DNA of 64,000 nt, from assembly GCF_900104255.1 (NCBI RefSeq), contig NZ_FNKZ01000001.1, positions 558,001 through 622,000 on the forward strand, given 5' to 3'. Of the stretch, positions 1 to 64,000 are shown piece by piece. The notes under the pieces are model-generated. The model saw nothing but the letters and a program-made list of their open reading frames with translations, was not told where the DNA came from and ran no database searches. The position numbers were made by a program, and so were the translations under genes. Position 1 is the first letter of the stretch, and every line of letters begins with the position of its first letter. Origin of the DNA: Pseudoxanthomonas sp. CF385. Lineage in GTDB: Bacteria > Pseudomonadota > Gammaproteobacteria > Xanthomonadales > Xanthomonadaceae.

Positions 1-873
1 GTCGGCGACTGGGTGCTGCTGGAAGACGCCGCCTCGAAGCGTCCGCGCATCGTTGCGCTGCTGCCGCGCCATACGGGCATCAAGCGAGGTGCGGCGGGCG
101 AGCATTACCACCAGCAGGTGATCGCGGCGAACATCGATACGGTGTTCATCGTCTGCGGCCTGGATGCCGACTTCAATCCGCGCCGCATCGAACGCTACCT
201 GTTGCTGGTCGGTGGCGGCGGCGCGCAGCCGGTAGTGGTGCTGACCAAGGCCGACCGCACCGAGTACGCCGACGATGCGGTCGAGGTGCTGGCCGATCTC
301 ACTGCACAGGGCGTGCCGGTCTTCACCGTCAACGCGAAGGACGCCGCCAGCGTGGCGCAACTCGCCCCATGGCTGGAACCGGGCCACACCGTGGTGCTGG
401 TGGGTTCGTCCGGTGCCGGCAAGTCCACGCTGACCAACACGCTGCTCGGCGACGAGCGCATGAAGACCGGCGAAGTGCGCGAGAGCGATTCGCGTGGGCG
501 CCACACCACGACCTATCGCGCGCTGATCCCGCTGCCCGCGGGTGCGTGCCTGATCGACACGCCGGGCATGCGCGAGCTCAAGCCCACCGGCGAGGAAGAC
601 CTGGCCGACGGCGGCTTCGCCGATATCGAAGCGCTGGCCGAGCAGTGCAAGTTCCGCGACTGTTCGCATGATCGCGAACCGGGCTGCGCGGTGCGCGCGG
701 CGATCGAGCGCGAGGAACTGGACGAAGGCCGTTTCCTCAACTACCTCAAGCTGCGCGACGAAGTCGCCGCCGCCGCCGACAAGCTCGCCTCGCGCCTGGC
801 CGACAAGGCCAACGCCAAGGTGCAGAACAAGGCGTTGAACAAGCGCCTGGCTGACAAGTACGGGAAGCGCTAG
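1..873 (+). CDS. rsgA: RsgA, ribosome small-subunit-dependent GTPase (5' end missing)
   Basis: Circularly permuted GTPase that matures the 30S subunit in the cytoplasm. The order G4-G1-G3 is visible: LTKAD near base 240, the P-loop GSSGAGKST near base 405, then DTPGMRE near base 558. These are followed by the zinc-binding tail C-x5-C-x-H-x5-C (CKFRDCSHDREPGC). The frame is open from base 1, so the start codon and most of the N-terminal OB domain lie outside the window; an in-frame GTG at 13 is only an internal valine. It ends in a lysine/arginine-rich helix typical of the family. The identification is firm. Confidence 0.96.
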   Translation, partial: VGDWVLLEDAASKRPRIVALLPRHTGIKRGAAGEHYHQQVIAANIDTVFIVCGLDADFNPRRIERYLLLVGGGGAQPVVVLTKADRTEYADDAVEVLADLTAQGVPVFTVNAKDAASVAQLAPWLEPGHTVVLVGSSGAGKSTLTNTLLGDERMKTGEVRESDSRGRHTTTYRALIPLPAGACLIDTPGMRELKPTGEEDLADGGFADIEALAEQCKFRDCSHDREPGCAVRAAIEREELDEGRFLNYLKLRDEVAAAADKLASRLADKANAKVQNKALNKRLADKYGKR

Positions 874-952
874 GTCCTCCGCGCGTCGCGCGAAGAATCT
901 CCCACGCTTCGCTTCGCAAAGCGCGGGCCCCAGCCCACGCTGCCGATCCCCC

Positions 953-973
953 ATTCGCGCCGCAGGCGCGAAT
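953..973. terminator. Intergenic hairpin between rsgA and gltS
   Basis: Perfect 9-bp stem (ATTCGCGCC / GGCGCGAAT) with a GCA loop, in the 168-base gap between two convergent genes. There is no T-run on either side, so it may be a Rho-assisted terminator or a small dispersed hairpin rather than a classical intrinsic terminator. Confidence 0.4.
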
Positions 974-1041
974 CGCCCCCTTACCAAAGGGGCTGCGTCA
1001 TGAAGGCGCAAATACCTTCTTGAATCCGACGATGTCCGGCT

Positions 1042-2244
1042 TCAATCCCACAGGTTGATGAACCCGGTGATGATCAGCGCATTGGTGAAGTCGATGAAGA
1101 ACGCGCCCACCAGCGGGGCGACGAGGAAGGCGCGCGGGGCCATGCCGTAGCGTTCGACCAGGGTGCGCATCACCGCCATCGCATTCGCCGTGGTGCCCAG
1201 CATGAAGCCGATGAAACCGCCGCCCATCACCGCGGCGTCGTAATCCCGGCCCATCACCCGGAACACCACCCCGCAGAACAGCGCGACCACCACGACCTGC
1301 AGCGCCAGGTTCACCATCAACGGCGCGGCGAGCCCGGCCAGTTCCCACAGCTTGAGGTTCATCAGCGCCACCGCCAGGAACAGCGCCAGGCACACGTTGC
1401 CGATCAGGTCGGTGGTGGCGACCGGCAGGCCGATCCAGCCGGTGCGGTCGTCGAAATAGCGGATCAGTGCGCCGACCATCATCGCGCCGACGTAGGCGGG
1501 CAGCGTCAGTCCGGCGGCGCTCAGGCCGGCGCTGACCCCCGCGCCGATCCACATCGCCACCAGGATGACGACGACGCTCTTCAGCGCATCGGTCTCGCGC
1601 GTGGCGAAGTCGGGCGTGTCGCGTGCACCGGTGGGCTCGGCGGCGGATTCATCCGGCGCGCCCAGCTTCACCCCGCCATACAGTTTGTGGCGGCGGATCA
1701 ACACGGTGCTGACCGGGCCGCCGAGCAGCCCGCCGCAGATGATGCCGGCCATCGCCGACGCCACCGCGATGGATTCCGCACCGGTGACGCCGGCCGCTTC
1801 GAACAGCGGTGCGAACGCCAGGCCGGTGGCGGGGCCGCCGGTCAGCGTGGTGGAGCCGGCCAGCACGCCGAACAGCGGATGCAGGCCGAATCCGAGGGCC
1901 ACGGCCATGCCCAGCAGGTTCTGCACCACGGCGAAGCCGGTGGCCAGCAGCAGGAAGATCACCACCTGGCGTCCGCTGATGCGCAGCAGCGACACGCTGG
2001 CGTTGACGCCGATGGTGGTGAAGAAGGCGATCATCAGCGGCGCCTGCAGGCTGGTGTCCAGCGTGAACAGGGTGACGCCGTTGTTGCGCGCGACCAGCAC
2101 GGCCAGGGCGACGGCCAGGCCGCCGATCACGGGGGCCGGCAGGTTGTACCGGGACAGCAGGGGAATGAAGCGGCAGAGGGCGTAACCGAGGAAAAGCGCC
2201 AGCCCGGCGAAGGCCAGCGTCTGCACCGCGTCGAGTTCCAGCAT
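1042..2244 (-). CDS. gltS: Sodium/glutamate symporter GltS
   Basis: Inner-membrane sodium:glutamate symporter of 400 residues, the usual family length. The protein is almost wholly hydrophobic, with about ten membrane segments. It carries the family re-entrant signatures: a glycine/serine/threonine-rich stretch in the first half (GSTTLTGGPATGLAF) and a matching FxGFMLGTTANAMA stretch in the second half. An amphipathic loop with charged and proline residues separates the two halves around residues 190-215. It starts at an ATG and lies divergent from the QEGLA-motif gene. Confidence 0.93.
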   Translation of the reverse strand: MLELDAVQTLAFAGLALFLGYALCRFIPLLSRYNLPAPVIGGLAVALAVLVARNNGVTLFTLDTSLQAPLMIAFFTTIGVNASVSLLRISGRQVVIFLLLATGFAVVQNLLGMAVALGFGLHPLFGVLAGSTTLTGGPATGLAFAPLFEAAGVTGAESIAVASAMAGIICGGLLGGPVSTVLIRRHKLYGGVKLGAPDESAAEPTGARDTPDFATRETDALKSVVVILVAMWIGAGVSAGLSAAGLTLPAYVGAMMVGALIRYFDDRTGWIGLPVATTDLIGNVCLALFLAVALMNLKLWELAGLAAPLMVNLALQVVVVALFCGVVFRVMGRDYDAAVMGGGFIGFMLGTTANAMAVMRTLVERYGMAPRAFLVAPLVGAFFIDFTNALIITGFINLWD

Positions 2245-2347
2245 GCTGCCCCCGCAACCGATGGAAGAGTGCCGAGCATAGTGCAGGCGCGGCCCCTTGT
2301 GACGTTGGCGTCGTGCGCTGGGCTACAGTGGCCGCCGGGAGGGCACC

Positions 2348-3583
2348 ATGCAGGCCGACATCGTCCATCACGCCGCGCTCGACGCGCGCCTGGTCAAGGC
2401 CGTGCGCGGGATCAAGCTGCTCAGCCTGGCCAGTTGGCCGGCCGAGGCGCAGGCCCCGTTCCTGGCCGGCGTGGCGCGCGGGCAACCGGTGCTGCCGGTG
2501 ATCGAATATCCGCGGCTGGACTTCGGCGACGCGCGGCGCGAGCTGGCCGCCGTGTCGGCGGCGGCCGACGCATCCCATCCGCTGGGCCACTACCTGCGCG
2601 AGTCCGCGCGCAGCTGGGACATCGCCGCGCAACTGCTGGAGTCGCTCGGTTCGCCGCAGGTCAGCGCCCACTCCATCGCATTGTTCGGCACGCCCGAGGA
2701 ATGCCTGCCTGGCGATGGCCCGACCACGCGCGATGCCGCGCGGCACTTCATCACCATCGCCAACGACCTCGACCACGAGCTGCTGGCGCCGGAAGAGCAG
2801 ATCCCGGTGTCGGCCACGGCCCTGCAGTTGCAGTTGCAGGCGGACCTGGACGATTTCTTCGACGGCCGGGTCATCACCGTCGAGCTCGACCCCACCCTGA
2901 TCGCGAAGGCGGCCGCCGGCGCCACCCGCATCCGTCTGCGCCACGGCGCGGCCTTCAGCGATTACGACCGCCGCCAGCTGCTTCAGCACGAAGCGCTGGT
3001 GCACTCGCTCACCGCGTTGAACGGCCGCGAGCAGGTGCACCTGCCCAGCCTGGCGCTGTCCTCGCCGCGCGTGACCGCCACCCAGGAAGGACTGGCGACG
3101 TTCGCCGAGCAGATCACCGGCAGCATCGACATCGAGCGGATGAAGCGCATCAGCCTGCGCATCGAGGCGGTGGCGATGGCGTTGGCCGGCGCGGACTTCG
3201 TCGAGGTGTTCCGGTACTTCGCCGACGCCGGCCAGAATCCCGCGGAGAGCTTCTCGTCGGCGCAGCGCGTGTTTCGCGGCGTGCCCACGACGGGCGGCGC
3301 GGCGTTCACCAAGGACACGGTGTACCTGCGCGGACTGGTCGGCGTGCACACGTTCTTCCGCCACTCGCTGCAGCAGGACCGGCTGCGCCTGTGCCGGCGC
3401 CTGTTCGCCGGCAAGATGACGCTGGAGGACGTGGCCGGCTTCGAACCGTTGTTCGAATCGGGCGTGCTGGCGCCGCCGCGCTGGCTGCCGCGCTGGGTGA
3501 GCCGCGCCAGCGGACTGGCGGGCATGCTGGCCTTTTCGCTGTTCGCCAACCGCATCCGCCTGGATCGCCTGTCGGCGGACTAG
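2348..3583 (+). CDS. QEGLA-motif protein, DUF1704-type putative metallopeptidase
   Basis: 411 residues. It contains HEALVH (214-219), an HExxH zinc-protease-like motif, and QEGLA (246-250), the signature of the family annotated as flavohemoglobin expression-modulating QEGLA motif proteins (DUF1704/TIGR02421). The glutamate in QEGLA would serve as the third zinc ligand of a gluzincin-like site; that is inference from the spacing. No signal peptide is seen, so it is probably cytoplasmic. A GGGAGGG ribosome binding site precedes the ATG. The substrate is unknown. Confidence 0.85.
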   Translation: MQADIVHHAALDARLVKAVRGIKLLSLASWPAEAQAPFLAGVARGQPVLPVIEYPRLDFGDARRELAAVSAAADASHPLGHYLRESARSWDIAAQLLESLGSPQVSAHSIALFGTPEECLPGDGPTTRDAARHFITIANDLDHELLAPEEQIPVSATALQLQLQADLDDFFDGRVITVELDPTLIAKAAAGATRIRLRHGAAFSDYDRRQLLQHEALVHSLTALNGREQVHLPSLALSSPRVTATQEGLATFAEQITGSIDIERMKRISLRIEAVAMALAGADFVEVFRYFADAGQNPAESFSSAQRVFRGVPTTGGAAFTKDTVYLRGLVGVHTFFRHSLQQDRLRLCRRLFAGKMTLEDVAGFEPLFESGVLAPPRWLPRWVSRASGLAGMLAFSLFANRIRLDRLSAD

Positions 3584-3631
3584 CCACAAAGTGCTAACCG
3601 GCCTGTCCACGCCGGATGGCACACTGGTGGC

Positions 3632-4276
3632 ATGAGTGCGCCCGCCATCCTCGTTGCCGACGACCATCCGCTGTTCCGCAATGCGGTGATCCACGCGTTG
3701 CGCGAGGCGCTCCCCGGCGCCTCCGTGACCGAGGCCGCCGGCGCTGCCGCGCTGGGCCAGGCGCTGGACCAGCGCCCCGACACCGACCTGGTGCTGCTGG
3801 ACCTGACCATGCCGGGCGCGCACGGCTTCTCGGCGCTGCTGCACGTGCGCGGCGAGCACCCCGAAGTGCCGGTGGTGGTGATCTCGTCGAACGAGCACCC
3901 GCGCGTGATCCGCCGCGCACAGCAGTTCGGCGCGGCCGGCTTCATCCCCAAGTCCTCCCCGGCCGAGGCCATCGGCGAGGCCGTGGTGATGGTGCTGGAT
4001 GGCGGCACGTGGTTCCCGCCGCTCACCGCCGAACGCTCCGAAGAAGACGCCACCCTGGCCGCGCGCTTGGCGCAGCTGACGCCGCAGCAGTTCCGCGTGC
4101 TCCTGTGCCTGGCCGACGGCCTGCTCAACAAGCAGATCGCGCACGCACTGGGCCTGGCCGAGAACACGGTGAAGGTGCACGTCACCGCGATCCTCAAGAA
4201 GCTCGAGTGCCACAGCCGCACGCAGGCGGCAGTGCTGGTGAAGTCGCTGGAGCCGGAAGGCCCGCCGGCCGAGTGA
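3632..4276 (+). CDS. NarL/FixJ-family response regulator
   Basis: 214-residue two-component regulator. The receiver domain (about 5-120) shows the acidic pair D10-D11, the phospho-acceptor D57 in LVLLDLTMPG, and K near 110 in FIPKSSP. A C-terminal LuxR-type helix-turn-helix (about 145-205) contains LTPQQFRVLLCLADGLLNKQIAHALGL. It converges with the AEC transporter gene and lies one gene away from the hybrid kinase at 5215-7860, so it is the likely output partner of that kinase; the pairing is inference from proximity and family habit. Confidence 0.92.
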   Translation: MSAPAILVADDHPLFRNAVIHALREALPGASVTEAAGAAALGQALDQRPDTDLVLLDLTMPGAHGFSALLHVRGEHPEVPVVVISSNEHPRVIRRAQQFGAAGFIPKSSPAEAIGEAVVMVLDGGTWFPPLTAERSEEDATLAARLAQLTPQQFRVLLCLADGLLNKQIAHALGLAENTVKVHVTAILKKLECHSRTQAAVLVKSLEPEGPPAE

Positions 4277-4277
4277 C

Positions 4278-5192
4278 TCAGCCCAGCCAGCGGGGCAGCT
4301 GCATCGCCAGCGGCACGGTGGCGGCGGCGAACAGCGTCTGCCACGTCACCAGCGAGGCCATCAGCGGCGCGTCGCCGCCCATCTGCCGCGCCATGATGTA
4401 GGCGTTCGATGCGGTCGGCAGCGCGGCGTAGAAGCAGGCCGCGACGGTTACCTCCGCGCTCGCCTCCAGCCAACGGCAGACCAGCACGGCCAGCAGCGGC
4501 AGTGCGAGCAGTTTCAGCGCTGAGGTCGCGCCGAGCAGCACCGGGCGCACATGGTCGCGAGTGAACTGCAGGCCGCCGCCGACGCACAGCAGGCCGAGCG
4601 CCAGCGCCGCATCGGCGAGGATGTCGAGCGCCGCCGCCAGCGGTACCGGCAACGGCAGGCCGCTGAGGTTGAACAGCAGGCCGGCCAGCGTCGCCAGGAT
4701 GATGGGATTGCGCGCCAGCGCCCGCGCGATGCCGCGCGCGCTCGCATCGCCGCTGCCCCAGACCGCCAGCGCGACCACCGCGATGACGTTGACCACCGGC
4801 AGGCAGATCGCCAGCGCCAGCATCACCATCGCGGTGGTGTCGGGCGGGAACAGCAGTGCCGCCACCGCCAGCCCGAAGTAGCTGCTCGGCCGCACCGCGC
4901 CCTGCACCACCGACGACCGACTGGGGTCGGGCAGGCGTTTCGCAAAGCGCAAGGCCAGCAGCACCAGGCCCGTCAGCACCAGCGTGGGCAGCAGGGCGGC
5001 CAGCGACAGGTCGAGCGCGTCGGTGGCGGACAGTTTCAACCGTGCAGCGCCGACGAACAGCAGCGCCGGGAAGGCGACGTAGAAGGAAAACCACTCCATC
5101 GCCGGAAACAAGCCGTCGGGCGTGCCGCGCATCCGCCGCAACGCGGCGCCGAGCAGCACGATGGCGAGGACGGGAATGACGTAGGTCAGCAT
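4278..5192 (-). CDS. AEC-family transporter (auxin efflux carrier fold)
   Basis: About 304 residues and ten hydrophobic segments, starting MLTYVIPVLAIVLLGA as is usual for AEC permeases. Members of the family move organic acids such as malate and malonate across the inner membrane. The typical GLLCVGGGL and ALKLLALPLLAVLVC segments lie in the second half. An in-frame GTG at 5198 is an alternative start; the ATG at 5192 fits the family better. It follows the hybrid kinase by about 20 bases on the same strand, so the two are probably co-transcribed. That suggests an organic-acid substrate. Confidence 0.85.
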   Translation of the reverse strand: MLTYVIPVLAIVLLGAALRRMRGTPDGLFPAMEWFSFYVAFPALLFVGAARLKLSATDALDLSLAALLPTLVLTGLVLLALRFAKRLPDPSRSSVVQGAVRPSSYFGLAVAALLFPPDTTAMVMLALAICLPVVNVIAVVALAVWGSGDASARGIARALARNPIILATLAGLLFNLSGLPLPVPLAAALDILADAALALGLLCVGGGLQFTRDHVRPVLLGATSALKLLALPLLAVLVCRWLEASAEVTVAACFYAALPTASNAYIMARQMGGDAPLMASLVTWQTLFAAATVPLAMQLPRWLG

Positions 5193-5214
5193 CGGCACGG
5201 CATCGGGTCGGTCC

Positions 5215-7860
5215 TCAGCGCGCGCGACGCACGTGCAGTTGGGTCATCAGCGCGCGCAGCGCCGCGGGTTTCACCGGCTTGGCGAGGAAGCCCCAGCCGT
5301 GCTGCAGCGCCAGCGCGCGGAGCGCATCGTCGCGCTCGGCGGTGACCAGGATCACCGGCGGCGCGCTGCTCCAGCGTTCGCACAGGCGCGTGTAGACCGT
5401 CGGGCCGTCGGTATCGCCCAGCCGCACGTCGAGCAGCAGCAGGTCGGGCGCCCGTCCCGGGGTCGCGGCCGCCATGGCCTCGTCCGGCCCCGCGGCGAGG
5501 CCGACCTCGCATTCCCAGCGTTGCAAGAGGGCGCGCGTGGCCTCGCAGACGCGCGGGTCGTCGTCCACGCACCACACATGGCGGCCACGCAGCGGCGATC
5601 CGTCATCGATATCGGCCATGGCCGGCGACGGTTCCGCCATCGCCGCATGCGCCATGCCGCGCGGGAGTTCCACCCAGAACACGCTGCCCCGGCCCAGCTG
5701 CGACCGCAGGCCGATGCGGTGGCCGAGCACGCGGCCGATGCGTTCGACGATCGCCAGGCCCAGGCCCGCGCCACGGTCGTTGGCGACACCGTCGTTGAGG
5801 CGTCGGAACTCCTCGAAGATGTCCTTCTGCAGGCTCTCGGGGATGCCCGGTCCCTGGTCGTGCACCTCGATGCGCACGCCCTCGCCAGTGCGGCGTACGC
5901 CGAGCAGCACCCGGCCGCGCGGCGTGTAGCGGATCGCATTCGACAGATAGTTCTGCAGGATGCGTCGCAGCAGGGCTTCGTCGCTGCGTGCGACCACGCG
6001 CGTCGGCACGCTGTCCAGGGCCAGTCCGCGGTCCGCGGCGACGATGCCGAACTCGCGCGACAGCGTCTCCAGCAAGGGCGCCAGGGCGAAGTCGCGCACC
6101 CGCGTGGGCAGCGCGCCCGATTCCAGCCGGGCGATGTCCAGCAGGCTGTTGAGGATGGCGTCCTGCGCGACCAGGGCGTTGTCCACATGGTCGGCGATGC
6201 GGCGGGCGTCGTCGTCGGGCAGGCGTCCACGCAGCGCGGACACGAACATGCGTGCGGCGTTGAGCGGTTGCAGCAGGTCGTGCACGGCCGAGGCCACGAA
6301 GCGCGTCTTGTAGCGGTTGGCGCTCTCCGCGGCCTGGGTGGCGTCGGCCAGGGCGCGCGTGCGTTCTTCCACCCGATGCTCCAGCGCATCGGCCAGCGAG
6401 CGCAGCTCGCGCGCGGCGTTCTTGTAGCTGGTGATGTCGGCGTAGCTGGTCACGAAGCCGCCGTCGGGCAATGGGTTGCCGCGGATCTCCAGCACCACGC
6501 CGTCGTCCTTCTCGCTCTCGCGCATGTGCGGCTTGCCGCTGCGCAGGTGCTCCAGGCGGCGCTGGATCGCGTCTTCCACCGGGCCCGGCCCGAGCAGGCC
6601 GCGGCGGGCGTTGAAGCGGAACACATCCTCGATCGGCCGGCCGACGTGGATCAGGTCGGGCGGGAAGCGGAACAGGTCCATGTAGCGCGAGTTCCACGCC
6701 ACCAGCCGCAGGTCCGCATCGATGATGACCACGCCCTGCGGCAGGTGCTCCAGGCTGCGGCTGAGACCGGCGTCGGCCGAGCGCGCCGCTTCGACGATCC
6801 CGTCCTGCGCGGTGCGCAGTTCCTGGGCATGCTGCTGGAGCACGGCTTCCAGTTCGGCGCGACTGCGCTGGCGGAGCACGGCCAATCGGCGGCGCTGCTG
6901 CATGAACAGCCCCAGGAACGACAGTGCCAGCCAGCCGCCTCCCGCGGCGATGGCGGCGGTGCGCGCGGCCGCCACGGGGGCCGACGCGTCGTGCAGCAGG
7001 TGCAGGTGCCAGCCTTCCTCCGGCAGCGCCATGGACTGCCACAGCACCGGGTCCGCGAGCGCCGGATCCAGCAATCGCACGCGTCGCGCATCGCCCGCAT
7101 CCGACGGTAGCGCCTGCATGCGCAGCGGCGAGAGCCGCTGGCGCGCGTACTGGCGGGTGGCGGCGAGCTCGCGCCGGTCGCCTTCGCTGAGCGTGCGCAG
7201 GGTGCGATAGCGCCATTCGTCGCGGCTGGCCAGGAAGATCACGTCGTGCGCGTCGCTGACCAGGACGATGTCGGGCGTCTGCAGCCACTCCTGTTCCAGC
7301 GCATCGAGTTCGATCTTGATGACGACCAGGCCCGCGACCTCGCCGTCGGGCTCCTCGATCGCCTGCGAGAGGAAGTAACCCGGCTCGCCCGTGGTCAGGC
7401 CGATCCCGTAGAACTGGCCGCGGCCGTCGCGCAGCGCCTGCTGCACGTAGGGGCGGAAGCTGTAGTCCTCGCCGACGTTGCTGGTGGGTTCGCGCCAGTT
7501 GCTCGCGGCCACCGCGATGCCGTGGCGGTCGATCAGGGTCAGCGTGGACGAACGGGTGACGCTGTTGGCGTCCTCCAGACGCTGGTTCAGCGCGTTGCGG
7601 CGCGCGTCGTCCACCGGCGAGGTGAGCGCGTGGCGCAGGTCCGGATCCTGCGCCAGCACCTGCGGCAGCGTGCGGTAGCGGTCGATGCGCTGCTGAAGCG
7701 CCTGCGAATGCAGGTCGAGCTGGCGATGCAGCTGCGCGGTCTCGTCGCCCAACGCGCGCGTACCGGCCCAGCGGTAGGCCAGCCCCATCGCCAGCGCCGC
7801 GCCACCCACGGTGAGCAGCACGACGAGCAGGGTCTGGCGGTGGCGACGGGCACGCAGCAT
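5215..7860 (-). CDS. Hybrid histidine kinase with DctB-like Cache sensor, PAS and receiver domains
   Basis: 881 residues. A membrane segment (about 11-29) leads into a periplasmic double-Cache-like region. This contains YSFRPYVQQAL (133-143) and the GQFYGIGLTTGEPGYFLSQ stretch characteristic of DctB C4-dicarboxylate sensors. A second membrane segment (about 302-320) is followed by a coiled coil, a PAS domain (about 368-480), and a HisKA domain with H527 in HDLLQPLNAARMF. The HATPase (DQGPGIP, GAGLGLAIVERI) and a C-terminal receiver with LLLLDVRLGD complete it. The kinase core is of the NahK/CrbS/MxtR kind, which usually pairs with NarL-type regulators like the one at 3632. It lies divergent from dctA. 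Confidence 0.92.
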   Translation of the reverse strand: MLRARRHRQTLLVVLLTVGGAALAMGLAYRWAGTRALGDETAQLHRQLDLHSQALQQRIDRYRTLPQVLAQDPDLRHALTSPVDDARRNALNQRLEDANSVTRSSTLTLIDRHGIAVAASNWREPTSNVGEDYSFRPYVQQALRDGRGQFYGIGLTTGEPGYFLSQAIEEPDGEVAGLVVIKIELDALEQEWLQTPDIVLVSDAHDVIFLASRDEWRYRTLRTLSEGDRRELAATRQYARQRLSPLRMQALPSDAGDARRVRLLDPALADPVLWQSMALPEEGWHLHLLHDASAPVAAARTAAIAAGGGWLALSFLGLFMQQRRRLAVLRQRSRAELEAVLQQHAQELRTAQDGIVEAARSADAGLSRSLEHLPQGVVIIDADLRLVAWNSRYMDLFRFPPDLIHVGRPIEDVFRFNARRGLLGPGPVEDAIQRRLEHLRSGKPHMRESEKDDGVVLEIRGNPLPDGGFVTSYADITSYKNAARELRSLADALEHRVEERTRALADATQAAESANRYKTRFVASAVHDLLQPLNAARMFVSALRGRLPDDDARRIADHVDNALVAQDAILNSLLDIARLESGALPTRVRDFALAPLLETLSREFGIVAADRGLALDSVPTRVVARSDEALLRRILQNYLSNAIRYTPRGRVLLGVRRTGEGVRIEVHDQGPGIPESLQKDIFEEFRRLNDGVANDRGAGLGLAIVERIGRVLGHRIGLRSQLGRGSVFWVELPRGMAHAAMAEPSPAMADIDDGSPLRGRHVWCVDDDPRVCEATRALLQRWECEVGLAAGPDEAMAAATPGRAPDLLLLDVRLGDTDGPTVYTRLCERWSSAPPVILVTAERDDALRALALQHGWGFLAKPVKPAALRALMTQLHVRRAR

Positions 7861-7993
7861 GGCGGCCAGTCTAAGCGGTGGCCATCGCGGGAGCGGCGGC
7901 TAGTACCAATAGGTTATCGGTGCCGCGGCGATACGGGGGTACAACATGCCGGCCGCCGATCCGGGCGGTGTCGCCGTCCGTTCCGGAGTTCCC

Positions 7994-9349
7994 ATGCATC
8001 TGGCCGAAGCCCCCGTCCTGCCGCCGCCGAAGCAGCCGCTGTACAAGCAGCTGTACTTCCAGGTGATCGTGGCCATCGTGCTGGGCGCGGTGCTGGGGCA
8101 CTACGAGCCGACGCTGGCCGAATCGATGAAGCCGCTGGGCGACGCGTTCATCAAGCTGGTGAAGATGATCATCGCGCCGGTGATCTTCCTGACCATCGTC
8201 ACCGGCATCGCCGGCATGACCCAGCTGCGCACGGTCGGCCGCGTGTTCGCCAAGGCGATGGTGTACTTCCTGTTCTTCTCCACGCTGGCGCTCGTGGTCG
8301 GCATGATCGTGGCGCACGTGGTGCAGCCGGGCGCCGGCATGAACATCAACCCGGCCGACCTGGACCAGTCGGCGGTCAACGACTACGTGCAGAAATCGCA
8401 CGAACTGACCTTGGTCGGCTTCCTGCTCGACATCATTCCGAAGACGCTGATCAGCCCGTTCGTGGGCGACAACATCCTGCAGGTGCTGTTCGTCGCGGTG
8501 CTGTTCGGTCTGTCGCTGGCGCTGGTCGGCGAGAAGGGCCGGCCGGTGCTGAACCTGCTGGAGGCGCTGACGGCGCCCGTGTTCCGGCTGGTGCACCTGC
8601 TGATGCGCGCGGCGCCGATCGGTGCGTTCGGCGCCATCGCCTTCACCATCGGCAAGTACGGCGTGGGCATGCTGGTGAACCTGGCGTGGCTGGTCGGTTC
8701 GTTCTACCTGACCTCGCTGCTGTTCGTGATCGTCATCCTCGGCCTGGTGTCGTGGTGGTGCGGGTTCTCGATCTTCCGCCTGATCCGCTACCTCAAGGCC
8801 GAACTGCTGCTGGTGCTGGGCACGTCGTCGTCCGAATCCGCGCTGCCTTCGCTGATGGAGAAGATGGAGCGTGCGGGCGCGTCCAAGTCCGTCGTAGGCC
8901 TGGTGGTGCCCACCGGCTACTCGTTCAACCTGGACGGCACCAACATCTACATGACGCTGGCCGCGCTGTTCATCGCGCAGGCCACCAACACCGAACTGAG
9001 CCTGGGCCACCAGATCATGCTGCTGCTGGTGGCGATGCTGAGCTCGAAGGGTGCGGCCGGCGTGACCGGCGCCGGCTTCATCACCCTGGCGGCCACGCTC
9101 GCGGTGGTGCCGGAAGTGCCCGTCGCCGGCATGGCGCTGATCCTGGGCATCGACCGCTTCATGAGCGAATGCCGCTCGCTGACCAATTTCACCGGCAATG
9201 CGGTAGCCACGCTGGTGGTCGCGCGCTGGGAGAACGCGCTCGACCGCGACGCGCTGGCGCGCGCGCTGGGCGGGCCATCCGCACCGATCGCCGCTGCGCC
9301 CGACCCGGCCGCAGGCCCGGGCGACCCGACACGACTCACGGCCGACTGA
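7994..9349 (+). CDS. dctA: C4-dicarboxylate:proton/sodium symporter DctA
   Basis: DAACS-family inner-membrane transporter of 451 residues for succinate, fumarate and malate. Family hallmarks are visible: the serine-rich motif [25 protein letters not shown], and [16 protein letters not shown]. The ATG at 7994 is preferred over the in-frame ATG at 7946 because GGAG sits five bases upstream and the product then begins MHLAEAP before the first conserved segment. Divergence from the DctB-like kinase suggests control by that system. The following receptor starts 38 bases downstream. Confidence 0.95.
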
Positions 9350-9387
9350 CGCCGGCCACACCACGTCTTCAGAGGAGGGACTGAACG

Positions 9388-12300
9388 ATGCATACCCAAC
9401 GACGCGCCGCCCCATTGAGGAGCGGCCTCACCCTGGCCTTGCTGGCCGTCATCCACACGGCCGTGGCCCAGGAGGCGCCCGCGCCGGCCGAGCCTGCTCC
9501 GCAGACCGAAGCCGCACCCGCCGACGATGCCAAGACCTTGGACAAGGTGGTCGTGGTGGGCTCGCACATCCAGGGCGCATCCACCACCGACGCGCTGCCG
9601 GTGATGGTGGTCGGCGCGGAGCAGATCGATGCCGCCGGCGCGATCTCCGGCGACGAACTGATGCGCACCATTCCGCAGATGGGCGACGTGCTGTTCGATG
9701 CGTCCAACAACCCGCAGACCAGCAACGCGGCGCGCGGCGACGTCAATTCGGTGAACCTGCGCTCGCTCGGCGTCGGCAACACGCTGGTGCTGCTCAACGG
9801 TCGCCGCCTGGTCCAGCACCCGACCAGCCAGGGCACGTCCGACACCGGCACGGTGCCGGTGCAGAGCTTCAACTCCAACGCGATCCCGGTCTCCGGACTG
9901 GACCGCATGGAGATCCTGCTCGACGGCGCGGCCGCCATCTACGGCGCCGATGCGGTGGCCGGCGTGGTCAACACCGTGCTGCAGACCGACTTCGACGGGG
10001 TCAGCGCCAGTGCGCGCTACGGCACCGCCGAGGGCACGGGCATGAACGAGTTCGAGACGAACATCTTCGCCGGCAAGAATTTCGACCGCGGCAACGTGTC
10101 GGTGTTCCTGAACTACACCGACCGCTCCGAACTGATGGCGGCGGACCAGGACTACACGTCCACCGACGACCTGCGCGGGCTGTTCGCCGACTATCCGGAT
10201 TTCGCCGGCCTGGCGGTGCTGGATGGCCGCTCCTCGCACACGCCGTGGGCGCGCCTGACGGTGGGTCCGCGCGCGGTGATCCGCTCCAACGGCACGGCGG
10301 TGACGAACACGGCCGGCGCGTTCCGCGTGCAACCGTCGAGCTTCGGCTGCGGCGTCAGCCTCGGCAACGACCTCTGCCTGGCCAGCGGCAACCACAACTT
10401 CAACACCACCAACCGCGAGATGCGCTACGACACGCGCTACGGGACCACCGTGCGTCCGTCGGTGGAGCGCTTCAACGCCTACCTCACCGGCCACTACGCG
10501 CTCGACAACGGCGTGGAAGCGTTCGGTGAAGTGGGCTACTACCAGGCCACCAGCGAAGCGCTGCAGCCGCCGGTGGTGAACCTCAACAGCCTGTGGATTC
10601 CCGCGAGCAACTACTGGAATCCCTTCGGTGCGACGACGCTGCCCGATGGCACGCCGAACCCGAACCGCCTGCCGGGCCTCACCAACGTGCCGGCCGCCGG
10701 CCTGCCGGTGCAGATGAGCAACTACCGCTATGTCGACACCGGCTTCCAGCGGGTGCGCGTGGAGAATTACCAGGCGCGCTTCCTGGCGGGCCTGCGCGGC
10801 GAGTGGAACGGCTGGAACTGGGAGACGGCACTGCTGTACTCCGAAGCCGAAGCCAAGGACCGGTCGCCGAACATCAACATGACCGCGCTGCAGCGGCAGC
10901 TGGCGCTGTCCACGCCGGATGCGTACAACCCGTTCAGCGGCGGCTGCGTGGCCACGCCGACGCACAGCGACTGCTCGCCGAGTTCGCAAGCCGCGATCGA
11001 CGCCATCGTGTTCGACCTGGTCCGCGAATCGCGCACCACGCTGACCATGGCCGACTTCAAGATGAGCCGCGCCGACCTGTTCGCCTTGCCCGCCGGTGAA
11101 GTGGGCATCGCGTTCGGCGCGGAAGCGCGCCGCGAAACGCAGGAAGACAACCGCGACGCCAACCTCGACGGCACCTACACCTTCACCGACCTGGTCACCG
11201 GTGAGACCAACCTCAGCAACGTCGCCGCGGTGAGCCCGAACCCGGACACGCGCGGTTCCCGCAACGTCGGCTCGGCGTACGTGGAATTCGCGGTGCCGCT
11301 GGTCTCGGCCGACATGGACATCCCGCTCGTGCATCGCCTGGACATGCAGCTGGCGGGGCGTTACGAGCACTACTCGGACTTCGGTTCGGTGGCCAAGCCC
11401 AAGGTCGCGCTGGCCTGGGACTTGGTGGAAGGCGTGCGCCTGCGCGGTTCGTACTCGGAAGGCTTCCGCGCGCCGAACCTGGAGCAGACCAACGCCACCC
11501 AGTATTCGCGCCTGGCCAGCGGCGTGGACCACATCCGTTGCGAAGCCGACCTGCGCGCCGGCCGCATCGCCTCGTTCAGCGCCTGCGGGCAGAACACGGC
11601 GGGCGCCTCGCTCCTGGTGGCCGGCAATCCGGACCTCGATCCGGAGGAAAGCACCAACACCTCGTACGGCGTGGTGTTCCAGCCGGCCTTCATCCCCGAA
11701 CGCTTCGGCAACTTCACCTTCACCGTCGATCGCTGGAAGATCAAGCAGGAGCAGATCGTCGGCCTGCTCGGTGCGCAGACCGCGCTGACGCTGGACTACC
11801 TCAACCGGGTGGAGGGCGGCGGAAACCCGCTGGTCGTGCGCGCCGCGCCCACGCAGGAGGACATCGATTTCTTCGCCGGCACCGGCATCGATGCGGTCGG
11901 CCAGGTCATCGCGATCAACGACCGCTTCATCAACCTGCAGCCGCAGACCGCCGGCGGGCTGGACATCGGCATGGACTGGTCGCTGCGTCGCACGCGCTTC
12001 GGCAGCTTCTCGGCCAGCCTCAACGCGACCAAGCTGATGGAGTTCACCCGCGACCCGGGCGACATCGTCAACGCGCTGTACGCCGCGCGCGCGGCCGGCA
12101 CCATCGATCCGCTGACGCCGCTGCCGGATCCCAGCCAGCTGATCGGCCAGAACGGCCGTCCGGAATGGCGCGCGAGCGGTTCGCTCACCTGGAACAAGGG
12201 GCCGTGGCGCGTCGGTTACTCGGCGCAGTACATGAGCTCGTTCGAACAGCCGCAGCTGCTGGGCGTGTCGGGGGATCCGTGGGTGGTGGAAGATCGCCTG

Positions 12301-12468
12301 TTCCACAACCTGTACGGCCAGTACCGCTTCCCGGACGGCACCGCCCTGCGCCTGGGCGTGCGCGACCTGACCGACGAAGGCCCGGCGCTGGCCGATGGCG
12401 GCTACCGCGGTTCGCTGCACAATCCCTGGGGTCGCTACTTCTACGTCAACATCAGCCGGTCGTTCTGA
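9388..12468 (+). CDS. TonB-dependent outer-membrane receptor
   Basis: 1026 residues. A signal peptide (about 1-27, ending AVAQ) and a proline/alanine-rich spacer lead to a TonB-box-like DKVVVVGSHI (about 52-61). A plug domain (VNLRSLGVGNTLVLLNGRRL; ADAVAGVVNTVL) is followed by a beta-barrel ending in an aromatic phenylalanine (ISRSF). It belongs to the large-receptor class (with EGFRAPNLEQ) that is abundant in xanthomonads. AGGAGG precedes the ATG. It is probably co-transcribed with the exported hydrolase 16 bases downstream and perhaps with dctA. The substrate is not evident. Confidence 0.92.
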   Translation: MHTQRRAAPLRSGLTLALLAVIHTAVAQEAPAPAEPAPQTEAAPADDAKTLDKVVVVGSHIQGASTTDALPVMVVGAEQIDAAGAISGDELMRTIPQMGDVLFDASNNPQTSNAARGDVNSVNLRSLGVGNTLVLLNGRRLVQHPTSQGTSDTGTVPVQSFNSNAIPVSGLDRMEILLDGAAAIYGADAVAGVVNTVLQTDFDGVSASARYGTAEGTGMNEFETNIFAGKNFDRGNVSVFLNYTDRSELMAADQDYTSTDDLRGLFADYPDFAGLAVLDGRSSHTPWARLTVGPRAVIRSNGTAVTNTAGAFRVQPSSFGCGVSLGNDLCLASGNHNFNTTNREMRYDTRYGTTVRPSVERFNAYLTGHYALDNGVEAFGEVGYYQATSEALQPPVVNLNSLWIPASNYWNPFGATTLPDGTPNPNRLPGLTNVPAAGLPVQMSNYRYVDTGFQRVRVENYQARFLAGLRGEWNGWNWETALLYSEAEAKDRSPNINMTALQRQLALSTPDAYNPFSGGCVATPTHSDCSPSSQAAIDAIVFDLVRESRTTLTMADFKMSRADLFALPAGEVGIAFGAEARRETQEDNRDANLDGTYTFTDLVTGETNLSNVAAVSPNPDTRGSRNVGSAYVEFAVPLVSADMDIPLVHRLDMQLAGRYEHYSDFGSVAKPKVALAWDLVEGVRLRGSYSEGFRAPNLEQTNATQYSRLASGVDHIRCEADLRAGRIASFSACGQNTAGASLLVAGNPDLDPEESTNTSYGVVFQPAFIPERFGNFTFTVDRWKIKQEQIVGLLGAQTALTLDYLNRVEGGGNPLVVRAAPTQEDIDFFAGTGIDAVGQVIAINDRFINLQPQTAGGLDIGMDWSLRRTRFGSFSASLNATKLMEFTRDPGDIVNALYAARAAGTIDPLTPLPDPSQLIGQNGRPEWRASGSLTWNKGPWRVGYSAQYMSSFEQPQLLGVSGDPWVVEDRLFHNLYGQYRFPDGTALRLGVRDLTDEGPALADGGYRGSLHNPWGRYFYVNISRSF

Positions 12469-12484
12469 GGAGGATCCACGCACC

Positions 12485-13792
12485 ATGCGTTGCCTGAGCC
12501 GTCGTTGGACGGGACCCGTGCTGGCGGCGTTGCTGGCGGTGGGCGGCACATCTGCCGCCGCCGCCGCGCCCGCTGACACCGAGGTGGCGTTCGCGTCCGT
12601 CCCGTGCCCGGCGTCGGTGGGGCCGCGCGCGGCCTGCCACGAAGGACGCGACGTGCACGGTGCCTGGCTGCTCGTCGCCATGCCCGAGGCCTGGAACCGG
12701 CGGCTCGTCGTGCACGCGCACGGCGGGCCTCGGCTGGGCGCACCGAAAGCCGGCGATTCGGCGGAGGATCTGGACCGCTTCGCGGTGATGGTGCGCGACG
12801 GCTATGCGTGGATCGGCACCACCTATCGGCGCGGCGGCTACGGCGTGCGCATGGCCGCCGCCGACGTGGAGCACAGCCGGCGCGTGTTCTGGGCGCGCTG
12901 GGGCCGGCCGGAGCGCACGCTGCTGCATGGCCAGTCGTGGGGCGGCAACGTGGCGGCGAAAGCGGCCGAGCTGTACGCGCTGGAGATCGACGGCCGCGCG
13001 CACTACGACGGCGTGCTCAGCACCAACGGCATGCTCTACGGCGGAACCCGCGGTTACGGCTTCCGCGCCGACCTGCGCGCGGTCTACCAGTACTACTGCC
13101 GCAACCATCCGGCGCCGGACGAAACCCAGTACCCGCTGTGGCAGGGCCTGCCCGCCGGCGCGAAGATGACGCGCGACGACCTGCGCAAGCGCGTCGACGC
13201 CTGCACCGGCGTCGACCAGCCGGCCGCGAAGCGCACGCCGGCGCAGGCGGCCCACCTGCGCGACATCCTCGCGGTGACCGGCGTGGCGGAGAAGCAACTG
13301 GTGGCGCACCTGGCCTGGGGCACGTTCCACTTCCAGGACGTGGTGCAGAAGCGGCTGGACGGACGCAATCCGTTCGACAACGCAAAGACCCGATACCGCG
13401 GCTCGCACGACGATGCCGCCCTCAATGCCGGCGTCGAGCGCTTCAGTGCCGATCCCGCCGCGCTGGCTGCGCTGGCCTACGACGCCGATCTGTCCGGCCT
13501 GATCGTGCTGCCGACCGTCACCGTTCATGCGCGCCACGACCCCACGGTGTCGCATGAAGCCGAGGCGGCGTACGCCGCCACGGTCGCCGGCGCCGGACGC
13601 AGCCACCTGTTGCTGCAGGCGCTGACCGACGAGCAGGACCACAGCCGCCTGCAGGACGCGACCTATGCGACCGCCCTGCGGGTGCTCGAACAGTGGCTGG
13701 ACACCGGGACACGGCCCGCTCCCGCGGCCTTCGGCGAGACCTGCGGCCGCGTGTCGCAGGCGCGCGAGGCCTGCCGCTTCATGTCGCCCTGA
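12485..13792 (+). CDS. Exported alpha/beta hydrolase
   Basis: 435 residues from the ATG at 12485, which has GAGGAGG just upstream; the frame is open further upstream but that reading would overlap the receptor gene. The signal peptide ends around TSAAAAAP. The nucleophile elbow is GQSWGG, the aspartate is probably in HARHDPTVS and the histidine in DEQDHSRLQ, giving a complete triad. Four cysteines suggest periplasmic disulfides. Its position behind a TonB-dependent receptor suggests it processes a compound imported by that receptor. Esterase or peptidase activity cannot be distinguished. Confidence 0.8.
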   Translation: MRCLSRRWTGPVLAALLAVGGTSAAAAAPADTEVAFASVPCPASVGPRAACHEGRDVHGAWLLVAMPEAWNRRLVVHAHGGPRLGAPKAGDSAEDLDRFAVMVRDGYAWIGTTYRRGGYGVRMAAADVEHSRRVFWARWGRPERTLLHGQSWGGNVAAKAAELYALEIDGRAHYDGVLSTNGMLYGGTRGYGFRADLRAVYQYYCRNHPAPDETQYPLWQGLPAGAKMTRDDLRKRVDACTGVDQPAAKRTPAQAAHLRDILAVTGVAEKQLVAHLAWGTFHFQDVVQKRLDGRNPFDNAKTRYRGSHDDAALNAGVERFSADPAALAALAYDADLSGLIVLPTVTVHARHDPTVSHEAEAAYAATVAGAGRSHLLLQALTDEQDHSRLQDATYATALRVLEQWLDTGTRPAPAAFGETCGRVSQAREACRFMSP

Positions 13793-13907
13793 GCCGCGCC
13801 TGCGCATTCGCGGCGTGACGCAGCGCCGCATTCGGCCAAATCCGGCCCTGGCGGGGACCGGGTAGAATTGCCGCTCCCCCGCCTTCACCACAGGCACCGT
13901 TTCCGCG

Positions 13908-16205
13908 ATGACGAACGACGATTTCAAGCAGGCCGCGCTCGAGTACCACCGGCTGTCCCCGCCCGGCAAGATCAAGGTCGCTCCGACCAAGCCGATGCTG
14001 ACCCAGCGCGACCTGGCCCTGGCCTATTCCCCGGGCGTGGCCTACGCCTGCGAGGCCATCGTCGAAGACCCGAACACCGCCAGCGAGCTCACCGCGCGCG
14101 GCAACCTGGTGGCCGTGGTCACCAACGGCACCGCGGTGCTCGGCCTGGGCAACATCGGCGCGCTCGCCGGCAAGCCGGTGATGGAAGGCAAGGGCGTGCT
14201 GTTCCAGAAGTTCGCCGGCATCGACGTGTTCGACATCGAAATCGACGAGACCGACCCGGACAAGCTGGTCGACATCATCGCCTCGCTCGAACCGACCTTC
14301 GGCGGCATCAACCTCGAAGACATCAAGGCGCCGGAATGCTTCATCGTCGAGCGCAAGCTGCGCGAGCGGATGAAGATCCCGGTCTTCCACGACGACCAGC
14401 ACGGCACCGCGATCATCGTCGGCGCGGCGGTGGTCAACGCGCTGGAAGTGGTGGGCAAGAAGATCCAGGACGTGAAGCTGGCCACCAGCGGCGCCGGCGC
14501 GGCCGGCATCGCCTGCCTGGACATGCTGGTGGCGCTGGGCCTGAAGCCGGAGAACATCCTGGCCTTCGACCGCGAGGGCGTGATCTACACCGGCCGCCCG
14601 CACCTGGATCCCGACAAGGCCCGCTATGCGCGCGACACCCCGAAGCGCTCGCTGGCGGAGATCGTCGACGGCGCTGACATCTTCCTCGGCCTGTCCGCCG
14701 GCGGCATCCTGAAGCCGGAGATGGTCGCGACGATGGCGGCCACGCCGATCATCCTGGCGCTGGCCAATCCGAACCCGGAAATCCTCCCGGCCGACGCCAA
14801 GGCCGTGCGCCCGGACGTCATCATCGGCACCGGCCGCAGCGACTACCCGAACCAGGTCAACAACGCGCTCTGCTTCCCGTACATCTTCCGCGGCGCGCTG
14901 GACGTGGGCGCCACGGTCATCAACGAGGACATGAAGGTCGCCTGCGTGCACGCCATCGCCAAGCTGGCGCGGCGCGAGGCCTCCGACCTGGGTTCGGCCT
15001 ACGGCGACGACGTGCCGTGCTTCGGTCCCGAATACCTGATTCCGCGCCCGTTCGATCCGCGCCTGCTGGTCGAAGTGGCCGCGGCGGTCGCGCAGGCGGC
15101 GATGGACTCCGGCGTGGCGCTGCGTCCGATCCCGGACATGTGGGCGTACCGCGAGAAGCTGGGCCAGTTCGTCTACCGCACCAGCCTGATGATGAAGCCG
15201 GTCTACGACCGCGCGCGCGCCGACAAGAAGCGCGTGGTGTACGCGGAAGGCGAGGAAGAGACCGTGCTGCGCGCCGTGCAGACGGTGATCGACGAAGGCC
15301 TGGCGTTCCCGATCCTGATCGGCCGTCCGGACGTGATCGATGCGCGCATCCAGCGCCTGAGCCTGCGCATGCGCGCCGGCGTCGATTTCGAAGTGACCAA
15401 CCAGGACGACGACCCGCGTTTCAACGACTACTGGCAGCACTACCACGCGCTGACGTCGCGCCGTGGGGTGACGCCGGCGGCGGCGAAGAACCTGATGCGC
15501 TCGCGGCCCACGCTGATCGCCGCGGTGATGGTCGCGCGCGGCGAAGCCGACGCGATGATCACCGGGCTGGTCGGCCGCTTCCACAAGAAGCTGGGCTACG
15601 TGCGCAGCGTGATCCCGCTGGATCCGGGCGTGCAGTCGACCTCGGCGATGACCGGCGTGATCAACAACCAGGGCGCGTATTTCTTCCTCGACACGCACGT
15701 GCAGGACGACCCGACCGCCGAGCAGATCGCCGAAGCCACGCTGCAGGCCGCCTACCGCCTGAAGCTGTTCGGCATCGAACCGCGCATCGCGCTGCTGTCG
15801 CACTCCAACTTCGGCAGTCACGAGACCCCGGGCTCGATCAAGATGCGCAAGGTCCGCGAGCTGCTGCTCAAGCGCAAGCCCGACCTCAACGTCGACGGCG
15901 AAATGCAGGGCGACACCGCGTGGGACGAGGTGTTGCGCAGCCGCATGATGCCGGGCAGCACGCTGTCGGGCCGCGCGAACCTGTTCGTCATGCCGAACCT
16001 GGACGCGGCCAACATCGCCTACAACATGGTGCGCGTGGTCACCGACGGCGTGGCGATCGGCCCGATCCTGATGGGCATCTCGCGCCCGGTCCACATCCTG
16101 ACCACCAGCGCCACGCCGCGCCGGGTGATCAACATGACCGCCATCGCCGCGGTGGACGCGCAGATCCGCCAGCAGCGCGAAGCCGAGCGCACCGGGCCGG
16201 GTTGA
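13908..16205 (+). CDS. maeB: NADP-dependent malic enzyme with phosphotransacetylase-like domain (MaeB type)
   Basis: 765 residues. An N-terminal malic enzyme catalytic region ([17 protein letters not shown]), a Rossmann NAD(P)-binding region ([21 protein letters not shown]) and a C-terminal phosphotransacetylase-like half (about 430-755) form the multimodular MaeB architecture. It decarboxylates malate to pyruvate with reduction of NADP. In this family the C-terminal half is regulatory (acetyl-CoA inhibition in E. coli) rather than catalytic. A TAGAAT sequence at 13863-13868 could be a -10 element, but no good -35 accompanies it. The gene converges with the small exported protein gene. Confidence 0.95.
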
Positions 16206-16226
16206 ACGCCCGCGCCACGGTGACGG

Positions 16227-16904
16227 TCACGACGACGCCGGCGCGCTGACGTCGGCGCCGAGGTCGGCCTCGATGGCCGGTTCGGCGGTGGCGGGCTCCT
16301 CGATGCCCGCCGGAACGGCGCTGCGGGCGCCCTCGCTCGCGTCGAGTTCGGTGGTGGCGCGGGCGATTGCGGCACGGTCGAGCGTGGACACCTTGCAGGC
16401 GCGGTCCAGGAACAGATCCGTCACGTGCTCGCGGCGGCCCTGCAACTGCGCCCGCTGCGCCATCGCGGCCATGCTGTCCTGCTGGGCCTTCATGCTCTTG
16501 TCCATCGCCTCGTAGATCGCGTCGGTGTTGGGACGCCCGCCGAGCGACGACAGTGCGCCGCTCGCCATGCCGCCACCCGGCACCAGGCCGAGCAGGGCGC
16601 TGCCGAAACTGCGGGCGCGCTGGCCGGCCACCATCTTCTTCTGCGCCTGGCGCATGTCGTCCTGCATCTGCCGCGACATCTCCATCGGATCGGCGGCCTG
16701 CGGCAGGGCGGTGATGCGCCGGCCCAGCCATTCGGATTCGGCGTAGAGCGCCTCGCAACTCGCATCGGAATCGGAGAGCCGGGCGATGTCGGTCGCCTGG
16801 CCGACGAACATCCCGGGGTCGGGCATCATCTGCGCTTGGACCGCCGGCACGGCCAAAACGAGCGTGGCGCCGGCGAGGAGAAGGGAACGGAAGAAACGGG
16901 GCAT
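16227..16904 (-). CDS. Exported protein of unknown function
   Basis: 225 residues from the ATG at 16904. The signal peptide (LLLAGATLVLAVPAVQAQ) gives a mature periplasmic protein. The middle is rich in Gln, Met, Lys and Ala (MSRQMQDDMRQAQKKMV; SMKAQQDSMAAMAQRAQ) and probably helical, with a glycine-rich GLVPGGGMASGAL stretch between helices that could be membrane-active. The C-terminus is acidic and Ala/Glu-rich, of low complexity. The frame stays open far upstream, but homology-like features stop at this Met. No known family was recognised. A 35-base repeated element lies about 90 bases upstream of its start. Confidence 0.7.
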   Translation of the reverse strand: MPRFFRSLLLAGATLVLAVPAVQAQMMPDPGMFVGQATDIARLSDSDASCEALYAESEWLGRRITALPQAADPMEMSRQMQDDMRQAQKKMVAGQRARSFGSALLGLVPGGGMASGALSSLGGRPNTDAIYEAMDKSMKAQQDSMAAMAQRAQLQGRREHVTDLFLDRACKVSTLDRAAIARATTELDASEGARSAVPAGIEEPATAEPAIEADLGADVSAPASS

Positions 16905-16993
16905 CGCGATGTCGTCCTGACAGTGAGGCGGCAACGGTAGACCCCCGCCCGGTCCGCCACGACCGCAGGAAGTCCCGGTGACGATCGAGGGCA

Positions 16994-17028
16994 GCCGAAA
17001 GTCATGATGACGTTCAGCAGGGGTCATG
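16994..17028. repeat. Copy 1 of a 35-base repeated element with central palindrome
   Basis: Matches 21512-21546 at 30 of 35 positions in the same orientation. The core is the palindrome GTCAT-G-ATGAC; in the other copy it is GTCAC-G-GTGAC, so the two differing bases change together and symmetry is kept. It lies upstream of the minus-strand gene at 16227-16904 and just reaches the end of the oxidoreductase gene. A shared operator is the simplest explanation. Confidence 0.6.
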
Positions 17029-18139
17029 TGGCGCGCACGATCAGCTTGCCCAGGTTGTCGCCGCGGACCAGCCGGGACAGCGCCAGCGGCGCCTGCTCCA
17101 GGCCTTCCACGTACTCCTCCTGCCACCTGAGATGATCCGAACGCAACAGTGCGCCCATCTCGCTCATGAAGCCGGGGTCCACCAGGAACTGCGGATGCAG
17201 CCGGGTCACGTCGCGATGGGTGAACGAACGCACCAGCAGGCGGCGCAGCAGGATGGCGTTGAGGAAGGCCGGCAACCGGTCGCTGGCCGGCTCGGGCCAC
17301 AGCTCGCCCTCCATCATGCCGCACAGGGGCATCCTCGCCCCGTCGTTGAGCAGCGGCATCACCGTATCGATGCAGTGGCCGTGCACGCTTTCGAGGAACA
17401 CATCCACGCCGTCGGGACACGCGCGCCGCAACTGCTCGGGGAAATCGTCGGCATGGCGGTCGAGGGCGACGGGGAAGCCGTAGGTCTCGCGCACGTGGCG
17501 GCACTTCTCCTCGCTGCTGGTCACCGCGACGATGCGCGCGCCGCGCATCTGCGCCAGTTGCCCGGCCGTGGCGCCGATCGGTCCGCTGGCCGCGGCCACG
17601 ACCATGGTTTCGCCGGGACGCGGTTCGCAGGCTTCGCGCACGGCCGACCAGGCGATGAAACCGTACATGCCGTAGATGCCCAGCGCTGTGCTGACCGGCG
17701 CCACGCCGGGATACAGCTTGCGACGGATCGAGGTGGCATCGACGACTTGGTGGCTCTGCCAGCCGGTATGCGCCAGTACCTGGTCGCCGGCCTTGAAGCC
17801 GGCGTGCCTCGACGCGACCACGCGCGAGACGGTGCTGCACGGCATCACCTGGCCCAGCGCCAGGATGTCGCCGTCGGGCGCGTCTTCCAGCATGCGGCTG
17901 GCCGCGCAGATGTCGATCGAGACCAGTTCGGTCTTCAGCAGGAGTTGGCCGTTCTTCGGCAACCGCAAGGGCATCCGCTCGATGCGGAAGCAGTCCGCGA
18001 TGTCGCGGCCCACGGGGCGCTGGGCGAGCACGACGCGCGTATTGCAGGGAGTGGCGGCGGAGCGAGGCGGGGGGGCGGGTGCGTGCGCGTGCGCGTGCGC
18101 GCCGAGATGCGTTGTAGGTGTCACCGGATCCTGGTCCAA
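17024..18139 (-). CDS. MDR-superfamily NADP-dependent oxidoreductase
   Basis: Medium-chain reductase of up to 371 residues, related to the leukotriene B4 12-hydroxydehydrogenase/CurA group. It has the cofactor-binding segment VVAAASGPIGATAGQLAQMRGARIVAVTSS and the catalytic-domain layout with no zinc ligands. The start is uncertain. The frame opens with a TTG at 18139, then a His-Ala-repeat and proline stretch (HAHAHAPAPPP) that is not typical. Family homology appears to begin only around TRVVLAQRPVG, some 30 residues in. The substrate is unknown; reduction of an enone or quinone is plausible. Confidence 0.8.
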   Translation of the reverse strand: MDQDPVTPTTHLGAHAHAHAPAPPPRSAATPCNTRVVLAQRPVGRDIADCFRIERMPLRLPKNGQLLLKTELVSIDICAASRMLEDAPDGDILALGQVMPCSTVSRVVASRHAGFKAGDQVLAHTGWQSHQVVDATSIRRKLYPGVAPVSTALGIYGMYGFIAWSAVREACEPRPGETMVVAAASGPIGATAGQLAQMRGARIVAVTSSEEKCRHVRETYGFPVALDRHADDFPEQLRRACPDGVDVFLESVHGHCIDTVMPLLNDGARMPLCGMMEGELWPEPASDRLPAFLNAILLRRLLVRSFTHRDVTRLHPQFLVDPGFMSEMGALLRSDHLRWQEEYVEGLEQAPLALSRLVRGDNLGKLIVRAT

Positions 18140-18344
18140 ACAATTGCCCCTGTAATCCAGTGGAACGCAGTCATCGCGCGATGCCGGTCATGCGACGCAT
18201 GATCGGCATCCGATGTGCGATGAATTGGTTTCATGTGTGAGCGATCGCGCATGCCACGCTGCGTGCAGGACGTCATGCAGCGAACGCGCTGATGCACGGC
18301 GTCGACATAGCGGGGGCAGGGAATGGGCATGTGCGTGCGATGTA

Positions 18345-18371
18345 GCCACCGGCGGTGTCGCCGCCGGTGGC
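18345..18371. terminator. Strong GC hairpin downstream of the Oar-like receptor gene
   Basis: Perfect 11-bp stem GCCACCGGCGG / CCGCCGGTGGC with a TGTCG loop, second of two adjacent hairpins past the stop codon of the minus-strand receptor gene. No T-run follows on the minus strand. It could stabilise the 3' end or assist termination. Confidence 0.45.
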
Positions 18372-18374
18372 GCC

Positions 18375-18395
18375 CGGGCATCACGGCGATGCCCG
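18375..18395. terminator. Hairpin immediately 3' of the Oar-like receptor gene
   Basis: Stem CGGGCATC / GATGCCCG with an ACGGC loop, 12 bases past the receptor stop codon and three bases from the next hairpin. The tandem arrangement supports a 3' processing or termination role. Confidence 0.45.
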
Positions 18396-18406
18396 ATGGG
18401 GAGGCA

Positions 18407-21385
18407 TCAGAACTCGTAACTCGCGGTCAGCGTCAGCCTGCGCGGGTCGACGAAACTGCGCGGGTGCTTGTAGTTGTATGCCGCCGCACCGCCGCCGTCG
18501 TTCCAGATCTCCACCACGCGGTAGTAATCCTGGCTGTCGAACACGTTCTGCACCATCAGCCCGAGCTTCAGGCCCTTCGCCCAGGTGGGCGCGTAGTCCA
18601 CCCGCAGGTCCACCGTGGTCGCCCACGGCACGCGGCCGGAGGTGCCGCGCGGATGCAGGCTGTCGTCGACCGAGTAAGGGGTGCCGACGCCTTCGCCGCA
18701 GTAGAACGAACCGGCACCGTACTGCACCGCTTCGCCGTCCGGGCCATCCGACGGGTAGATGCCGAAGCAGTTCACCGGACGTCCGCTCTGCGCGATCAGG
18801 TTCGCGCCGACGCGCCACTGCTCGTTGATCTGGTAGGCGCCGAACACCTTCAGGCTGTGGCGGCGATCGTTGGGCAGGTAGCCGTAGGAGCCGTCCATCA
18901 GGCCGGGGAAATCGAAGTCCTGGGTGATGCCGGCGTCTTCCTGGGCGATGTCGGACTTCACGTAGCCTTCGGTATTGCCGCGGCTCTTGGACCAGGTGTA
19001 CGAGGCCTGCATGAACCACCTGTCGTCCCAGGCGCGCTCCAGCATCAGCTCCACGGCCTTGTACTTGCGCTTGGCGACCGGCAGCCCCAGCGCGCTGCCC
19101 GGGATGTTGACCACGGTCAGCTCGCCGGTGCCGTTCAGGTCGACGTTGGCCGACAGGTCCTTGCCCGGATTGGTCAGGAAGCAGTGCGACAGGGCCTCGG
19201 CGATCGCCGCCGCATGGTCGGCCGAATAACCGTTGGCGAGCGCCCAGGTTTCGGCGCCGCTGCCCGCGCACATGTCGTCCATGCCGGACTTGAGCTCGCG
19301 GTAGACGCCGCGCATCCCCAGCGTCCACTTCGGCGCGAACTGCCACTGCCAGCCGGCGATGAACTCGTCCTGGTACATCGGCTCCAGGTTGTTGTCCACC
19401 ACCGTGCGCGGATCCTTGATCTCGCCGTCGCTGCTGTAGTTGCGCGGACCGACCTGGGGACCGACCGTCGGGATGCCGGTCACCGGATCGATCGCGGTGA
19501 AGGTGTACCACTCGTTGTAGTCGAGTTCGGCGCCGGCCAGGCGGACGTTGGTGTTGGCGTAGACCGGGATGTAGTAACGCCCCACGTTGCCGAACACCTT
19601 CAGCGTCGAGTCGCCCTTGGCGTCCCACGAGAAGCCGAGGCGGGGCGACCAGGTGTCCTTGATGTCGATGAAGGTGCCGCCCTCGGCATTGAGGTTCTCG
19701 AATGCTTCGTTGCGGATGCCCAGGTAGGCCATCCAGCGGTCGTTGACCTGCCAGGTGTCCTCCACGTACCAGGCCTTGTTCTTGGTGGTGAACGTGCCGC
19801 CGTTGTCGAGCACGCGCAGGCGGACCATCTCGGTGACGCCCGTCGGCACCACCACGCCCGGCGCCACGGTCGTGCCCGGCGTGGTGTTGTAGTAACGCCA
19901 GTACACGCCGCCGGAGTACGAGGAGCCGTCGACGGTGATGAACTCTTCGTTGTCCAGGCCGAAGCGGAGGGTGTGGTCGCCGAGCAGCCATTCGCCGTCG
20001 ACGCGGAACGCCTTGCGCGTATCGCCGGCGTCCGGGATGCGCATGTCGTAGTCGATGTAGCAGCCGGCCACGCCGATCGGCGGCGTACCGGCGTTGCGCC
20101 CGTCCAGGATGTAGGGGCAGTCTTCCGAATTGGAGTTCTCGTTGCCGCGCGAGTACTTGCCGTAGCCGTACAGCGCCGAGAGGGTGAAGGCATCGGTGAT
20201 GTAGCCGGTCCACTTGGCGATGTAGTTGTCGCCGCCGGTGGTGCGGCGGAACGTGCCGATGGGGTCGCCGCCGCCGACCGACAGGTCGCCCGCGGGGCGC
20301 TGGTAGGTGACGCCCTCCTCGATCGCCTTGTCGCGGAAGGCGGTGAGCTCGAGCCGGTGGTCGTCGTTGATGTACCAGTCCAGCTTGACCAGGCCCTGCG
20401 GCGAATCGATCGTGGACTTGTCGTGGCCGTTCTCGTAGTCGAGGACCTCTTCGTCGCGCTGGCCCTGGAACAGGCCGAAGAAGAACAGCTTGTCCTTCAC
20501 CAGCGGACCGCCGCCGTACACGTTGTAGGTGGTCGTATCGACCTTGGATCCGCTCTCGACGATGCGGAAGTCGCCGTCGCGCTCCGGATCGTGCGCGAGC
20601 GCGCGGCCGCTGGACAGCGAGTCGGGGCTCCAGAACACATTGGCCCCGCCCTTCCATTCGTTGGTGCCGCGCTTGGTGGTGACGTTGAGCACGCCGCCGA
20701 GCGAGCGGCCGAATTCCGCGCCATAGCCGCCGGTCTTGATCTGCTGCTCGGCGATCGCTTCGAACGGCACCTGGTTGAATTCCAGGCCGGTGACGATGTT
20801 GGTGACGTTGAAGCCGTTGACGTAGTAGACGTTCTCCGCCGCCGAGCTGCCGCCGAACGACGCGACGTTGCCGAAGCGCGCATCGCCCTTGACCGTGCCT
20901 GGCGCGAGCAGCGCGACGTTGGTGATGTCGCGCGAGACCGGCAGGCGGTCGATCTGGGCTTCGGTGAAGATCGTCACCGATTCGACCGACGAGACGTCGA
21001 TGGGATTGACCGCTGCGGAGCCGACGACGGTGATCGTATCCAGGGTGGCGGCCCCGCCTGCGACCACGAAGGAGACGTTGCTGCCAGTGCCGGTGTTGAC
21101 CGCCACCTCGCGCGTGCTCGTGGCGCCGGCCGCATCGGTGCGGGTGACGCGGTATTGGCCGGGAGGCAGGGCGCCGACGCGGAAGTCGCCGCTGGTACCG
21201 ACGCTGACGGAGCGCTCGAGTCCGGTACCCACGTGGGTGACCGTGATCCGGTCGCCCTCCGCCGCCTGGCCGAACACGCTGCCGGTGGTGTTGGACTGCG
21301 CCTGTACGCCACTGGCAAAACAGGCGCCAAGCGCCAGGCTGAGCGTGGTGATGCGGAACTGCTTGCGTATGCGGCCTCTGTTCAT
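18407..21385 (-). CDS. Oar/CarO-like TonB-dependent receptor
   Basis: 992 residues from the ATG at 21385 (AAAGGA upstream); an in-frame start 36 bases earlier lacks support. After a signal peptide (LALGACFASGVQAQ) comes a carboxypeptidase-regulatory-like domain (about 30-100; GDFRVGALPPGQYRV). A plug (AVNPIDVSSVESV, IKTGGYGAEFGRSLGGVLNVTTK) and a long barrel ending ASYEF follow. This domain order defines the Oar-like receptors common in xanthomonads, often linked to peptides or polymers as substrates. A 35-base element shared with the 16227-16904 gene lies 127 bases upstream. Confidence 0.9.
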   Translation of the reverse strand: MNRGRIRKQFRITTLSLALGACFASGVQAQSNTTGSVFGQAAEGDRITVTHVGTGLERSVSVGTSGDFRVGALPPGQYRVTRTDAAGATSTREVAVNTGTGSNVSFVVAGGAATLDTITVVGSAAVNPIDVSSVESVTIFTEAQIDRLPVSRDITNVALLAPGTVKGDARFGNVASFGGSSAAENVYYVNGFNVTNIVTGLEFNQVPFEAIAEQQIKTGGYGAEFGRSLGGVLNVTTKRGTNEWKGGANVFWSPDSLSSGRALAHDPERDGDFRIVESGSKVDTTTYNVYGGGPLVKDKLFFFGLFQGQRDEEVLDYENGHDKSTIDSPQGLVKLDWYINDDHRLELTAFRDKAIEEGVTYQRPAGDLSVGGGDPIGTFRRTTGGDNYIAKWTGYITDAFTLSALYGYGKYSRGNENSNSEDCPYILDGRNAGTPPIGVAGCYIDYDMRIPDAGDTRKAFRVDGEWLLGDHTLRFGLDNEEFITVDGSSYSGGVYWRYYNTTPGTTVAPGVVVPTGVTEMVRLRVLDNGGTFTTKNKAWYVEDTWQVNDRWMAYLGIRNEAFENLNAEGGTFIDIKDTWSPRLGFSWDAKGDSTLKVFGNVGRYYIPVYANTNVRLAGAELDYNEWYTFTAIDPVTGIPTVGPQVGPRNYSSDGEIKDPRTVVDNNLEPMYQDEFIAGWQWQFAPKWTLGMRGVYRELKSGMDDMCAGSGAETWALANGYSADHAAAIAEALSHCFLTNPGKDLSANVDLNGTGELTVVNIPGSALGLPVAKRKYKAVELMLERAWDDRWFMQASYTWSKSRGNTEGYVKSDIAQEDAGITQDFDFPGLMDGSYGYLPNDRRHSLKVFGAYQINEQWRVGANLIAQSGRPVNCFGIYPSDGPDGEAVQYGAGSFYCGEGVGTPYSVDDSLHPRGTSGRVPWATTVDLRVDYAPTWAKGLKLGLMVQNVFDSQDYYRVVEIWNDGGGAAAYNYKHPRSFVDPRRLTLTASYEF

Positions 21386-21511
21386 CGGTCCTTTCCGTGT
21401 CTTGGGGAAAAAGCGGGGCACTGGCGCGATGCCGCCGGCCAGAGGTCGCGACGTTAGGGAGCGCGGAGGCGGTGCCGCGAATGCATGTGGTCAGGATGAA
21501 GATGCGCCGCC

Positions 21512-21546
21512 GCCGAAAGTCACGGTGACGTCCGGCAGGGGGCATG
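21512..21546. repeat. Copy 2 of the 35-base repeated element
   Basis: Same orientation as 16994-17028, with the palindromic core GTCAC-G-GTGAC. It lies 127 bases upstream of the minus-strand Oar-like receptor start, inside a 458-base region without a convincing gene. Confidence 0.6.
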
Positions 21547-21680
21547 ACGAATGGCGGCGGACACCGGTCACTCTGAGGTGCAGCGCATGCGGGCCGCGCG
21601 CGCGGCGCCCTAGCCTGTCCGCATGGACGGCACCGCAGGTACGGGCCGCCGGATACGCAGGCACTCTCTCCCTCGGCGGC

Positions 21681-21706
21681 GGCCGGTATGCGCACCGCCT
21701 TTTTTT
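21681..21706 (+). terminator. Intrinsic terminator on the plus strand with no annotated gene before it
   Basis: Stem GG-C(bulge)-CGGT / ACCG-CC around an ATGCGC loop, followed directly by seven T. The neighbouring genes are both on the minus strand, so this would end an otherwise unseen plus-strand transcript. Confidence 0.55.
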
Positions 21707-21821
21707 CAGGGAATGCGCGTGGTCCGCGCGTGCAGCAGCGCTGGGGAGCGGGCCTTCGGTCGACACGGGCATGCCTGAGCCCTGCCTTGCGTCCGCAAGG
21801 CGGTGGGTCATCGGATCGAGG

Positions 21822-21839
21822 CGCGACGGGTGTCGCGCG
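21822..21839. terminator. Hairpin 3' of the first STAS gene
   Basis: Stem GCGCGAC / GTCGCGC with a GGGT loop, four bases past the minus-strand STAS stop codon. A second hairpin (GCCTTGC / GCAAGGC, 21785-21802) follows. No T-run is present. Confidence 0.4.
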
Positions 21840-21843
21840 GACC

Positions 21844-22221
21844 TCACTCCTCGCCGTCGAGGATCCGCCGCTGCAGCGCGTCCAGGTAGGCATCGGCGTC
21901 CGCGGTGGATTCGAAGATCTCGTCCATCGGCACGGCCTGGACGATCTCGATGACCTTGCGGATCTGTTCCTGCGGATGCACGACCAGCAGGCGGCCTTCG
22001 TGCGGTGCGAGCGCCTTGCGCGCCTTCAGGATGCAGCGGACGCCGGCGCTGCTGATGTAGTCGAGGTGGGCGAGGTCCAGCACCAGCGCCTGCGGACGGG
22101 AGGCGAGCATCGGTGCGAGCGCCTCGTCGAGTTGGGTATGGCTGAGCGTGTCCAGCCGGCCGCTGAGCAGCACGTACTGGTTGCCGTTCACCGGCGGGTA
22201 GACCTCAATCTCCAATGTCAT
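21844..22221 (-). CDS. STAS-domain anti-sigma factor antagonist, copy A
   Basis: 125-residue single STAS domain. The phosphorylatable serine lies in LDYISSAGVR, the hallmark of SpoIIAA/RsbV-type antagonists that bind a serine-kinase anti-sigma factor when dephosphorylated. It aligns with the STAS gene upstream (22324-22710) at about 72 of 120 residues, so it is a tandem duplicate. It is separated from that gene by about 100 bases, unlike the overlapping genes of the rest of the module, and may be transcribed with them or separately. Confidence 0.9.
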   Translation of the reverse strand: MTLEIEVYPPVNGNQYVLLSGRLDTLSHTQLDEALAPMLASRPQALVLDLAHLDYISSAGVRCILKARKALAPHEGRLLVVHPQEQIRKVIEIVQAVPMDEIFESTADADAYLDALQRRILDGEE

Positions 22222-22323
22222 CGGGCATCTCGGTGCGACGGATGTGCCGGGTGGGGTGGCCCGGGTATGGAGGGGAGGAGGTCGGATCGTAAAGCAAAAG
22301 CGGGACGAAGCGACCGACGCCCG

Positions 22324-22710
22324 TCAGTCGTCGTCCTCGTCGGCGCGCAGGACCTTGCGCTGCATCGCATCCAGGTAGGCATCGGCTTCCGCGGTCGACG
22401 AGAAGATCTCGTTCAACGGCACCGCCTTGACCATGTCCAGCACCTTCTGAATCTGCGGTTGCGGATTCACCAGCAGGACCTTGCCGCCATGCGGCGCCAG
22501 CGTCTTGCGGGCCTTGAAGATGGAGCGGATGCCGGCGCTGCTGATGTACTCGAGGCCCGACAGGTCCAGCACCAGCGAATGCAGCTGCCGCGACAGCAGC
22601 GGTGCCAGCGCTTCGTCCAGATCCTCGTAGGTATGCGTATCGAGGCGGCCGCTGACCGCCACGCGCTGGCTGCCCTTGCCCGGCGGCAGGATGTCGATGC
22701 CCAGGCTCAT
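22324..22710 (-). CDS. STAS-domain anti-sigma factor antagonist, copy B
   Basis: 128 residues, from the ATG at 22710. It carries the same ISSAG phosphoserine motif and an acidic C-terminal tail (ADEDDD). Its start overlaps the stop of the RsbW-like kinase gene by four bases (ATGA), so it is translationally coupled to that kinase and is the more likely primary partner. The frame remains open further upstream, but that reading overlaps the kinase gene. Confidence 0.9.
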   Translation of the reverse strand: MSLGIDILPPGKGSQRVAVSGRLDTHTYEDLDEALAPLLSRQLHSLVLDLSGLEYISSAGIRSIFKARKTLAPHGGKVLLVNPQPQIQKVLDMVKAVPLNEIFSSTAEADAYLDAMQRKVLRADEDDD

Positions 22711-23144
22711 GGTCCGTTCTCCTCGGTGGGGATGCGCAGCGTCAGCCGCAGCACGTTGTAGTTGCCGTCGCGCACGTAGTGGGCGTCCTCGGAGACCTGG
22801 CGCACCAGGTGCAGGCCCAGGCCGCCGGTCGGGCGGTCGAGGATGTCGGCATCGAGGTCGGGCGGCGGCTGGTCGAGCGGATTGAACGGAACGCCGCTCT
22901 CGCGGAACTCGAGCGTCAGCAGGCGATCGCGGATGCCGATGTCCACGCACAGCTCGTGTTCCTCGGCATCGACGCGGGCGAGGTCGCCGTGCTCGATCGC
23001 ATTGCTCGCCAGTTCCTCGACGATCAGCCGCACGTCGCACTGGATCGCGCGGCTGACGCCGTTGTTGGCCAGCACGGCCTCGAGCGACGCGTTGAGGTCG
23101 TCGACACGGGCGTGCTCACGGGGAATGAACAGTCGCATCTGCAT
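22707..23144 (-). CDS. RsbW/SpoIIAB-like serine kinase (GHKL ATP-binding anti-sigma type)
   Basis: 145 residues of the HATPase_c_2 type. The N box is VEELASNAIEHGD and the G1/G2 region is ILDRPTGGLGLHLVRQVSED. Such proteins phosphorylate STAS antagonists and sequester a sigma factor or another partner. The ATG at 23144 is supported by AGGAGA six bases upstream. The gene overlaps the phosphatase gene by 29 bases and the copy B STAS gene by four, forming a phosphatase-kinase-antagonist operon. No sigma factor gene is adjacent, so the target is unknown. Confidence 0.88.
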   Translation of the reverse strand: MQMRLFIPREHARVDDLNASLEAVLANNGVSRAIQCDVRLIVEELASNAIEHGDLARVDAEEHELCVDIGIRDRLLTLEFRESGVPFNPLDQPPPDLDADILDRPTGGLGLHLVRQVSEDAHYVRDGNYNVLRLTLRIPTEENGP

Positions 23145-25143
23145 GCGCGGTCTCCTGTGATGGCGGAGCTTCGGGGGAAGCGGGATCGCTGTCCAGCCGG
23201 CGGCGGATGGCCAGCACGGTGATGTCGTCCGACTGCGGTGCGCTGCCGGTAAATGCGTGAACTGCGGCGATCAGGCCTTCGCACTGGTCGCGCGCGTTCG
23301 CGCCCGGGCGCAGCGCGCCGGGGATGCGCTCGGGACCGAATGCCAGGTTGTCGGGATCGAACGCTTCGGTGATGCCGTCCGTCCACGCCAGCAGGGTGGC
23401 GCCGGCCGGCAAGCGGCCCGACCACAACGGGAACGCCTCGCCCACTTCGAAACCCAGCGGCGGGCCGGGCTGCAGCGGCAGTTCCTCGTGGCGTCCGTCG
23501 GCCTGCAGCAGCAGCGGCGCATCGTGGCCGGCGCTGGCCAGCACGCACTCGCCGGTGCGCACGTCCACGCGACCGCACAGGACGGTGGCGAACATGCAGG
23601 CATCGTTGCCCTGCACCAGCCGGCGCGAGGCTTCGGCCAGCACGCGCTCGGGGCTGGCGTGGCTGCTGGCCGCCACCTCCAGCACGGTCACGGTGCGCGC
23701 CATGAACAGCGCCGCGGGCACGCCCTTGTCGGAGACGTCGCCGATGGCGAACCACAGCACGTCGGTACCGGTTTCGATGAAGCTGTAGAAATCGCCGCCC
23801 ACGGCCTTGGCCGGTTCCAGCCGCGCATACGCTTCCAGGTGGCTCTGCTCGCGGTCGATCACCCGGCCCGGCGGCAACATCGCCTGCTGGATCTCGCGCG
23901 CGATGGACAGCTCGCTCTCCAGCTTCTGCCGCGCCGCCGTCATGTCCTCGATCTCGCGCAGCTGCTGCCGGATCGATCCGCGCGCGTGTTCCAGCGTGCG
24001 CGCCATCTGGCCGACTTCGTCGCGGCGGCCCACGTACGGCACGGGCATGGCGTAGTCGCCTTCGGCCAGGCGCGCGGCGGAGGTCGACAGGCGTTCGACC
24101 GGCTGGCTGATGTGGCGCGCCAGCTTGCGCACCACCAGCATGCAGACCAGCGCCAGCAGCGCGCCCACCGCGGCGAGCATCCACAGCGCCTGGTTGAGGC
24201 GTTCGGTGATCAGCTCGTACGACTGCGCGACCAGCAGGTTCCAGCCCGTGTCGCCCACCGGCTCCACGACGGTGTAGCGCCGCTCGCCGGTCACGGCATC
24301 GACGTGCGCGTGCTGCAGCGGCTGCCGCAGCCTGACCGCCTGCGCGGCCTCCTGCAGGTCCGCGCGACCGGCGCGGCGGATGTAGTCGTCCAGCGTTTCC
24401 AGCCGGTCGACCGTCACTTCCGGATTGAGCGCCAGCGTGCCCGCCGGCGCCACCAGCGTCACCCGCCAGCCGGGCAGGTTGGCCAGCGATTCGACCATGT
24501 CGGTGAGGTTGGCCAGCGGCAGGTCCAGGCTGACCATGCCGCGGGTGCGCGCGCCGCGGCCGGGGTCGCGCAGCGGCATGTTGTAGGTGACCATCCAGAC
24601 GGCGCCGGCGGTCTGGTTGAGGTAGGGCTCGGACCACCACCCGCCCGGCGATGCCACGGTGCGCTGGTACCAGCCCTGGGTGCGGTACGGATAGCCGTCG
24701 GCGACCAGGTCGCGGTCGCGGCCGTTCGCCGCCACGTAGCGGGCGAAGGGCACGTCCTCGCGCGTGCGGGGCTCCAGCACCAGCAGGCCGCCGGCGCAGC
24801 CGGGCGTGGCCTTGACCATGGCGCGCAGCGTGGCGGTGAGTTCGTCGGGCGCCAGATTGGCCGCGCCCACCAGGTCGGAGATGCCGTGCGTGGTGATGGT
24901 GACCACGCGCATCGCGTTGTCCAGCCGCTGCACCGCTTCCTGCGCGCTGGCCTGGGTGTCGCGGCGCGCGTTGTCGAGGATCATCCGCCGCGCGAACCAC
25001 GCCGTCGCCACCACCAGCAGTACCAGCAGCACCACGTTCACCAGGCCCGCCCACAAGGCGATGCGCGTGCGCAGGCTGCTGCGCCAGTGCGAAGCACCGG
25101 CGGCCGCTGTTGGCACGACGTTCCCTGGCACTGCGTCTTGCAT
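23116..25143 (-). CDS. Membrane SpoIIE-type PP2C phosphatase with Cache and HAMP domains
   Basis: About 675 residues from the ATG at 25143. A membrane segment (IALWAGLVNVVLLVLLVVATAWFA) leads to an extracytoplasmic Cache-like sensor (about 40-315). A second membrane segment (ALWMLAAVGALLALVCMLVV), HAMP and a coiled coil precede the PP2C domain (GGDFYSF, FAIGDVSDKGVPAALFMA, LAWTDGITEA). It would dephosphorylate one or both STAS proteins in response to an external signal. Alternative upstream starts (25176, 25197) lack a ribosome binding site and would run into a palindrome at 25183-25198. Confidence 0.88.
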   Translation of the reverse strand: MQDAVPGNVVPTAAAGASHWRSSLRTRIALWAGLVNVVLLVLLVVATAWFARRMILDNARRDTQASAQEAVQRLDNAMRVVTITTHGISDLVGAANLAPDELTATLRAMVKATPGCAGGLLVLEPRTREDVPFARYVAANGRDRDLVADGYPYRTQGWYQRTVASPGGWWSEPYLNQTAGAVWMVTYNMPLRDPGRGARTRGMVSLDLPLANLTDMVESLANLPGWRVTLVAPAGTLALNPEVTVDRLETLDDYIRRAGRADLQEAAQAVRLRQPLQHAHVDAVTGERRYTVVEPVGDTGWNLLVAQSYELITERLNQALWMLAAVGALLALVCMLVVRKLARHISQPVERLSTSAARLAEGDYAMPVPYVGRRDEVGQMARTLEHARGSIRQQLREIEDMTAARQKLESELSIAREIQQAMLPPGRVIDREQSHLEAYARLEPAKAVGGDFYSFIETGTDVLWFAIGDVSDKGVPAALFMARTVTVLEVAASSHASPERVLAEASRRLVQGNDACMFATVLCGRVDVRTGECVLASAGHDAPLLLQADGRHEELPLQPGPPLGFEVGEAFPLWSGRLPAGATLLAWTDGITEAFDPDNLAFGPERIPGALRPGANARDQCEGLIAAVHAFTGSAPQSDDITVLAIRRRLDSDPASPEAPPSQETAHADATVHSP

Positions 25144-25182
25144 GCCGCCCCCGAGCCTTCCCCCTGTGTCGATCATAAGCGC

Positions 25183-25198
25183 ATTGCAATGTTGCAAT
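25183..25198. promoter_or_regulatory. Perfect palindrome between the phosphatase gene and aceE
   Basis: ATTGCAA-TG-TTGCAAT, two 7-base arms around TG, in the divergent spacer. It is AT-rich against a GC-rich background. It could be an operator for either gene; I do not recognise the regulator, and it does not match the E. coli PdhR consensus. Confidence 0.4.
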
Positions 25199-25363
25199 AC
25201 GGCAAAGGTCTTATTTTGGTGCTTCGATTGTCCCGGGACAGCTACGTTGTGTCCGTTCCATACGCCTGCGTAGCCAGGTCCCCCGCGGGGTGCGTGCGTT
25301 ACACTTCAGGGTCTACAAGAATCGGCGACGCCACGCCCCACGCGCGGCGCAACAGGAGTGGGA

Positions 25364-28057
25364 ATGAACTGGTTGAACGAGATGTTGCAGAGCGATCCGG
25401 ACCCGCAGGAATCCCGCGAATGGATCGATTCCATGCAGGCGGTGATCGAGAAGAACGGCGCCCTGCGTGCTCACCAGTTGCTCGAAGGCATGGTGGAAGT
25501 CACCCGCCGCGCCGGTGCCTACCTGCCGTTCTCGCCGACCACCGAATACGTCAACACCATCGCGCCGCAGAACGAGGCCAAGAGCCCGGGCGACGCCGCG
25601 CTGGAATGGCGCATCCGTTCGATCATCCGCTGGAACGCGATGGCCACCGTGGTGCGCGCCAACCGCAAGCCCGGCGACCTCGGCGGCCACATCGCCAGCT
25701 TCGCCTCCGGCGCGACGCTCTATGACGTGGGCTTCAACCATTTCTGGCGCGCGCCGAGCGACAGCCATCCGGGCGACCTGCTCTTCATCCAGGGCCACAG
25801 CGCGCCGGGCATCTACGCGCGTTCGTTCCTGGAAGGCCGCATCAGCGAGCAGCAGCTCGACAACTTCCGCATGGAAGTCGACGGCCAGGGCATCTCGTCC
25901 TATCCGCACCCGTGGCTGATGCCCGACTACTGGCAGACCCCGACCGTCTCGATGGGCCTGGGCCCGCTGGCGGCGATCTACCAGGCGCAGTTCATGAAGT
26001 ACCTGGAGCACCGCGGCCTGATCGAGAAGTCCGACCGCAAGGTGTGGTGCTTCATCGGCGACGGCGAGAGCGACGAGCCGGAAACCCTCGGCGCGATCGC
26101 GCTGGCCGGCCGCGAAGGCCTCGACAACCTGATCTTCGTCGTCAACTGCAACCTGCAGCGCCTGGACGGCCCGGTGCGCGGCAACGGCAAGATCATCCAG
26201 GAGCTGGAAGGCGTGTTCCGCGGCGGCGGCTGGAACGTCATCAAGCTGCTGTGGGGCAGCTACTGGGATCCGCTCATCGCGCGCGACACCAGCGGCGTGC
26301 TGAAGAAGCTGATGATGGAAACCGTCGACGGCGAGTACCAGAACTGCAAGGCGTTCGGCGGCAAGTACACGCGCGACAACTTCTTCGGCAAGTACCCGGA
26401 GACGGCGGCCATGGTCGCCAACCTGTCCGATGACGACATCTGGCGCCTCAACCGCGGCGGCCATGATCCGCACAAGGTCTACGCGGCCTACCACGAGGCG
26501 GTGAACACCAAGGGCATGCCCACGGTGATCCTGGCCAAGACGGTGAAGGGCTACGGCATGGGTTCGGCGGGCGAATCGCTCAATCCGACCCACCAGACCA
26601 AGAAGCTGGACGACGAAGCCATCCGCACGTTCCGCGACCGCTTCAACATCCCGGTCAGCGACAAGCAGCTGGAAGAGTCGGCGCAGGTGCCGTTCTACCA
26701 CCCGGGCGAGGATTCGCCGGAGATCCAGTACCTGAAGTCGCGCCGTGCCGCGCTCGGCGGCTACCTGCCGCAGCGTCGCCGCAAGGCCAGCGAGTCGTTC
26801 GAGACGCCGAAGCTGGAGGCCTTCGACCGCCTGCTGAAGAGCACCGGCGAGCGCGAGATCTCCACCACGATGGCGTTCGTGCAGGGCCTGAACATCGCGC
26901 TGCGCGACAAGCAGGTCGGCCCGCGCCTGGTGCCGATCGTCGCCGACGAAGCGCGCACCTTCGGCATGGAAGGCATGTTCCGCCAGATCGGCATCTACGC
27001 GCCGTTCGGCCAGAAGTACAAGCCGGTCGATGCCGACCAGCTGATGTACTACCGCGAAGACCAGTCCGGCCAGGTGCTGCAGCAGGGCATCAGCGAGCCG
27101 GGCGCGATGTCGTCGTGGATGGCGGCGGGCACCAGCTATTCGGTCAGCAACGTGCCGATGCTGCCGTTCTACATCTACTACTCGATGTTCGGCTTCCAGC
27201 GCATCGGCGACATCGCCTGGCAGGCGGCGGACATGCGCACGCGCGGCTTCCTGCTGGGCGGCACCGCGGGCCGCACGACGCTCAACGGTGAGGGCCTGCA
27301 GCACGAAGACGGCTTCAGCCACGTCATCGCCGGCAGCATCCCGAACGTGCGCAGCTACGACCCGACCTTCGGCTTCGAAGTCGCGGTGGTCCTGCAGCAC
27401 GGCATGCAGAAGATGCTGCAGGAGCAGGTGGACGAGTACTACTACGTCACCCTGATGAACGAGAACTACACCCACCCGGACATGCCGGAAGGCGCAGCCG
27501 AGGGCATCATCAAGGGCATGTACCTGCTCACCGATGCCGGCAAGCCGAAGAAGGGCGAGCTGCGCGTGCAGCTGCTGGGTAGCGGCACCATCCTGCGCGA
27601 GGCGATCGCGGCGGCCGAGTTGCTGGACAAGGATTTCGGCGTCACCGCCGACATCTGGTCCTGCCCGAGCTTCAACGAGCTGCGTCGCGACGGTTTCGAT
27701 GCCGAGCGCTGGAACCGCCTGAACCCGGAAGCGAAGTCGCCGCGCAAGCCGTACGTGACGGAGCTGCTGGAAGGCCGCCAGGGTCCGGTGATCGCCGCGA
27801 CCGACTACGTGCGTGCGTACAGCGACCAGATCCGCGCCTTCATCCCGGCGGCCTACACGGCGCTGGGCACGGACGGCTTCGGCCGCAGCGACACCCGCGC
27901 CAACCTGCGCCGTCACTTCGAAGTGGACCGCTACTACATCGCCCACGCCGCCATCGCCGCCCTGGCGAAGGAAGGCAAGATGACCGCCAAAGACGTATCC
28001 CGCGCGATCAAGCAGTACAAGATCGATGTGGAGAAGGCGAACCCGGTGACGGTTTGA
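25364..28057 (+). CDS. aceE: Pyruvate dehydrogenase E1 component, homodimeric type
   Basis: 897 residues, the usual length of the homodimeric E1. Thiamine diphosphate/magnesium-binding segment: GDGESDEPETLG to NLIFVVNCNLQRLDGPV. The ATG at 25364 has AGGAG five bases upstream. It decarboxylates pyruvate and passes the acetyl group to the E2 lipoyl domain. aceF and lpd are not downstream, so the rest of the complex must be encoded elsewhere. The right-hand neighbour is the low-GC island, which begins about 100 bases after this gene. Confidence 0.97.
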   Translation: MNWLNEMLQSDPDPQESREWIDSMQAVIEKNGALRAHQLLEGMVEVTRRAGAYLPFSPTTEYVNTIAPQNEAKSPGDAALEWRIRSIIRWNAMATVVRANRKPGDLGGHIASFASGATLYDVGFNHFWRAPSDSHPGDLLFIQGHSAPGIYARSFLEGRISEQQLDNFRMEVDGQGISSYPHPWLMPDYWQTPTVSMGLGPLAAIYQAQFMKYLEHRGLIEKSDRKVWCFIGDGESDEPETLGAIALAGREGLDNLIFVVNCNLQRLDGPVRGNGKIIQELEGVFRGGGWNVIKLLWGSYWDPLIARDTSGVLKKLMMETVDGEYQNCKAFGGKYTRDNFFGKYPETAAMVANLSDDDIWRLNRGGHDPHKVYAAYHEAVNTKGMPTVILAKTVKGYGMGSAGESLNPTHQTKKLDDEAIRTFRDRFNIPVSDKQLEESAQVPFYHPGEDSPEIQYLKSRRAALGGYLPQRRRKASESFETPKLEAFDRLLKSTGEREISTTMAFVQGLNIALRDKQVGPRLVPIVADEARTFGMEGMFRQIGIYAPFGQKYKPVDADQLMYYREDQSGQVLQQGISEPGAMSSWMAAGTSYSVSNVPMLPFYIYYSMFGFQRIGDIAWQAADMRTRGFLLGGTAGRTTLNGEGLQHEDGFSHVIAGSIPNVRSYDPTFGFEVAVVLQHGMQKMLQEQVDEYYYVTLMNENYTHPDMPEGAAEGIIKGMYLLTDAGKPKKGELRVQLLGSGTILREAIAAAELLDKDFGVTADIWSCPSFNELRRDGFDAERWNRLNPEAKSPRKPYVTELLEGRQGPVIAATDYVRAYSDQIRAFIPAAYTALGTDGFGRSDTRANLRRHFEVDRYYIAHAAIAALAKEGKMTAKDVSRAIKQYKIDVEKANPVTV

Positions 28058-28074
28058 TCGAAAGCGAAGTGAGT

Positions 28075-28103
28075 GGAAGCGAGGGACTCAAGTTCCCGCT
28101 TCC
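28075..28103 (+). terminator. Terminator-like hairpin after aceE
   Basis: Stem GGAAGCG / CGCTTCC, extended by GG/CC past a bulged A, 17 bases after the aceE stop. It is followed by a pyrimidine-rich stretch (CTACTTCC) rather than a clean T-run. It also marks the left edge of the island. Confidence 0.5.
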
Positions 28104-28152
28104 CTACTTCCGCGAGCCGCGAAGATGGATCCCTTCTAGAAATCCCTCGCGT

Positions 28153-29109
28153 TCAAGTTCTTGACTCGCGTAAGAAGTCTTTGAACGCGGATATATCGTA
28201 GATGCAGCTTCTGGATACGCCGGAAGTGCGTCCGGCTTTCTTTCGGGGGTGATCATAGATGATCTCTACGGTCTCACGGCTTGCGAGATAGAACAGCACG
28301 GAACCAAGTCCGTGAGGTCTCGTTCCTAGCGGCGCAAGCTGCACGGAGTTGCTGCCCCTTCTGCTTGTGATTGCCTCTATGCAGTAGAAGGCACTAAAGG
28401 GGCAATTTGCCCTTGAGTAGTGAATGTTGCGAGCGGACCCCGTCGTTTGAATTGTCGATTGGTTGCCCAGATAGGTATGGAAAGGATAGCTGGGCCGAAA
28501 GCCTGGTACACCAATGATTGGATAGATGTTCTCTGGTGCGGGTTCAAGAGACTCGACTACGTGTGCTAAGCGACTACCCTCGAACCCTAGTAGAGGTATG
28601 AAGACAGTTTCGCCATCTTCAGTCTTACTGATGCTTGAAAAGCCTGGGAGTGGCGCAATCCCGTTGATCCTTTCGCTCAGATCGAAGAGCTCGCCCTCAG
28701 TAGGTGCGCTGCTCTGCGTGTAGTCGCCAGGTTCAACGTAGAACGCCCTTATTCGAACGTTCGCTTCCCAGTACGCCTTTATCAGAGGGGCCCAGATGTG
28801 GGTGGGAAGGCTGGTCAGATCGATATCGACGGAGCGGCTAGTGCTCATGTCAGCGATGGACAGCAATTGATCAGGGTTTCTTAGCGGAAGCTCGAACGTC
28901 CTGCCGTTCATAGAAGCTGCGGCGATAGTTAGCTCATCTGTCTCAGAAAGCTCAATGACTCTGGTCGGGACGGAATTCGCAAGCGCAGGCCAGGATTTTG
29001 CCCTCTCCTCGGGACCGCAGCCGACCACAAGAACCCCTCCAGGCAACAGTTCGGATTCAGAGAAACTTGAAGTGGAGGTTGTAAAGATTGGCTTGTCAAT
29101 GACTGCCAC
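28153..29109 (-). CDS. Unknown protein, last gene of the island operon
   Basis: 318 residues, GTG start with CAGGA seven bases upstream; its start overlaps the end of the ATPase gene by 14 bases. I do not recognise the family. The N-terminal part, GGVLVVGCGPEERAKSWP, reads like a beta-strand/glycine loop of a Rossmann-type fold. The C-terminal part contains LGTRPHGLGSVLFYLA followed by VEIIYDHPRKKAGRTSG, a pattern reminiscent of the C-terminal strand-helix-strand of nucleotide-sensing Rossmannoid domains; this is only a resemblance. No membrane segment and no nuclease motif is obvious. As the terminal gene it could be an effector or sensor of the system. Confidence 0.7.
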   Translation of the reverse strand: MAVIDKPIFTTSTSSFSESELLPGGVLVVGCGPEERAKSWPALANSVPTRVIELSETDELTIAAASMNGRTFELPLRNPDQLLSIADMSTSRSVDIDLTSLPTHIWAPLIKAYWEANVRIRAFYVEPGDYTQSSAPTEGELFDLSERINGIAPLPGFSSISKTEDGETVFIPLLGFEGSRLAHVVESLEPAPENIYPIIGVPGFRPSYPFHTYLGNQSTIQTTGSARNIHYSRANCPFSAFYCIEAITSRRGSNSVQLAPLGTRPHGLGSVLFYLASRETVEIIYDHPRKKAGRTSGVSRSCIYDISAFKDFLRESRT

Positions 29110-30991
29110 GATAGAAGTCCTGAAACAGCGCCATCTGTGCTGGAAGGGTGGAATCAGCGCTTCTGTTCTGTCGCTTCAGAACTCGTGCTATGTACATGTG
29201 AGGATTCTCGGAAAGTCCACGCAACTCTTCATAGCTGAGAGTCATCTTCCTCTTGTGACGATAACTGTACTCAAAGAACGCGGTAAAAATCGGGTGCAGC
29301 GCGTAGTCGTAGTCTCGAACATCTTCAGATTGCTGAAGCTTGGTGCCTGCGCGTCGAATGAGCGCCAGGTGCATTACCGCATTCTCAAGTAACTCTCTTG
29401 TGATGGCGGAACTCCCGAGATCATCATTGCTAACAAGGTCGAACTGCGTAATCTCGGCGGTATGTCCAACCGGATCCTCGGCCATGACCTGGAAGATTCT
29501 GCCCAAGCTGAGCACGAGCTTGGCAACCCTAGCGCCTAGTATTGAGAGACCTTCAAGCTCGCGAAGGTTCTTTCGCCCTATGTACTGCGCGGCTCTCGTC
29601 TGAACTTCTGCAGATACCAATCCTTGAAACGATGAGCTATTGCTGGCATCAAGTTGCATCTGGATCGATCTGTGCACTAGCTCCAGAAGGTACCTGATGT
29701 TCCCCGAAGCTAATTTGCATATAACCTTCCAGCCGCAGTAGTACTTCCTAATCCCTGACTTGCGAGACTTGATGGTAAACAGCATGGATGTCTTGTAATT
29801 CTCAAAACGAGTCTTCCATGCTTTGAAGTCTTCACTAGTCATCGCCGACTGCAAGCTATCAATGCTTGACCCTTCAAGAACGTATAGGCAGTACCTCTCA
29901 AGCTGGCTCATGCTTTCATAGCGCGCCCGCGCTTTTCCAGACAGTGTTAGGAGGATGATCTGGTTGGTGCTATCAAACGTCTTGGATAGCCCGAGAAGAT
30001 CTGCTTCCTCTTCAGGACTCAATGACTGGAAGATACCGATAAGCGCGCCTGGGCTCACCACACCAGTGCCGCCGTGTGACCTGATGCGGCGCGCGCATAC
30101 AAGAGCGGCGAAGTTCTCAAAGTCTGAGTCAGATGTAAGTCTTTCGGCGATATCGATCCGTCTAAAATCCGCGGGATCGACCAGAAGTTCCGAGGCGTTG
30201 AGAGTGCACCTTTCTCTAATTCCGAGCTCTCGAACACCGATCTTGAAAGTGTACGGAGGGCGTGCATGCTTGATCAGCGTATTAACGACCCGCTGCTGGT
30301 AGGCGGACAAGTTCTCAAACTCGTCAATAAGAAAGAAGAACGTTGTCTTTCCTAGAATTCCCGATGCCTGTAGGCAGTCCATCAGTGCATCGATAGGGGC
30401 TCCGAGGGCTGTTAAGTCAATCGAGTTAGATCGCCCTATCGAGTTGACTGTCGTTTCCAATGTGATCAGGCGTTGCTTGAGCTTCTCTATTGCGTCGGCG
30501 ACTGAAGTGGCCTCTGGCATGCTGAATGAGTTCGAAAACGAACCAAGTGATTGAGCGCTTAGCTGCTCAAACTCGCGATGCGTGCGTGAATACCATTCAA
30601 AGAAATCCAGCGCTGCAGAGGACAGTAGCAAGTTCAGGTAGTGACCAAATATTCGCTCCCACTGCGGAAGCGAGGCCTCAGGGCCTTGGAAGGCGGCCAC
30701 TCGACCGGTGTTGATCCTTAGATAGATCCCAACATAGCCCCACTGATCTAGACGCTTTGGTTGGTCGTTACCTAGGGCGAATCTCCCTTTGTACGACAGC
30801 GACTTGAGAGTTGTGGTCTTCCCAGTCCCTCTGCCACCTATCAGAAAGCAAGGTTGTTCTGTAACAAGTTCTGGAAAGTAGCCAGGCTGGGTGAACTGTT
30901 CAAACAGCTCCGCACCATTGTGCTCGGCGCGGAAGTTCGAGAACGCATCCGCCAACTGCTGGTCGATCACTAACAAATTAGGCTCAGCCAC
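29096..30991 (-). CDS. ORC/CDC6-like AAA+ ATPase of the island operon
   Basis: 631 residues, GTG start with a strong AGGAGG eight bases upstream, two bases after the PRTase-like stop codon. Walker A is GGRGTGKT (52-59) and Walker B is FFFLIDEFENL (218-228). The segment YVGIYLRINTGRVAAFQGP (about 86-104) and overall layout resemble the ORC-CDC6 family AAA ATPases of bacterial accessory operons. The C-terminal half is helical and may hold a winged-helix region. It probably acts as the ATP-driven sensor or switch. Base composition is well below that of flanking genes: 28 of 60 bases are G or C in 29161-29220. Confidence 0.8.
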   Translation of the reverse strand: MAEPNLLVIDQQLADAFSNFRAEHNGAELFEQFTQPGYFPELVTEQPCFLIGGRGTGKTTTLKSLSYKGRFALGNDQPKRLDQWGYVGIYLRINTGRVAAFQGPEASLPQWERIFGHYLNLLLSSAALDFFEWYSRTHREFEQLSAQSLGSFSNSFSMPEATSVADAIEKLKQRLITLETTVNSIGRSNSIDLTALGAPIDALMDCLQASGILGKTTFFFLIDEFENLSAYQQRVVNTLIKHARPPYTFKIGVRELGIRERCTLNASELLVDPADFRRIDIAERLTSDSDFENFAALVCARRIRSHGGTGVVSPGALIGIFQSLSPEEEADLLGLSKTFDSTNQIILLTLSGKARARYESMSQLERYCLYVLEGSSIDSLQSAMTSEDFKAWKTRFENYKTSMLFTIKSRKSGIRKYYCGWKVICKLASGNIRYLLELVHRSIQMQLDASNSSSFQGLVSAEVQTRAAQYIGRKNLRELEGLSILGARVAKLVLSLGRIFQVMAEDPVGHTAEITQFDLVSNDDLGSSAITRELLENAVMHLALIRRAGTKLQQSEDVRDYDYALHPIFTAFFEYSYRHKRKMTLSYEELRGLSENPHMYIARVLKRQNRSADSTLPAQMALFQDFYRGSH

Positions 30992-30993
30992 GG

Positions 30994-31914
30994 TCAGCGC
31001 CTCCTAATCAAAGGTTGCCAATTCTCAGACTCATGCCAAAAGATCGGAAGTGTCGCGTCCGGCACGCCGTGTTCGAATGCAAGTGCTAGAGCTTGTCCTT
31101 TGTAGCCGAAGCATTCGCTATCTGGTATGCCGGCTCGTGCGCTGGCGGCTCTTATGAACTCAATCCCAGAGTCTCTCATTCCAGGTGGCCAGAAGAGCGA
31201 ATCCTCATGCACGAAGTTCTCCCTTGCATCTAGCTCATGGGCAGGCATCAGCAGCAGTGAAGGACATTCACGCCGGACCACCTCCGATCCTTCAAATGTT
31301 GACACTAGGGGGCAGTAGACAATCGTAGAGTTGTGCTGTGCAACAACGTCGCGGTAAGTTGAAGTTTCGCCAGGCCAGACATCTCTATGATGCGTCCATG
31401 CCGACGTCACCTGGTCGCCACTGCCTATGAAATCGTCTAAGAGTAAAACCGGGCGATCTGGCTCAACCGCCATTACACGAAGAGCAGCCTCGGGCGTAAA
31501 GATCTGAGATTGAGGCAAGTCAAGCTTGTGCCGTGCTAGACGAGCGAAGTGTGGGCCGCTCTCGGAAGCGTTTGGATTTCTTGCCTCGACGTAAGTTGCA
31601 ACCAGCTTGTCGCGGAACGCGCGCCATTGATCGCGATGCTGGGAGCCGTGGCGTTCGATTAGTTGCTTGTGAGCGCTCAGGTTGTGGAATGCACTCACCA
31701 AAAGAGCATCAGTAATCTCAGCAGAAACGAAGATGAACGCGTTCAGGCAGCATAGCGCGTGGCGCTCTTCTTCAGCCCGAAAGTTTTTGAGCCACCCCCT
31801 CGGATCAAACGTGCTTGTTGCCGGCCACAGCCCGATTGACGCAAAAAAATCTGCTTTCTGAAGAATGGAGGATCTAGAAGACTCTCGTGGGCGCTGACGA
31901 GATACGGCACTCAT
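30994..31914 (-). CDS. Phosphoribosyltransferase-like protein of the island operon
   Basis: 306 residues. VLLLDDFIGSGDQ (156-168) matches the type I phosphoribosyltransferase PRPP-binding loop pattern (hydrophobics, two acids, then S/T-G), which suggests binding of PRPP or a related nucleotide. The N-terminal 130 residues are helical and charged. The ATG overlaps the methyltransferase stop by one base (TAATG), so translation is coupled. No purine or pyrimidine salvage genes accompany it, so a role in signalling or nucleotide modification inside the system is more likely than salvage. The enzyme activity is inferred from one motif only. Confidence 0.72.
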   Translation of the reverse strand: MSAVSRQRPRESSRSSILQKADFFASIGLWPATSTFDPRGWLKNFRAEEERHALCCLNAFIFVSAEITDALLVSAFHNLSAHKQLIERHGSQHRDQWRAFRDKLVATYVEARNPNASESGPHFARLARHKLDLPQSQIFTPEAALRVMAVEPDRPVLLLDDFIGSGDQVTSAWTHHRDVWPGETSTYRDVVAQHNSTIVYCPLVSTFEGSEVVRRECPSLLLMPAHELDARENFVHEDSLFWPPGMRDSGIEFIRAASARAGIPDSECFGYKGQALALAFEHGVPDATLPIFWHESENWQPLIRRR

Positions 31915-32972
31915 TAAATGCTCTCAATCCCAAGCCTTCTCAGGGCATCGCGCAGGCGTTCGATAGTTGTAAAGGGTGCGCCGGTGCCCACATAGGTGGC
32001 CGAAATATCGGAGAAGTTGTCTATCAGCAGCTGTTGGAGCTCTCTTGTGCTGAATGGAGGGGATGGGACCAGTGCAATCAGGCAATCGGACATCACGAAC
32101 TTTCGTTGCGCTCCGATGATGCAAATCTTTCTTCGATCTGGCCTCCCAACTCTCGGTATCACCACAGCTGGGCCTGACAGAGTGCTGGGCACGCTGGGTG
32201 ATCGGAAGGAGCTGTGGAGAACTTTGTTGTGCTTTAGGTTGGTAGTATGAAGAAACTCCACAGCCTTCTTGGATTTCGACGGCACAGCTGAATGCACATG
32301 TACCCTGCCGCGCTTGATGGTTAAAGACCGCTCCATATTCACGACTTCCAGGGTCGTTGGAGAGCGTGGCTCTGGCACCTTTGCTCTTACATTCACAAGT
32401 GCGGTCTCTACAAAACAGTTTCTGAAGGTCCTGCGACCAACTACGCGGTTGATCTTCAAACTCCAGTTCTCAGAGAGATAGGCACGAGCATCGGCATCTC
32501 GTGATCCATACAAGGCGCTGATTGGAAGGACGGTAGATATCTCGCCCTTCGAACTTAAGTAGCGCTGGGATTCGAGAACGAACTTGAGAGCTGGGCTGCA
32601 GCTAATTTCCGTCCCGCAAGGAAGTACAAAGACGCCCTCCGTGCTCGCGCGCGAGAACGGGGGGTTAAGAAGAACGACGTCGACACGTCCTTTGATGCCT
32701 TTGAGGGCTTTGCAGCTCTTCGACGAGTTTGACGATAGGAAGTTGCACGTTCCTATTTGCCAGCTCGGATACGTCCGCTTCAGAGCGTCGGTGAACTCGC
32801 GCTGGATGTCGATCGCAGTGATATCGGCGTGAGGCCAACGGGCCGCTGCACTCACTAGAAGATTTCCGGAACCAGCAGAAAAATCAGCCACCAGCTTTGG
32901 CTCGTCAACTGCAACGAGTTCAACCAGCTCTTTCGCTAAATGGGGAGGCGTTGGGTAGTAGTCGAAATTCAT
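31914..32972 (-). CDS. N6-adenine DNA methyltransferase (M.TaqI-like layout)
   Basis: 352 residues. YYPTPP (5-10) matches the motif X region, DFSAGSGN (30-37) is the SAM-binding motif I, AIDIQ (53-57) motif II, and NPPF (103-106) the catalytic motif IV of amino-methyltransferases. The C-terminal ~150 residues should be the target recognition part, as in gamma-type enzymes. GTGAGG precedes the ATG. No restriction endonuclease gene lies in the operon, so the methylation may protect host DNA from another component or mark it for the ATPase. The recognition sequence cannot be read from the protein. Confidence 0.88.
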   Translation of the reverse strand: MNFDYYPTPPHLAKELVELVAVDEPKLVADFSAGSGNLLVSAAARWPHADITAIDIQREFTDALKRTYPSWQIGTCNFLSSNSSKSCKALKGIKGRVDVVLLNPPFSRASTEGVFVLPCGTEISCSPALKFVLESQRYLSSKGEISTVLPISALYGSRDADARAYLSENWSLKINRVVGRRTFRNCFVETALVNVRAKVPEPRSPTTLEVVNMERSLTIKRGRVHVHSAVPSKSKKAVEFLHTTNLKHNKVLHSSFRSPSVPSTLSGPAVVIPRVGRPDRRKICIIGAQRKFVMSDCLIALVPSPPFSTRELQQLLIDNFSDISATYVGTGAPFTTIERLRDALRRLGIESI

Positions 32973-33007
32973 GGTTGCCTCACCAGAGCTTTCCTTGCTG
33001 CCTGAGA

Positions 33008-33253
33008 TTAGTTCGAGCGTTGTAGAAGCTCTAGAACATCCACTTCTAGTGCCCTTGCAAGTCGTTCCAATCCATCAATTGAAATGTTTGTCACGCAGCG
33101 CTCCAGCTGTGAAACATATGTGCGATGGAACTGTGCTAGCTCAGCTAGCTGCTCCTGACTGAGTCCGCGACCTTTACGTAGGCGGCTCAAGTTGGTGGAT
33201 ATCCGCTCACGGGCAGTTGCTTGGGTGGGCGTCGATTGTGACTTTCTAGGCAT
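33008..33253 (-). CDS. XRE-family transcriptional regulator, first gene of the island operon
   Basis: 81 residues with a Cro/C1-type helix-turn-helix (about 17-76). LSQEQLAELAQFHRTYVSQLERCVTNISIDGLERLARALEV closely follows the controller (C) protein pattern of restriction-modification systems. It is separated from the methyltransferase gene by 35 bases. The putative promoter just upstream has its -10 element inside a small palindrome (33290-33302), consistent with autoregulation that would delay expression of the downstream genes when the island enters a new host. Confidence 0.9.
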   Translation of the reverse strand: MPRKSQSTPTQATARERISTNLSRLRKGRGLSQEQLAELAQFHRTYVSQLERCVTNISIDGLERLARALEVDVLELLQRSN

Positions 33254-33289
33254 GAGACCAGATTCATGCCCTACTGCTTGACAATCTAC

Positions 33290-33320
33290 AGATTATAAAT
33301 CTACTGTTTTTAAATCTCAT
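33290..33320 (-). promoter_or_regulatory. Promoter of the island operon with overlapping palindrome
   Basis: On the minus strand a perfect TATAAT (33292-33297) lies 17 bases from ATGAGA (33315-33320, four of six matches to TTGACA). The -10 element sits within AGATT-ATA-AATCT (33290-33302), a candidate operator. The predicted transcript would start about 30 bases before the XRE start codon. Confidence 0.6.
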
Positions 33321-33388
33321 TGACCGTCACGAGAGATGTGTGACGGGGAGCCAAGAGACACTTAACGAGCAGCCAGGAGATTTGAGTC

Positions 33389-33811
33389 ATGGAGTGGGCA
33401 GAACAAGATCAAGCCAAAGGCGCGGGCAATCTGCATCCCGGCGCCCAACATCATCGCCCGGAGCCGCCGACAGGCCTTGAGTCCGTTCTCAGTCTGCTAC
33501 AGGGCGAAGCACTGGATGTACTGGCCGATGCGGGCATCACTGGCTACGAAGGCGATCGTCTTGATCGACTTGCAGCCGCCGCGAGACGCTAGGCCGAAGA
33601 CTGCCTAGACCGCATCCGCTGTCTGCTTGATCTGCTCAACGCGTGCCTGCCCCAGCTGCAGCCACACCCGAATGTGCTGCTCATCAGTGCCTACCGACAC
33701 CTCACTGCGCTTGTGGCCGATCTCGAGCGATGGCAGGCGCTGGCCGAGAACGCCTCGTACTACCGCGATCACCCACACGTCGCCGTACAGATCGCTGCTA
33801 CACGAAGGTGA
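33389..33811 (+). pseudogene. Hypothetical gene interrupted by an in-frame amber codon
   Basis: An ATG with AGGAG upstream opens a frame of 67 residues that ends in a TAG at 33590-33592. The same frame then continues without interruption for another 72 codons (starting AEDCLDRIRCLLDLLNACL and ending VAVQIAATRR) to a TGA at 33809. The second part has the amphipathic helical character and codon use of a real gene, so a single base change probably split a protein of about 140 residues. Readthrough or a sequencing error are alternatives. No family recognised. It lies just outside the low-GC island. Confidence 0.55.
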
Positions 33812-33822
33812 AGCCGCAGGTG

Positions 33823-33850
33823 GCGGGTCGAGCGCTTCGCTTCGACCCGC
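33823..33850. terminator. Hairpin between the interrupted gene and the DUF3817 gene
   Basis: Stem GCGGGTCGA / TCGACCCGC, nine perfect pairs, with an inner GCG/CGC extension. It starts 12 bases after the TGA of the interrupted gene and is followed by TAGAAT, which could be a -10 element for the next gene. There is no T-run. Confidence 0.45.
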
Positions 33851-33919
33851 TAGAATCTCCCCGCCAGCGAGCGTCGCCGCCGCCCTCGCGTCGCGGCAAT
33901 CCCTCACTGGAGTTCCTGC

Positions 33920-34237
33920 ATGTCCCGACCCCTCGCGCCCGCCGGGCGCCTGTTCGCTGTCGCCGCCTTCGTTGAAGGCTTCACCTGGGCCGGTCTGCTG
34001 ATCGGCATGGCGTTCAAATACGGTGCCGTAGGGAACGACCTCGGTGTCAAGATATTCGGCCCCCTGCATGGCGGTGCATTCCTGTTCTACGTCGTCGCCA
34101 CCGTGCTGTCGGCCCTACGCCTGCGTTGGCCGTGGTGGGCCACGCTGCTGGCGGTGGTCGCTGCCGTGCCGCCGCTGGTGACCGTGCCGCTGGAGATGTG
34201 GTTCCGCCGGATCGGCTTGCTCAGCGCGCGGAGTTGA
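33920..34237 (+). CDS. DUF3817 membrane protein
   Basis: 105 residues with three membrane segments. The first (LFAVAAFVEGFTWAGLLIGMAFKY) and the HGGAFLFYVVATVLSA segment with its conserved histidine are characteristic of DUF3817. It is an inner-membrane protein of unknown function. GC content is back to the chromosomal level, so it marks the conserved right flank of the accessory region. Confidence 0.85.
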   Translation: MSRPLAPAGRLFAVAAFVEGFTWAGLLIGMAFKYGAVGNDLGVKIFGPLHGGAFLFYVVATVLSALRLRWPWWATLLAVVAAVPPLVTVPLEMWFRRIGLLSARS

Positions 34238-34304
34238 TGCGGCGTGACGGACGAACGCGCGCGCATCGCATAGACTGCGGCGCCGATTCCCACCGCTGCC
34301 ACGC

Positions 34305-35258
34305 ATGAGTCCTCATTCCCGCCTGACCGAGTTGCGCCTGCTGCTGGGCATCGAGCGCAACACCACCCGCCATGGCGAGAAGTGGATATCGGGCATCGGC
34401 GCGCTGCTGGGCATCCTGTCGGTGTACTGGCTGACCCGGTGGACGTTTCCGACCGCCGCCGCGTCCACCGTGGGCGGCGCGTTGATGGTCACCTCGATGG
34501 GCGCGTCCGCCGTGCTGCTGTTCGCCGTGCCGCAGGGCGCGCTGTCGCAGCCGTGGGCCGTGGTCGGCGGCCACCTGCTGTCCGCCTTCATCGGCGTGAG
34601 CTGCCAGAAATTGTTCCCCGACCACACCTGGACCGCTGCCCTCGCGGTCGGGCTCGCGGTGCTGGGCATGTACTACCTGCGCTGCATCCACCCGCCCGGT
34701 GGCGCCACCGCCCTGGCGGCGGTGATCGGCGGCCCGGACGTGCACGCCCTCGGCTACCACTACCTGCTGATGCCGATCCTGATCAACACCGTCGCCATCC
34801 TGTCCATGGCCATCGCCTTCAACGCCCTGTTCCCGTGGCGCCGCTACCCGGCCCACCTGCACCGCCGCCGCACCGCCGCACGCTTCACCCAGCCCGCGCA
34901 GCGCCAGTTCGAACTGACCCAGGAAGACTTCTCCGCGGCGATGGAGCAACTCAACTCCTACGTCGACATCACCACCGAGAACCTCACCGAACTGCTGGAA
35001 CTGGCCAAGCAGCACGCCGAGCGCAACATCACCCACCCCGACGCGATCATCCGCGGGCGCTTCTACAGCAACGGCAAGCTCGGCCGCCTGTGGAGCGTGC
35101 GGCACGTCCTGGAAGGCGAGGGCGCGGCGCTGGACTATCGCGTCGTCGCCGGCGAACAGACTGGTACGCCCGGCGTTGCCAGCCCCGACGAGTTCCGCCA
35201 GTGGGCGCGCTTCGAGGTGGTGTTGCAGGAGAATGGGCGGTGGGTGAGGGCGGAATGA
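34305..35258 (+). CDS. HPP-family membrane protein with C-terminal cytoplasmic domain
   Basis: 317 residues. The HPP domain (about 25-185) contains the family motif HPPGGATAL and about five membrane segments. A soluble C-terminal part (about 195-317, beginning RFTQPAQRQFELTQEDFSAAMEQLNSYVDIT) follows. HPP proteins have been linked to nitrite transport in plastids and cyanobacteria, but the bacterial role is not settled. It starts 67 bases after the DUF3817 stop and may be co-transcribed with it. Confidence 0.88.
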   Translation: MSPHSRLTELRLLLGIERNTTRHGEKWISGIGALLGILSVYWLTRWTFPTAAASTVGGALMVTSMGASAVLLFAVPQGALSQPWAVVGGHLLSAFIGVSCQKLFPDHTWTAALAVGLAVLGMYYLRCIHPPGGATALAAVIGGPDVHALGYHYLLMPILINTVAILSMAIAFNALFPWRRYPAHLHRRRTAARFTQPAQRQFELTQEDFSAAMEQLNSYVDITTENLTELLELAKQHAERNITHPDAIIRGRFYSNGKLGRLWSVRHVLEGEGAALDYRVVAGEQTGTPGVASPDEFRQWARFEVVLQENGRWVRAE

Positions 35259-35452
35259 TCGCCTGAAGGGTGCTGTCCGCCGGGCGGTGTCCGGCCCGCG
35301 CCCGCGGTGGCGTTGTCGCCGGTTGAGCGGTCCCGACCCGGGCCGTGTCACGTGTGCATGGACGGCATCGCGATGGCCGGGGTTCCTGCACATGCGTCTT
35401 TTCCCGTGGCGGCGCGGTGGACCGGTCGCAGCGCGCACGCCGGAGCAGACCC

Positions 35453-35821
35453 ATGCATCGAAACGTCTTCCTCGCCGCTGGCGCGCTTGCGATCGCCGTC
35501 AGCGTGAGCTCTTCCGCGCAGGACCTGGTGAAGACCGCAGGGTCCGGCGCAAAGGTCATCCTGGAGAACGACCAGGTTCGCGTGATCGAGCTGACCGTCG
35601 CGCCGGGCAAGAGCACCGGCACGCACACGCATGGCGATCACATCATCTACTTCCTGACGCCGGGCGAAGCCTTGCTGACCGGCCCGGGCAAGAAACCCGA
35701 GCGACGTAACATTCCGCAAGGCCATATCGAATGGGCGTCGCCGGTGACCCACGACACGGTGAACGCGGGCAGCGCCGAGACGCGTACCCTCATCATCGAA
35801 CTGAAAAAACCGGAGTCCTGA
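35453..35821 (+). CDS. Exported single-domain cupin protein
   Basis: 122 residues from the ATG at 35453 with GGAG about seven bases upstream. Signal peptide: LAAGALAIAVSVSSSAQ. The cupin metal-binding pattern is HTHGDHIIYFLTPGE, with a second motif around GHIEWASPVTHDTVN. It is probably a small periplasmic metal-binding protein; whether it is an enzyme cannot be told. It converges with the discoidin-domain glycosidase gene. Confidence 0.75.
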   Translation: MHRNVFLAAGALAIAVSVSSSAQDLVKTAGSGAKVILENDQVRVIELTVAPGKSTGTHTHGDHIIYFLTPGEALLTGPGKKPERRNIPQGHIEWASPVTHDTVNAGSAETRTLIIELKKPES

Positions 35822-35833
35822 AGCGACGCCGCA

Positions 35834-38800
35834 TCACCAAGCGGCGTCGAGCGTCCTGAAGGGCTTGGCCAGGCGAAGACCGTCGGCATCATAGTCGGCG
35901 GCCGGCACTGCCTTGCCATCCACCGTCACCCGCGACGGCTTCGTCCGGCTCGGCCAACTGACCTTCAGCGCGGTGTCCTTGCGCAGGCCCGGGCCGAGCG
36001 TCACGCGCAAGGTCTGGCCCTGCTTGCGCGCCGTCATGGCCAGCGTGCCGTACGCCGTCGGCAGGCCGTCCACGCGCAGGCCGTCGCCGGCCACCCACGC
36101 GGGCGGCGTGCCTGGCAGCAGCGACAGTGCATCGTCGCCTTCGTGCATCAGCATGCCGAAGAGCGCGCGCGCGTATTCCGAACCGATCCACGTATGCGGC
36201 ATGTCGCCCAGATAGATCGCGTGGCGCGGATCGGAGTACACCACTTCCGCCAGCACCTGCCACGGGCCCGGGCGGCGATGGCCGAGGAACCGCATCAACA
36301 GCTCCTGCGCCTCCTGCGGCCGGTTGAGGTGCACGTAGGTCAGCACGTTGCGGATCTCGTACGGCGTGTAGGCGAACAGCGCACCGGGCGTGTCGCGCTT
36401 GCGCACGTCGTCCAGGTAACGGTCGAACGTGGTCTTCAGCGCATCGGCCGGCATCACGTCCTGCTGCCCGGCCGGGTCCAGGCCGATCGACAGGCTGGTG
36501 GGATCGCTGCCGCCCATGTCGGCATCGGCGGGCACGTAGTCCACGCCCTTCCACTTCATCGTCGCGCGCAGCGAGGCGGCCATCGATTCGCGCAGCGCCG
36601 CGTACTGCTCGCGTGCCCAGGCGGCCGTCTTCGCATCGCCCCACTGCTCGGCCAGCCATGCGCCGTCATGCCAGCCCTTCAGGGCCCAATAGTCGTCCCA
36701 GTAGCTGTGCGTGGGCACCGGATAGCCCTCGTGGCTGATCGACGGCGCCAGGATGCCGTGGAAGCGCTCCGGCGACGGCTGGTCGGCGAGATAGCCCGGC
36801 ACCATCGTGCGCTCGCGCAGCTCCTGCATGAACTTCATCGCGCGCGTCACCTTGTCCTGGTAGTCGCGCACGCTGCGCGCACCGCCATCCAGGCGCGCGA
36901 TTTCGGCGACCAGCCAGATGAACTGCCCTTGGCTGTCGTACTCGATGTCGGAGCCGAACCCCGTGTTGACCGATCCGTCGTCGTTGAGGATCGGCGACAC
37001 CAGGCCGTTCTCGTGCACCGCATGGCCGGCGTACCACTGCAGGTAGTCGCGCGCCGTCTTCGGCATGCCCATGCGCACCAGCGTGGCCGCGGTCGCCGCG
37101 CCGTCACGGATGAAGGAGCGGTTGTAGTTGCGCGGACCCGGCTGCATGGCGTGGCCGCTCTGGTTGATCAGCATGTACGCGGCCTGCGCACGCAGCATGT
37201 CGACCAGCGAGGCATCCGGCAGCGACAGCCCGATACGGCCCAGGCGCTTCTCCCATTGCGCGGCCACTTCGTCGGCGCGCGCATCGAAGGCGCCTCCGCC
37301 GGTGAGTCCCGCGAGGTCGAGTGCGGGCGCGGCGGGCAGCGGCTTGGCCGGATCGATGCGCGCATCGCCGAGGGCGAAGGCGATCACGATGTCCTGCGTC
37401 GCGCCGGGCGCCAGCGCCACGTCGTAGCCCAGCTGGCCGGCGGCCAGGCCGGTGTCGTCGTGCGCCTGCTGCGCGTCGGGCAGGCCATCGGTCATCAGCA
37501 AGCCGGTGATCTCGCCTTCGCCATGCGCACCGAAGGCGGATGCGGATGCGCGCGCCACCGGCGTCAGCGACTGGAACAGCGTGCGTCCGTTGACCGCCAC
37601 CTGTGCGGCATCGCCGCTGCCGACGTGGATGTCGCGGATCGGCGACGGGCCGCCGTTCTGCCACGGCGGGCTGACCTGCATCGGCCGCGTCAGCAGATTG
37701 AAGCTGCCGGCCACGGGCGCGGTGCCGGTGTTGCGCAGGCGGTAGCGCACCAGCGTGACCGGCGCGCCGCGTTGTTCGAGGGCGATCGCGGCCGTCGTCA
37801 GTTCCAACCCCGGCTGCGGCGACCACTGCACGGTGGGCATCGGCATCCAGCCGTCGCGCAGCGCGTGGGTGATCGGCGTGTCGGCGTTCGCCGCGCTCGC
37901 CCGGCCGCTCGCATCGCGCCACACCGGCTGCACCAGCGGCGCGCCCTTGAAGGCTTCGACATGGCCGAACTCGTCGAGCACCGACTTCTGCCGGCCCGCG
38001 GGAATGCCCACGGCCGTCCAGTACACTTGCTGCTGGTGCAGCGACGAGGGGAACAGTGCACGGTGTTCGCGCGAGGCGGCCAGCTCATAGCGCTTCATCG
38101 CCGTCATCACCCGCTTGGGCCCGATCAGGCGCAGCCGCTGCAGCGTCGGCGCCTGCGTGCCCTCGCCGCGTACGCTCAAACGCAGCGCGGACAGCGTGCG
38201 CGCCTGGCTGTCGGCGAGGAAAGCGCTGTCGCCGAATGCGCGCGGGTCTTCGGCCAGCACGATCCAGCGATCCGAACCGGCTTCGCGGCCTTCCAGCCGG
38301 GCGGCGCGCGGCGTGTCCTTCCACGCCACTTCCAGACCGGCCACGGACACCGGCGTGGGCAGGTCGATCTGCAGCTGCCGCATGCCGTCGGCGGCGGGCT
38401 TGCCGGTCATCGCATGCGCATCGCCGGCGTCGGACCACAGCGCTGCCGGATCGCCGTCGACGCCGCGGATGCGGGGCGCCTCCGTGCCGGCATACGGCTG
38501 GAATTCGAACACCGACACGCCCCAGTCCGCCGAGCGGTCCGGTGCGGTCAGGCGCAGGTAGCGCGCCTGCACGGTGGGGAACACGTCGTACTCGATGCCG
38601 CCGACGCCATCGCGCGTCTCGAACGCGGTGCGCCAGTGTTCGCCGTCGTCCGAGGCCTGGATCGAATAGGCGCGCGCGCCGCCCCATTCCCAATGCAGCT
38701 CCACCGCACCGACGGCCACCCGCTTGCCCAGGTCCACCTGGTACCAGTGGCCGGGCGAGAAGGCGCCGCCCCACTTGGTCGCGGGGTCGCCATCGATGCC

Positions 38801-38974
38801 CTTGGGCGGGGCCATCTCCACGGTGGTGCTGGCCGAACTGGTCGCCGTCCAGCTCGCGCGCGGGGGCAGGGCATCGGCGGACCGGGCCAGGGGGCTGAGG
38901 ACCAGGCCGACCGCCAGGGCGAGGACCGCACAGGCCAGGGGCGGGCGGCGGACCGCAGGCGCGATGGGGGTCAT
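35834..38974 (-). CDS. Exported discoidin-domain (CBM32-like) glycosidase of the six-hairpin type
   Basis: 1046 residues with a signal peptide (about 1-33). An F5/8 type C carbohydrate-binding domain (about 45-160; GHWYQVDLGKRVAVGAVELHW, YSIQASDDGEHWRTAF) and a second discoidin-like region (to about 290) come first. A long (alpha/alpha)6-barrel-like catalytic part (about 560-960; NRSFIRDGAATAATLVRMG, SYWDDYWALKGWHDGAWLAEQWG) and a C-terminal beta domain follow. It probably hydrolyses an external polysaccharide; the exact family is not assigned. A LacI-type operator sits 55-70 bases upstream of the ATG, so it is likely sugar-regulated. Confidence 0.8.
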   Translation of the reverse strand: MTPIAPAVRRPPLACAVLALAVGLVLSPLARSADALPPRASWTATSSASTTVEMAPPKGIDGDPATKWGGAFSPGHWYQVDLGKRVAVGAVELHWEWGGARAYSIQASDDGEHWRTAFETRDGVGGIEYDVFPTVQARYLRLTAPDRSADWGVSVFEFQPYAGTEAPRIRGVDGDPAALWSDAGDAHAMTGKPAADGMRQLQIDLPTPVSVAGLEVAWKDTPRAARLEGREAGSDRWIVLAEDPRAFGDSAFLADSQARTLSALRLSVRGEGTQAPTLQRLRLIGPKRVMTAMKRYELAASREHRALFPSSLHQQQVYWTAVGIPAGRQKSVLDEFGHVEAFKGAPLVQPVWRDASGRASAANADTPITHALRDGWMPMPTVQWSPQPGLELTTAAIALEQRGAPVTLVRYRLRNTGTAPVAGSFNLLTRPMQVSPPWQNGGPSPIRDIHVGSGDAAQVAVNGRTLFQSLTPVARASASAFGAHGEGEITGLLMTDGLPDAQQAHDDTGLAAGQLGYDVALAPGATQDIVIAFALGDARIDPAKPLPAAPALDLAGLTGGGAFDARADEVAAQWEKRLGRIGLSLPDASLVDMLRAQAAYMLINQSGHAMQPGPRNYNRSFIRDGAATAATLVRMGMPKTARDYLQWYAGHAVHENGLVSPILNDDGSVNTGFGSDIEYDSQGQFIWLVAEIARLDGGARSVRDYQDKVTRAMKFMQELRERTMVPGYLADQPSPERFHGILAPSISHEGYPVPTHSYWDDYWALKGWHDGAWLAEQWGDAKTAAWAREQYAALRESMAASLRATMKWKGVDYVPADADMGGSDPTSLSIGLDPAGQQDVMPADALKTTFDRYLDDVRKRDTPGALFAYTPYEIRNVLTYVHLNRPQEAQELLMRFLGHRRPGPWQVLAEVVYSDPRHAIYLGDMPHTWIGSEYARALFGMLMHEGDDALSLLPGTPPAWVAGDGLRVDGLPTAYGTLAMTARKQGQTLRVTLGPGLRKDTALKVSWPSRTKPSRVTVDGKAVPAADYDADGLRLAKPFRTLDAAW

Positions 38975-39028
38975 GGCGGGGCTCCTGGGGGCGGGCCGGA
39001 CAGGCCACGGGAGCGCCGGATACTAGGG

Positions 39029-39044
39029 ATGAAAACGTTTACAT
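39029..39044. promoter_or_regulatory. LacI-family operator upstream of the glycosidase gene
   Basis: ATGAAAACGTTTACAT, a near-perfect palindrome around the central CG with the AAACGTTT core typical of LacI/GalR-family operators. It is 55-70 bases upstream of the glycosidase start codon. The cognate repressor is not in this window. Confidence 0.7.
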
Positions 39045-39097
39045 GCTAGTTGCAGCGCACGATTCGCCGCTGATCGCCGGGCGATGAGCCCGGCGGC

Positions 39098-39475
39098 TCA
39101 GGGCGCGCGATGCAGCCCGTGCGCGGCCTGCTCGCAGACCACGAGGGTGTGGGGTTCGGAGACCGTGCCGGTCGCCCGCACGCGGTCGCCGGCCTTCAGG
39201 GCCTGCACCTCGTCCGGCGGCGGCGCCTTGCACAGGTTCCAGCGCGCCGGCAGGTGGACCTCCACGTTGCCGGTCGGCGTGGCGAGGGTGACCACCGCGC
39301 TGCCGTCGTAGGTCCACGGCGTGGTGTCGACCGTGGCGACCTGGCCCTCCACCGTGGCTTGCTGGCCCGGCACCCAGGCCGGAGCGGCGGGCGTGGTGGT
39401 GCAGGCCGCCAACGACACGATGGCGGCCAACGTGGCGGTGAGGCGGACGGGCGATGCGGTGGGGCGTGACGTCAT
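39098..39475 (-). CDS. Putative lipoprotein with OB-fold-like domain
   Basis: 125 residues with a lipobox (IVSLAAC, cysteine at about 25) predicting lipid attachment. The mature part, with VEGQVATVDTTPWTYDGSAVVTLATPTGNVEVHLPARWNLC and LKAGDRVRATGTVSEPHTLVVC, alternates beta strands in an OB-fold-like pattern and has two cysteines that may pair. Function unknown. It lies 22 bases upstream of the DUF2272 stop on the same strand, so the two are probably an operon. Confidence 0.7.
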   Translation of the reverse strand: MTSRPTASPVRLTATLAAIVSLAACTTTPAAPAWVPGQQATVEGQVATVDTTPWTYDGSAVVTLATPTGNVEVHLPARWNLCKAPPPDEVQALKAGDRVRATGTVSEPHTLVVCEQAAHGLHRAP

Positions 39476-39496
39476 CGAAGGACTCCGGAACGCGGC

Positions 39497-40522
39497 TCAG
39501 GGATTCGTGGCAGGTGCGGCGCCACCGGATGCCTCGCTGGGGCATCGCGGCACGCCCGAACCGACCACGCAGTTCACGCAGCACTCCTGCCTTTCCGGCG
39601 ACGCATCGGGCGCGTCCTGTACCGGCGGCAGGGCGCCCGGGAGTTTCGCAAGTTCCGCCGGCGATTTGAGGCGCAGGATCGCCGCCCAGTCCTGGCGGTT
39701 CATGTTGCAGGCAGCTTCGTTGTCGGGCGCGCACAGCGTGCCGTCGCCGATCCGCAGCGGCAGCCCGCCCCAGAACTCGCCGTTGCGGTTCAACGGCAGC
39801 ATCCGCATCGTCACGCTCTGCTGCACGTTGCCGCCGATGGCGTAGGCGGTGCTGTCGTTGTTCGGGTTCACCGCCACCACGATGTCGCAATGCATGTCGA
39901 GCGAGCTGCCGCTGCGCAGCAAGGGCACCAGGCCTTCGTGGCCGAACAGGCGGCCGGCCTGGCGCACGTAGCAGATCAGGTCGCCGACCACCGGCTTGGC
40001 CCTCGCCACGTCGATGACGTCGAAGGCATTGGTCGACGGGTTCTGATATGCCGCCTGCACGTAGCTGAAGTGGCGGCTGGAACCGCGGAAGCCCGGCACC
40101 CTGGCTTCGCGCATCACCCACGAGATGAAGGCGGCCGACCACGGCGTATCCACCACGAAGCCGCGGCAGGCTTCGGCCTGCGGGCCGGTCGCCGAGGCGT
40201 ACAGGCAGTCGGTCGCACCGCGACGGTGGCCGATCGCGGCGAGCAGGCCGCTGTCGCGCCAGTAGCGCGCGACGCGCTGCCAGGCGCGGTCATCGCCGAT
40301 CGACAGCAGCGACGACTCGGCTTCATTCATCGGCGCATTCGCCAGCCGGCCGTCGCGGTCGATGAAGGGGCGGTACCACATCAGGTGTTCGCGGCAGGCG
40401 ACCGCGGCGATGCGGGTGGCGACGTCCGACGGCGCCTGTTGCGACAACTGCGGACAGACATCGGCCGCACGCGCGGCGAAGGACGACAGCAGCAACAGGG
40501 GCAGCAACAACCATGCACGCAT
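39497..40522 (-). CDS. Exported DUF2272 protein
   Basis: 341 residues from the ATG at 40522, supported by GAAGGA upstream (an in-frame TTG lies two codons earlier). The signal peptide ends FAARAAD. The DUF2272 core contains PWSAAFISWVMREARVPGFRGSSRHFSYV, then PVVGDLICYVR, SLDMHCDIVVAV and AIGGNVQQSVTMR. The Cys/Ser-His arrangement resembles NlpC/P60-CHAP-like amidase folds, which would imply cell-wall related activity; that is inference. The C-terminal tail is cysteine- and proline-rich. Confidence 0.82.
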   Translation of the reverse strand: MRAWLLLPLLLLSSFAARAADVCPQLSQQAPSDVATRIAAVACREHLMWYRPFIDRDGRLANAPMNEAESSLLSIGDDRAWQRVARYWRDSGLLAAIGHRRGATDCLYASATGPQAEACRGFVVDTPWSAAFISWVMREARVPGFRGSSRHFSYVQAAYQNPSTNAFDVIDVARAKPVVGDLICYVRQAGRLFGHEGLVPLLRSGSSLDMHCDIVVAVNPNNDSTAYAIGGNVQQSVTMRMLPLNRNGEFWGGLPLRIGDGTLCAPDNEAACNMNRQDWAAILRLKSPAELAKLPGALPPVQDAPDASPERQECCVNCVVGSGVPRCPSEASGGAAPATNP

Positions 40523-40634
40523 CAGCAAATCCTTCGGGGTCGGTAGTCCTTCTTACGCATCATGCCGCATGGGCAGGACAGATCTTCATCACGCGGCCTG
40601 AAGGTATGCAAAAGGTCTGCGCGGCCCGACTTGA

Positions 40635-40652
40635 CCTCAATCGCGGTTGAGG
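40635..40652. promoter_or_regulatory. CCTCAA-N6-TTGAGG operator of MerR/SoxR type
   Basis: Inverted repeat CCTCAA / TTGAGG with a six-base centre, overlapping a TTGACC -35-like hexamer (40631-40636). Arms, spacing and -35 overlap match SoxR-like and other MerR-family operators, although the centre (TCGCGG) differs from the SoxR box and no good -10 is seen. It is directly upstream of the N-acetyltransferase gene. Confidence 0.45.
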
Positions 40653-40689
40653 ACGCAAGGTGGCGGTCCATCCAGCGAACATCGCCGCC

Positions 40690-41526
40690 ATGCCTGCCCA
40701 CCTCACCGATACCGCCCTCTATCTGCAGCGACTGGGCCATGACCGGCCGCCGCCGCCCACGCTCGCCACCTTGCGCGACCTGCAGCAGTGGCACACCGCC
40801 GCATTCCCCTTCGAGACGCTGTCCACGCTGTTGCGTGAGCCGGTCGCGGTGGATCTGCCGTCCATCGAACGCAAATTGCTGCACGAAGGACGGGGTGGTT
40901 ACTGCTACGAGCTCAACCGTGCGTTCCTGGCACTGCTGCAGGCGCTGGGCTTCGACGCACGCGGCATCACCGCACGCGTGGTGATGGGCGAAGCGGAAGG
41001 CGCGGTCACGGCACGCACGCACCTGCTGGTGCTGGCGACGGTGGAAGGCGTGCGCTACACGGTGGATGTCGGTTTCGGTGGCATGGTCCCGACGGCGCCA
41101 CTGCGGCTCGACCGCGACGATGCCCAGCCCACGCCGCACGAACCGTATCGCATCGCGCGGCGTGCCGACGAGTACACGCTGCATGCGCAGGTCGCGGCGG
41201 AATGGCGCGCGCTTTACGTGTTCGACCTGCAACCGCAGGCGGAGATCGACTACGTCGTCGGCAACTGGTACGTCAGTACGCATCCCGATTCGCCCTTCCT
41301 CGACGAACTGCGTGTCGCCCGTACCGGTCCCGGCTGGCGCCGGACGCTGGGTCACGGCGGCGTGGCGCTGCATCGCCTCGGCTCCCCGAGCGAGCGGCGC
41401 GCGCTGGCGGATGCCGATGAGGTGATCGTCGAACTGCGGGATGGTTTCGGCCTCCGTGTGCCCGAACACCCCGGACTGCGCGCCGCGATCGAGCGCTGGC
41501 TGCAACGGCATGCGCACGCGGGATGA
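40690..41526 (+). CDS. nat: Arylamine N-acetyltransferase
   Basis: 278 residues from the ATG at 40690. The catalytic triad is visible: Cys in RGGYCYELN, His in ARTHLLVLA and Asp in TVDVGFGG. It transfers acetyl from acetyl-CoA to arylamines, hydrazines or related amines. A GTG at 40660 with GAGGA upstream would add ten residues, but it overlaps the candidate operator, and the usual family length favours the ATG. Confidence 0.92.
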   Translation: MPAHLTDTALYLQRLGHDRPPPPTLATLRDLQQWHTAAFPFETLSTLLREPVAVDLPSIERKLLHEGRGGYCYELNRAFLALLQALGFDARGITARVVMGEAEGAVTARTHLLVLATVEGVRYTVDVGFGGMVPTAPLRLDRDDAQPTPHEPYRIARRADEYTLHAQVAAEWRALYVFDLQPQAEIDYVVGNWYVSTHPDSPFLDELRVARTGPGWRRTLGHGGVALHRLGSPSERRALADADEVIVELRDGFGLRVPEHPGLRAAIERWLQRHAHAG

Positions 41527-41595
41527 TGCCGGCCGGTGGTCGCAGGAACGCGACCACGGGTAAGCTCGCCGCTTCCTTCCGTTCGTGGACCGTGC

Positions 41596-42564
41596 ATGCG
41601 CCCGCTCCTGCTTGCCGTGTTGCTTTCGCTGCTCGCCCTGACGGCCCACGCGGCCGAGCCCGACCGCCGCATCGCCATCACCATCGACGACCTACCGTGG
41701 CAGCGCATGGACAAGACGGCGTCGGCGGAACTCCCGGTGCGCCATGCCCAGCTGATGGCGCAGTTGAAGCAGGCCGGCGTGCCGGTGGTGGGCTTCGTCA
41801 ATGAAGGCAAGCTGGAGATCGACGGGCAGGTGCAGCCCGCGCGCGTGTCGATGCTGCGCGACTGGCGCGATGCGGGCTTCGAGCTGGGCAACCACACGCG
41901 CGGCCATCTCGACCTGCATGCGGTCGGCTTGCCGGCGTTCCAGCAGGACATCCTCGATGGCGAGCGCACGCTGCGGCCGCTGCTGGCCGAACGCGGGCAG
42001 GCGCCGCGCTGGTTCCGCCATCCCTACCTGCGCGCGGGCCGCACGCCGGACGACCGTGCCGCGCTGTCGGCCTTCCTGGGAGAACACGGGTACCGCATCG
42101 CGCCGGTCACCGTCGACAACGGCGAGTGGGTCTGGGCGTTCGCCTATGCGAACGTGCTCGACGGCCAGCCCGACACGCCCGCGCGCGCGGCCACGCTCGA
42201 GCGCCTGCGCCGCGGCTACATCCCCTACATGCTCAACAAGGTCGATTACTACGAACAGCAGTCGCAGGCGCTGCTGGGGTATGCGCTGCCGCAGGTCTGG
42301 CTGCTGCATGCGAACGAACTGAACGCCGTCGCCTACGCCGACCTGATCGCCGGCGTGCAGCGCCGCGGCTATCGCGTGGTCACCCTGGACGAGGCGATGC
42401 GCGACCCCGCCTACGCGCGCGGCGAGGACGGCTACAACGGTCGCTACGGCCCCAGCTGGCTGCACCGCTGGGCGATGGCGGAAAAGAAGCCGAAGGATTT
42501 CTACGCCGGCGAGCCCGTGGTACCGGGCTGGGTGTTGCAACTGGCGGGCGTGGATGCGGAGTAG
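41596..42564 (+). CDS. Exported polysaccharide deacetylase
   Basis: 322 residues from the ATG at 41596; signal peptide ending ALTAHAAE. NodB-homology motifs: TIDDLPW (the D-D pair), GNHTRGHLDL (metal-binding H-x3-H) and FRHPYLRAG. It is a carbohydrate esterase family 4-like enzyme acting outside the cytoplasm, perhaps on chitin, peptidoglycan or a cell-surface polysaccharide. It starts 70 bases after the N-acetyltransferase gene on the same strand. Confidence 0.9.
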   Translation: MRPLLLAVLLSLLALTAHAAEPDRRIAITIDDLPWQRMDKTASAELPVRHAQLMAQLKQAGVPVVGFVNEGKLEIDGQVQPARVSMLRDWRDAGFELGNHTRGHLDLHAVGLPAFQQDILDGERTLRPLLAERGQAPRWFRHPYLRAGRTPDDRAALSAFLGEHGYRIAPVTVDNGEWVWAFAYANVLDGQPDTPARAATLERLRRGYIPYMLNKVDYYEQQSQALLGYALPQVWLLHANELNAVAYADLIAGVQRRGYRVVTLDEAMRDPAYARGEDGYNGRYGPSWLHRWAMAEKKPKDFYAGEPVVPGWVLQLAGVDAE

Positions 42565-42665
42565 CTGGCCCGCGACGCGCGGTTTCCGCGTTGGTCGGTA
42601 GGGACCAGGGTGGACCGGATCGCATGCCAGGCATGGGCGCGACGTGATCGAGCCGGAGGGCGTGC

Positions 42666-42908
42666 ATGCAGAAGAAAGTGGACCTCTCGACGTGCCGGGG
42701 TCACCTGGTGGAAGTCGTGATCGAACGGCCCGACGCGCAGCAGCCGTGGTCGCTGGCGGTGCGCGTGCGCGAAGCTCAGGGCGGGGCCTGGAGCCCGCTC
42801 TGGCACGATCGCGAACCGCACCATTTCACCTGCCATGACGCGCTCGCCGCGGGCAAGCAGCAGGCATTGCGGATGATCGGCCCGTCGGACGACGCGGGTA
42901 TCGCCTGA
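42666..42908 (+). CDS. Small hypothetical protein
   Basis: 80 residues with GGAGGG upstream of the ATG. It begins MQKKVDLSTCRGHLVEV and is a compact soluble protein with alternating hydrophobic residues and a tryptophan-rich middle (WSLAV, WSPLWHD). No family recognised. Good ribosome binding site and typical codon use support it as a real gene. Confidence 0.6.
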   Translation: MQKKVDLSTCRGHLVEVVIERPDAQQPWSLAVRVREAQGGAWSPLWHDREPHHFTCHDALAAGKQQALRMIGPSDDAGIA

Positions 42909-42999
42909 TCCGCCCGCCGCGCTGCGCTGGGCATCCGCCGCGGCCCGTTGTACCGTCGCCCGGACGCCGATCCGCGCGTCCTCGAGCCCCGGAGCCCCG

Positions 43000-43395
43000 A
43001 TGCCCGCGAAGAAGTCCGCCGCACCCGCCGATGTCGACGCCTTCCTCGCCGCGTTGAAGCATCCGCAAGACGCCGCGATCCGGCGTCTGCGCACCGTCAT
43101 CCGCGCCACCGACGCGCGGATCGGCGAGGACATCAAGTGGAACGCACCCAGCTTCCACCTGGATGACAAACATTTCGCCACGATGCAGCTGCGGAAGACG
43201 GACAGCGTGCTGCTGGTGCTGCATCTGGGCGCGGGCAAGCGCGCGCTGGCCAAGGATGCGATCGCCGATCCGCAGGGGCTGCAGACGTGGCTGGGCGCTG
43301 ACCGCGCGACGCTTTCCTTCGCAAACCCCGCGGAGGTGGAGGCGCGTGCGGAAGCGCTGCAGGCCGTGCTGCGGCAGTGGCTGACGCACGCCTGA
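43000..43395 (+). CDS. DUF1801 (YdhG-like) protein
   Basis: 131 residues. DAAIRRLRTVIRATDARIGEDIKWNAPSFHLDDKHFATMQLRK is the DUF1801 core, in which IKWNAPSF is the most conserved piece. It is a small cytoplasmic protein of the YdhG/YjbR-type fold, function unknown. It stands alone between short spacers. Confidence 0.85.
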   Translation: MPAKKSAAPADVDAFLAALKHPQDAAIRRLRTVIRATDARIGEDIKWNAPSFHLDDKHFATMQLRKTDSVLLVLHLGAGKRALAKDAIADPQGLQTWLGADRATLSFANPAEVEARAEALQAVLRQWLTHA

Positions 43396-43522
43396 GTCCG
43401 CGGCGTCCCTGCGCGATCGACCGACGGGAAGAACGAACCCTCGCCGCCGCGTTGCTTGCCCTGCTGCCGCTGGGCAGGCGTGCGTGCTACAAGGCGGTCC
43501 TGCCCAGGGGAAAGGACGTCGG

Positions 43523-43885
43523 ATGCGATACGCGTTGTGGAGTGCCCTCGTGGTCGTGCCCACGGTCGCGATGGCGGGACCCGCCGAAATCCCGCCGGAG
43601 GTGCTGGCGCGGCAGACCTGCCAGGAGCATGTCGTCGAAGCCGCCCGGCCGACGGCAGCCGACATGCCCAAGGTCTCCGGGGAGTACAACGCCTACGTGG
43701 TCATCGACTACCGTCTGGACGGGTCGGGAAGCGCGGTCGATCCGCGTATCGTCGAGGCGCGGCCGCGGCGGGGCTTCGACGACTATGCCCTGCGCATGCT
43801 CGAGCGCACCCGCTTCGCGCCGGGCGTGCAGGCGCAGTGCACCGAGGTCCGCACGATCAGCAAGGTGCGTCGCGCCAGCCGGTAG
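43523..43885 (+). CDS. Exported TonB-C-terminal-like protein
   Basis: 120 residues from the ATG at 43523 (AAAGGA upstream). Signal peptide: LVVVPTVAMAGP. YNAYVVIDYRLDGSGSAVDPRIVEARPRRGFDDYALRMLERTRFAPGVQ follows the TonB C-terminal domain pattern (strand, V-x-x-S-x-P-x-x-x-F-x-x-A-A-L). There is no N-terminal anchor-proline stretch, so it is a free periplasmic domain rather than a complete energy transducer. Confidence 0.75.
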   Translation: MRYALWSALVVVPTVAMAGPAEIPPEVLARQTCQEHVVEAARPTAADMPKVSGEYNAYVVIDYRLDGSGSAVDPRIVEARPRRGFDDYALRMLERTRFAPGVQAQCTEVRTISKVRRASR

Positions 43886-43973
43886 GTCCAGCCGGGCAGC
43901 CGGGCGCAGAATTCGACGCCGAAATAGTGGATAGTGCGCCGCAGTATCCGGACCGTCCCGCCGTCGCACCCGC

Positions 43974-45692
43974 ATGCCCGACTCCCCCCCGTCCGCCGGC
44001 CACGCCCCGCGTCCCCCCTCGCTGAGACGGCAGTTCGCACGTGCGGTGGTGCTGGCGGCGCTATTGCCGGCCGCGGTCCTGGGCATCGTCGAACAGGTGC
44101 GCTCCTACCGGGCCGAGCAGCGCCACCTCGGCGAACGCCTGGAGGTGAGCACGATGCTCAGCGCCACGGCGGTCAACGATTTCGTCGACATGCACCAGGC
44201 GGGTGTCGCCCTGGTGGCCTCGATGAGCGGCAAGGACACCGACTGGCCGGCGCAACTGGCCGAACTGCGCCGCCGCTATCCGGGTTTCAGCAGCGTGCTG
44301 GTGACCGATGCCCTGGGCACCGTGCAGGCGTCGCAGCCGGTGCCGCCGCGCGCGCCGGCCATCAACGTGGCCGACCGCGAATATTTCCGGGTGCCGCGCG
44401 AGACCGGTGCCCCGTACGTATCCGACGCCTTCCGCGGTCGCCGGCTCAGCAACGATCCGCTGGTGGCGGTCTCGGCGCCGTGGCAGGTGGAGGGCGCGTT
44501 CGCGGGCGTGGTCCAGGGTTCGATCCGCGTCGATGCCTTCACCGGGCCGCGGGTCGCCGCGATGCGCCGCCGTGGCGTGGAGATGCTGCTGCTCGATCGC
44601 GAGTTGCGCGTGATCCGTGCGACCGAAGGCCTGCAGTACCGCTTCCAGCAGCCGTTGGCGGACACGCCGCTGATGGCCGGCGCCGGGCAGGGCGCGCGCG
44701 AGACCGAATCGCGCAGGCTGCAGGGCGTGATGGCCGACGGGCGCGCGGCCTGGGTGTCGCAGTCCAAGCTGACCTCGGGCTGGACCCTCGTGCTGGTGGT
44801 GCCCGACGACATGCTGGTGAGCACGGTGCGCAATCGCGCGCTGGCCACCGCGGGGCTGCTGGTGCTGATCCTCGCTGGCGTGTGGTTCGCGTACGCATGG
44901 CAGATGCGGCGGCTGGATGGCGCACTGGCGCAGCTGTCCGACGCCTTGCAGGCGCTGGCCGTGCATCGTCGTCCGAGCGCGGCGGCGCCGCTGCCCGAAG
45001 AGTTCGAACCGGTGGGTCGCGCGGTCGGTGAACTGGCCGACCAGCTCGAGGATGCGCACGAGGACCTGCAGCGTTCGCTGGGCGACCAGAGCGCGCTGGC
45101 GCTGTCGCTGCAGCGCACACTGGAACGGCGCGAGCAGGAGATCGACCGCCGCACCGCCGAACTGCGCCAGGCCAATGCCGAACTGGACCGGCTCAACCGT
45201 ACAGATCCGCTCACCGGCTGCCTCAACCGCCGTGGCCTGCAGCACAAGCTGTCGCTGGTCAGCGACGAAGCCGGCCAGCTCACCGTCGACATGACCGTCA
45301 TCGCCATCGACGTGGACCACTTCAAGGCTTACAACGACCGCTACGGCCATGCGGCCGGCGACAGCGCGCTGCGGCGCGTGGCCGGCGTGGTGGGCGGCCT
45401 GCTGCGCGCGCCGCAGGACGCGGTGGCGCGGATGGGCGGCGAGGAATTCCTGGTCGTGTTGCCGGATACCGACGCCGCGATATCAGCACGCGTCGCCGAG
45501 CGCGTGCGCGCCGCCGTGCATGCGCTGGGCATCCCGCACCAGGATTCGCCGTGGGGCGTGGTGACCGTCAGCATCGGCTGGGTGCGCACCGCGCCGGGCG
45601 AGGACTACGCCCAGGCCTTCCTGATCGCGGACGAAGCGCTGTACCGCGCCAAGCACGCCGGCCGTAACCGGGTGGAAACCGAAGAGTCGTAG
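43974..45692 (+). CDS. Membrane diguanylate cyclase with Cache sensor
   Basis: 572 residues. Membrane segment about 22-41, extracytoplasmic double-Cache-like sensor (about 45-285; YFRVPRETGAPYVSDAFRGRR), second membrane segment (LATAGLLVLILAGVWFAYAW), HAMP-like/coiled coil and a GGDEF domain with the active motif GGEEF. It synthesises c-di-GMP in response to an external ligand. The product-inhibition I-site is degenerate: the position five residues before GGEEF reads APQD instead of RxxD, so feedback control may be weak. It converges with the LytTR regulator, eight bases apart. Confidence 0.92.
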   Translation: MPDSPPSAGHAPRPPSLRRQFARAVVLAALLPAAVLGIVEQVRSYRAEQRHLGERLEVSTMLSATAVNDFVDMHQAGVALVASMSGKDTDWPAQLAELRRRYPGFSSVLVTDALGTVQASQPVPPRAPAINVADREYFRVPRETGAPYVSDAFRGRRLSNDPLVAVSAPWQVEGAFAGVVQGSIRVDAFTGPRVAAMRRRGVEMLLLDRELRVIRATEGLQYRFQQPLADTPLMAGAGQGARETESRRLQGVMADGRAAWVSQSKLTSGWTLVLVVPDDMLVSTVRNRALATAGLLVLILAGVWFAYAWQMRRLDGALAQLSDALQALAVHRRPSAAAPLPEEFEPVGRAVGELADQLEDAHEDLQRSLGDQSALALSLQRTLERREQEIDRRTAELRQANAELDRLNRTDPLTGCLNRRGLQHKLSLVSDEAGQLTVDMTVIAIDVDHFKAYNDRYGHAAGDSALRRVAGVVGGLLRAPQDAVARMGGEEFLVVLPDTDAAISARVAERVRAAVHALGIPHQDSPWGVVTVSIGWVRTAPGEDYAQAFLIADEALYRAKHAGRNRVETEES

Positions 45693-45699
45693 CCCTGCG

Positions 45700-46479
45700 T
45701 CAGGTCGCCGGCCGCGGGCCTACGAGCTTCAGGAAGGCCTCGTGCTGGTAGCGGCTCATGCGCAGCTGCTGGCCGGTGTCCAGGGTGATGACGTGGTGGC
45801 CGTTGAACCACGGCTGGATGTCGCGGATCCGGCGCACGTTGACGATGGCCGAGCGATGTACGCGGGCGAAGTGGCGCGGGTCCAGGCGCGCGGCCAGCGC
45901 GGACATCGTCTCGCGCAGCTCATGCACGCGCCCGGCCAGGTGCAGCTGCACCGTGTTGCCGTTGGCACGCACCCAGACGATGTCGTCGACGTCCACCAGC
46001 ACGACCTTCTCGTCCTCGCGCACCGGGATGCGGGAAGCGTAGTCGTCGCGCTGGCGCAGCGTTTCCAGGGTCTGCAGGATGCGCGCGGTGGCATCGGCGT
46101 CGGCCCCTTCGCGGATCGCCAGACGCTGGCGCGCGCGCCGCAGCGTCTCCTGGAAGCGCTCGCGGCTGAAAGGTTTGACCAGGTAGTCCACCGCATGCGT
46201 TTCGAAAGCGCGCACGGCGTACTGCTCGTACGCGGTGACGAAGATCGTGGCCGGCATGCGCGCCGCCCCGATCGTGGCGACGACATCCAGGCCGGTGATC
46301 GCCGGCATCTGGATGTCGAGGAACACCAGGTCCGGCGACAGCGCGCGGATCGCTTCGACCGCCGACACGCCGTCGCCGCATTCGCCGACGATCTCCAGAT
46401 CGTCCACGTCGCGCAACTGGCGCACGACCGCGTGCCGCGCGATCGGCTCGTCGTCGACCACCAGCACGCGCAGGCTCAT
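45700..46479 (-). CDS. LytTR-family response regulator
   Basis: 259 residues. Receiver domain with D10-E11, phospho-acceptor D55 in LVFLDIQMPA and K in DYLVKPFSRERF. A C-terminal LytTR DNA-binding domain follows (about 155-255; VDVDDIVWVRANGNTVQLHL, FARVHRSAIVNVRRI). It overlaps the sensor kinase gene by four bases (ATGA), forming a two-gene LytS/LytR-type system. Its targets are unknown. Confidence 0.94.
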   Translation of the reverse strand: MSLRVLVVDDEPIARHAVVRQLRDVDDLEIVGECGDGVSAVEAIRALSPDLVFLDIQMPAITGLDVVATIGAARMPATIFVTAYEQYAVRAFETHAVDYLVKPFSRERFQETLRRARQRLAIREGADADATARILQTLETLRQRDDYASRIPVREDEKVVLVDVDDIVWVRANGNTVQLHLAGRVHELRETMSALAARLDPRHFARVHRSAIVNVRRIRDIQPWFNGHHVITLDTGQQLRMSRYQHEAFLKLVGPRPAT

Positions 46480-47582
46480 GCCGGCACGTGTTCCGGGGCG
46501 TCGTCGTCCTGCGCGAGCTCGCGGAACGGCACGCGCAGGCGGCAGGCGACGCCGCGCGGCACCATCGCGTCCAGGCGCAGGTCGGCGTGGTCGCCGTACA
46601 GCTCGCGCAACCGCAACCGCGTGTTCGCCATGCCGATGCCGTGCCCGCCGTCGCTGGGCTGGCCCAGCGCACTGTTGCCGTTGCGCACCTCGATCAGCAG
46701 CTGCTCGCCGTCCCGGCGGCAGTCGATCTCGACACGGTCCTCGCCGACATTGCGGCCGATGCCGTGACGGATCGCGTTCTCGACCAGCGGTTGCAGCACC
46801 AGGCTGGGCACCGCGGCGTCGAGCGTGTCCGGCGCAACATAAATGCGCGTCTCCAGGCGATCCTTGAAGCGGCGGCGCTGGATGCCGAGATAGAGTTCGA
46901 GCAGCTCCAGTTCGCGCCGCAGGGTGATTTCCTGCCCGTCGTAGTCCTCGAGAAACGCGCGCAACAGCTCGCTCAGCTTCAGCAGCATGTCTTCGGCCGA
47001 CAGCGTGTCCTCGTCCAGCAGGGTGACGATGGCGTGCAGCGTGTTGAACAGGAAGTGCGGTTGAAGCTGCGTCTTCAGCACCTGCAGGCGCGACTGCGCG
47101 AGTTCGGTCGCCAGCTGGCTGGCTTCCAGTTCGCGTCGGGCCTTCTCGGCATGGAACTGGATGGCCTGCTGGATGGCGAACAGCATCCAGTAGGTCAGCA
47201 GGCCGATGGCGAAATGCTGTTCCAGGAAGTAGCCGAGCTGTTCACCGAAGCCGCTGGGTTCGAACAACGTGGAGACCAGCGCGCCGATCACCATCGCGAC
47301 GAAGGTCGTGCACAGGCTGGCCACCAACTGCTTGCCGAGCCCGCGGAGGCGGAACGGGTTGCGCAGCGGATATCGCTCGGCCAGCCGGAACACGACGGGC
47401 GCCAGCGCCGCCCAGGTGTACCACTGGATCAAGGACCAGCGGATCAGATCCCACAGCGGCCAACTGGGACGTTGCAGGCCGTTGTTGAGCTTGGCCTGCA
47501 GGGTGAACAACAGCGCGACCGCCGTCCACAGACCCAAGTAGCGGAACAGGCCGATCTCGGTGGTGCCCAGTCGGATCTTCAT
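46476..47582 (-). CDS. LytS-type sensor histidine kinase
   Basis: About 368 residues from the ATG at 47582; upstream in-frame starts give an Arg/Pro-rich N-terminus with no family support. Four or five membrane segments occupy the first 150 residues. They are followed by a coiled coil and the His_kinase domain with LQPHFLFNTLHAIVTLL (phospho-acceptor His), then an HATPase (VLQPLVENAIRHGIG, GHGIGMANTRLRL). There is no extracellular sensor domain, so the signal is probably read within the membrane. It forms an operon with the LytTR regulator. Confidence 0.92.
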   Translation of the reverse strand: MKIRLGTTEIGLFRYLGLWTAVALLFTLQAKLNNGLQRPSWPLWDLIRWSLIQWYTWAALAPVVFRLAERYPLRNPFRLRGLGKQLVASLCTTFVAMVIGALVSTLFEPSGFGEQLGYFLEQHFAIGLLTYWMLFAIQQAIQFHAEKARRELEASQLATELAQSRLQVLKTQLQPHFLFNTLHAIVTLLDEDTLSAEDMLLKLSELLRAFLEDYDGQEITLRRELELLELYLGIQRRRFKDRLETRIYVAPDTLDAAVPSLVLQPLVENAIRHGIGRNVGEDRVEIDCRRDGEQLLIEVRNGNSALGQPSDGGHGIGMANTRLRLRELYGDHADLRLDAMVPRGVACRLRVPFRELAQDDDAPEHVPA

Positions 47583-47784
47583 GCGCGGTGTCCGGGAAGG
47601 TGGAGGCATCCTAGGCCGGGGTTCCGCGCGTGGGAAGCGCCGCGCGTGCATGGCTACGATTCGTCATGGCGCAACGACGATTCGTCCCGAATCCGTTGCC
47701 GGCGCGGCGCGGGCGGCGCGTGATGCGGCCGTCCGCCCCGCCTGCGTGGCTCCCGGCGGATCCCCTTCCCAACGGAGATTCGCC

Positions 47785-48180
47785 ATGCGCCCCCTGTCGA
47801 TCCGCTTCGCCTTCGCCACCGCCCTGCTGTCCATCGCCGCCATCGCGCAGGCCGGCGACGGCTCGCGCGTCCACTACCTCGACATCGTCAATCGTGCCCA
47901 CGAGCGGTTGGTCGCGATGTCGGCCGCGCCCGTCGGCGGCGAGCCGGTGCCCGTGGTGCTCGGTGAAGACCTGCATGGCGGCGGCAATGCCGCGACCGTG
48001 CGCCTGCCGGTGCAGGGCTGCGTGCAGGACCTGCGGCTGGAGTTCCGCAACGGCCAGCAGGTGATGTACCCGGCGGTGGACGTGTGCGCGCATCGCGGGC
48101 TCACCATCCAGCCGGCGCATGCGAGGCGCATGACCGCGGAAGAACTGCAGAAGCAGCAGCGCGTCGCGCGCGAAGATTGA
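47785..48180 (+). CDS. Small exported protein of unknown function
   Basis: 131 residues from the ATG at 47785 (CGGAGA upstream). The signal peptide ends AAIAQAGD. The mature part carries two cysteines (GCVQDLRLEF and DVCAHRGL) that probably form a disulfide, and a helical C-terminus (RMTAEELQKQQRVARED). No family recognised. It converges with the GGDEF-EAL gene six bases away. Confidence 0.75.
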   Translation: MRPLSIRFAFATALLSIAAIAQAGDGSRVHYLDIVNRAHERLVAMSAAPVGGEPVPVVLGEDLHGGGNAATVRLPVQGCVQDLRLEFRNGQQVMYPAVDVCAHRGLTIQPAHARRMTAEELQKQQRVARED

Positions 48181-48186
48181 GCGCGC

Positions 48187-50961
48187 TCAGCGCACCACGC
48201 TGAGCCGGCGCGGCGGGTGCTCGTCGCGCTGGAACAGCACCCGCTCGGGACGGTGCAGGGCGAAGCCCTGGCCGTAGTCCACGCCCAGCGAGCGCAACGC
48301 GTCGCACAGCCGCGGGCTGCTGACCCATTCGGCCACCACCTTCAGCCCGCGCTGATGGCCGATCTGGGCGATGGCGCTGACGATGGTGCGGCTCATCGGT
48401 TCGGTCTCGAGGTCGCGGATGAAGCTGCCGTCGATCTTGATCAGGTCCACCGGCAGGTTCTTCAGGTAGCCGAAGGACGACATGCCGGCGCCGAAATCGT
48501 CGAGCGCGATGCGGCAGCCGGCGCGGCGAAGCCGTTCGATGACGTTGACCACCTTCAGCAGGTTGCGCACCGCCACGGTCTCGGTGATCTCGAAGCACAG
48601 CGTGTGCGCCGGCACGGCGTATTCGGTGATGCGGGCGAGGATGAAGTCCGCCAAGCCTTCATCCTCGATGCTCGCGCCGGACAGGTTGATCGCGCACGTC
48701 CCCAGCCGGGTGCCGGAATGATGCAGTCGGCCGAAGTTCGCCAGCGCGTTTCGGATCACCCAGCGGTCGATGGCGGGCATCAGGCCGTAGCGCTCGGCGG
48801 CGGAGAGGAAGGCGCCCGGCAGCACCACGCCGCCGTCCTCGTCGCGCAGGCGCAGCAACAGCTCGATGCTCGGCGCGGTATCGCTGCCGTCGAGGGGGAC
48901 GATTTCCTGATAGTCCAGCAGCAGGCGGTCCTGTTCCACCGCCCAGCGCAACCGGCTCGCCCATTCCATTTCGCCCTGGCGGAGGGTGGTCTCGTTGTCC
49001 TGGCGGTAGACGTGCACGCGGTTGCGGCCGTTCTCCTTGGCCAGGTAGCAGGCGGTATCCGCCCACGCGAGGAGGTCTTTCAGGGTGGGCTCCTGCTGGT
49101 CCACCACCACCACGCCGATGCTGGCGCTGACGGTGTAGGTGCGGTCCTGCCAGACGAACATCAGCGCCTCGATGCATTCGCGCAGGCGTTCGGCCAGCGC
49201 CTGCGCGCCCTCGGCGTCCACGTGGAATGCCATCAGGCCGAATTCGTCGCCGCCCAGGCGCGCGAGGACATCGCCGCCGCGCAGCTGGTGGCGCATCGCC
49301 AGGGCGAGCTGCGCGAGCAGCTGGTCGCCGGCCATGTGACCGGAGACGTCGTTGATCAGCTTGAACTGGTCCAGATCGATGTAGAGCAGCGCGCAAGGGT
49401 CGGTCTGTGCGCGGCCCTTGCGTTCGTGCAGTGCTTCTTCCACGCGTCGTTCGAACTCGCGGCGGTTGCACAGTTCGGTCAGGGCATCGTGGGTGGCCTG
49501 GTAGCTCAGGCGTTCGGTGAGCTCGCGCTGCTCGGAGATGTCGGTGGCGACCATCAGCAGGTGCGCCTGCCCGTCCATGTCCACCTGCGAAATGGATGCG
49601 CTGGCCCAGAAGGCGTCGCCGCCGGGGCTCAGCAACACCGCTTCCAGGTTGCCCCAGTCGTTGCCGATCGCGTCGGCGTCGCGCGCGCGGTGCTGCAGCT
49701 GCGGGTCGGAGAACAGGGCCGACAACGGCAGCCCGGTGGGGTCGCCCAGGCGCAGGCGCGCGGCCTGGTTGGCATAGACGATCCGGCCATCGCGCGCGTC
49801 GGCCAGCAGGACCAGCGCGGGCAGCAGTTCGTTGAGTGTGCGGAAACGCAGTTCGCTTTCGCGGTAGCGCGCGCTCATCTGCGCGCCGAGGGCGACGGCA
49901 CGGCGGCGGGTGGTGGTCAGCGACCACACCAGCGCCGACAGCAGCAGGCTGATGACGCCGCCGCCGACGAGGATCGCCTGCAGCCGTCCCAGGTCCAGCG
50001 GCTGCGGACGCGGCAGCAGTTCCACCCGCCACTGGCGTCCACCGAAATCCAGGCGGCGCACCTGCGTGGGCAACCCCGCCTGCACTTCGGTGCCGGAGTC
50101 GTAGAAGGGATGCGCATCCGCCGTGGCGTCGCTGACGCGCACCCTGAAGCCGTCCAGCACCGGGCCGGCCAGGGCGCTTTCCACCATCGGCTCCAGGCGG
50201 ATGCCGATGGCCAGCGCGCCCAGCTCGCGCGCGCGGCGCTGGTTGGGCGTGGTCGGGGTCGGGCCGTGCGAGTACACCGGCAGGCGCAGGGTGACGCCGA
50301 GCGGATTGTGTCCGGCCGGCGTGGTCTGGCGCAGTGCGAACGGCGCGGAGATCACCACGGTGTCGGTATCGCGGGCCTGCAGCAGGGCGCTCAGGTTCGC
50401 TTTCTGGGTGACCATGTCGAAGCCGATCAATGCCGTGTTGGCTTCGAACGGCGCGACGTAGGCGTAACGGTAAGAGACCTGGTCGGCCAGCGGTTGCCCG
50501 GCGGGTTCGCGGCGGGCGAAGGCGACCGAGGTGTACGCCGCCGGCTGCAGCGGGCTGCGCAGGCTGGTGTGGTACTGGCTGAAGCGCACCTGGTCCATCT
50601 GGTCGTTGGACAGGAAGACCGTCTGCATCGCCCGCAGCATCGAGGCGGCCTGCTCCAGGGGCACGCGCAGGCGGGTGGCGCTGGCGTCGGCCGACGCGCG
50701 GCGCTGCTCTTCGGCCCGCTGCTGAAGATCCTTCCATTCGCGGTGCGCCACGAACGCCGTGCACAGCAGGCCGGCCAGCAACACGGCCGCCGCCCATGCC
50801 ATCGGCGGCATGCCGAGACGGCGGTCGGGCGTCCCCGGCGCCGCCGCAGTGGCGGGCCCGGGGGGCGTGTGGGTGGCTTCCACCAGCGGCATTCCTGCGT
50901 TGAAAGGGGCGGCCATCCAGGGCGATGCCGATCCGGAGAAGGGATGCAGGCATCGTGCCAA
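48187..50961 (-). CDS. CHASE-PAS-GGDEF-EAL c-di-GMP signalling protein
   Basis: Up to 924 residues; starts at 50961, 50916 or 50892 are possible. Membrane segment (about 53-71), CHASE-like periplasmic sensor (about 110-300; FSQYHTSLRSP, YAYVAPFEANTALIGFDM), second membrane segment, PAS, GGDEF and EAL. The GGDEF motif is intact with an I-site RGGD five residues before it. The EAL domain keeps its catalytic residues: ELLLR, AINLSG, EITET, ALDDFGAG, IKIDGSF, AEWV and GQGF. It could both make and degrade c-di-GMP. A palindrome (51100-51109) lies about 140 bases upstream. Confidence 0.92.
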   Translation of the reverse strand: MARCLHPFSGSASPWMAAPFNAGMPLVEATHTPPGPATAAAPGTPDRRLGMPPMAWAAAVLLAGLLCTAFVAHREWKDLQQRAEEQRRASADASATRLRVPLEQAASMLRAMQTVFLSNDQMDQVRFSQYHTSLRSPLQPAAYTSVAFARREPAGQPLADQVSYRYAYVAPFEANTALIGFDMVTQKANLSALLQARDTDTVVISAPFALRQTTPAGHNPLGVTLRLPVYSHGPTPTTPNQRRARELGALAIGIRLEPMVESALAGPVLDGFRVRVSDATADAHPFYDSGTEVQAGLPTQVRRLDFGGRQWRVELLPRPQPLDLGRLQAILVGGGVISLLLSALVWSLTTTRRRAVALGAQMSARYRESELRFRTLNELLPALVLLADARDGRIVYANQAARLRLGDPTGLPLSALFSDPQLQHRARDADAIGNDWGNLEAVLLSPGGDAFWASASISQVDMDGQAHLLMVATDISEQRELTERLSYQATHDALTELCNRREFERRVEEALHERKGRAQTDPCALLYIDLDQFKLINDVSGHMAGDQLLAQLALAMRHQLRGGDVLARLGGDEFGLMAFHVDAEGAQALAERLRECIEALMFVWQDRTYTVSASIGVVVVDQQEPTLKDLLAWADTACYLAKENGRNRVHVYRQDNETTLRQGEMEWASRLRWAVEQDRLLLDYQEIVPLDGSDTAPSIELLLRLRDEDGGVVLPGAFLSAAERYGLMPAIDRWVIRNALANFGRLHHSGTRLGTCAINLSGASIEDEGLADFILARITEYAVPAHTLCFEITETVAVRNLLKVVNVIERLRRAGCRIALDDFGAGMSSFGYLKNLPVDLIKIDGSFIRDLETEPMSRTIVSAIAQIGHQRGLKVVAEWVSSPRLCDALRSLGVDYGQGFALHRPERVLFQRDEHPPRRLSVVR

Positions 50962-51099
50962 TCCGTCGGGACATCGAAAGCGCGGACTCCCGGGGGCAGC
51001 CCGGAAGCCGGTCCTTCACCGGACGGAAGTCGGATGGACCGTATGGGTCACTATCGGCCCTGCCTGCGCCATCTTGATCATGGCGGAGGCGTTATCGCG

Positions 51100-51109
51100 T
51101 TTACGTAAA
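51100..51109. promoter_or_regulatory. Short palindrome upstream of the GGDEF-EAL gene
   Basis: TTTACGTAAA, flanked by GC on both sides one base further out, in the 153-base spacer before the minus-strand GGDEF-EAL gene. It is AT-rich against the background. The regulator is unknown. Confidence 0.3.
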
Positions 51110-51114
51110 TGCGG

Positions 51115-51933
51115 TTACGCGAGCGGATGAATCGGAGAGGGGCGCGCCATGCGCCTGCGTGCGGCGACCGGCCAGGTAGGCGCGTGCGGCACCGGCTCGA
51201 TCGCAGCCAGGGCCTGCTGGAGGAGGGCGAGGTCCTGCAGGGCCCCGAGCTGGTCGACCAGCGCGGCGATGTCGCGTGATGCCACCGCGGCGCCGTGCGG
51301 AGATACGCGCAGCCGCTTCAGTGCGTTCAGCTGCATGCGCAGGCGTCGCGACTTGCGGCGCAGGTCGTGGAGATCGTCTAGATCGCTGCTGGCGAGCGCG
51401 ACGTCCTGGGCGCGTTGCTGGCGGCGCAGCGAACGGTCCAGGCCTTGGCGGAGATCATCGGCGTGGAGCCGATGCCACGGGAGTGCGCGCAGCAGTTCGG
51501 CCTGGCGGTGGGCCTGTGCCTGCCGCCGCATGAAGCCCGGATCGTCGGCCAGGGCTTCGGCCACGCGATGCTCCTGCGCGTGGACCAGCAGGGGGGTGAG
51601 CGTGTCCCAGCTGGCCGCCTCGTCCGCATCGCCCGCGTGGCGTGCGCAGTGGTGCGCGGTGTCCAGCACGACCTGTCCGTCGCGCAGCGCCGACAGGCCC
51701 TTCGCCAAGGTCTTCAGCGCGTCGTCGATGGCCTGCACGTCGGCCTTGCCGAACGCGGCGCGGACCAGCGCAAGCAGCGAACGCAGCCGGCGGAGGCTCT
51801 TGCGGGCCTCATGCACGCCGGCCGGAGCCGCCGGTGCGGCCGCCAATGCTTCGGCCAACACCTGGATCTCGTCGGCGGCGAGCGCGGCGACGCGCTTGCC
51901 GGTACGGGAGGAGGAGGCTCCGGGCATCGGCAC
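51115..51933 (-). CDS. CHAD-domain protein
   Basis: 272 residues. Conserved histidine/arginine helices VHEARKSLRRLRSLLAL and LHDLRRKSRRLRMQLNALK are the two hallmarks of the CHAD fold, a polyphosphate-binding helical domain. There is no N-terminal CYTH (triphosphatase) domain, so it is a stand-alone CHAD. It may associate with polyphosphate granules. It is divergent from the small RHH-like gene. Confidence 0.88.
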   Translation of the reverse strand: MPMPGASSSRTGKRVAALAADEIQVLAEALAAAPAAPAGVHEARKSLRRLRSLLALVRAAFGKADVQAIDDALKTLAKGLSALRDGQVVLDTAHHCARHAGDADEAASWDTLTPLLVHAQEHRVAEALADDPGFMRRQAQAHRQAELLRALPWHRLHADDLRQGLDRSLRRQQRAQDVALASSDLDDLHDLRRKSRRLRMQLNALKRLRVSPHGAAVASRDIAALVDQLGALQDLALLQQALAAIEPVPHAPTWPVAARRRMARPSPIHPLA

Positions 51934-52050
51934 GCTCCGGGGAGGGGGAATCGAGAGTCTACGGCGTCCCGCCGTGTCTGCCGCCGCGACATCGCTGAAC
52001 GGAATGCCGCTTGTCGGAAAACGGATGCTTGGCGCGCGCCCGCATTAAAG

Positions 52051-52067
52051 GTATAAATGATTTATAC
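52051..52067. promoter_or_regulatory. Perfect 17-base palindrome before the small RHH-like gene
   Basis: GTATAAATGATTTATAC: eight-base arms around a central G, five bases before the first ATG of the next gene. It is strikingly AT-rich for this genome. The position over the translation/transcription start suggests autorepression by the encoded small protein. Confidence 0.6.
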
Positions 52068-52072
52068 GATTT

Positions 52073-52357
52073 ATGGATGGTGCCATGGTCAAGCAGCACA
52101 AGTCGCGCAGCGCCGTGCCGATAGAGGAAGCCGGCAAGCCCGGCAAGCTCGTCCGCGACAGCTTCACCATGCCGGCCGACGATTTCGCGCTGGTCGGCGT
52201 GATGAAGGCGCGTGCGTTGCAGGCGCAGCGGCCGGCGAAGAAGAGCGAACTGCTGCGTGCGGGGTTGCATGCGCTGTCGGCGCTGTCGCCCCAGGCACTG
52301 GCCAAGGCGCTGGATGCGCTGGCCCCCGTCAAGGCGGGGCGCCCGAAGAAGAAATAG
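52073..52357 (+). CDS. Small basic protein, possible ribbon-helix-helix regulator
   Basis: 94 residues (90 if the second ATG at 52085 is used). KLVRDSFTMPADDFALVGVMKARAL followed by KKSELLRAGLHALSAL has the strand-helix-helix pattern of ribbon-helix-helix DNA-binding proteins, in which the F-x-M strand contacts DNA. A basic tail (GRPKKK) ends it. A perfect palindrome sits just upstream, consistent with autoregulation. There is no toxin gene beside it; the next gene is a membrane-anchored hydrolase. The assignment rests on pattern, not on a recognised family. Confidence 0.65.
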   Translation: MDGAMVKQHKSRSAVPIEEAGKPGKLVRDSFTMPADDFALVGVMKARALQAQRPAKKSELLRAGLHALSALSPQALAKALDALAPVKAGRPKKK

Positions 52358-52443
52358 GTGCCGCGTCCGCGCGGCGAAGCCGAATCGAATCCCCGCATGC
52401 GTCCCAGGGCGCGTGGGGCGTCCCTGTCCCGGATGTGTTGCCG

Positions 52444-53433
52444 ATGAACGTTGCCGCTGTCCTCCGCCGCCCGCGCGTGGCGGTCCTGCTGTCCCTGCTG
52501 CTGCTGGCGCCGATGCTGGTGGCCTGGTCGCACGTGCACCTGCGCGGCGATGCCGTCGTCGAGGCGCAGGCGGGCTATCGCGTGCAGGACCTGGACTGGG
52601 TGGATCCGGCGCGGGGGCGTGCCGTGCCGGTGAAGCTGTTCCTGCCGGAAGGCGCGGGCCCCGTGCCGCTGGTCGTCTTCTCGCATGGCATCGGCAGCGC
52701 GCGCGACGGGTATACCTACCTGGGCCACTACTGGGCGCGGCACGGCATCGCCAGCCTGCACGTGCAGCACGTCGGCAGCGACCGCACGCTGTGGGAAGGC
52801 AATCCGTTCTCGCTGGTGGCCCGCTTCCAGCGCGCAGCCGGCGATGCCGAAGCGATCGCCCGCGTGCGCGACCAGCGTTTCGCGCTCGATCGCCTGCTGG
52901 CGGGCGAATGGGGCGCGCGCATCGATCGCGCGCGCATCGTCGCTGCGGGGCACTCCTACGGCGCCAACACCACGCTGATGTCGGCCGGCGCCCAGGTCGT
53001 GCGCCACGGCCATACGATCCGGCTGCGCGACCCGCGCATCAGTGCGGCGATCGTGATCTCCGCGCCGCCGTTCTACGGCGACGAGGACTTCCGGCCGATC
53101 CTGTCCGGCATCCGCATCCCCACGCTGCACGTGACCACCGCCGACGACATCATCCGCATCCCCGGGTTCAACTCGGGCGTGGACGATCGGCTGAAGGTGT
53201 TCGACGCCATCGGCGGCCCGGGCAAGGTGCTGGCGGTCTATCGGCATGGCACCCACAACGTGTTCACCGACCATCGCTACTTCGATTCGCGCGACGTCAG
53301 CGAACAGGTCAAGCAGGCGACCGAGTCGCTCTCGCTCGCCTTCATCGACAGCGTGTACGGCCGTTCGCCGGCCGAACTCGCGCAGTGGCAGGCCGGCCAC
53401 CGCGCGCTGCTGACGCGCTACGAAGCGCGGTGA
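52444..53433 (+). CDS. Membrane-anchored or exported alpha/beta hydrolase
   Basis: 329 residues from the ATG at 52444. An N-terminal hydrophobic segment (VAVLLSLLLLAPMLVAW) acts as signal or anchor. Oxyanion region VVFSHGIGSARDGYTYLG, nucleophile elbow AAGHSYGANT, acid around VTTADDIIRI and histidine in HGTHNVFTD. The layout resembles the PAF-acetylhydrolase/dienelactone-hydrolase-like esterases. The substrate is unknown. Confidence 0.82.
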   Translation: MNVAAVLRRPRVAVLLSLLLLAPMLVAWSHVHLRGDAVVEAQAGYRVQDLDWVDPARGRAVPVKLFLPEGAGPVPLVVFSHGIGSARDGYTYLGHYWARHGIASLHVQHVGSDRTLWEGNPFSLVARFQRAAGDAEAIARVRDQRFALDRLLAGEWGARIDRARIVAAGHSYGANTTLMSAGAQVVRHGHTIRLRDPRISAAIVISAPPFYGDEDFRPILSGIRIPTLHVTTADDIIRIPGFNSGVDDRLKVFDAIGGPGKVLAVYRHGTHNVFTDHRYFDSRDVSEQVKQATESLSLAFIDSVYGRSPAELAQWQAGHRALLTRYEAR

Positions 53434-53434
53434 A

Positions 53435-53785
53435 TCAGGTCGCCGACCACACGGCCAGTTCGTAGCCGTCGGGATCGGCGAACTGGAAGCGGCGGCCGCC
53501 GGGGAAGGCGAAGATCGGCTTGGTGATGCGCCCGCCCGCGGCTTCCACGTTCGCCAGGCTCTCTTCCAGCGCCGTCGAATACAGCACGACCAGCGCACCG
53601 CCGGGCCGCGCGGTGTCGTGCGCGAAGCCGCCGGTCAGGCGCCCGTCGCGGAACTCGCAGTAATCCGGGCCGTAATCCTGGAACGTCCAGCCGAACGCCT
53701 CGCCGTAGAACGCCTTCGAGGCGGCGATGGAGGCGACGTTGAACTCGATGTAGTCGATGCGGTGGTGCTGTTCGGCGGTGCTCAT
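53435..53785 (-). CDS. VOC-family (glyoxalase-like) protein
   Basis: 116 residues made of two beta-alpha-beta-beta-beta halves. HRIDYIEFNVASIAASKAFYGEAFGWTFQDYGPDYCEF and ALVVLYSTALEESLANVEAAGGRITKPIFAFPGGRRFQFADPDGYELAVW are the canonical vicinal-oxygen-chelate pattern. It is a small cytoplasmic metal-dependent or metal-less protein; the specific reaction cannot be told. Confidence 0.9.
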   Translation of the reverse strand: MSTAEQHHRIDYIEFNVASIAASKAFYGEAFGWTFQDYGPDYCEFRDGRLTGGFAHDTARPGGALVVLYSTALEESLANVEAAGGRITKPIFAFPGGRRFQFADPDGYELAVWSAT

Positions 53786-53855
53786 GGCGGATGTCCCTGG
53801 AAGTGGCCGCCAGTCTGGCGGACGCCGCCCGCCGTGTCTTGGCGAAATCGGACAG

Positions 53856-54566
53856 TCAGCCCGCGACCTGCGCCACCAGCGCCGTCGGTGTCAGGCCGGT
53901 CAGGCGCCGCGCATCGCCGGCAAGCTGGGCGGCGTCGTAGTAGCCCGCCTCAAGCGCGGCGTCCAGCAGCGAGGGACGCATGCGTTGCAGGTCCAGGAAG
54001 CGCTGCAGCCTCAGGATGCGCGAGAGCCGTTTCGGCCCGTAGCCGAACGTTTCGTCGCAACGGCGCAGCAGGGTGCGCTCGGTGATGCCGAGGTCGCGGG
54101 CCAGTTGCGCGACCGAATCGGGGAACGCGTGCGACAGCCGCGCATGCACGACACGCATCGCGTCGACACGCGGCGGCCCGTCGGCGAGGATCCTGCCCGC
54201 GAGCCAGGCCATGGCATCGCCATCGTGTTCCGCCATCCGCTCGGCCAGCGTCGCAAAACCCGCCTTGGCGAGATCGCGCAGGTCCACGCGCTGGTCGGCC
54301 AGGGCGTGCAACGGAACCCCCAGCCATCGTGCGGCTGCGCCCGGCGCGAACCTCAGCCCCTGCACGCGGGCGCTGGGCGCGATGTCGGCGTACTGCGCGC
54401 GCGTATCCGGCCCCGCGATGCTCAGCCGTGCGCCATCCCAGAGCAGATCGACGCAGGCATCCGGCAGCACCAGGGCGGGCGTCGCCCGCGTGCCCTGCAC
54501 GTACTCCCACCGGCACAGCAGCGACTGGCCCGGCGCGAGGTCGTGTTGTCGGTAGCGGCCGCTCAT
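53856..54566 (-). CDS. AraC-family transcriptional regulator
   Basis: 236 residues. The N-terminal ligand domain has LPDACVDLLWDG and GLRFAPGAAARWLG, the pattern of the DUF6597-containing AraC group. The C-terminal double helix-turn-helix (about 150-232) has VAQLARDLGITERTLLRRCDETFGYGPKRLSRILRLQRFL and AALEAGYYDAAQLAGDARRLTGLTP. It lies 70 bases upstream of the VOC gene on the same strand, so it may regulate or be co-expressed with it. Confidence 0.9.
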   Translation of the reverse strand: MSGRYRQHDLAPGQSLLCRWEYVQGTRATPALVLPDACVDLLWDGARLSIAGPDTRAQYADIAPSARVQGLRFAPGAAARWLGVPLHALADQRVDLRDLAKAGFATLAERMAEHDGDAMAWLAGRILADGPPRVDAMRVVHARLSHAFPDSVAQLARDLGITERTLLRRCDETFGYGPKRLSRILRLQRFLDLQRMRPSLLDAALEAGYYDAAQLAGDARRLTGLTPTALVAQVAG

Positions 54567-54578
54567 CGGGGGATCGGA

Positions 54579-55544
54579 CTAGCGTTCGGAATGTCCGCTC
54601 TCATCGTAGTCGCGGCGCTCGAACAAGTGGGGCTGGATCAGTTCGATGAAGGCGCGCGCCTGCGGCGACAGGAACTTGCCCTTGCGCACCACCACGCCGT
54701 AGCTGCGCGACGGGAACCACTGGCTCAGCGAGCGCGCGGAAAGGCGGCCGCGATCGGCGTCGGTCAGGCAGATCGAGGCGATGATCGAGACGCCCATGCC
54801 CATGCTGACGTACTGCTTGATCACCTCCCAGCCGCCCACCTCCAGCGCGACCGTGTAGGGCACGCGGGCCTGCTGGAACACCAGGTCCACCAACCGGTAG
54901 GTGATCAGCCGTTTCGGCGGCAGGATCAGGCCGTAGGGCGAGAGGTCTTCCAGGCGCAGGTCGCGCTTCTTCGCCAGCGGATGGTCCGGGGGCGTGATCA
55001 GCATCGGATCGAAACGGTAGACCGGCGCGTAGCTGAGGTCGGCCGGCACGTCGAGCACCGAGCCCACGGCCAGATCCACGGCGTCCGAACGCAGCAGGTC
55101 GGTACCGTCGGCGGTCGCGGCGTTGTGCAGGGTGAGCCGCACGTCGGGATGCTGCTGGCGGAAGTGCTCCACGATCTTCGGCAGCAGGTACAGGATGGTG
55201 GAGCTGTTGGCCGCCACGTTCAGCTCCCCGGCCTCGAGCCCGCCGACTTTCTCGCGGAACGTCGCGTCCAGCCCGTCCAGCCCTGTCACCAGCGGCTGCG
55301 CCAGTTCGTACAGCAGCTGACCCTCGCGGCTGGGCGTCAGCCGGCGGCCACTGCGCTCGAACAGGGTCACCCCCAGCTCCCGTTCCAGCGCCTGCAACTG
55401 CAGGGTGATCGCCGGCTGGCTGACGAAAAGCGCCTCCGCCGCACGTGAAACCGAACCCAGGCGCACTGTCTGGCAGAACGCCCGCAGGGGCTTCAGCCGG
55501 TCGGATTTGTAAGGAAATCGCGGGGTTGGCGTCTGCGCGGTCAC
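54579..55544 (-). CDS. LysR-family regulator divergent from the glyoxylate-shunt genes
   Basis: 321 residues. N-terminal winged helix (LRAFCQTVRLGSVSRAAEALFVSQPAITLQLQALERELGVTLFERSGRRL) and a CysB-like effector-binding domain (about 100-305). It is divergent from aceB, with two palindromes in the 112-base spacer. It is therefore the likely regulator of aceB-aceA, responding to a small-molecule inducer. The regulatory link is inference from position. Confidence 0.92.
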   Translation of the reverse strand: MTAQTPTPRFPYKSDRLKPLRAFCQTVRLGSVSRAAEALFVSQPAITLQLQALERELGVTLFERSGRRLTPSREGQLLYELAQPLVTGLDGLDATFREKVGGLEAGELNVAANSSTILYLLPKIVEHFRQQHPDVRLTLHNAATADGTDLLRSDAVDLAVGSVLDVPADLSYAPVYRFDPMLITPPDHPLAKKRDLRLEDLSPYGLILPPKRLITYRLVDLVFQQARVPYTVALEVGGWEVIKQYVSMGMGVSIIASICLTDADRGRLSARSLSQWFPSRSYGVVVRKGKFLSPQARAFIELIQPHLFERRDYDESGHSER

Positions 55545-55559
55545 GACATTCAGGCAAGT

Positions 55560-55574
55560 ATAAGTCCTACTTAT
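55560..55574. promoter_or_regulatory. LysR-type operator candidate, palindrome 1
   Basis: ATAAGT-CCT-ACTTAT, six-base arms with a three-base centre, in the lysR-aceB spacer and close to the regulator's start codon. Size and symmetry fit the T-N11-A recognition site class of LysR proteins. Confidence 0.55.
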
Positions 55575-55582
55575 TTAACACA

Positions 55583-55603
55583 TTGGCAAAACTGTTTTGT
55601 CAA
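55583..55603. promoter_or_regulatory. Operator candidate, palindrome 2
   Basis: Arms TTGGCAAAAC and GTTTTGTCAA around a central T; nine of ten positions pair. It lies 53 bases before the aceB start codon and is AT-rich, so it probably overlaps the aceB promoter. It differs in sequence from palindrome 1, hinting at a second regulator. Confidence 0.55.
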
Positions 55604-55656
55604 ATAATTCGATGGGGGAGCACTGTGCGGTTCCAGCAAGACGCCAGGAGATCTCC

Positions 55657-57288
55657 ATGTCCGCCACCGCTTTCGCCCTGCCGACGCGCGATGCGCGCGC
55701 CGACCGTCCCACCCCCGGCATAGCCCTGACCGCCGATGTGGCGGGCCAGGACGCCTTGCTGACCCCGGGCGTGCTGGCGCTGCTCGTCTCGCTGCACCGT
55801 GCGATCGAACCGGAGCGCCAAGCCCGCCTGAAGGCGCGCCGCGAGCGCCAGGCCTTCTTCGATGCCGGCGGCCTGCCCGACTTCCGCGCCGACACCCGCC
55901 CGATCCGGGAGAGGGACTGGGCGGTCGCGCCGGTGCCGGCCGCCCTGCAGGACCGTCGCGTGGAGATCACCGGCCCGGTCGACCCGAAGATGGTCATCAA
56001 CGCGCTGAACTCGGGCGCGAAGGTGTTCATGGCCGACTTCGAGGATTCCACCTCGCCGACCTGGCAGAACCTGCTGACCGGCCAGCGCGCGCTGATCGGC
56101 GCCGTGCAGGGGGACCTGGAATTCACGTCAGACGCGGGCAAGCACTACGCGCTGAAGCCGCAGGACGAGCAGGCCGTGTTGCTGGTCCGCCCGCGCGGCT
56201 GGCACCTGGACGAGAAGCACGTGCTGATCGACGGCGCGCCGATCGCCGGCGGCCTGTTCGACGTGGCCGTGTTCGCCTGGCACAACGCCCGCGCACTGCA
56301 GGCCCGCGACCGCGGCCCGTACTTCTACCTGCCCAAGCTGCAGAGCATGGAAGAAGCCGCGTTGTGGGAGGCTGCGCTGTCGCACATCGAAGCGGCGCTG
56401 GGCCTGCCCCATTGCCAGATGAAGGTCACCGTGCTGATCGAGACGCTGCCGGCGGTGTTCGAGATGCACGAAATCCTGCATGCGTTGCGCGACCGCATCG
56501 TCGGCCTGAACTGCGGCCGCTGGGACTACATCTTTTCCTACCTGAAGACCTTCCGCCGCCACGCCGACAAGGTGCTGCCGGAGCGCGGCCAGGTGACGAT
56601 GACGCAGCCGTTCCTGAAGGCCTACTCGGAACTGCTGATCCAGACCTGCCACCGCCGCGGCGCGCATGCGATGGGCGGCATGGCGGCGCAGATCCCGATC
56701 AGCAACGACGAGGCCGCCAACGAACAGGCCCTGGCCCGCGTGCGCGCCGACAAGCTGCGCGAAGTGACCGCCGGCCACGACGGCACGTGGGTCGCGCATC
56801 CGGCGCTGATCCCGGTGGCGAAGACGATCTTCGACGAGCACATGCCGCAGCCCAACCAGCGCAGCGTGCAGCGCGAGGATGTGGTGGTGACGCGTGACGA
56901 CCTGATCCGTCCGTCGACCGGCACGATCACCCGCGCCGGTTTCGAAGGCAACGTGGAAGTCTGCGTGCGCTACCTGGCCGCCTGGCTGGACGGCAACGGC
57001 TGCGTGCCGATCCACTGGCTGATGGAAGACGCCGCCACCGCCGAGATCTCGCGCACGCAGATCTGGCAGTGGTTGCACACCGCCGACGTGCACCTGTGCG
57101 ACGGCACCCAAATCGACTACGCGCTGCTGCAGCGCACGCTGGCGGCGCTGCCGGCCAAGCTGGGCGACACCACGCGCCTGCCGGGCGGCGCGCGCATCGC
57201 CGAAGCCATCGCCCTGCTCGACCAGCTGAGTCACGCCGACGAGCTGGTCGATTTCCTGACCCTGCCCGCGTACGACCGCATCGACTGA
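55657..57288 (+). CDS. aceB: Malate synthase A
   Basis: 543 residues from the ATG at 55657 with AGGAGA upstream. Family signature [17 protein letters not shown], the catalytic-region segments [14 protein letters not shown] and [20 protein letters not shown], and the C-terminal [18 protein letters not shown] segment are present. It condenses glyoxylate with acetyl-CoA to malate in the glyoxylate shunt. The isocitrate lyase gene follows 53 bases downstream. Confidence 0.97.
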
Positions 57289-57341
57289 CACATCGATTGA
57301 TCACCCCCACCACGACGCCCCACGACGAAAGAGAGCCCGCC

Positions 57342-58676
57342 ATGAGCACCAAGCAACAGCAGATCGACGCCATCCAGAAAGACTGGGACAGCAACCCGCG
57401 CTGGACCGGCGTGAAGCGCGACTACGCCGCCGCCGACGTCGTCCGCCTGCGCGGCAGCCTGCAGCCGGAGTACACCCTGGCCCGCCGCGGTGCCGAAAAG
57501 CTGTGGAAGCTCGTCAACGGCGAAGCGAAGAAGGGTTACGTCAACGCGTTCGGCGCGATCAGCGCCGGCCAGGCGATGCAGCAGGCCAAAGCCGGCCTGG
57601 AAGCCGTCTACTTGTCCGGCTGGCAGGTCGCCGCCGACGGCAACACGTCCGAGACGATGTACCCGGACCAGTCGCTGTACGCCTACGACTCGGTGCCGAC
57701 GATGGTCCGTCGCATCAACAACACCTTCCAGCGTGCCGACGAGATCCAGTGGAAGAACATCTGCGACGGCAAGGCGAACGAGGCCGATGCCATCGACTTC
57801 TTCCTGCCGATCGTCGCCGACGGTGAGGCCGGCTTCGGCGGCGTGCTGAACGCCTACGAGCTGATGAAGAACATGATCGTCGCCGGTGCCGCGGGCGTGC
57901 ACTTCGAGGACCAGCTGGCCGCGGTGAAGAAGTGCGGCCACATGGGCGGCAAGGTGCTGGTGCCCACGCAGGAAGCCGTGCAGAAGCTGCAGGCCGCGCG
58001 CCTGGCCGCCGACGTGCTGGGCGTTCCGACGATCGTGCTGGCGCGCACCGATGCCGAAGCCGCCAACCTGCTGACGTCGGATTTCGACGCCAACGATCAG
58101 CCCTTCGTCACCGGCCAGCGCACCGCGGAAGGCTTCTACCGGGTGAAGAACGGCCTGGAGCAGGCGATCAGTCGCGGTGTCGCCTACGCGCCGTACGCCG
58201 ACCTGGTCTGGTGCGAGACGGGTACGCCCGACATCGGCTTCGCCCGCGAGTTCGCCCAGGCCGTGCACGCCAAGCACCCGGGCAAGCTGCTGTCGTACAA
58301 CTGCTCGCCCAGCTTCAACTGGAAGAAGAACCTGGATGACGCGCAGATCGCCCGCTTCCAGGACGAGCTGTCGGCACTGGGCTACAAGTACCAGTTCATC
58401 ACCCTGGCCGGCATCCACATCAACTGGTTCAACACCTTCAAGTTCGCCCACGACTACGCGCGTGGCGAGGGCATGAAGCATTACGTCGAGCAGGTGCAGG
58501 AAGCCGAATTCGCCGCGCGCGAGAAGGGCTACACCTTCGTGTCCCACCAGCAGGAAGTGGGCGCCGGTTACTTCGACGACGTCACCACCGTCATCCAGGG
58601 CGGCAGCTCCAGCGTCACCGCGCTGAAGGGGTCGACCGAGGAAGAGCAGTTCTACGAAAAGGAAAAGGCCGCCTGA
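57342..58676 (+). CDS. aceA: Isocitrate lyase
   Basis: 444 residues from the ATG at 57342. The active-site cysteine lies in [44 protein letters not shown] and the metal-binding ARTDAEAA region are also typical. It splits isocitrate to succinate and glyoxylate. It forms an operon with aceB and is closed by a strong bidirectional terminator. Confidence 0.97.
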
Positions 58677-58701
58677 TCGCTGCCCGCAGGGATGCAGCAA
58701 A

Positions 58702-58729
58702 AGAAACGCCGGCTTTCGCCGGCGTTTCT
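58702..58729. terminator. Bidirectional intrinsic terminator between aceA and the S9 peptidase gene
   Basis: Perfect 11-bp stem AGAAACGCCGG / CCGGCGTTTCT with a CTTTCG loop; A-rich on the left and CTTT on the right. It serves aceA on the plus strand and the convergent peptidase gene on the minus strand. Confidence 0.85.
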
Positions 58730-58758
58730 CTTTCCAGCGTTGCGGGAAGGAAGCGCGC

Positions 58759-60819
58759 CTACTTCTTCACTTCCTGCGTGTGGCCCTTGAGTGCATCGGC
58801 CAGGCCCGGCACGCCGTTCGCTCCCGCGGGCACACTGATGCTCGAACCGGCGAAGTCCTTGCCGATCGGCTCGGCGCGACCGCCCAGGCACTGGGCGAGG
58901 AAGCCTTCGGTCACCGCGTTGAACGCCTTGTTGTTCTCCGGGCGGGCGAAGCCGTGGCCTTCGTCGGGGAACAGCACGTAGGTCACCGGGATGTTCTTCG
59001 CCGTCATCGCCTTGACGATCTGGTCGCTCTCGTCCTGCTTCACGCGCGGGTCGTTCGCGCCCTGGCCGATCAGCAGGGGCTTCTTGATCTGGTCGGCGCG
59101 GGTCAGCGGCGAGCGCTCGGCCAGCCACGCCTTGCCGGCGTCGGTGCGCGGATCGCCCATGCGCTTGGCCAGCTGTTCGAAGAAGCTCGCCCAGTACGGC
59201 GGCACGGTGCTCAGCAGGGTGTTGAGGTTGGACGGGCCGACGATGTCGACGCCGCAGGCGAACGCGTCCGGCGTGAAGGTCAGGCCGGCCAGCGTAGCGT
59301 AGCCGCCGTAGCTGCCGCCCATGATCGCGACCTGGTCCTGGGTGGTGACGCCCTGCTTGACCGCCCATTGCACGGCATCGATCAGGTCGTCGTGCATCTT
59401 GCCGGCCCACTCGCCGTTGCCGGCGTTGGTGAAGTCCTTGCCGAAGCCGGTGGAGCCACGGAAGTTGACCGACAGCACCGCGTAGCCGCGGTTGGCCAGC
59501 CATTGGTTATAGCCGCCGTAACCGTAGGAATCGCGCGCCCAGGGGCCGCCGTGGACCAGCAACACCAGCGGCACGGGCGCGTCGGCCTTGCCGTCGTTGT
59601 TCGCGTCGGCGCTGCGCGGCAGCGTGAGGTAGCTGACCAGCGTTTTCTTGTCGCGCGAGGCGATCTCCACCGGCCACTGCGGGACCAGCGGCTTGCCTTC
59701 CAGCTTCGGCCGCGCGGAGAACAGCTTGGTCAGCGTGCCGGCCGGGCGCTCGTAGCGGTAATAGACCAGGGGTGCTTCCGCCGCGGAGTACGCGACGATC
59801 CAGGTCTTGTCGTCGAGCGTGCGCGTGTTGACGGACACATCGCCCGGGCCGATCGCTTCCAGCTTCTCGAGGTCGGCACGGATCGACGGATCGACGACCT
59901 TCCATTCATCGCGCAGGTAGTCCACCGACACGGCCTGCACCTTGCCGGTCGCCGGATCCGCCAGGCTGCCGCCGACGTCGGCGCGCGCGTCCTCCAGCAC
60001 CAGCGAGCGCTTGCCGCTGGCCACGTCCACGGCGAACAGTGCCGCGGTGTTGCGGCCGCGCGAATCGGTGAAGTACAGCGTCTTGCCGTCCAGGGTCAGG
60101 CCACCGGGGCTGGTGGTCAGGACGTCTTCGAACGGGATGTCGTCGAACTTCTCCCATGCGCCGTTGGCGCCGCGCTTCAGCACGTCGGCGCCGCCGTCGG
60201 GACGCGAACGCTGCGCGTACTTGAGGGTGTAGTCGGCATCGGCGATGTAGCCGGCGATCTTGGCGTCGTTCTTCTCCAGCAGCGTGCGCGCACCGCTGGC
60301 GAGGTCGACCTTGTAGAGGTCGTGCCACTGCGCGTCGCGGTCGTTCATGCCGACCAGGATCGTGCCGGGATGCTTCGGGCTGAGGCCGGCGACCTGGGCG
60401 GTGGTCTTCGGGAACGGCGTCAGGTCCTTCGCCTGTCCGGTCTTCAGGTCGACCGCATACAGGTGGAAGTCCTCGTCGCCGCCGCTGTCGCGGAGGTACA
60501 GCAGCGTGTCGGGGTTGTACGACCAGAAATAGCTGCGGATGCCGCGCGCCTTGTCCTGGGTGACGGCCTTGGCCTGCGCCGGATTGTCGGCCGGGGCGAC
60601 CCACACGTTGAGCACGCCATCGACGGCGGCGACCCAGCTGAGGTACTTGCCATCGGGGCTGATCTGCACGTTGGCGCGTTCGGGATTGCCGAACAGTGCG
60701 TCGCGCGCGATCAGTTCGGTCCCGGCGATGCGGTCGGCGGCGGACGGTGCGGCCTGCGCGGCAAGGGCGAATGCGACGGTCGAGGCCAGCAGCGTGAGAC
60801 GGAATGCGGGGTGGCGCAT
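58759..60819 (-). CDS. Exported S9-family prolyl oligopeptidase-type peptidase
   Basis: 686 residues from the ATG at 60819 (TGGAG eight bases upstream). Signal peptide: LLASTVAFALAAQAAP. The N-terminal seven-bladed beta-propeller (about 45-400; NVQISPDGKYLSWVA, LTLDGKTLYFTDSRGR) is followed by an alpha/beta-hydrolase domain with Ser in GGSYGGYATL, Asp in GANDPRV and His in DEGHGFA. It degrades peptides in the periplasm or outside the cell. A glycine/alanine-rich tail of about 40 residues follows the catalytic domain. Confidence 0.93.
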   Translation of the reverse strand: MRHPAFRLTLLASTVAFALAAQAAPSAADRIAGTELIARDALFGNPERANVQISPDGKYLSWVAAVDGVLNVWVAPADNPAQAKAVTQDKARGIRSYFWSYNPDTLLYLRDSGGDEDFHLYAVDLKTGQAKDLTPFPKTTAQVAGLSPKHPGTILVGMNDRDAQWHDLYKVDLASGARTLLEKNDAKIAGYIADADYTLKYAQRSRPDGGADVLKRGANGAWEKFDDIPFEDVLTTSPGGLTLDGKTLYFTDSRGRNTAALFAVDVASGKRSLVLEDARADVGGSLADPATGKVQAVSVDYLRDEWKVVDPSIRADLEKLEAIGPGDVSVNTRTLDDKTWIVAYSAAEAPLVYYRYERPAGTLTKLFSARPKLEGKPLVPQWPVEIASRDKKTLVSYLTLPRSADANNDGKADAPVPLVLLVHGGPWARDSYGYGGYNQWLANRGYAVLSVNFRGSTGFGKDFTNAGNGEWAGKMHDDLIDAVQWAVKQGVTTQDQVAIMGGSYGGYATLAGLTFTPDAFACGVDIVGPSNLNTLLSTVPPYWASFFEQLAKRMGDPRTDAGKAWLAERSPLTRADQIKKPLLIGQGANDPRVKQDESDQIVKAMTAKNIPVTYVLFPDEGHGFARPENNKAFNAVTEGFLAQCLGGRAEPIGKDFAGSSISVPAGANGVPGLADALKGHTQEVKK

Positions 60820-60925
60820 GGGCGGACTCCAGGATGGCGAGGAAGGGACAGCGGACGAGACGTCCGCCCGCGTGATGTGTGACCCGAGTAGACCACACCC
60901 CACCTTCCACCGCCGTGGCCGGAGG

Positions 60926-62431
60926 TCATGCTGCGTTGCCGCGGTCCAGTCCCCGGTAGCCCAGGGCTTCGGTCAGGTGCGCCGTGCCGATGGCATCGCT
61001 CTCCGCCAGGTCGGCGATGGTGCGCGCCACGCGCAGGATGCGGTGCAGGCTGCGCGCGGAAAGCTGCAGCCGCTCGACCGCACGCTCCAGCAGTGCCTGG
61101 TCGCGGGCCTGCAGGCGACAGTGCGCCATGGTCTCCGCCTGGCCCATGCGGGCGTTCGGTTTGCCGCAGCGGCCCAGCTGCCGCGCGCGGGCCGCGATCA
61201 CGCGCGCCTGTACCGCCGCGGTGCCCTCGCCATCGGGCGCATCCGGTCGCAGGTCGTGAGGGGGCAGCCGCGGCACGTGCACATGCAGGTCGATGCGGTC
61301 CAGCAGCGGACCCGACACGCGGCTGCGATAGCGGCGGACGAGCTCCGCACCGCAACGGCAGCGCCCGCTCGGGTCGCCCGCCCAGCCGCACGGGCAGGGA
61401 TTCATCGCCGCGACCAGTTGGAAACGTGCGGGAAACTCCGCGGTTCGCGCAGCGCGCGAGACGGTGACCGTGCCGGATTCCAGCGGCTCGCGCAGGACCT
61501 CGAGGGCGGCGCGATTCCATTCCGGGAGTTCGTCGAGGAACAGCACGCCATGGTGGGCCAGCGAAATCTCACCGGGTCGCGGCTGCGCACCGCCGCCGAC
61601 CAGCGCTACAGCGCTGGCCGTATGGTGGGGCGCGCGATAGGGGCGTTGTCGCCAGCGCGCCGGGTCCAGCCCGCGCCCGCTGACCGAGGCGATGGCGGCC
61701 GCCTCCATCGCTTCGGTGTCGCTGGCCTCGGGCAGCAGGCCCGGCAGGCGGGAAGCCAGCAAGGTCTTGCCGCAGCCCGGCGAGCCGATCAACAGCAGGT
61801 GATGCCCGCCCGCCGCGGCGACCTCGAGTGCACGTCGCGCGTGCACCTGGCCGCGCACGTCGGCCATGTCGGGAATCGTCGGGGGCAGGGCGGGCGGCGC
61901 CACGGCGGCAGGCAGGGCTTTGCGCCCTTCGAGCAGGGCGCAGACCTCCAGCAGCGTGCGCGCGGTGAGCGCTTTGCCCTGTTGGGCGAGCGCGGCTTCG
62001 GCGCCGCTCGGTTCCGGCACGACCAGGGTGCGGCCGCTGGCGGCGACGGCCAGCGCCGCCGGCAACACGCCATCCACCGCGCGCAATTCGCCGGTGAGGC
62101 TGAGCTCGCCCAGGAATTCGTACTCGGCCAGGGCCTCGCGCCGGATCTGCCCGCTGGCGGCGAGGATGCCCAGCGCGATGGGCAGATCGAACCGGCCGCC
62201 ATCCTTGGGCAGGTCGGCGGGTGCGAGGTTGACGGTGATGCGGCGCGCCGGGAACTCGAACTGCGCGCAGAGGATGGCGGCGCGCACGCGGTCGCGCGCC
62301 TCGCGCACCGCGGCTTCCGGCAGGCCGACGATCTGGGTGGACGGCAGGCCGCCGGACAGGTGCACTTCCACCCGTACCGGAGGCGCGGATACGCCCGCCC
62401 GTGCCCGGCTGTGCACCAGGGCCAGACTCAT
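60926..62431 (-). CDS. comM: ComM/YifB magnesium-chelatase-like AAA+ helicase
   Basis: 501 residues. An N-terminal Lon-protease-fold domain (VEVHLSGGLPSTQIVGLPEAAVREARDRVRAA) leads to an AAA+ module with Walker A LLIGSPGCGKTLLASRLPG and Walker B GVLFLDELPEW. A cysteine-containing loop, MNPCPCGWAGDPSGRCRCG, and a C-terminal Mg-chelatase helical domain follow. ComM is a branch-migration helicase in natural transformation. It lies 10 bases after the ubiK stop on the same strand. Confidence 0.95.
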   Translation of the reverse strand: MSLALVHSRARAGVSAPPVRVEVHLSGGLPSTQIVGLPEAAVREARDRVRAAILCAQFEFPARRITVNLAPADLPKDGGRFDLPIALGILAASGQIRREALAEYEFLGELSLTGELRAVDGVLPAALAVAASGRTLVVPEPSGAEAALAQQGKALTARTLLEVCALLEGRKALPAAVAPPALPPTIPDMADVRGQVHARRALEVAAAGGHHLLLIGSPGCGKTLLASRLPGLLPEASDTEAMEAAAIASVSGRGLDPARWRQRPYRAPHHTASAVALVGGGAQPRPGEISLAHHGVLFLDELPEWNRAALEVLREPLESGTVTVSRAARTAEFPARFQLVAAMNPCPCGWAGDPSGRCRCGAELVRRYRSRVSGPLLDRIDLHVHVPRLPPHDLRPDAPDGEGTAAVQARVIAARARQLGRCGKPNARMGQAETMAHCRLQARDQALLERAVERLQLSARSLHRILRVARTIADLAESDAIGTAHLTEALGYRGLDRGNAA

Positions 62432-62441
62432 GGCGGCGGGC

Positions 62442-62705
62442 TCAGGACTGGGCGGGCTTGTCGGCCAGCTGGGCTTCCAGCGTGGCGACGGTGCGTTCCA
62501 GGGTTTCCAGCTTCTCGCGGGTGCGCAGCAGCACGGCCTGTTGCACGTCGAATTCCTCGCGCGTCACCAGGTCCAGCTTGGCCAGGCCGGCCTGCAGGGC
62601 CGACTTGAAGGTCTGCTGCAGCTCTTCCTGCGAATCACGCAGGCCAGGCGGCACCAGTTGGCTGAGGCGGCGGGCGAGGTCGTCGATGTGGTTGAGGTCG
62701 ATCAT
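62442..62705 (-). CDS. ubiK: UbiK accessory factor for ubiquinone biosynthesis
   Basis: 87 residues from the ATG at 62705 (CGGAGA upstream). A helical N-terminus (MIDLNHIDDLARRLSQLVPPG) and a C-terminal coiled coil (EEFDVQQAVLLRTREKLETLERTVATLEAQLA) match the UbiK/YqiC (BMFP) family, which helps assemble the Ubi metabolon. It is cotranscribed with comM. Confidence 0.93.
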   Translation of the reverse strand: MIDLNHIDDLARRLSQLVPPGLRDSQEELQQTFKSALQAGLAKLDLVTREEFDVQQAVLLRTREKLETLERTVATLEAQLADKPAQS

Positions 62706-62722
62706 GGCGGGTCTCCGGCTGA

Positions 62723-63232
<510 letters not shown>

Positions 63233-63238
63233 GTGCCC

Positions 63239-63601
63239 ATGAGCGATGCCGCATTCGATAGCCGGCTTCAGCGCGCGCTCGCGCTGATCGAGTCCAAGGG
63301 TGTCCGACGCAGTACGGCGGCGCCGCCGATGTACCGGCTTTTCTGGAAGATGGGCCTGAAGGTGCCTCCGCCGCTGATGGCGGGCTTCTTCTCGGTCGCC
63401 CTGCTGATGGGGGGATTCTTCGGTCTGTTCTGGGGCCTGGTGATGTGGGCGCTGATGTGGACGCGCACCGGCATGCCGGCGTCCGCCGCGGTGCTCACCT
63501 CGCTGCTGGCGGGCGTACTGTTCGGCCTGCTCATGGCCGCCGTGCTGCGCGCGCAGGCCCGGCACAAGGGCATCCCGGTCTGGAAGGACATCTCGCCCTG
63601 A
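63239..63601 (+). CDS. DUF6404-family membrane protein
   Basis: 120 residues. A soluble N-terminus (FDSRLQRALALIESKGVRRSTAAPPMYRLFWKMGLKVPPPLMAGF) is followed by two membrane segments (GFFSVALLMGGFFGLFWGLVMWALMW; AAVLTSLLAGVLFGLLMAAVL). It starts six bases after the P-II stop with no ribosome binding site of its own, so it is probably translationally coupled to that gene. Function unknown. Confidence 0.8.
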   Translation: MSDAAFDSRLQRALALIESKGVRRSTAAPPMYRLFWKMGLKVPPPLMAGFFSVALLMGGFFGLFWGLVMWALMWTRTGMPASAAVLTSLLAGVLFGLLMAAVLRAQARHKGIPVWKDISP

Positions 63602-63652
63602 GTGCGGCGCGCCTTCGTGCGCGGGAGTACGGGCGTCGGAAAGCAGAAACAA

Positions 63653-63678
63653 GAAAGCCCCGCGAGCGCGGGGCTTTC
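63653..63678. terminator. Bidirectional terminator between the DUF6404 gene and speE
   Basis: Perfect 11-bp stem GAAAGCCCCGC / GCGGGGCTTTC with a GAGC loop, the T-containing arm on each strand. It is placed between convergent genes. Confidence 0.8.
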
Positions 63679-63698
63679 CGTGTCAGGCACCGATGGGC

Positions 63699-64000
63699 TT
63701 ATTCGCCCAGCGCCTTCGCCACGAACGGCGGCGCCACCAGCACGCCCGTGTGCAGGTGGGCGGTGTAATACAGGGTGTCGAAGGGCTTGGTCGACGCATC
63801 CGCCTGGCGGAACGCGAAGTCCGCGCCGGCCTGCTTGCTGGCGACCGTCACGCTCCACCAGCCGGTGGGATAGCACGGCTGCGGGAACGGCAGCGTCTTG
63901 AACGACTGGAAGCCGGCCTTGCCCATCTCCGCGCGCATGTCCTTGATCAGGTCCAGCAGCGCGAGCGGCGATTCGGACTGCTGCACCAGCAGGCCGTCCG
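63699..64000 (-). CDS. speE: Spermidine synthase, C-terminal part (5' end beyond the window)
   Basis: The frame is open to the window edge; the visible ~100 residues read VQQSESPLALLDLIKDMRAEM, then FPQPCYPTGWWSVTVASK and a C-terminal YYTAHLHTGVLVAPPFVAKALGE. The QSESP, YPTGWW and YYxxxxH segments are the conserved C-terminal features of bacterial spermidine synthases. The enzyme transfers an aminopropyl group from decarboxylated SAM to putrescine. Confidence 0.9.
   Translation of the reverse strand, partial: DGLLVQQSESPLALLDLIKDMRAEMGKAGFQSFKTLPFPQPCYPTGWWSVTVASKQAGADFAFRQADASTKPFDTLYYTAHLHTGVLVAPPFVAKALGE

Follow-up and report, generated by a model that had tools for sequence, protein, structure and literature searches.

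Related systems

CARF sensors are known chiefly as readers of Cas10 and CBASS messengers, and members of the CARF superfamily carry a GTK-type ligand loop after the central strand. In retrons and, according to the part of PMC9122126 consulted, in a DprA pair, PRTase proteins act as effectors or probably do so. In the consulted part of the DefensePredictor paper (PMC13092281), the validated defence domains include thymidylate synthase and 5-hmdU kinase, dUTPase is predicted, and UDG and PRTase are named in the figure legends. For a PRTase-containing operon of Pseudoxanthomonas sp. CF385 we computed the gene content, the conservation of the unit, its mobility, the motifs, the folds of the CARF-type and PRTase proteins, and the linkage of its relatives to dUTPase and ThyX genes.

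Operon organization and genomic site

The window, i.e. the whole stretch of 64000 nucleotides that was analysed, contains at positions 28153–33253 five minus-strand ORFs (28153–29109, 29096–30991, 30994–31914, 31914–32972 and 33008–33253), which are separated in that order by a 14-base overlap, a 2-base gap, a 1-base overlap and a 35-base gap. The tight packing reported in the preliminary description was confirmed in both coordinates and spacings, as was the low-GC character of the block, which has a GC content of approximately 0.50–0.54 compared with 0.65–0.73 in the flanks. In the order of transcription, the genes encode an XRE regulator, a methyltransferase, PRTase-CE, an ORC-CDC6-like ATPase and a CARF-type protein. 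Just upstream of the XRE gene there is a weak sigma-70-like promoter match (ATGAGA-17-TATAAT; 33292..33320, minus strand), the only one in 27900–33600, where 2.8 were expected in shuffles, and a repeat search upstream of the same gene gave one weak inverted pair.

The operon occupies an interval (28059..33848) between aceE and the DUF3817 region, for which we compared five relatives, fetched out of the eight with a match to the DUF3817 gene. Both aceE and the DUF3817 region match in all five, with 1.9–5.0 kb of other sequence in between, including a TrlF family ATPase gene in one relative, and the operon DNA had no match at the same site in these five genomes. The stretch is a variable interval rather than a proven empty site.

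A conserved four-gene core

Genome contigs were scanned once, with the CARF alignment, giving 45 loci that span Pseudomonadota, Acidobacteriota, Planctomycetota, Actinomycetota, Myxococcota, Nitrospirota, Ignavibacteriota and Bacteroidota, together with one MAG labelled Akkermansia. The recurrence at different sites in other genomes, proposed earlier as a check, was thus found in several phyla for a conserved core of four genes, hereafter the quartet, encoding PRTase-CE, the ORC-CDC6-like ATPase, the CARF protein and an adenine-type DNA methyltransferase. All four are on one strand in 41 of the 45 loci (among them L046, with the methyltransferase two genes away, L014, with the methyltransferase in two ORFs, and some loci cut by contig ends), so we reject chance clustering. 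The exceptions are a quartet split between contigs, the remainder of which was found on the second contig (L020), a locus in which the methyltransferase was not found (L021), and two in which neither the PRTase nor the ORC gene was found (L028 and L037). In addition, the protein distances of the four members correlate with one another (r 0.80–0.93 over 48 rows), and none of 500 permutations was as high.

The XRE gene (33008..33253, minus strand) lies outside this conserved core and is accessory. Its product is a control-protein-like HTH regulator (Pfam HTH_3, 3.8e-12), the best PADLOC match of which is the R-M control protein (Control_protein, 2.2e-18); in relatives it gave one weak match among the 48 loci searched, and L046 has one borderline HTH gene. 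Of the five-gene set originally proposed, the four-gene part stood and the XRE gene fell away. The families named for the XRE, methyltransferase, PRTase and ORC-like proteins were all borne out by Pfam and PADLOC matches.

Properties of the core proteins

The DNA methyltransferase (31914..32972, minus strand) has DFSAGSG and NPPF motifs, which assign it by motif to the adenine-N6 type, and matches the MTS (1.9e-8) and N6_Mtase (5.4e-6) families. NPPF is found in 48 of 51 homologues, and the closest PDB sequences are those of HsdM subunits, M.BseCI and M.TaqI. Its gene comes first in the window, at L002, L003 and L005, and in the plasmid set from Klebsiella (L067), and last in most other loci. 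The ORC-CDC6-like P-loop ATPase (29096..30991, minus strand; PF24389, 3.1e-131), our proposed switch, contains GGRGTGKT and DEFEN, the latter as DE[YF]EN in 49 of 50 homologues; the CF385 genome has one ORC-CDC6-like match.

The PRTase-CE protein (30994..31914, minus strand; PF24390, 5.2e-47), our proposed effector, carries the motif DDFIGSG, and the PRPP-binding arrangement of an acidic pair with Gly-Ser/Thr-Gly is present in 49 of 49 homologues. This motif and the PRTase fold are those of a type I PRTase. In the fold comparison, the margin of uracil over purine PRTases is only about 1 Z, in VIA-align lists that leave room for unlisted families, and the PRTase profile had no match to PDB sequences at E 0.1.

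The fifth protein (28153..29109, minus strand), which had been listed as unknown, proved to be of the CARF type, with a PADLOC match over its length to CARF6 CARF_CARF_CARF (4.5e-97); we read it as a tandem CARF protein. Its predicted structure (pLDDT 85) has a Rossmann-like CARF fold and ranks with Csm6, Card1 and Can2, the first 19 VIA rows all being CARF proteins. The motif G[TS][KR]P is present in 52 of 52 homologues, the window copy having R for K, and this GTRP loop (at residue 262) sits between E255–260 and H264–276 of the model, as a GTK-type ligand loop would. The CARF profile had no match to PDB sequences at E 0.1, and the viral contigs scanned with the CARF alignment gave none either.

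Our preferred reading, plausible but held tentatively, is that the operon is a rare, mobile CARF-gated PRTase conflict system, probably acting against phages or plasmids, that would disturb pyrimidine deoxynucleotides. In its favour we count the recurrence and parallel divergence of the quartet, its rarity, its plasmid copies, the integrases, resolvases and PADLOC families around it, the conserved PRPP motif, the PRTase effectors of other systems, and the uracil and thymidine genes described below. Here we infer that the methyltransferase would mark self DNA, that the ATPase would be a DNA-linked switch, and that the CARF-type protein, as the proposed sensor, would bind a nucleotide ligand and gate the response. 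The PRTase effector would then draw on PRPP, either forming or using up a pyrimidine nucleotide, with the consequence that replicating DNA would run short of dTTP or take up uracil, and the dUTPase, ThyX, DCD-like or UDG-like protein of many relatives may buffer this pyrimidine disturbance.

Source of a messenger

We searched the carrier genomes for the Cas10 palm and SMODS. The Cas10 palm was over the cut-off in five of 46 genomes (a search that also matches in E. coli, probably through GGDEF cross-hits), SMODS in nine, and neither in 33, many of the carriers being drafts or MAGs. These data bear on the alternative that the quartet is an effector module for the cyclic oligonucleotides that CBASS or type III CRISPR systems resident in the carrier produce, in which the CARF protein would open the PRTase. 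The CARF fold would suit such a role, as would the two SMODS genes over the cut-off in the CF385 genome, approximately 1.3 Mb from the operon. However, with neither synthase over the cut-off in those 33 genomes and no cyclic-nucleotide synthase found in the quartet itself, we disfavour this explanation and judge it unlikely. The CARF protein has a PRTase, an ORC-like ATPase and a methyltransferase as its constant partners, and as most carriers show neither synthase, its messenger may be a new one or its CARF fold may be put to a new use.

Rarity, mobility and neighbouring genes

The quartet is rare and mobile, and lies close to defence genes and recombinases. The CARF model matched in two of 398 genomes of the phylum and two of 369 of the class (the CF385 genome being counted in both), the other class-level match having one in-frame stop, and the quartet was found in one of the 397 other sampled phylum genomes. 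In a tree of the ATPase, the closest partner of the window copy is from a Stenotrophomonas MAG (100/100), followed by an Ignavibacteria MAG (94/97, not starred), whereas a Xanthomonas copy falls in another clade, which indicates horizontal transfer. The locus labelled Akkermansia (L024) is nested among Burkholderiales, perhaps through a binning error. An ATPase search returned 153 plasmid records, 129 of them from Klebsiella and five with 80% coverage, and a search for near-identical copies of the Klebsiella-type set gave four among 5426 E. coli genomes, all plasmid-borne and in strains named C600 or J53.

The preliminary description had also suggested looking for defence genes nearby, and PADLOC families are indeed concentrated among the quartet's neighbours. 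We scanned 125 of 208 neighbour proteins, near ones being preferred in the choice, and, as a control, 125 of 170 proteins drawn from 20 stretches in 20 of these genomes. At E<=1e-15 the neighbours matched 99 PADLOC families and the controls two, a contrast of kind rather than a count of proteins, as one protein can match many families. The neighbour matches include type I M and S subunits, IIG and BrxL, and the two control families are mad3 (four members in both sets) and mad8. Among clusters of neighbours, one of eight members (seven loci) gave integrases for the three scanned, one of four is resolvase-like (one member scanned) and one found at five loci consists of ordinary ABC transporters (three members scanned). 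Six same-strand ORFs of 85–150 aa adjoin the quartet elsewhere, of which one had a borderline HTH match, one a transposase match and four no match.

The nearby integrases, the plasmid copies and the ORC-CDC6-like ATPase itself also invite the explanation that the quartet serves mobile elements in their replication or maintenance, in which case the ATPase would be the initiator and dUTPase or ThyX the nucleotide supply. We consider this improbable, given that the 45 genome loci are at varied sites, few of them noticed beside known replication genes, and that it is defence genes that are enriched beside the quartet. To our knowledge, a CARF–PRTase pair has no role in replication.

Linkage to uracil and thymidine enzymes in relatives

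A uracil/thymidine gene (dimeric or trimeric dUTPase, DCD-like, UDG-like or ThyX) adjoins the quartet in 17 of the 45 loci; none was detected in the other 28, nor is there one in the window's own operon. A dimeric dUTPase gene lies directly upstream of that of the PRTase in L011, L014, L020, L023, L024, L027 and L032, and a trimeric one is beside the quartet in L003, L006, L010, L025, L029, L031 and L036 (on the opposite strand in L006 and L025). In addition, L013 has a DCD-like gene, L026 a UDG-like gene, and L006 and L017 a Pfam-confirmed ThyX after the methyltransferase; a motif search had given nine ORFs as possible ThyX, and a profile from two of them matched L006 and L017 only. The commonest Pfam family in the 125 neighbours was dUTPase_2 (five), followed by ABC_tran, Resolvase, dUTPase and Phage_integrase with four each, and dUTPase is absent from the 25 control families shown, of 117. 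All 15 dUTPase, DCD and UDG matches in the locus DNA are within 320 bases of the quartet, and approximately 507 of the 591 kb of flank searched lie more than 1 kb from it, with profiles that were seeded from quartet-adjacent genes and are biased towards those.

A landing-site effect, i.e. insertion beside a housekeeping dut gene, is disfavoured by the presence of a second gene. Six of 46 genomes have two trimeric dUTPases that match strongly (E below 1e-19), and in all six one copy is quartet-linked; at L010, the seventh locus with a trimeric enzyme, the genome has no strong copy other than that at the quartet. A strong dimeric dUTPase is found in eight genomes, directly upstream of the PRTase in seven and, in the eighth (G038), close to the end of a contig, where no gene of the quartet was detected; two genomes (G008 and G014) have three weaker dUTPase_2 matches between them. 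Two genomes (G005 and G016) have ThyA, and their sole ThyX match is the copy at the quartet. The one strong trimeric dUTPase of the CF385 genome is approximately 39 kb from the operon. In the ORC tree the dimeric-dUTPase group forms one clade of eight (100/99), and the trimeric label requires at least four changes (labelled rows only), 47 of 500 shuffles being as low.

A later check covered nine plasmid or phage-record loci, with the near copies H2, H5–H30, H32 and H41 left out except H6, and six of the nine have a uracil/thymidine gene beside the quartet (two dUTPase and four ThyX). A dimeric dUTPase lies directly upstream of the PRTase in a Moraxella plasmid and an Acinetobacter record, and ThyX is upstream in four of four rhizobial plasmid loci, namely L091 (as two ORFs), L092, L094, where the annotated thyX adjoins a DNA methyltransferase, and L095. 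In these four the methyltransferase profile had no match, the ORC and CARF matches are distant, and ORC is in pieces in L091 and L092. Neither dUTPase nor ThyX was detected in the Paraburkholderia, Klebsiella and Diaphorobacter records.

Three further readings turn on this linkage. The quartet might be an immune system of a class of its own, in which a CARF protein without a known cyclic-oligonucleotide synthase releases the PRTase, so that dTTP collapses or dUTP rises and the invader's replicating DNA starves or fills up with uracil, while methylation and, in many lineages, a dedicated dUTPase or ThyX shield the host. This is possible though doubtful, and ThyX in four of five further plasmid records raises its likelihood slightly. 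It is unlikely that the quartet makes a uracil-based check of self and non-self, in which a complex of ATPase, CARF protein and PRTase would attack or silence DNA with uracil or without the methyl mark, and dUTPase, ThyX or a UDG-like protein would keep host DNA low in uracil and prevent self-attack. The dUTPase/ThyX linkage and the UDG-like gene of L026 would fit a need for uracil-poor host DNA, but that gene occurs at one locus only, at a distance of 317 bases, and neither a nuclease nor a uracil-reading domain was identified in the core with Pfam and PADLOC. Equally tied to dUTPase and ThyX, which would then shape the precursor pool, is a modification of DNA bases, with PRTase, ATPase and methyltransferase acting on thymine or uracil in DNA. 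The validation of thymidylate synthase and 5-hmdU kinase in defence lends this some support (PMC13092281, as far as consulted), yet it too seems improbable, as known thymine-modifying domains, aGPT-PPlase and 5-hmdU kinase for example, are not among the Pfam or NCBIfam matches to the five proteins.

With respect to the preferred reading of a CARF-gated PRTase conflict system, uracil-avoiding enzymes travelling with the quartet hint at how it may work, and linkage to such enzymes of unrelated families opens to direct test the target pathway of PRTase effectors, which the consulted literature describes as unknown. Several points weigh against this reading, namely the lack of such a gene in the CF385 operon and its non-detection in 28 of the 45 loci, the small Z margin of uracil over purine PRTases, and the dimeric dUTPase found in one genome without a quartet gene detected beside it. 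For AvcID, moreover, over-expression of dut or loss of ung left protection unaltered in the consulted part of PMC10511110, indicating that dUTP is not always the lever. Nor was a dUTPase/ThyX link to the quartet seen in the parts of the literature searched.

Comparison with known systems

As the preliminary description had held, the set is unlike named layouts, matching none of those that could be compared, and plain R-M, retron, MADS and BREX assignments are all disfavoured. With R-M systems that have a control protein it shares the methyltransferase and the C-protein-like regulator; however, the type II combination of methyltransferase and restriction endonuclease was not found among the five proteins, where the endonuclease-model matches were the HTH part of REase_II (9.1e-10, XRE residues 15–78) and fused IIG models matching the methyltransferase portion, and no recurrent nuclease partner was identified in the scanned part of the neighbours. 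With type III-A retrons it shares PRTase homology (PADLOC PRTase_III-A, 3.6e-19), but the partners here are an ORC ATPase, a CARF protein and a methyltransferase, and no RT model from Pfam, NCBIfam or PADLOC matched the five proteins. The methyltransferase resembles Mad2 of MADS (7.5e-16) and the ATPase weakly resembles Mad8 (3.5e-4), the mad3 and mad8 models also matching control proteins; the other Mad proteins had no match among the five, and the set that defines MADS is not present. The window ATPase also weakly matches DS41_1 of DefensePredictor (1.5e-4, at the P-loop end only), in whose main text, as far as consulted, CARF or ORC was not found (PMC13092281).

A description of the quartet was not found in the literature searched, mostly open-access papers, including the consulted parts of PMC12839542, PMC4012209, PMC12669027, PMC7824862, PMC9503650, PMC13092281 and PMC7159879; as PF24389 and PF24390 are already named as families, an earlier computational mention is quite possible. 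The DprA–PRTase defence pair (PMC9122126, in the part consulted) likewise combines a DNA-handling partner with a PRTase that is probably the effector, whereas the quartet is without DprA and adds a CARF protein and a methyltransferase. The four-gene core also differs from what the PADLOC CARF6 model describes, namely one gene, in that a CARF6-type gene here stands within a conserved set. The CARF6 models take their name from the classification by Makarova et al. 2020.

Occurrence of the quartet on plasmids and its neighbouring genes

A distant quartet is carried by a conjugative Klebsiella plasmid (OW959907.1, positions 5858-10909) and by similar plasmid records, and its genes follow the same order as those of the window, i.e. 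DNA methyltransferase, PRTase, ORC-CDC6-like ATPase and CARF-type protein. The ATPase search matched 129 Klebsiella plasmid records. On a Moraxella plasmid (L065), a gene for a NACHT-domain protein (3149-5248) lies immediately upstream of a dUTPase-quartet operon, and on a Rhizobium plasmid (L091) a SIR2 family protein gene (11214-12785) is found downstream of a quartet-like set. Two same-strand partners adjacent to the quartet were each seen at a single locus: a 222-amino-acid protein without a Pfam match (L008, 12008-12676) and a T5orf172/MUG113 domain protein (L047, 7801-9060). In a record labelled as Acinetobacter phage (CAKLQF020000018.1), the quartet is flanked by the ordinary chromosomal genes cstA, efp and tRNA-Val; despite its label, this record may represent host DNA rather than phage.

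Genomic context of the window operon

Several AGATT/AATCT motifs lie near a promoter-like site upstream of the XRE regulator gene (window 33254-33320), and these could form a candidate operator; a repeat search of this upstream region gave no convincing result. In a relative, the same aceE-DUF3817 interval (L062) holds a TrlF family AAA-like ATPase gene (4311-7145, minus strand). Approximately 1.3 Mb from the operon, the window's own genome encodes two nucleotidyltransferases scoring above the cut-off for SMODS (G000:C1:1894313-1896961).
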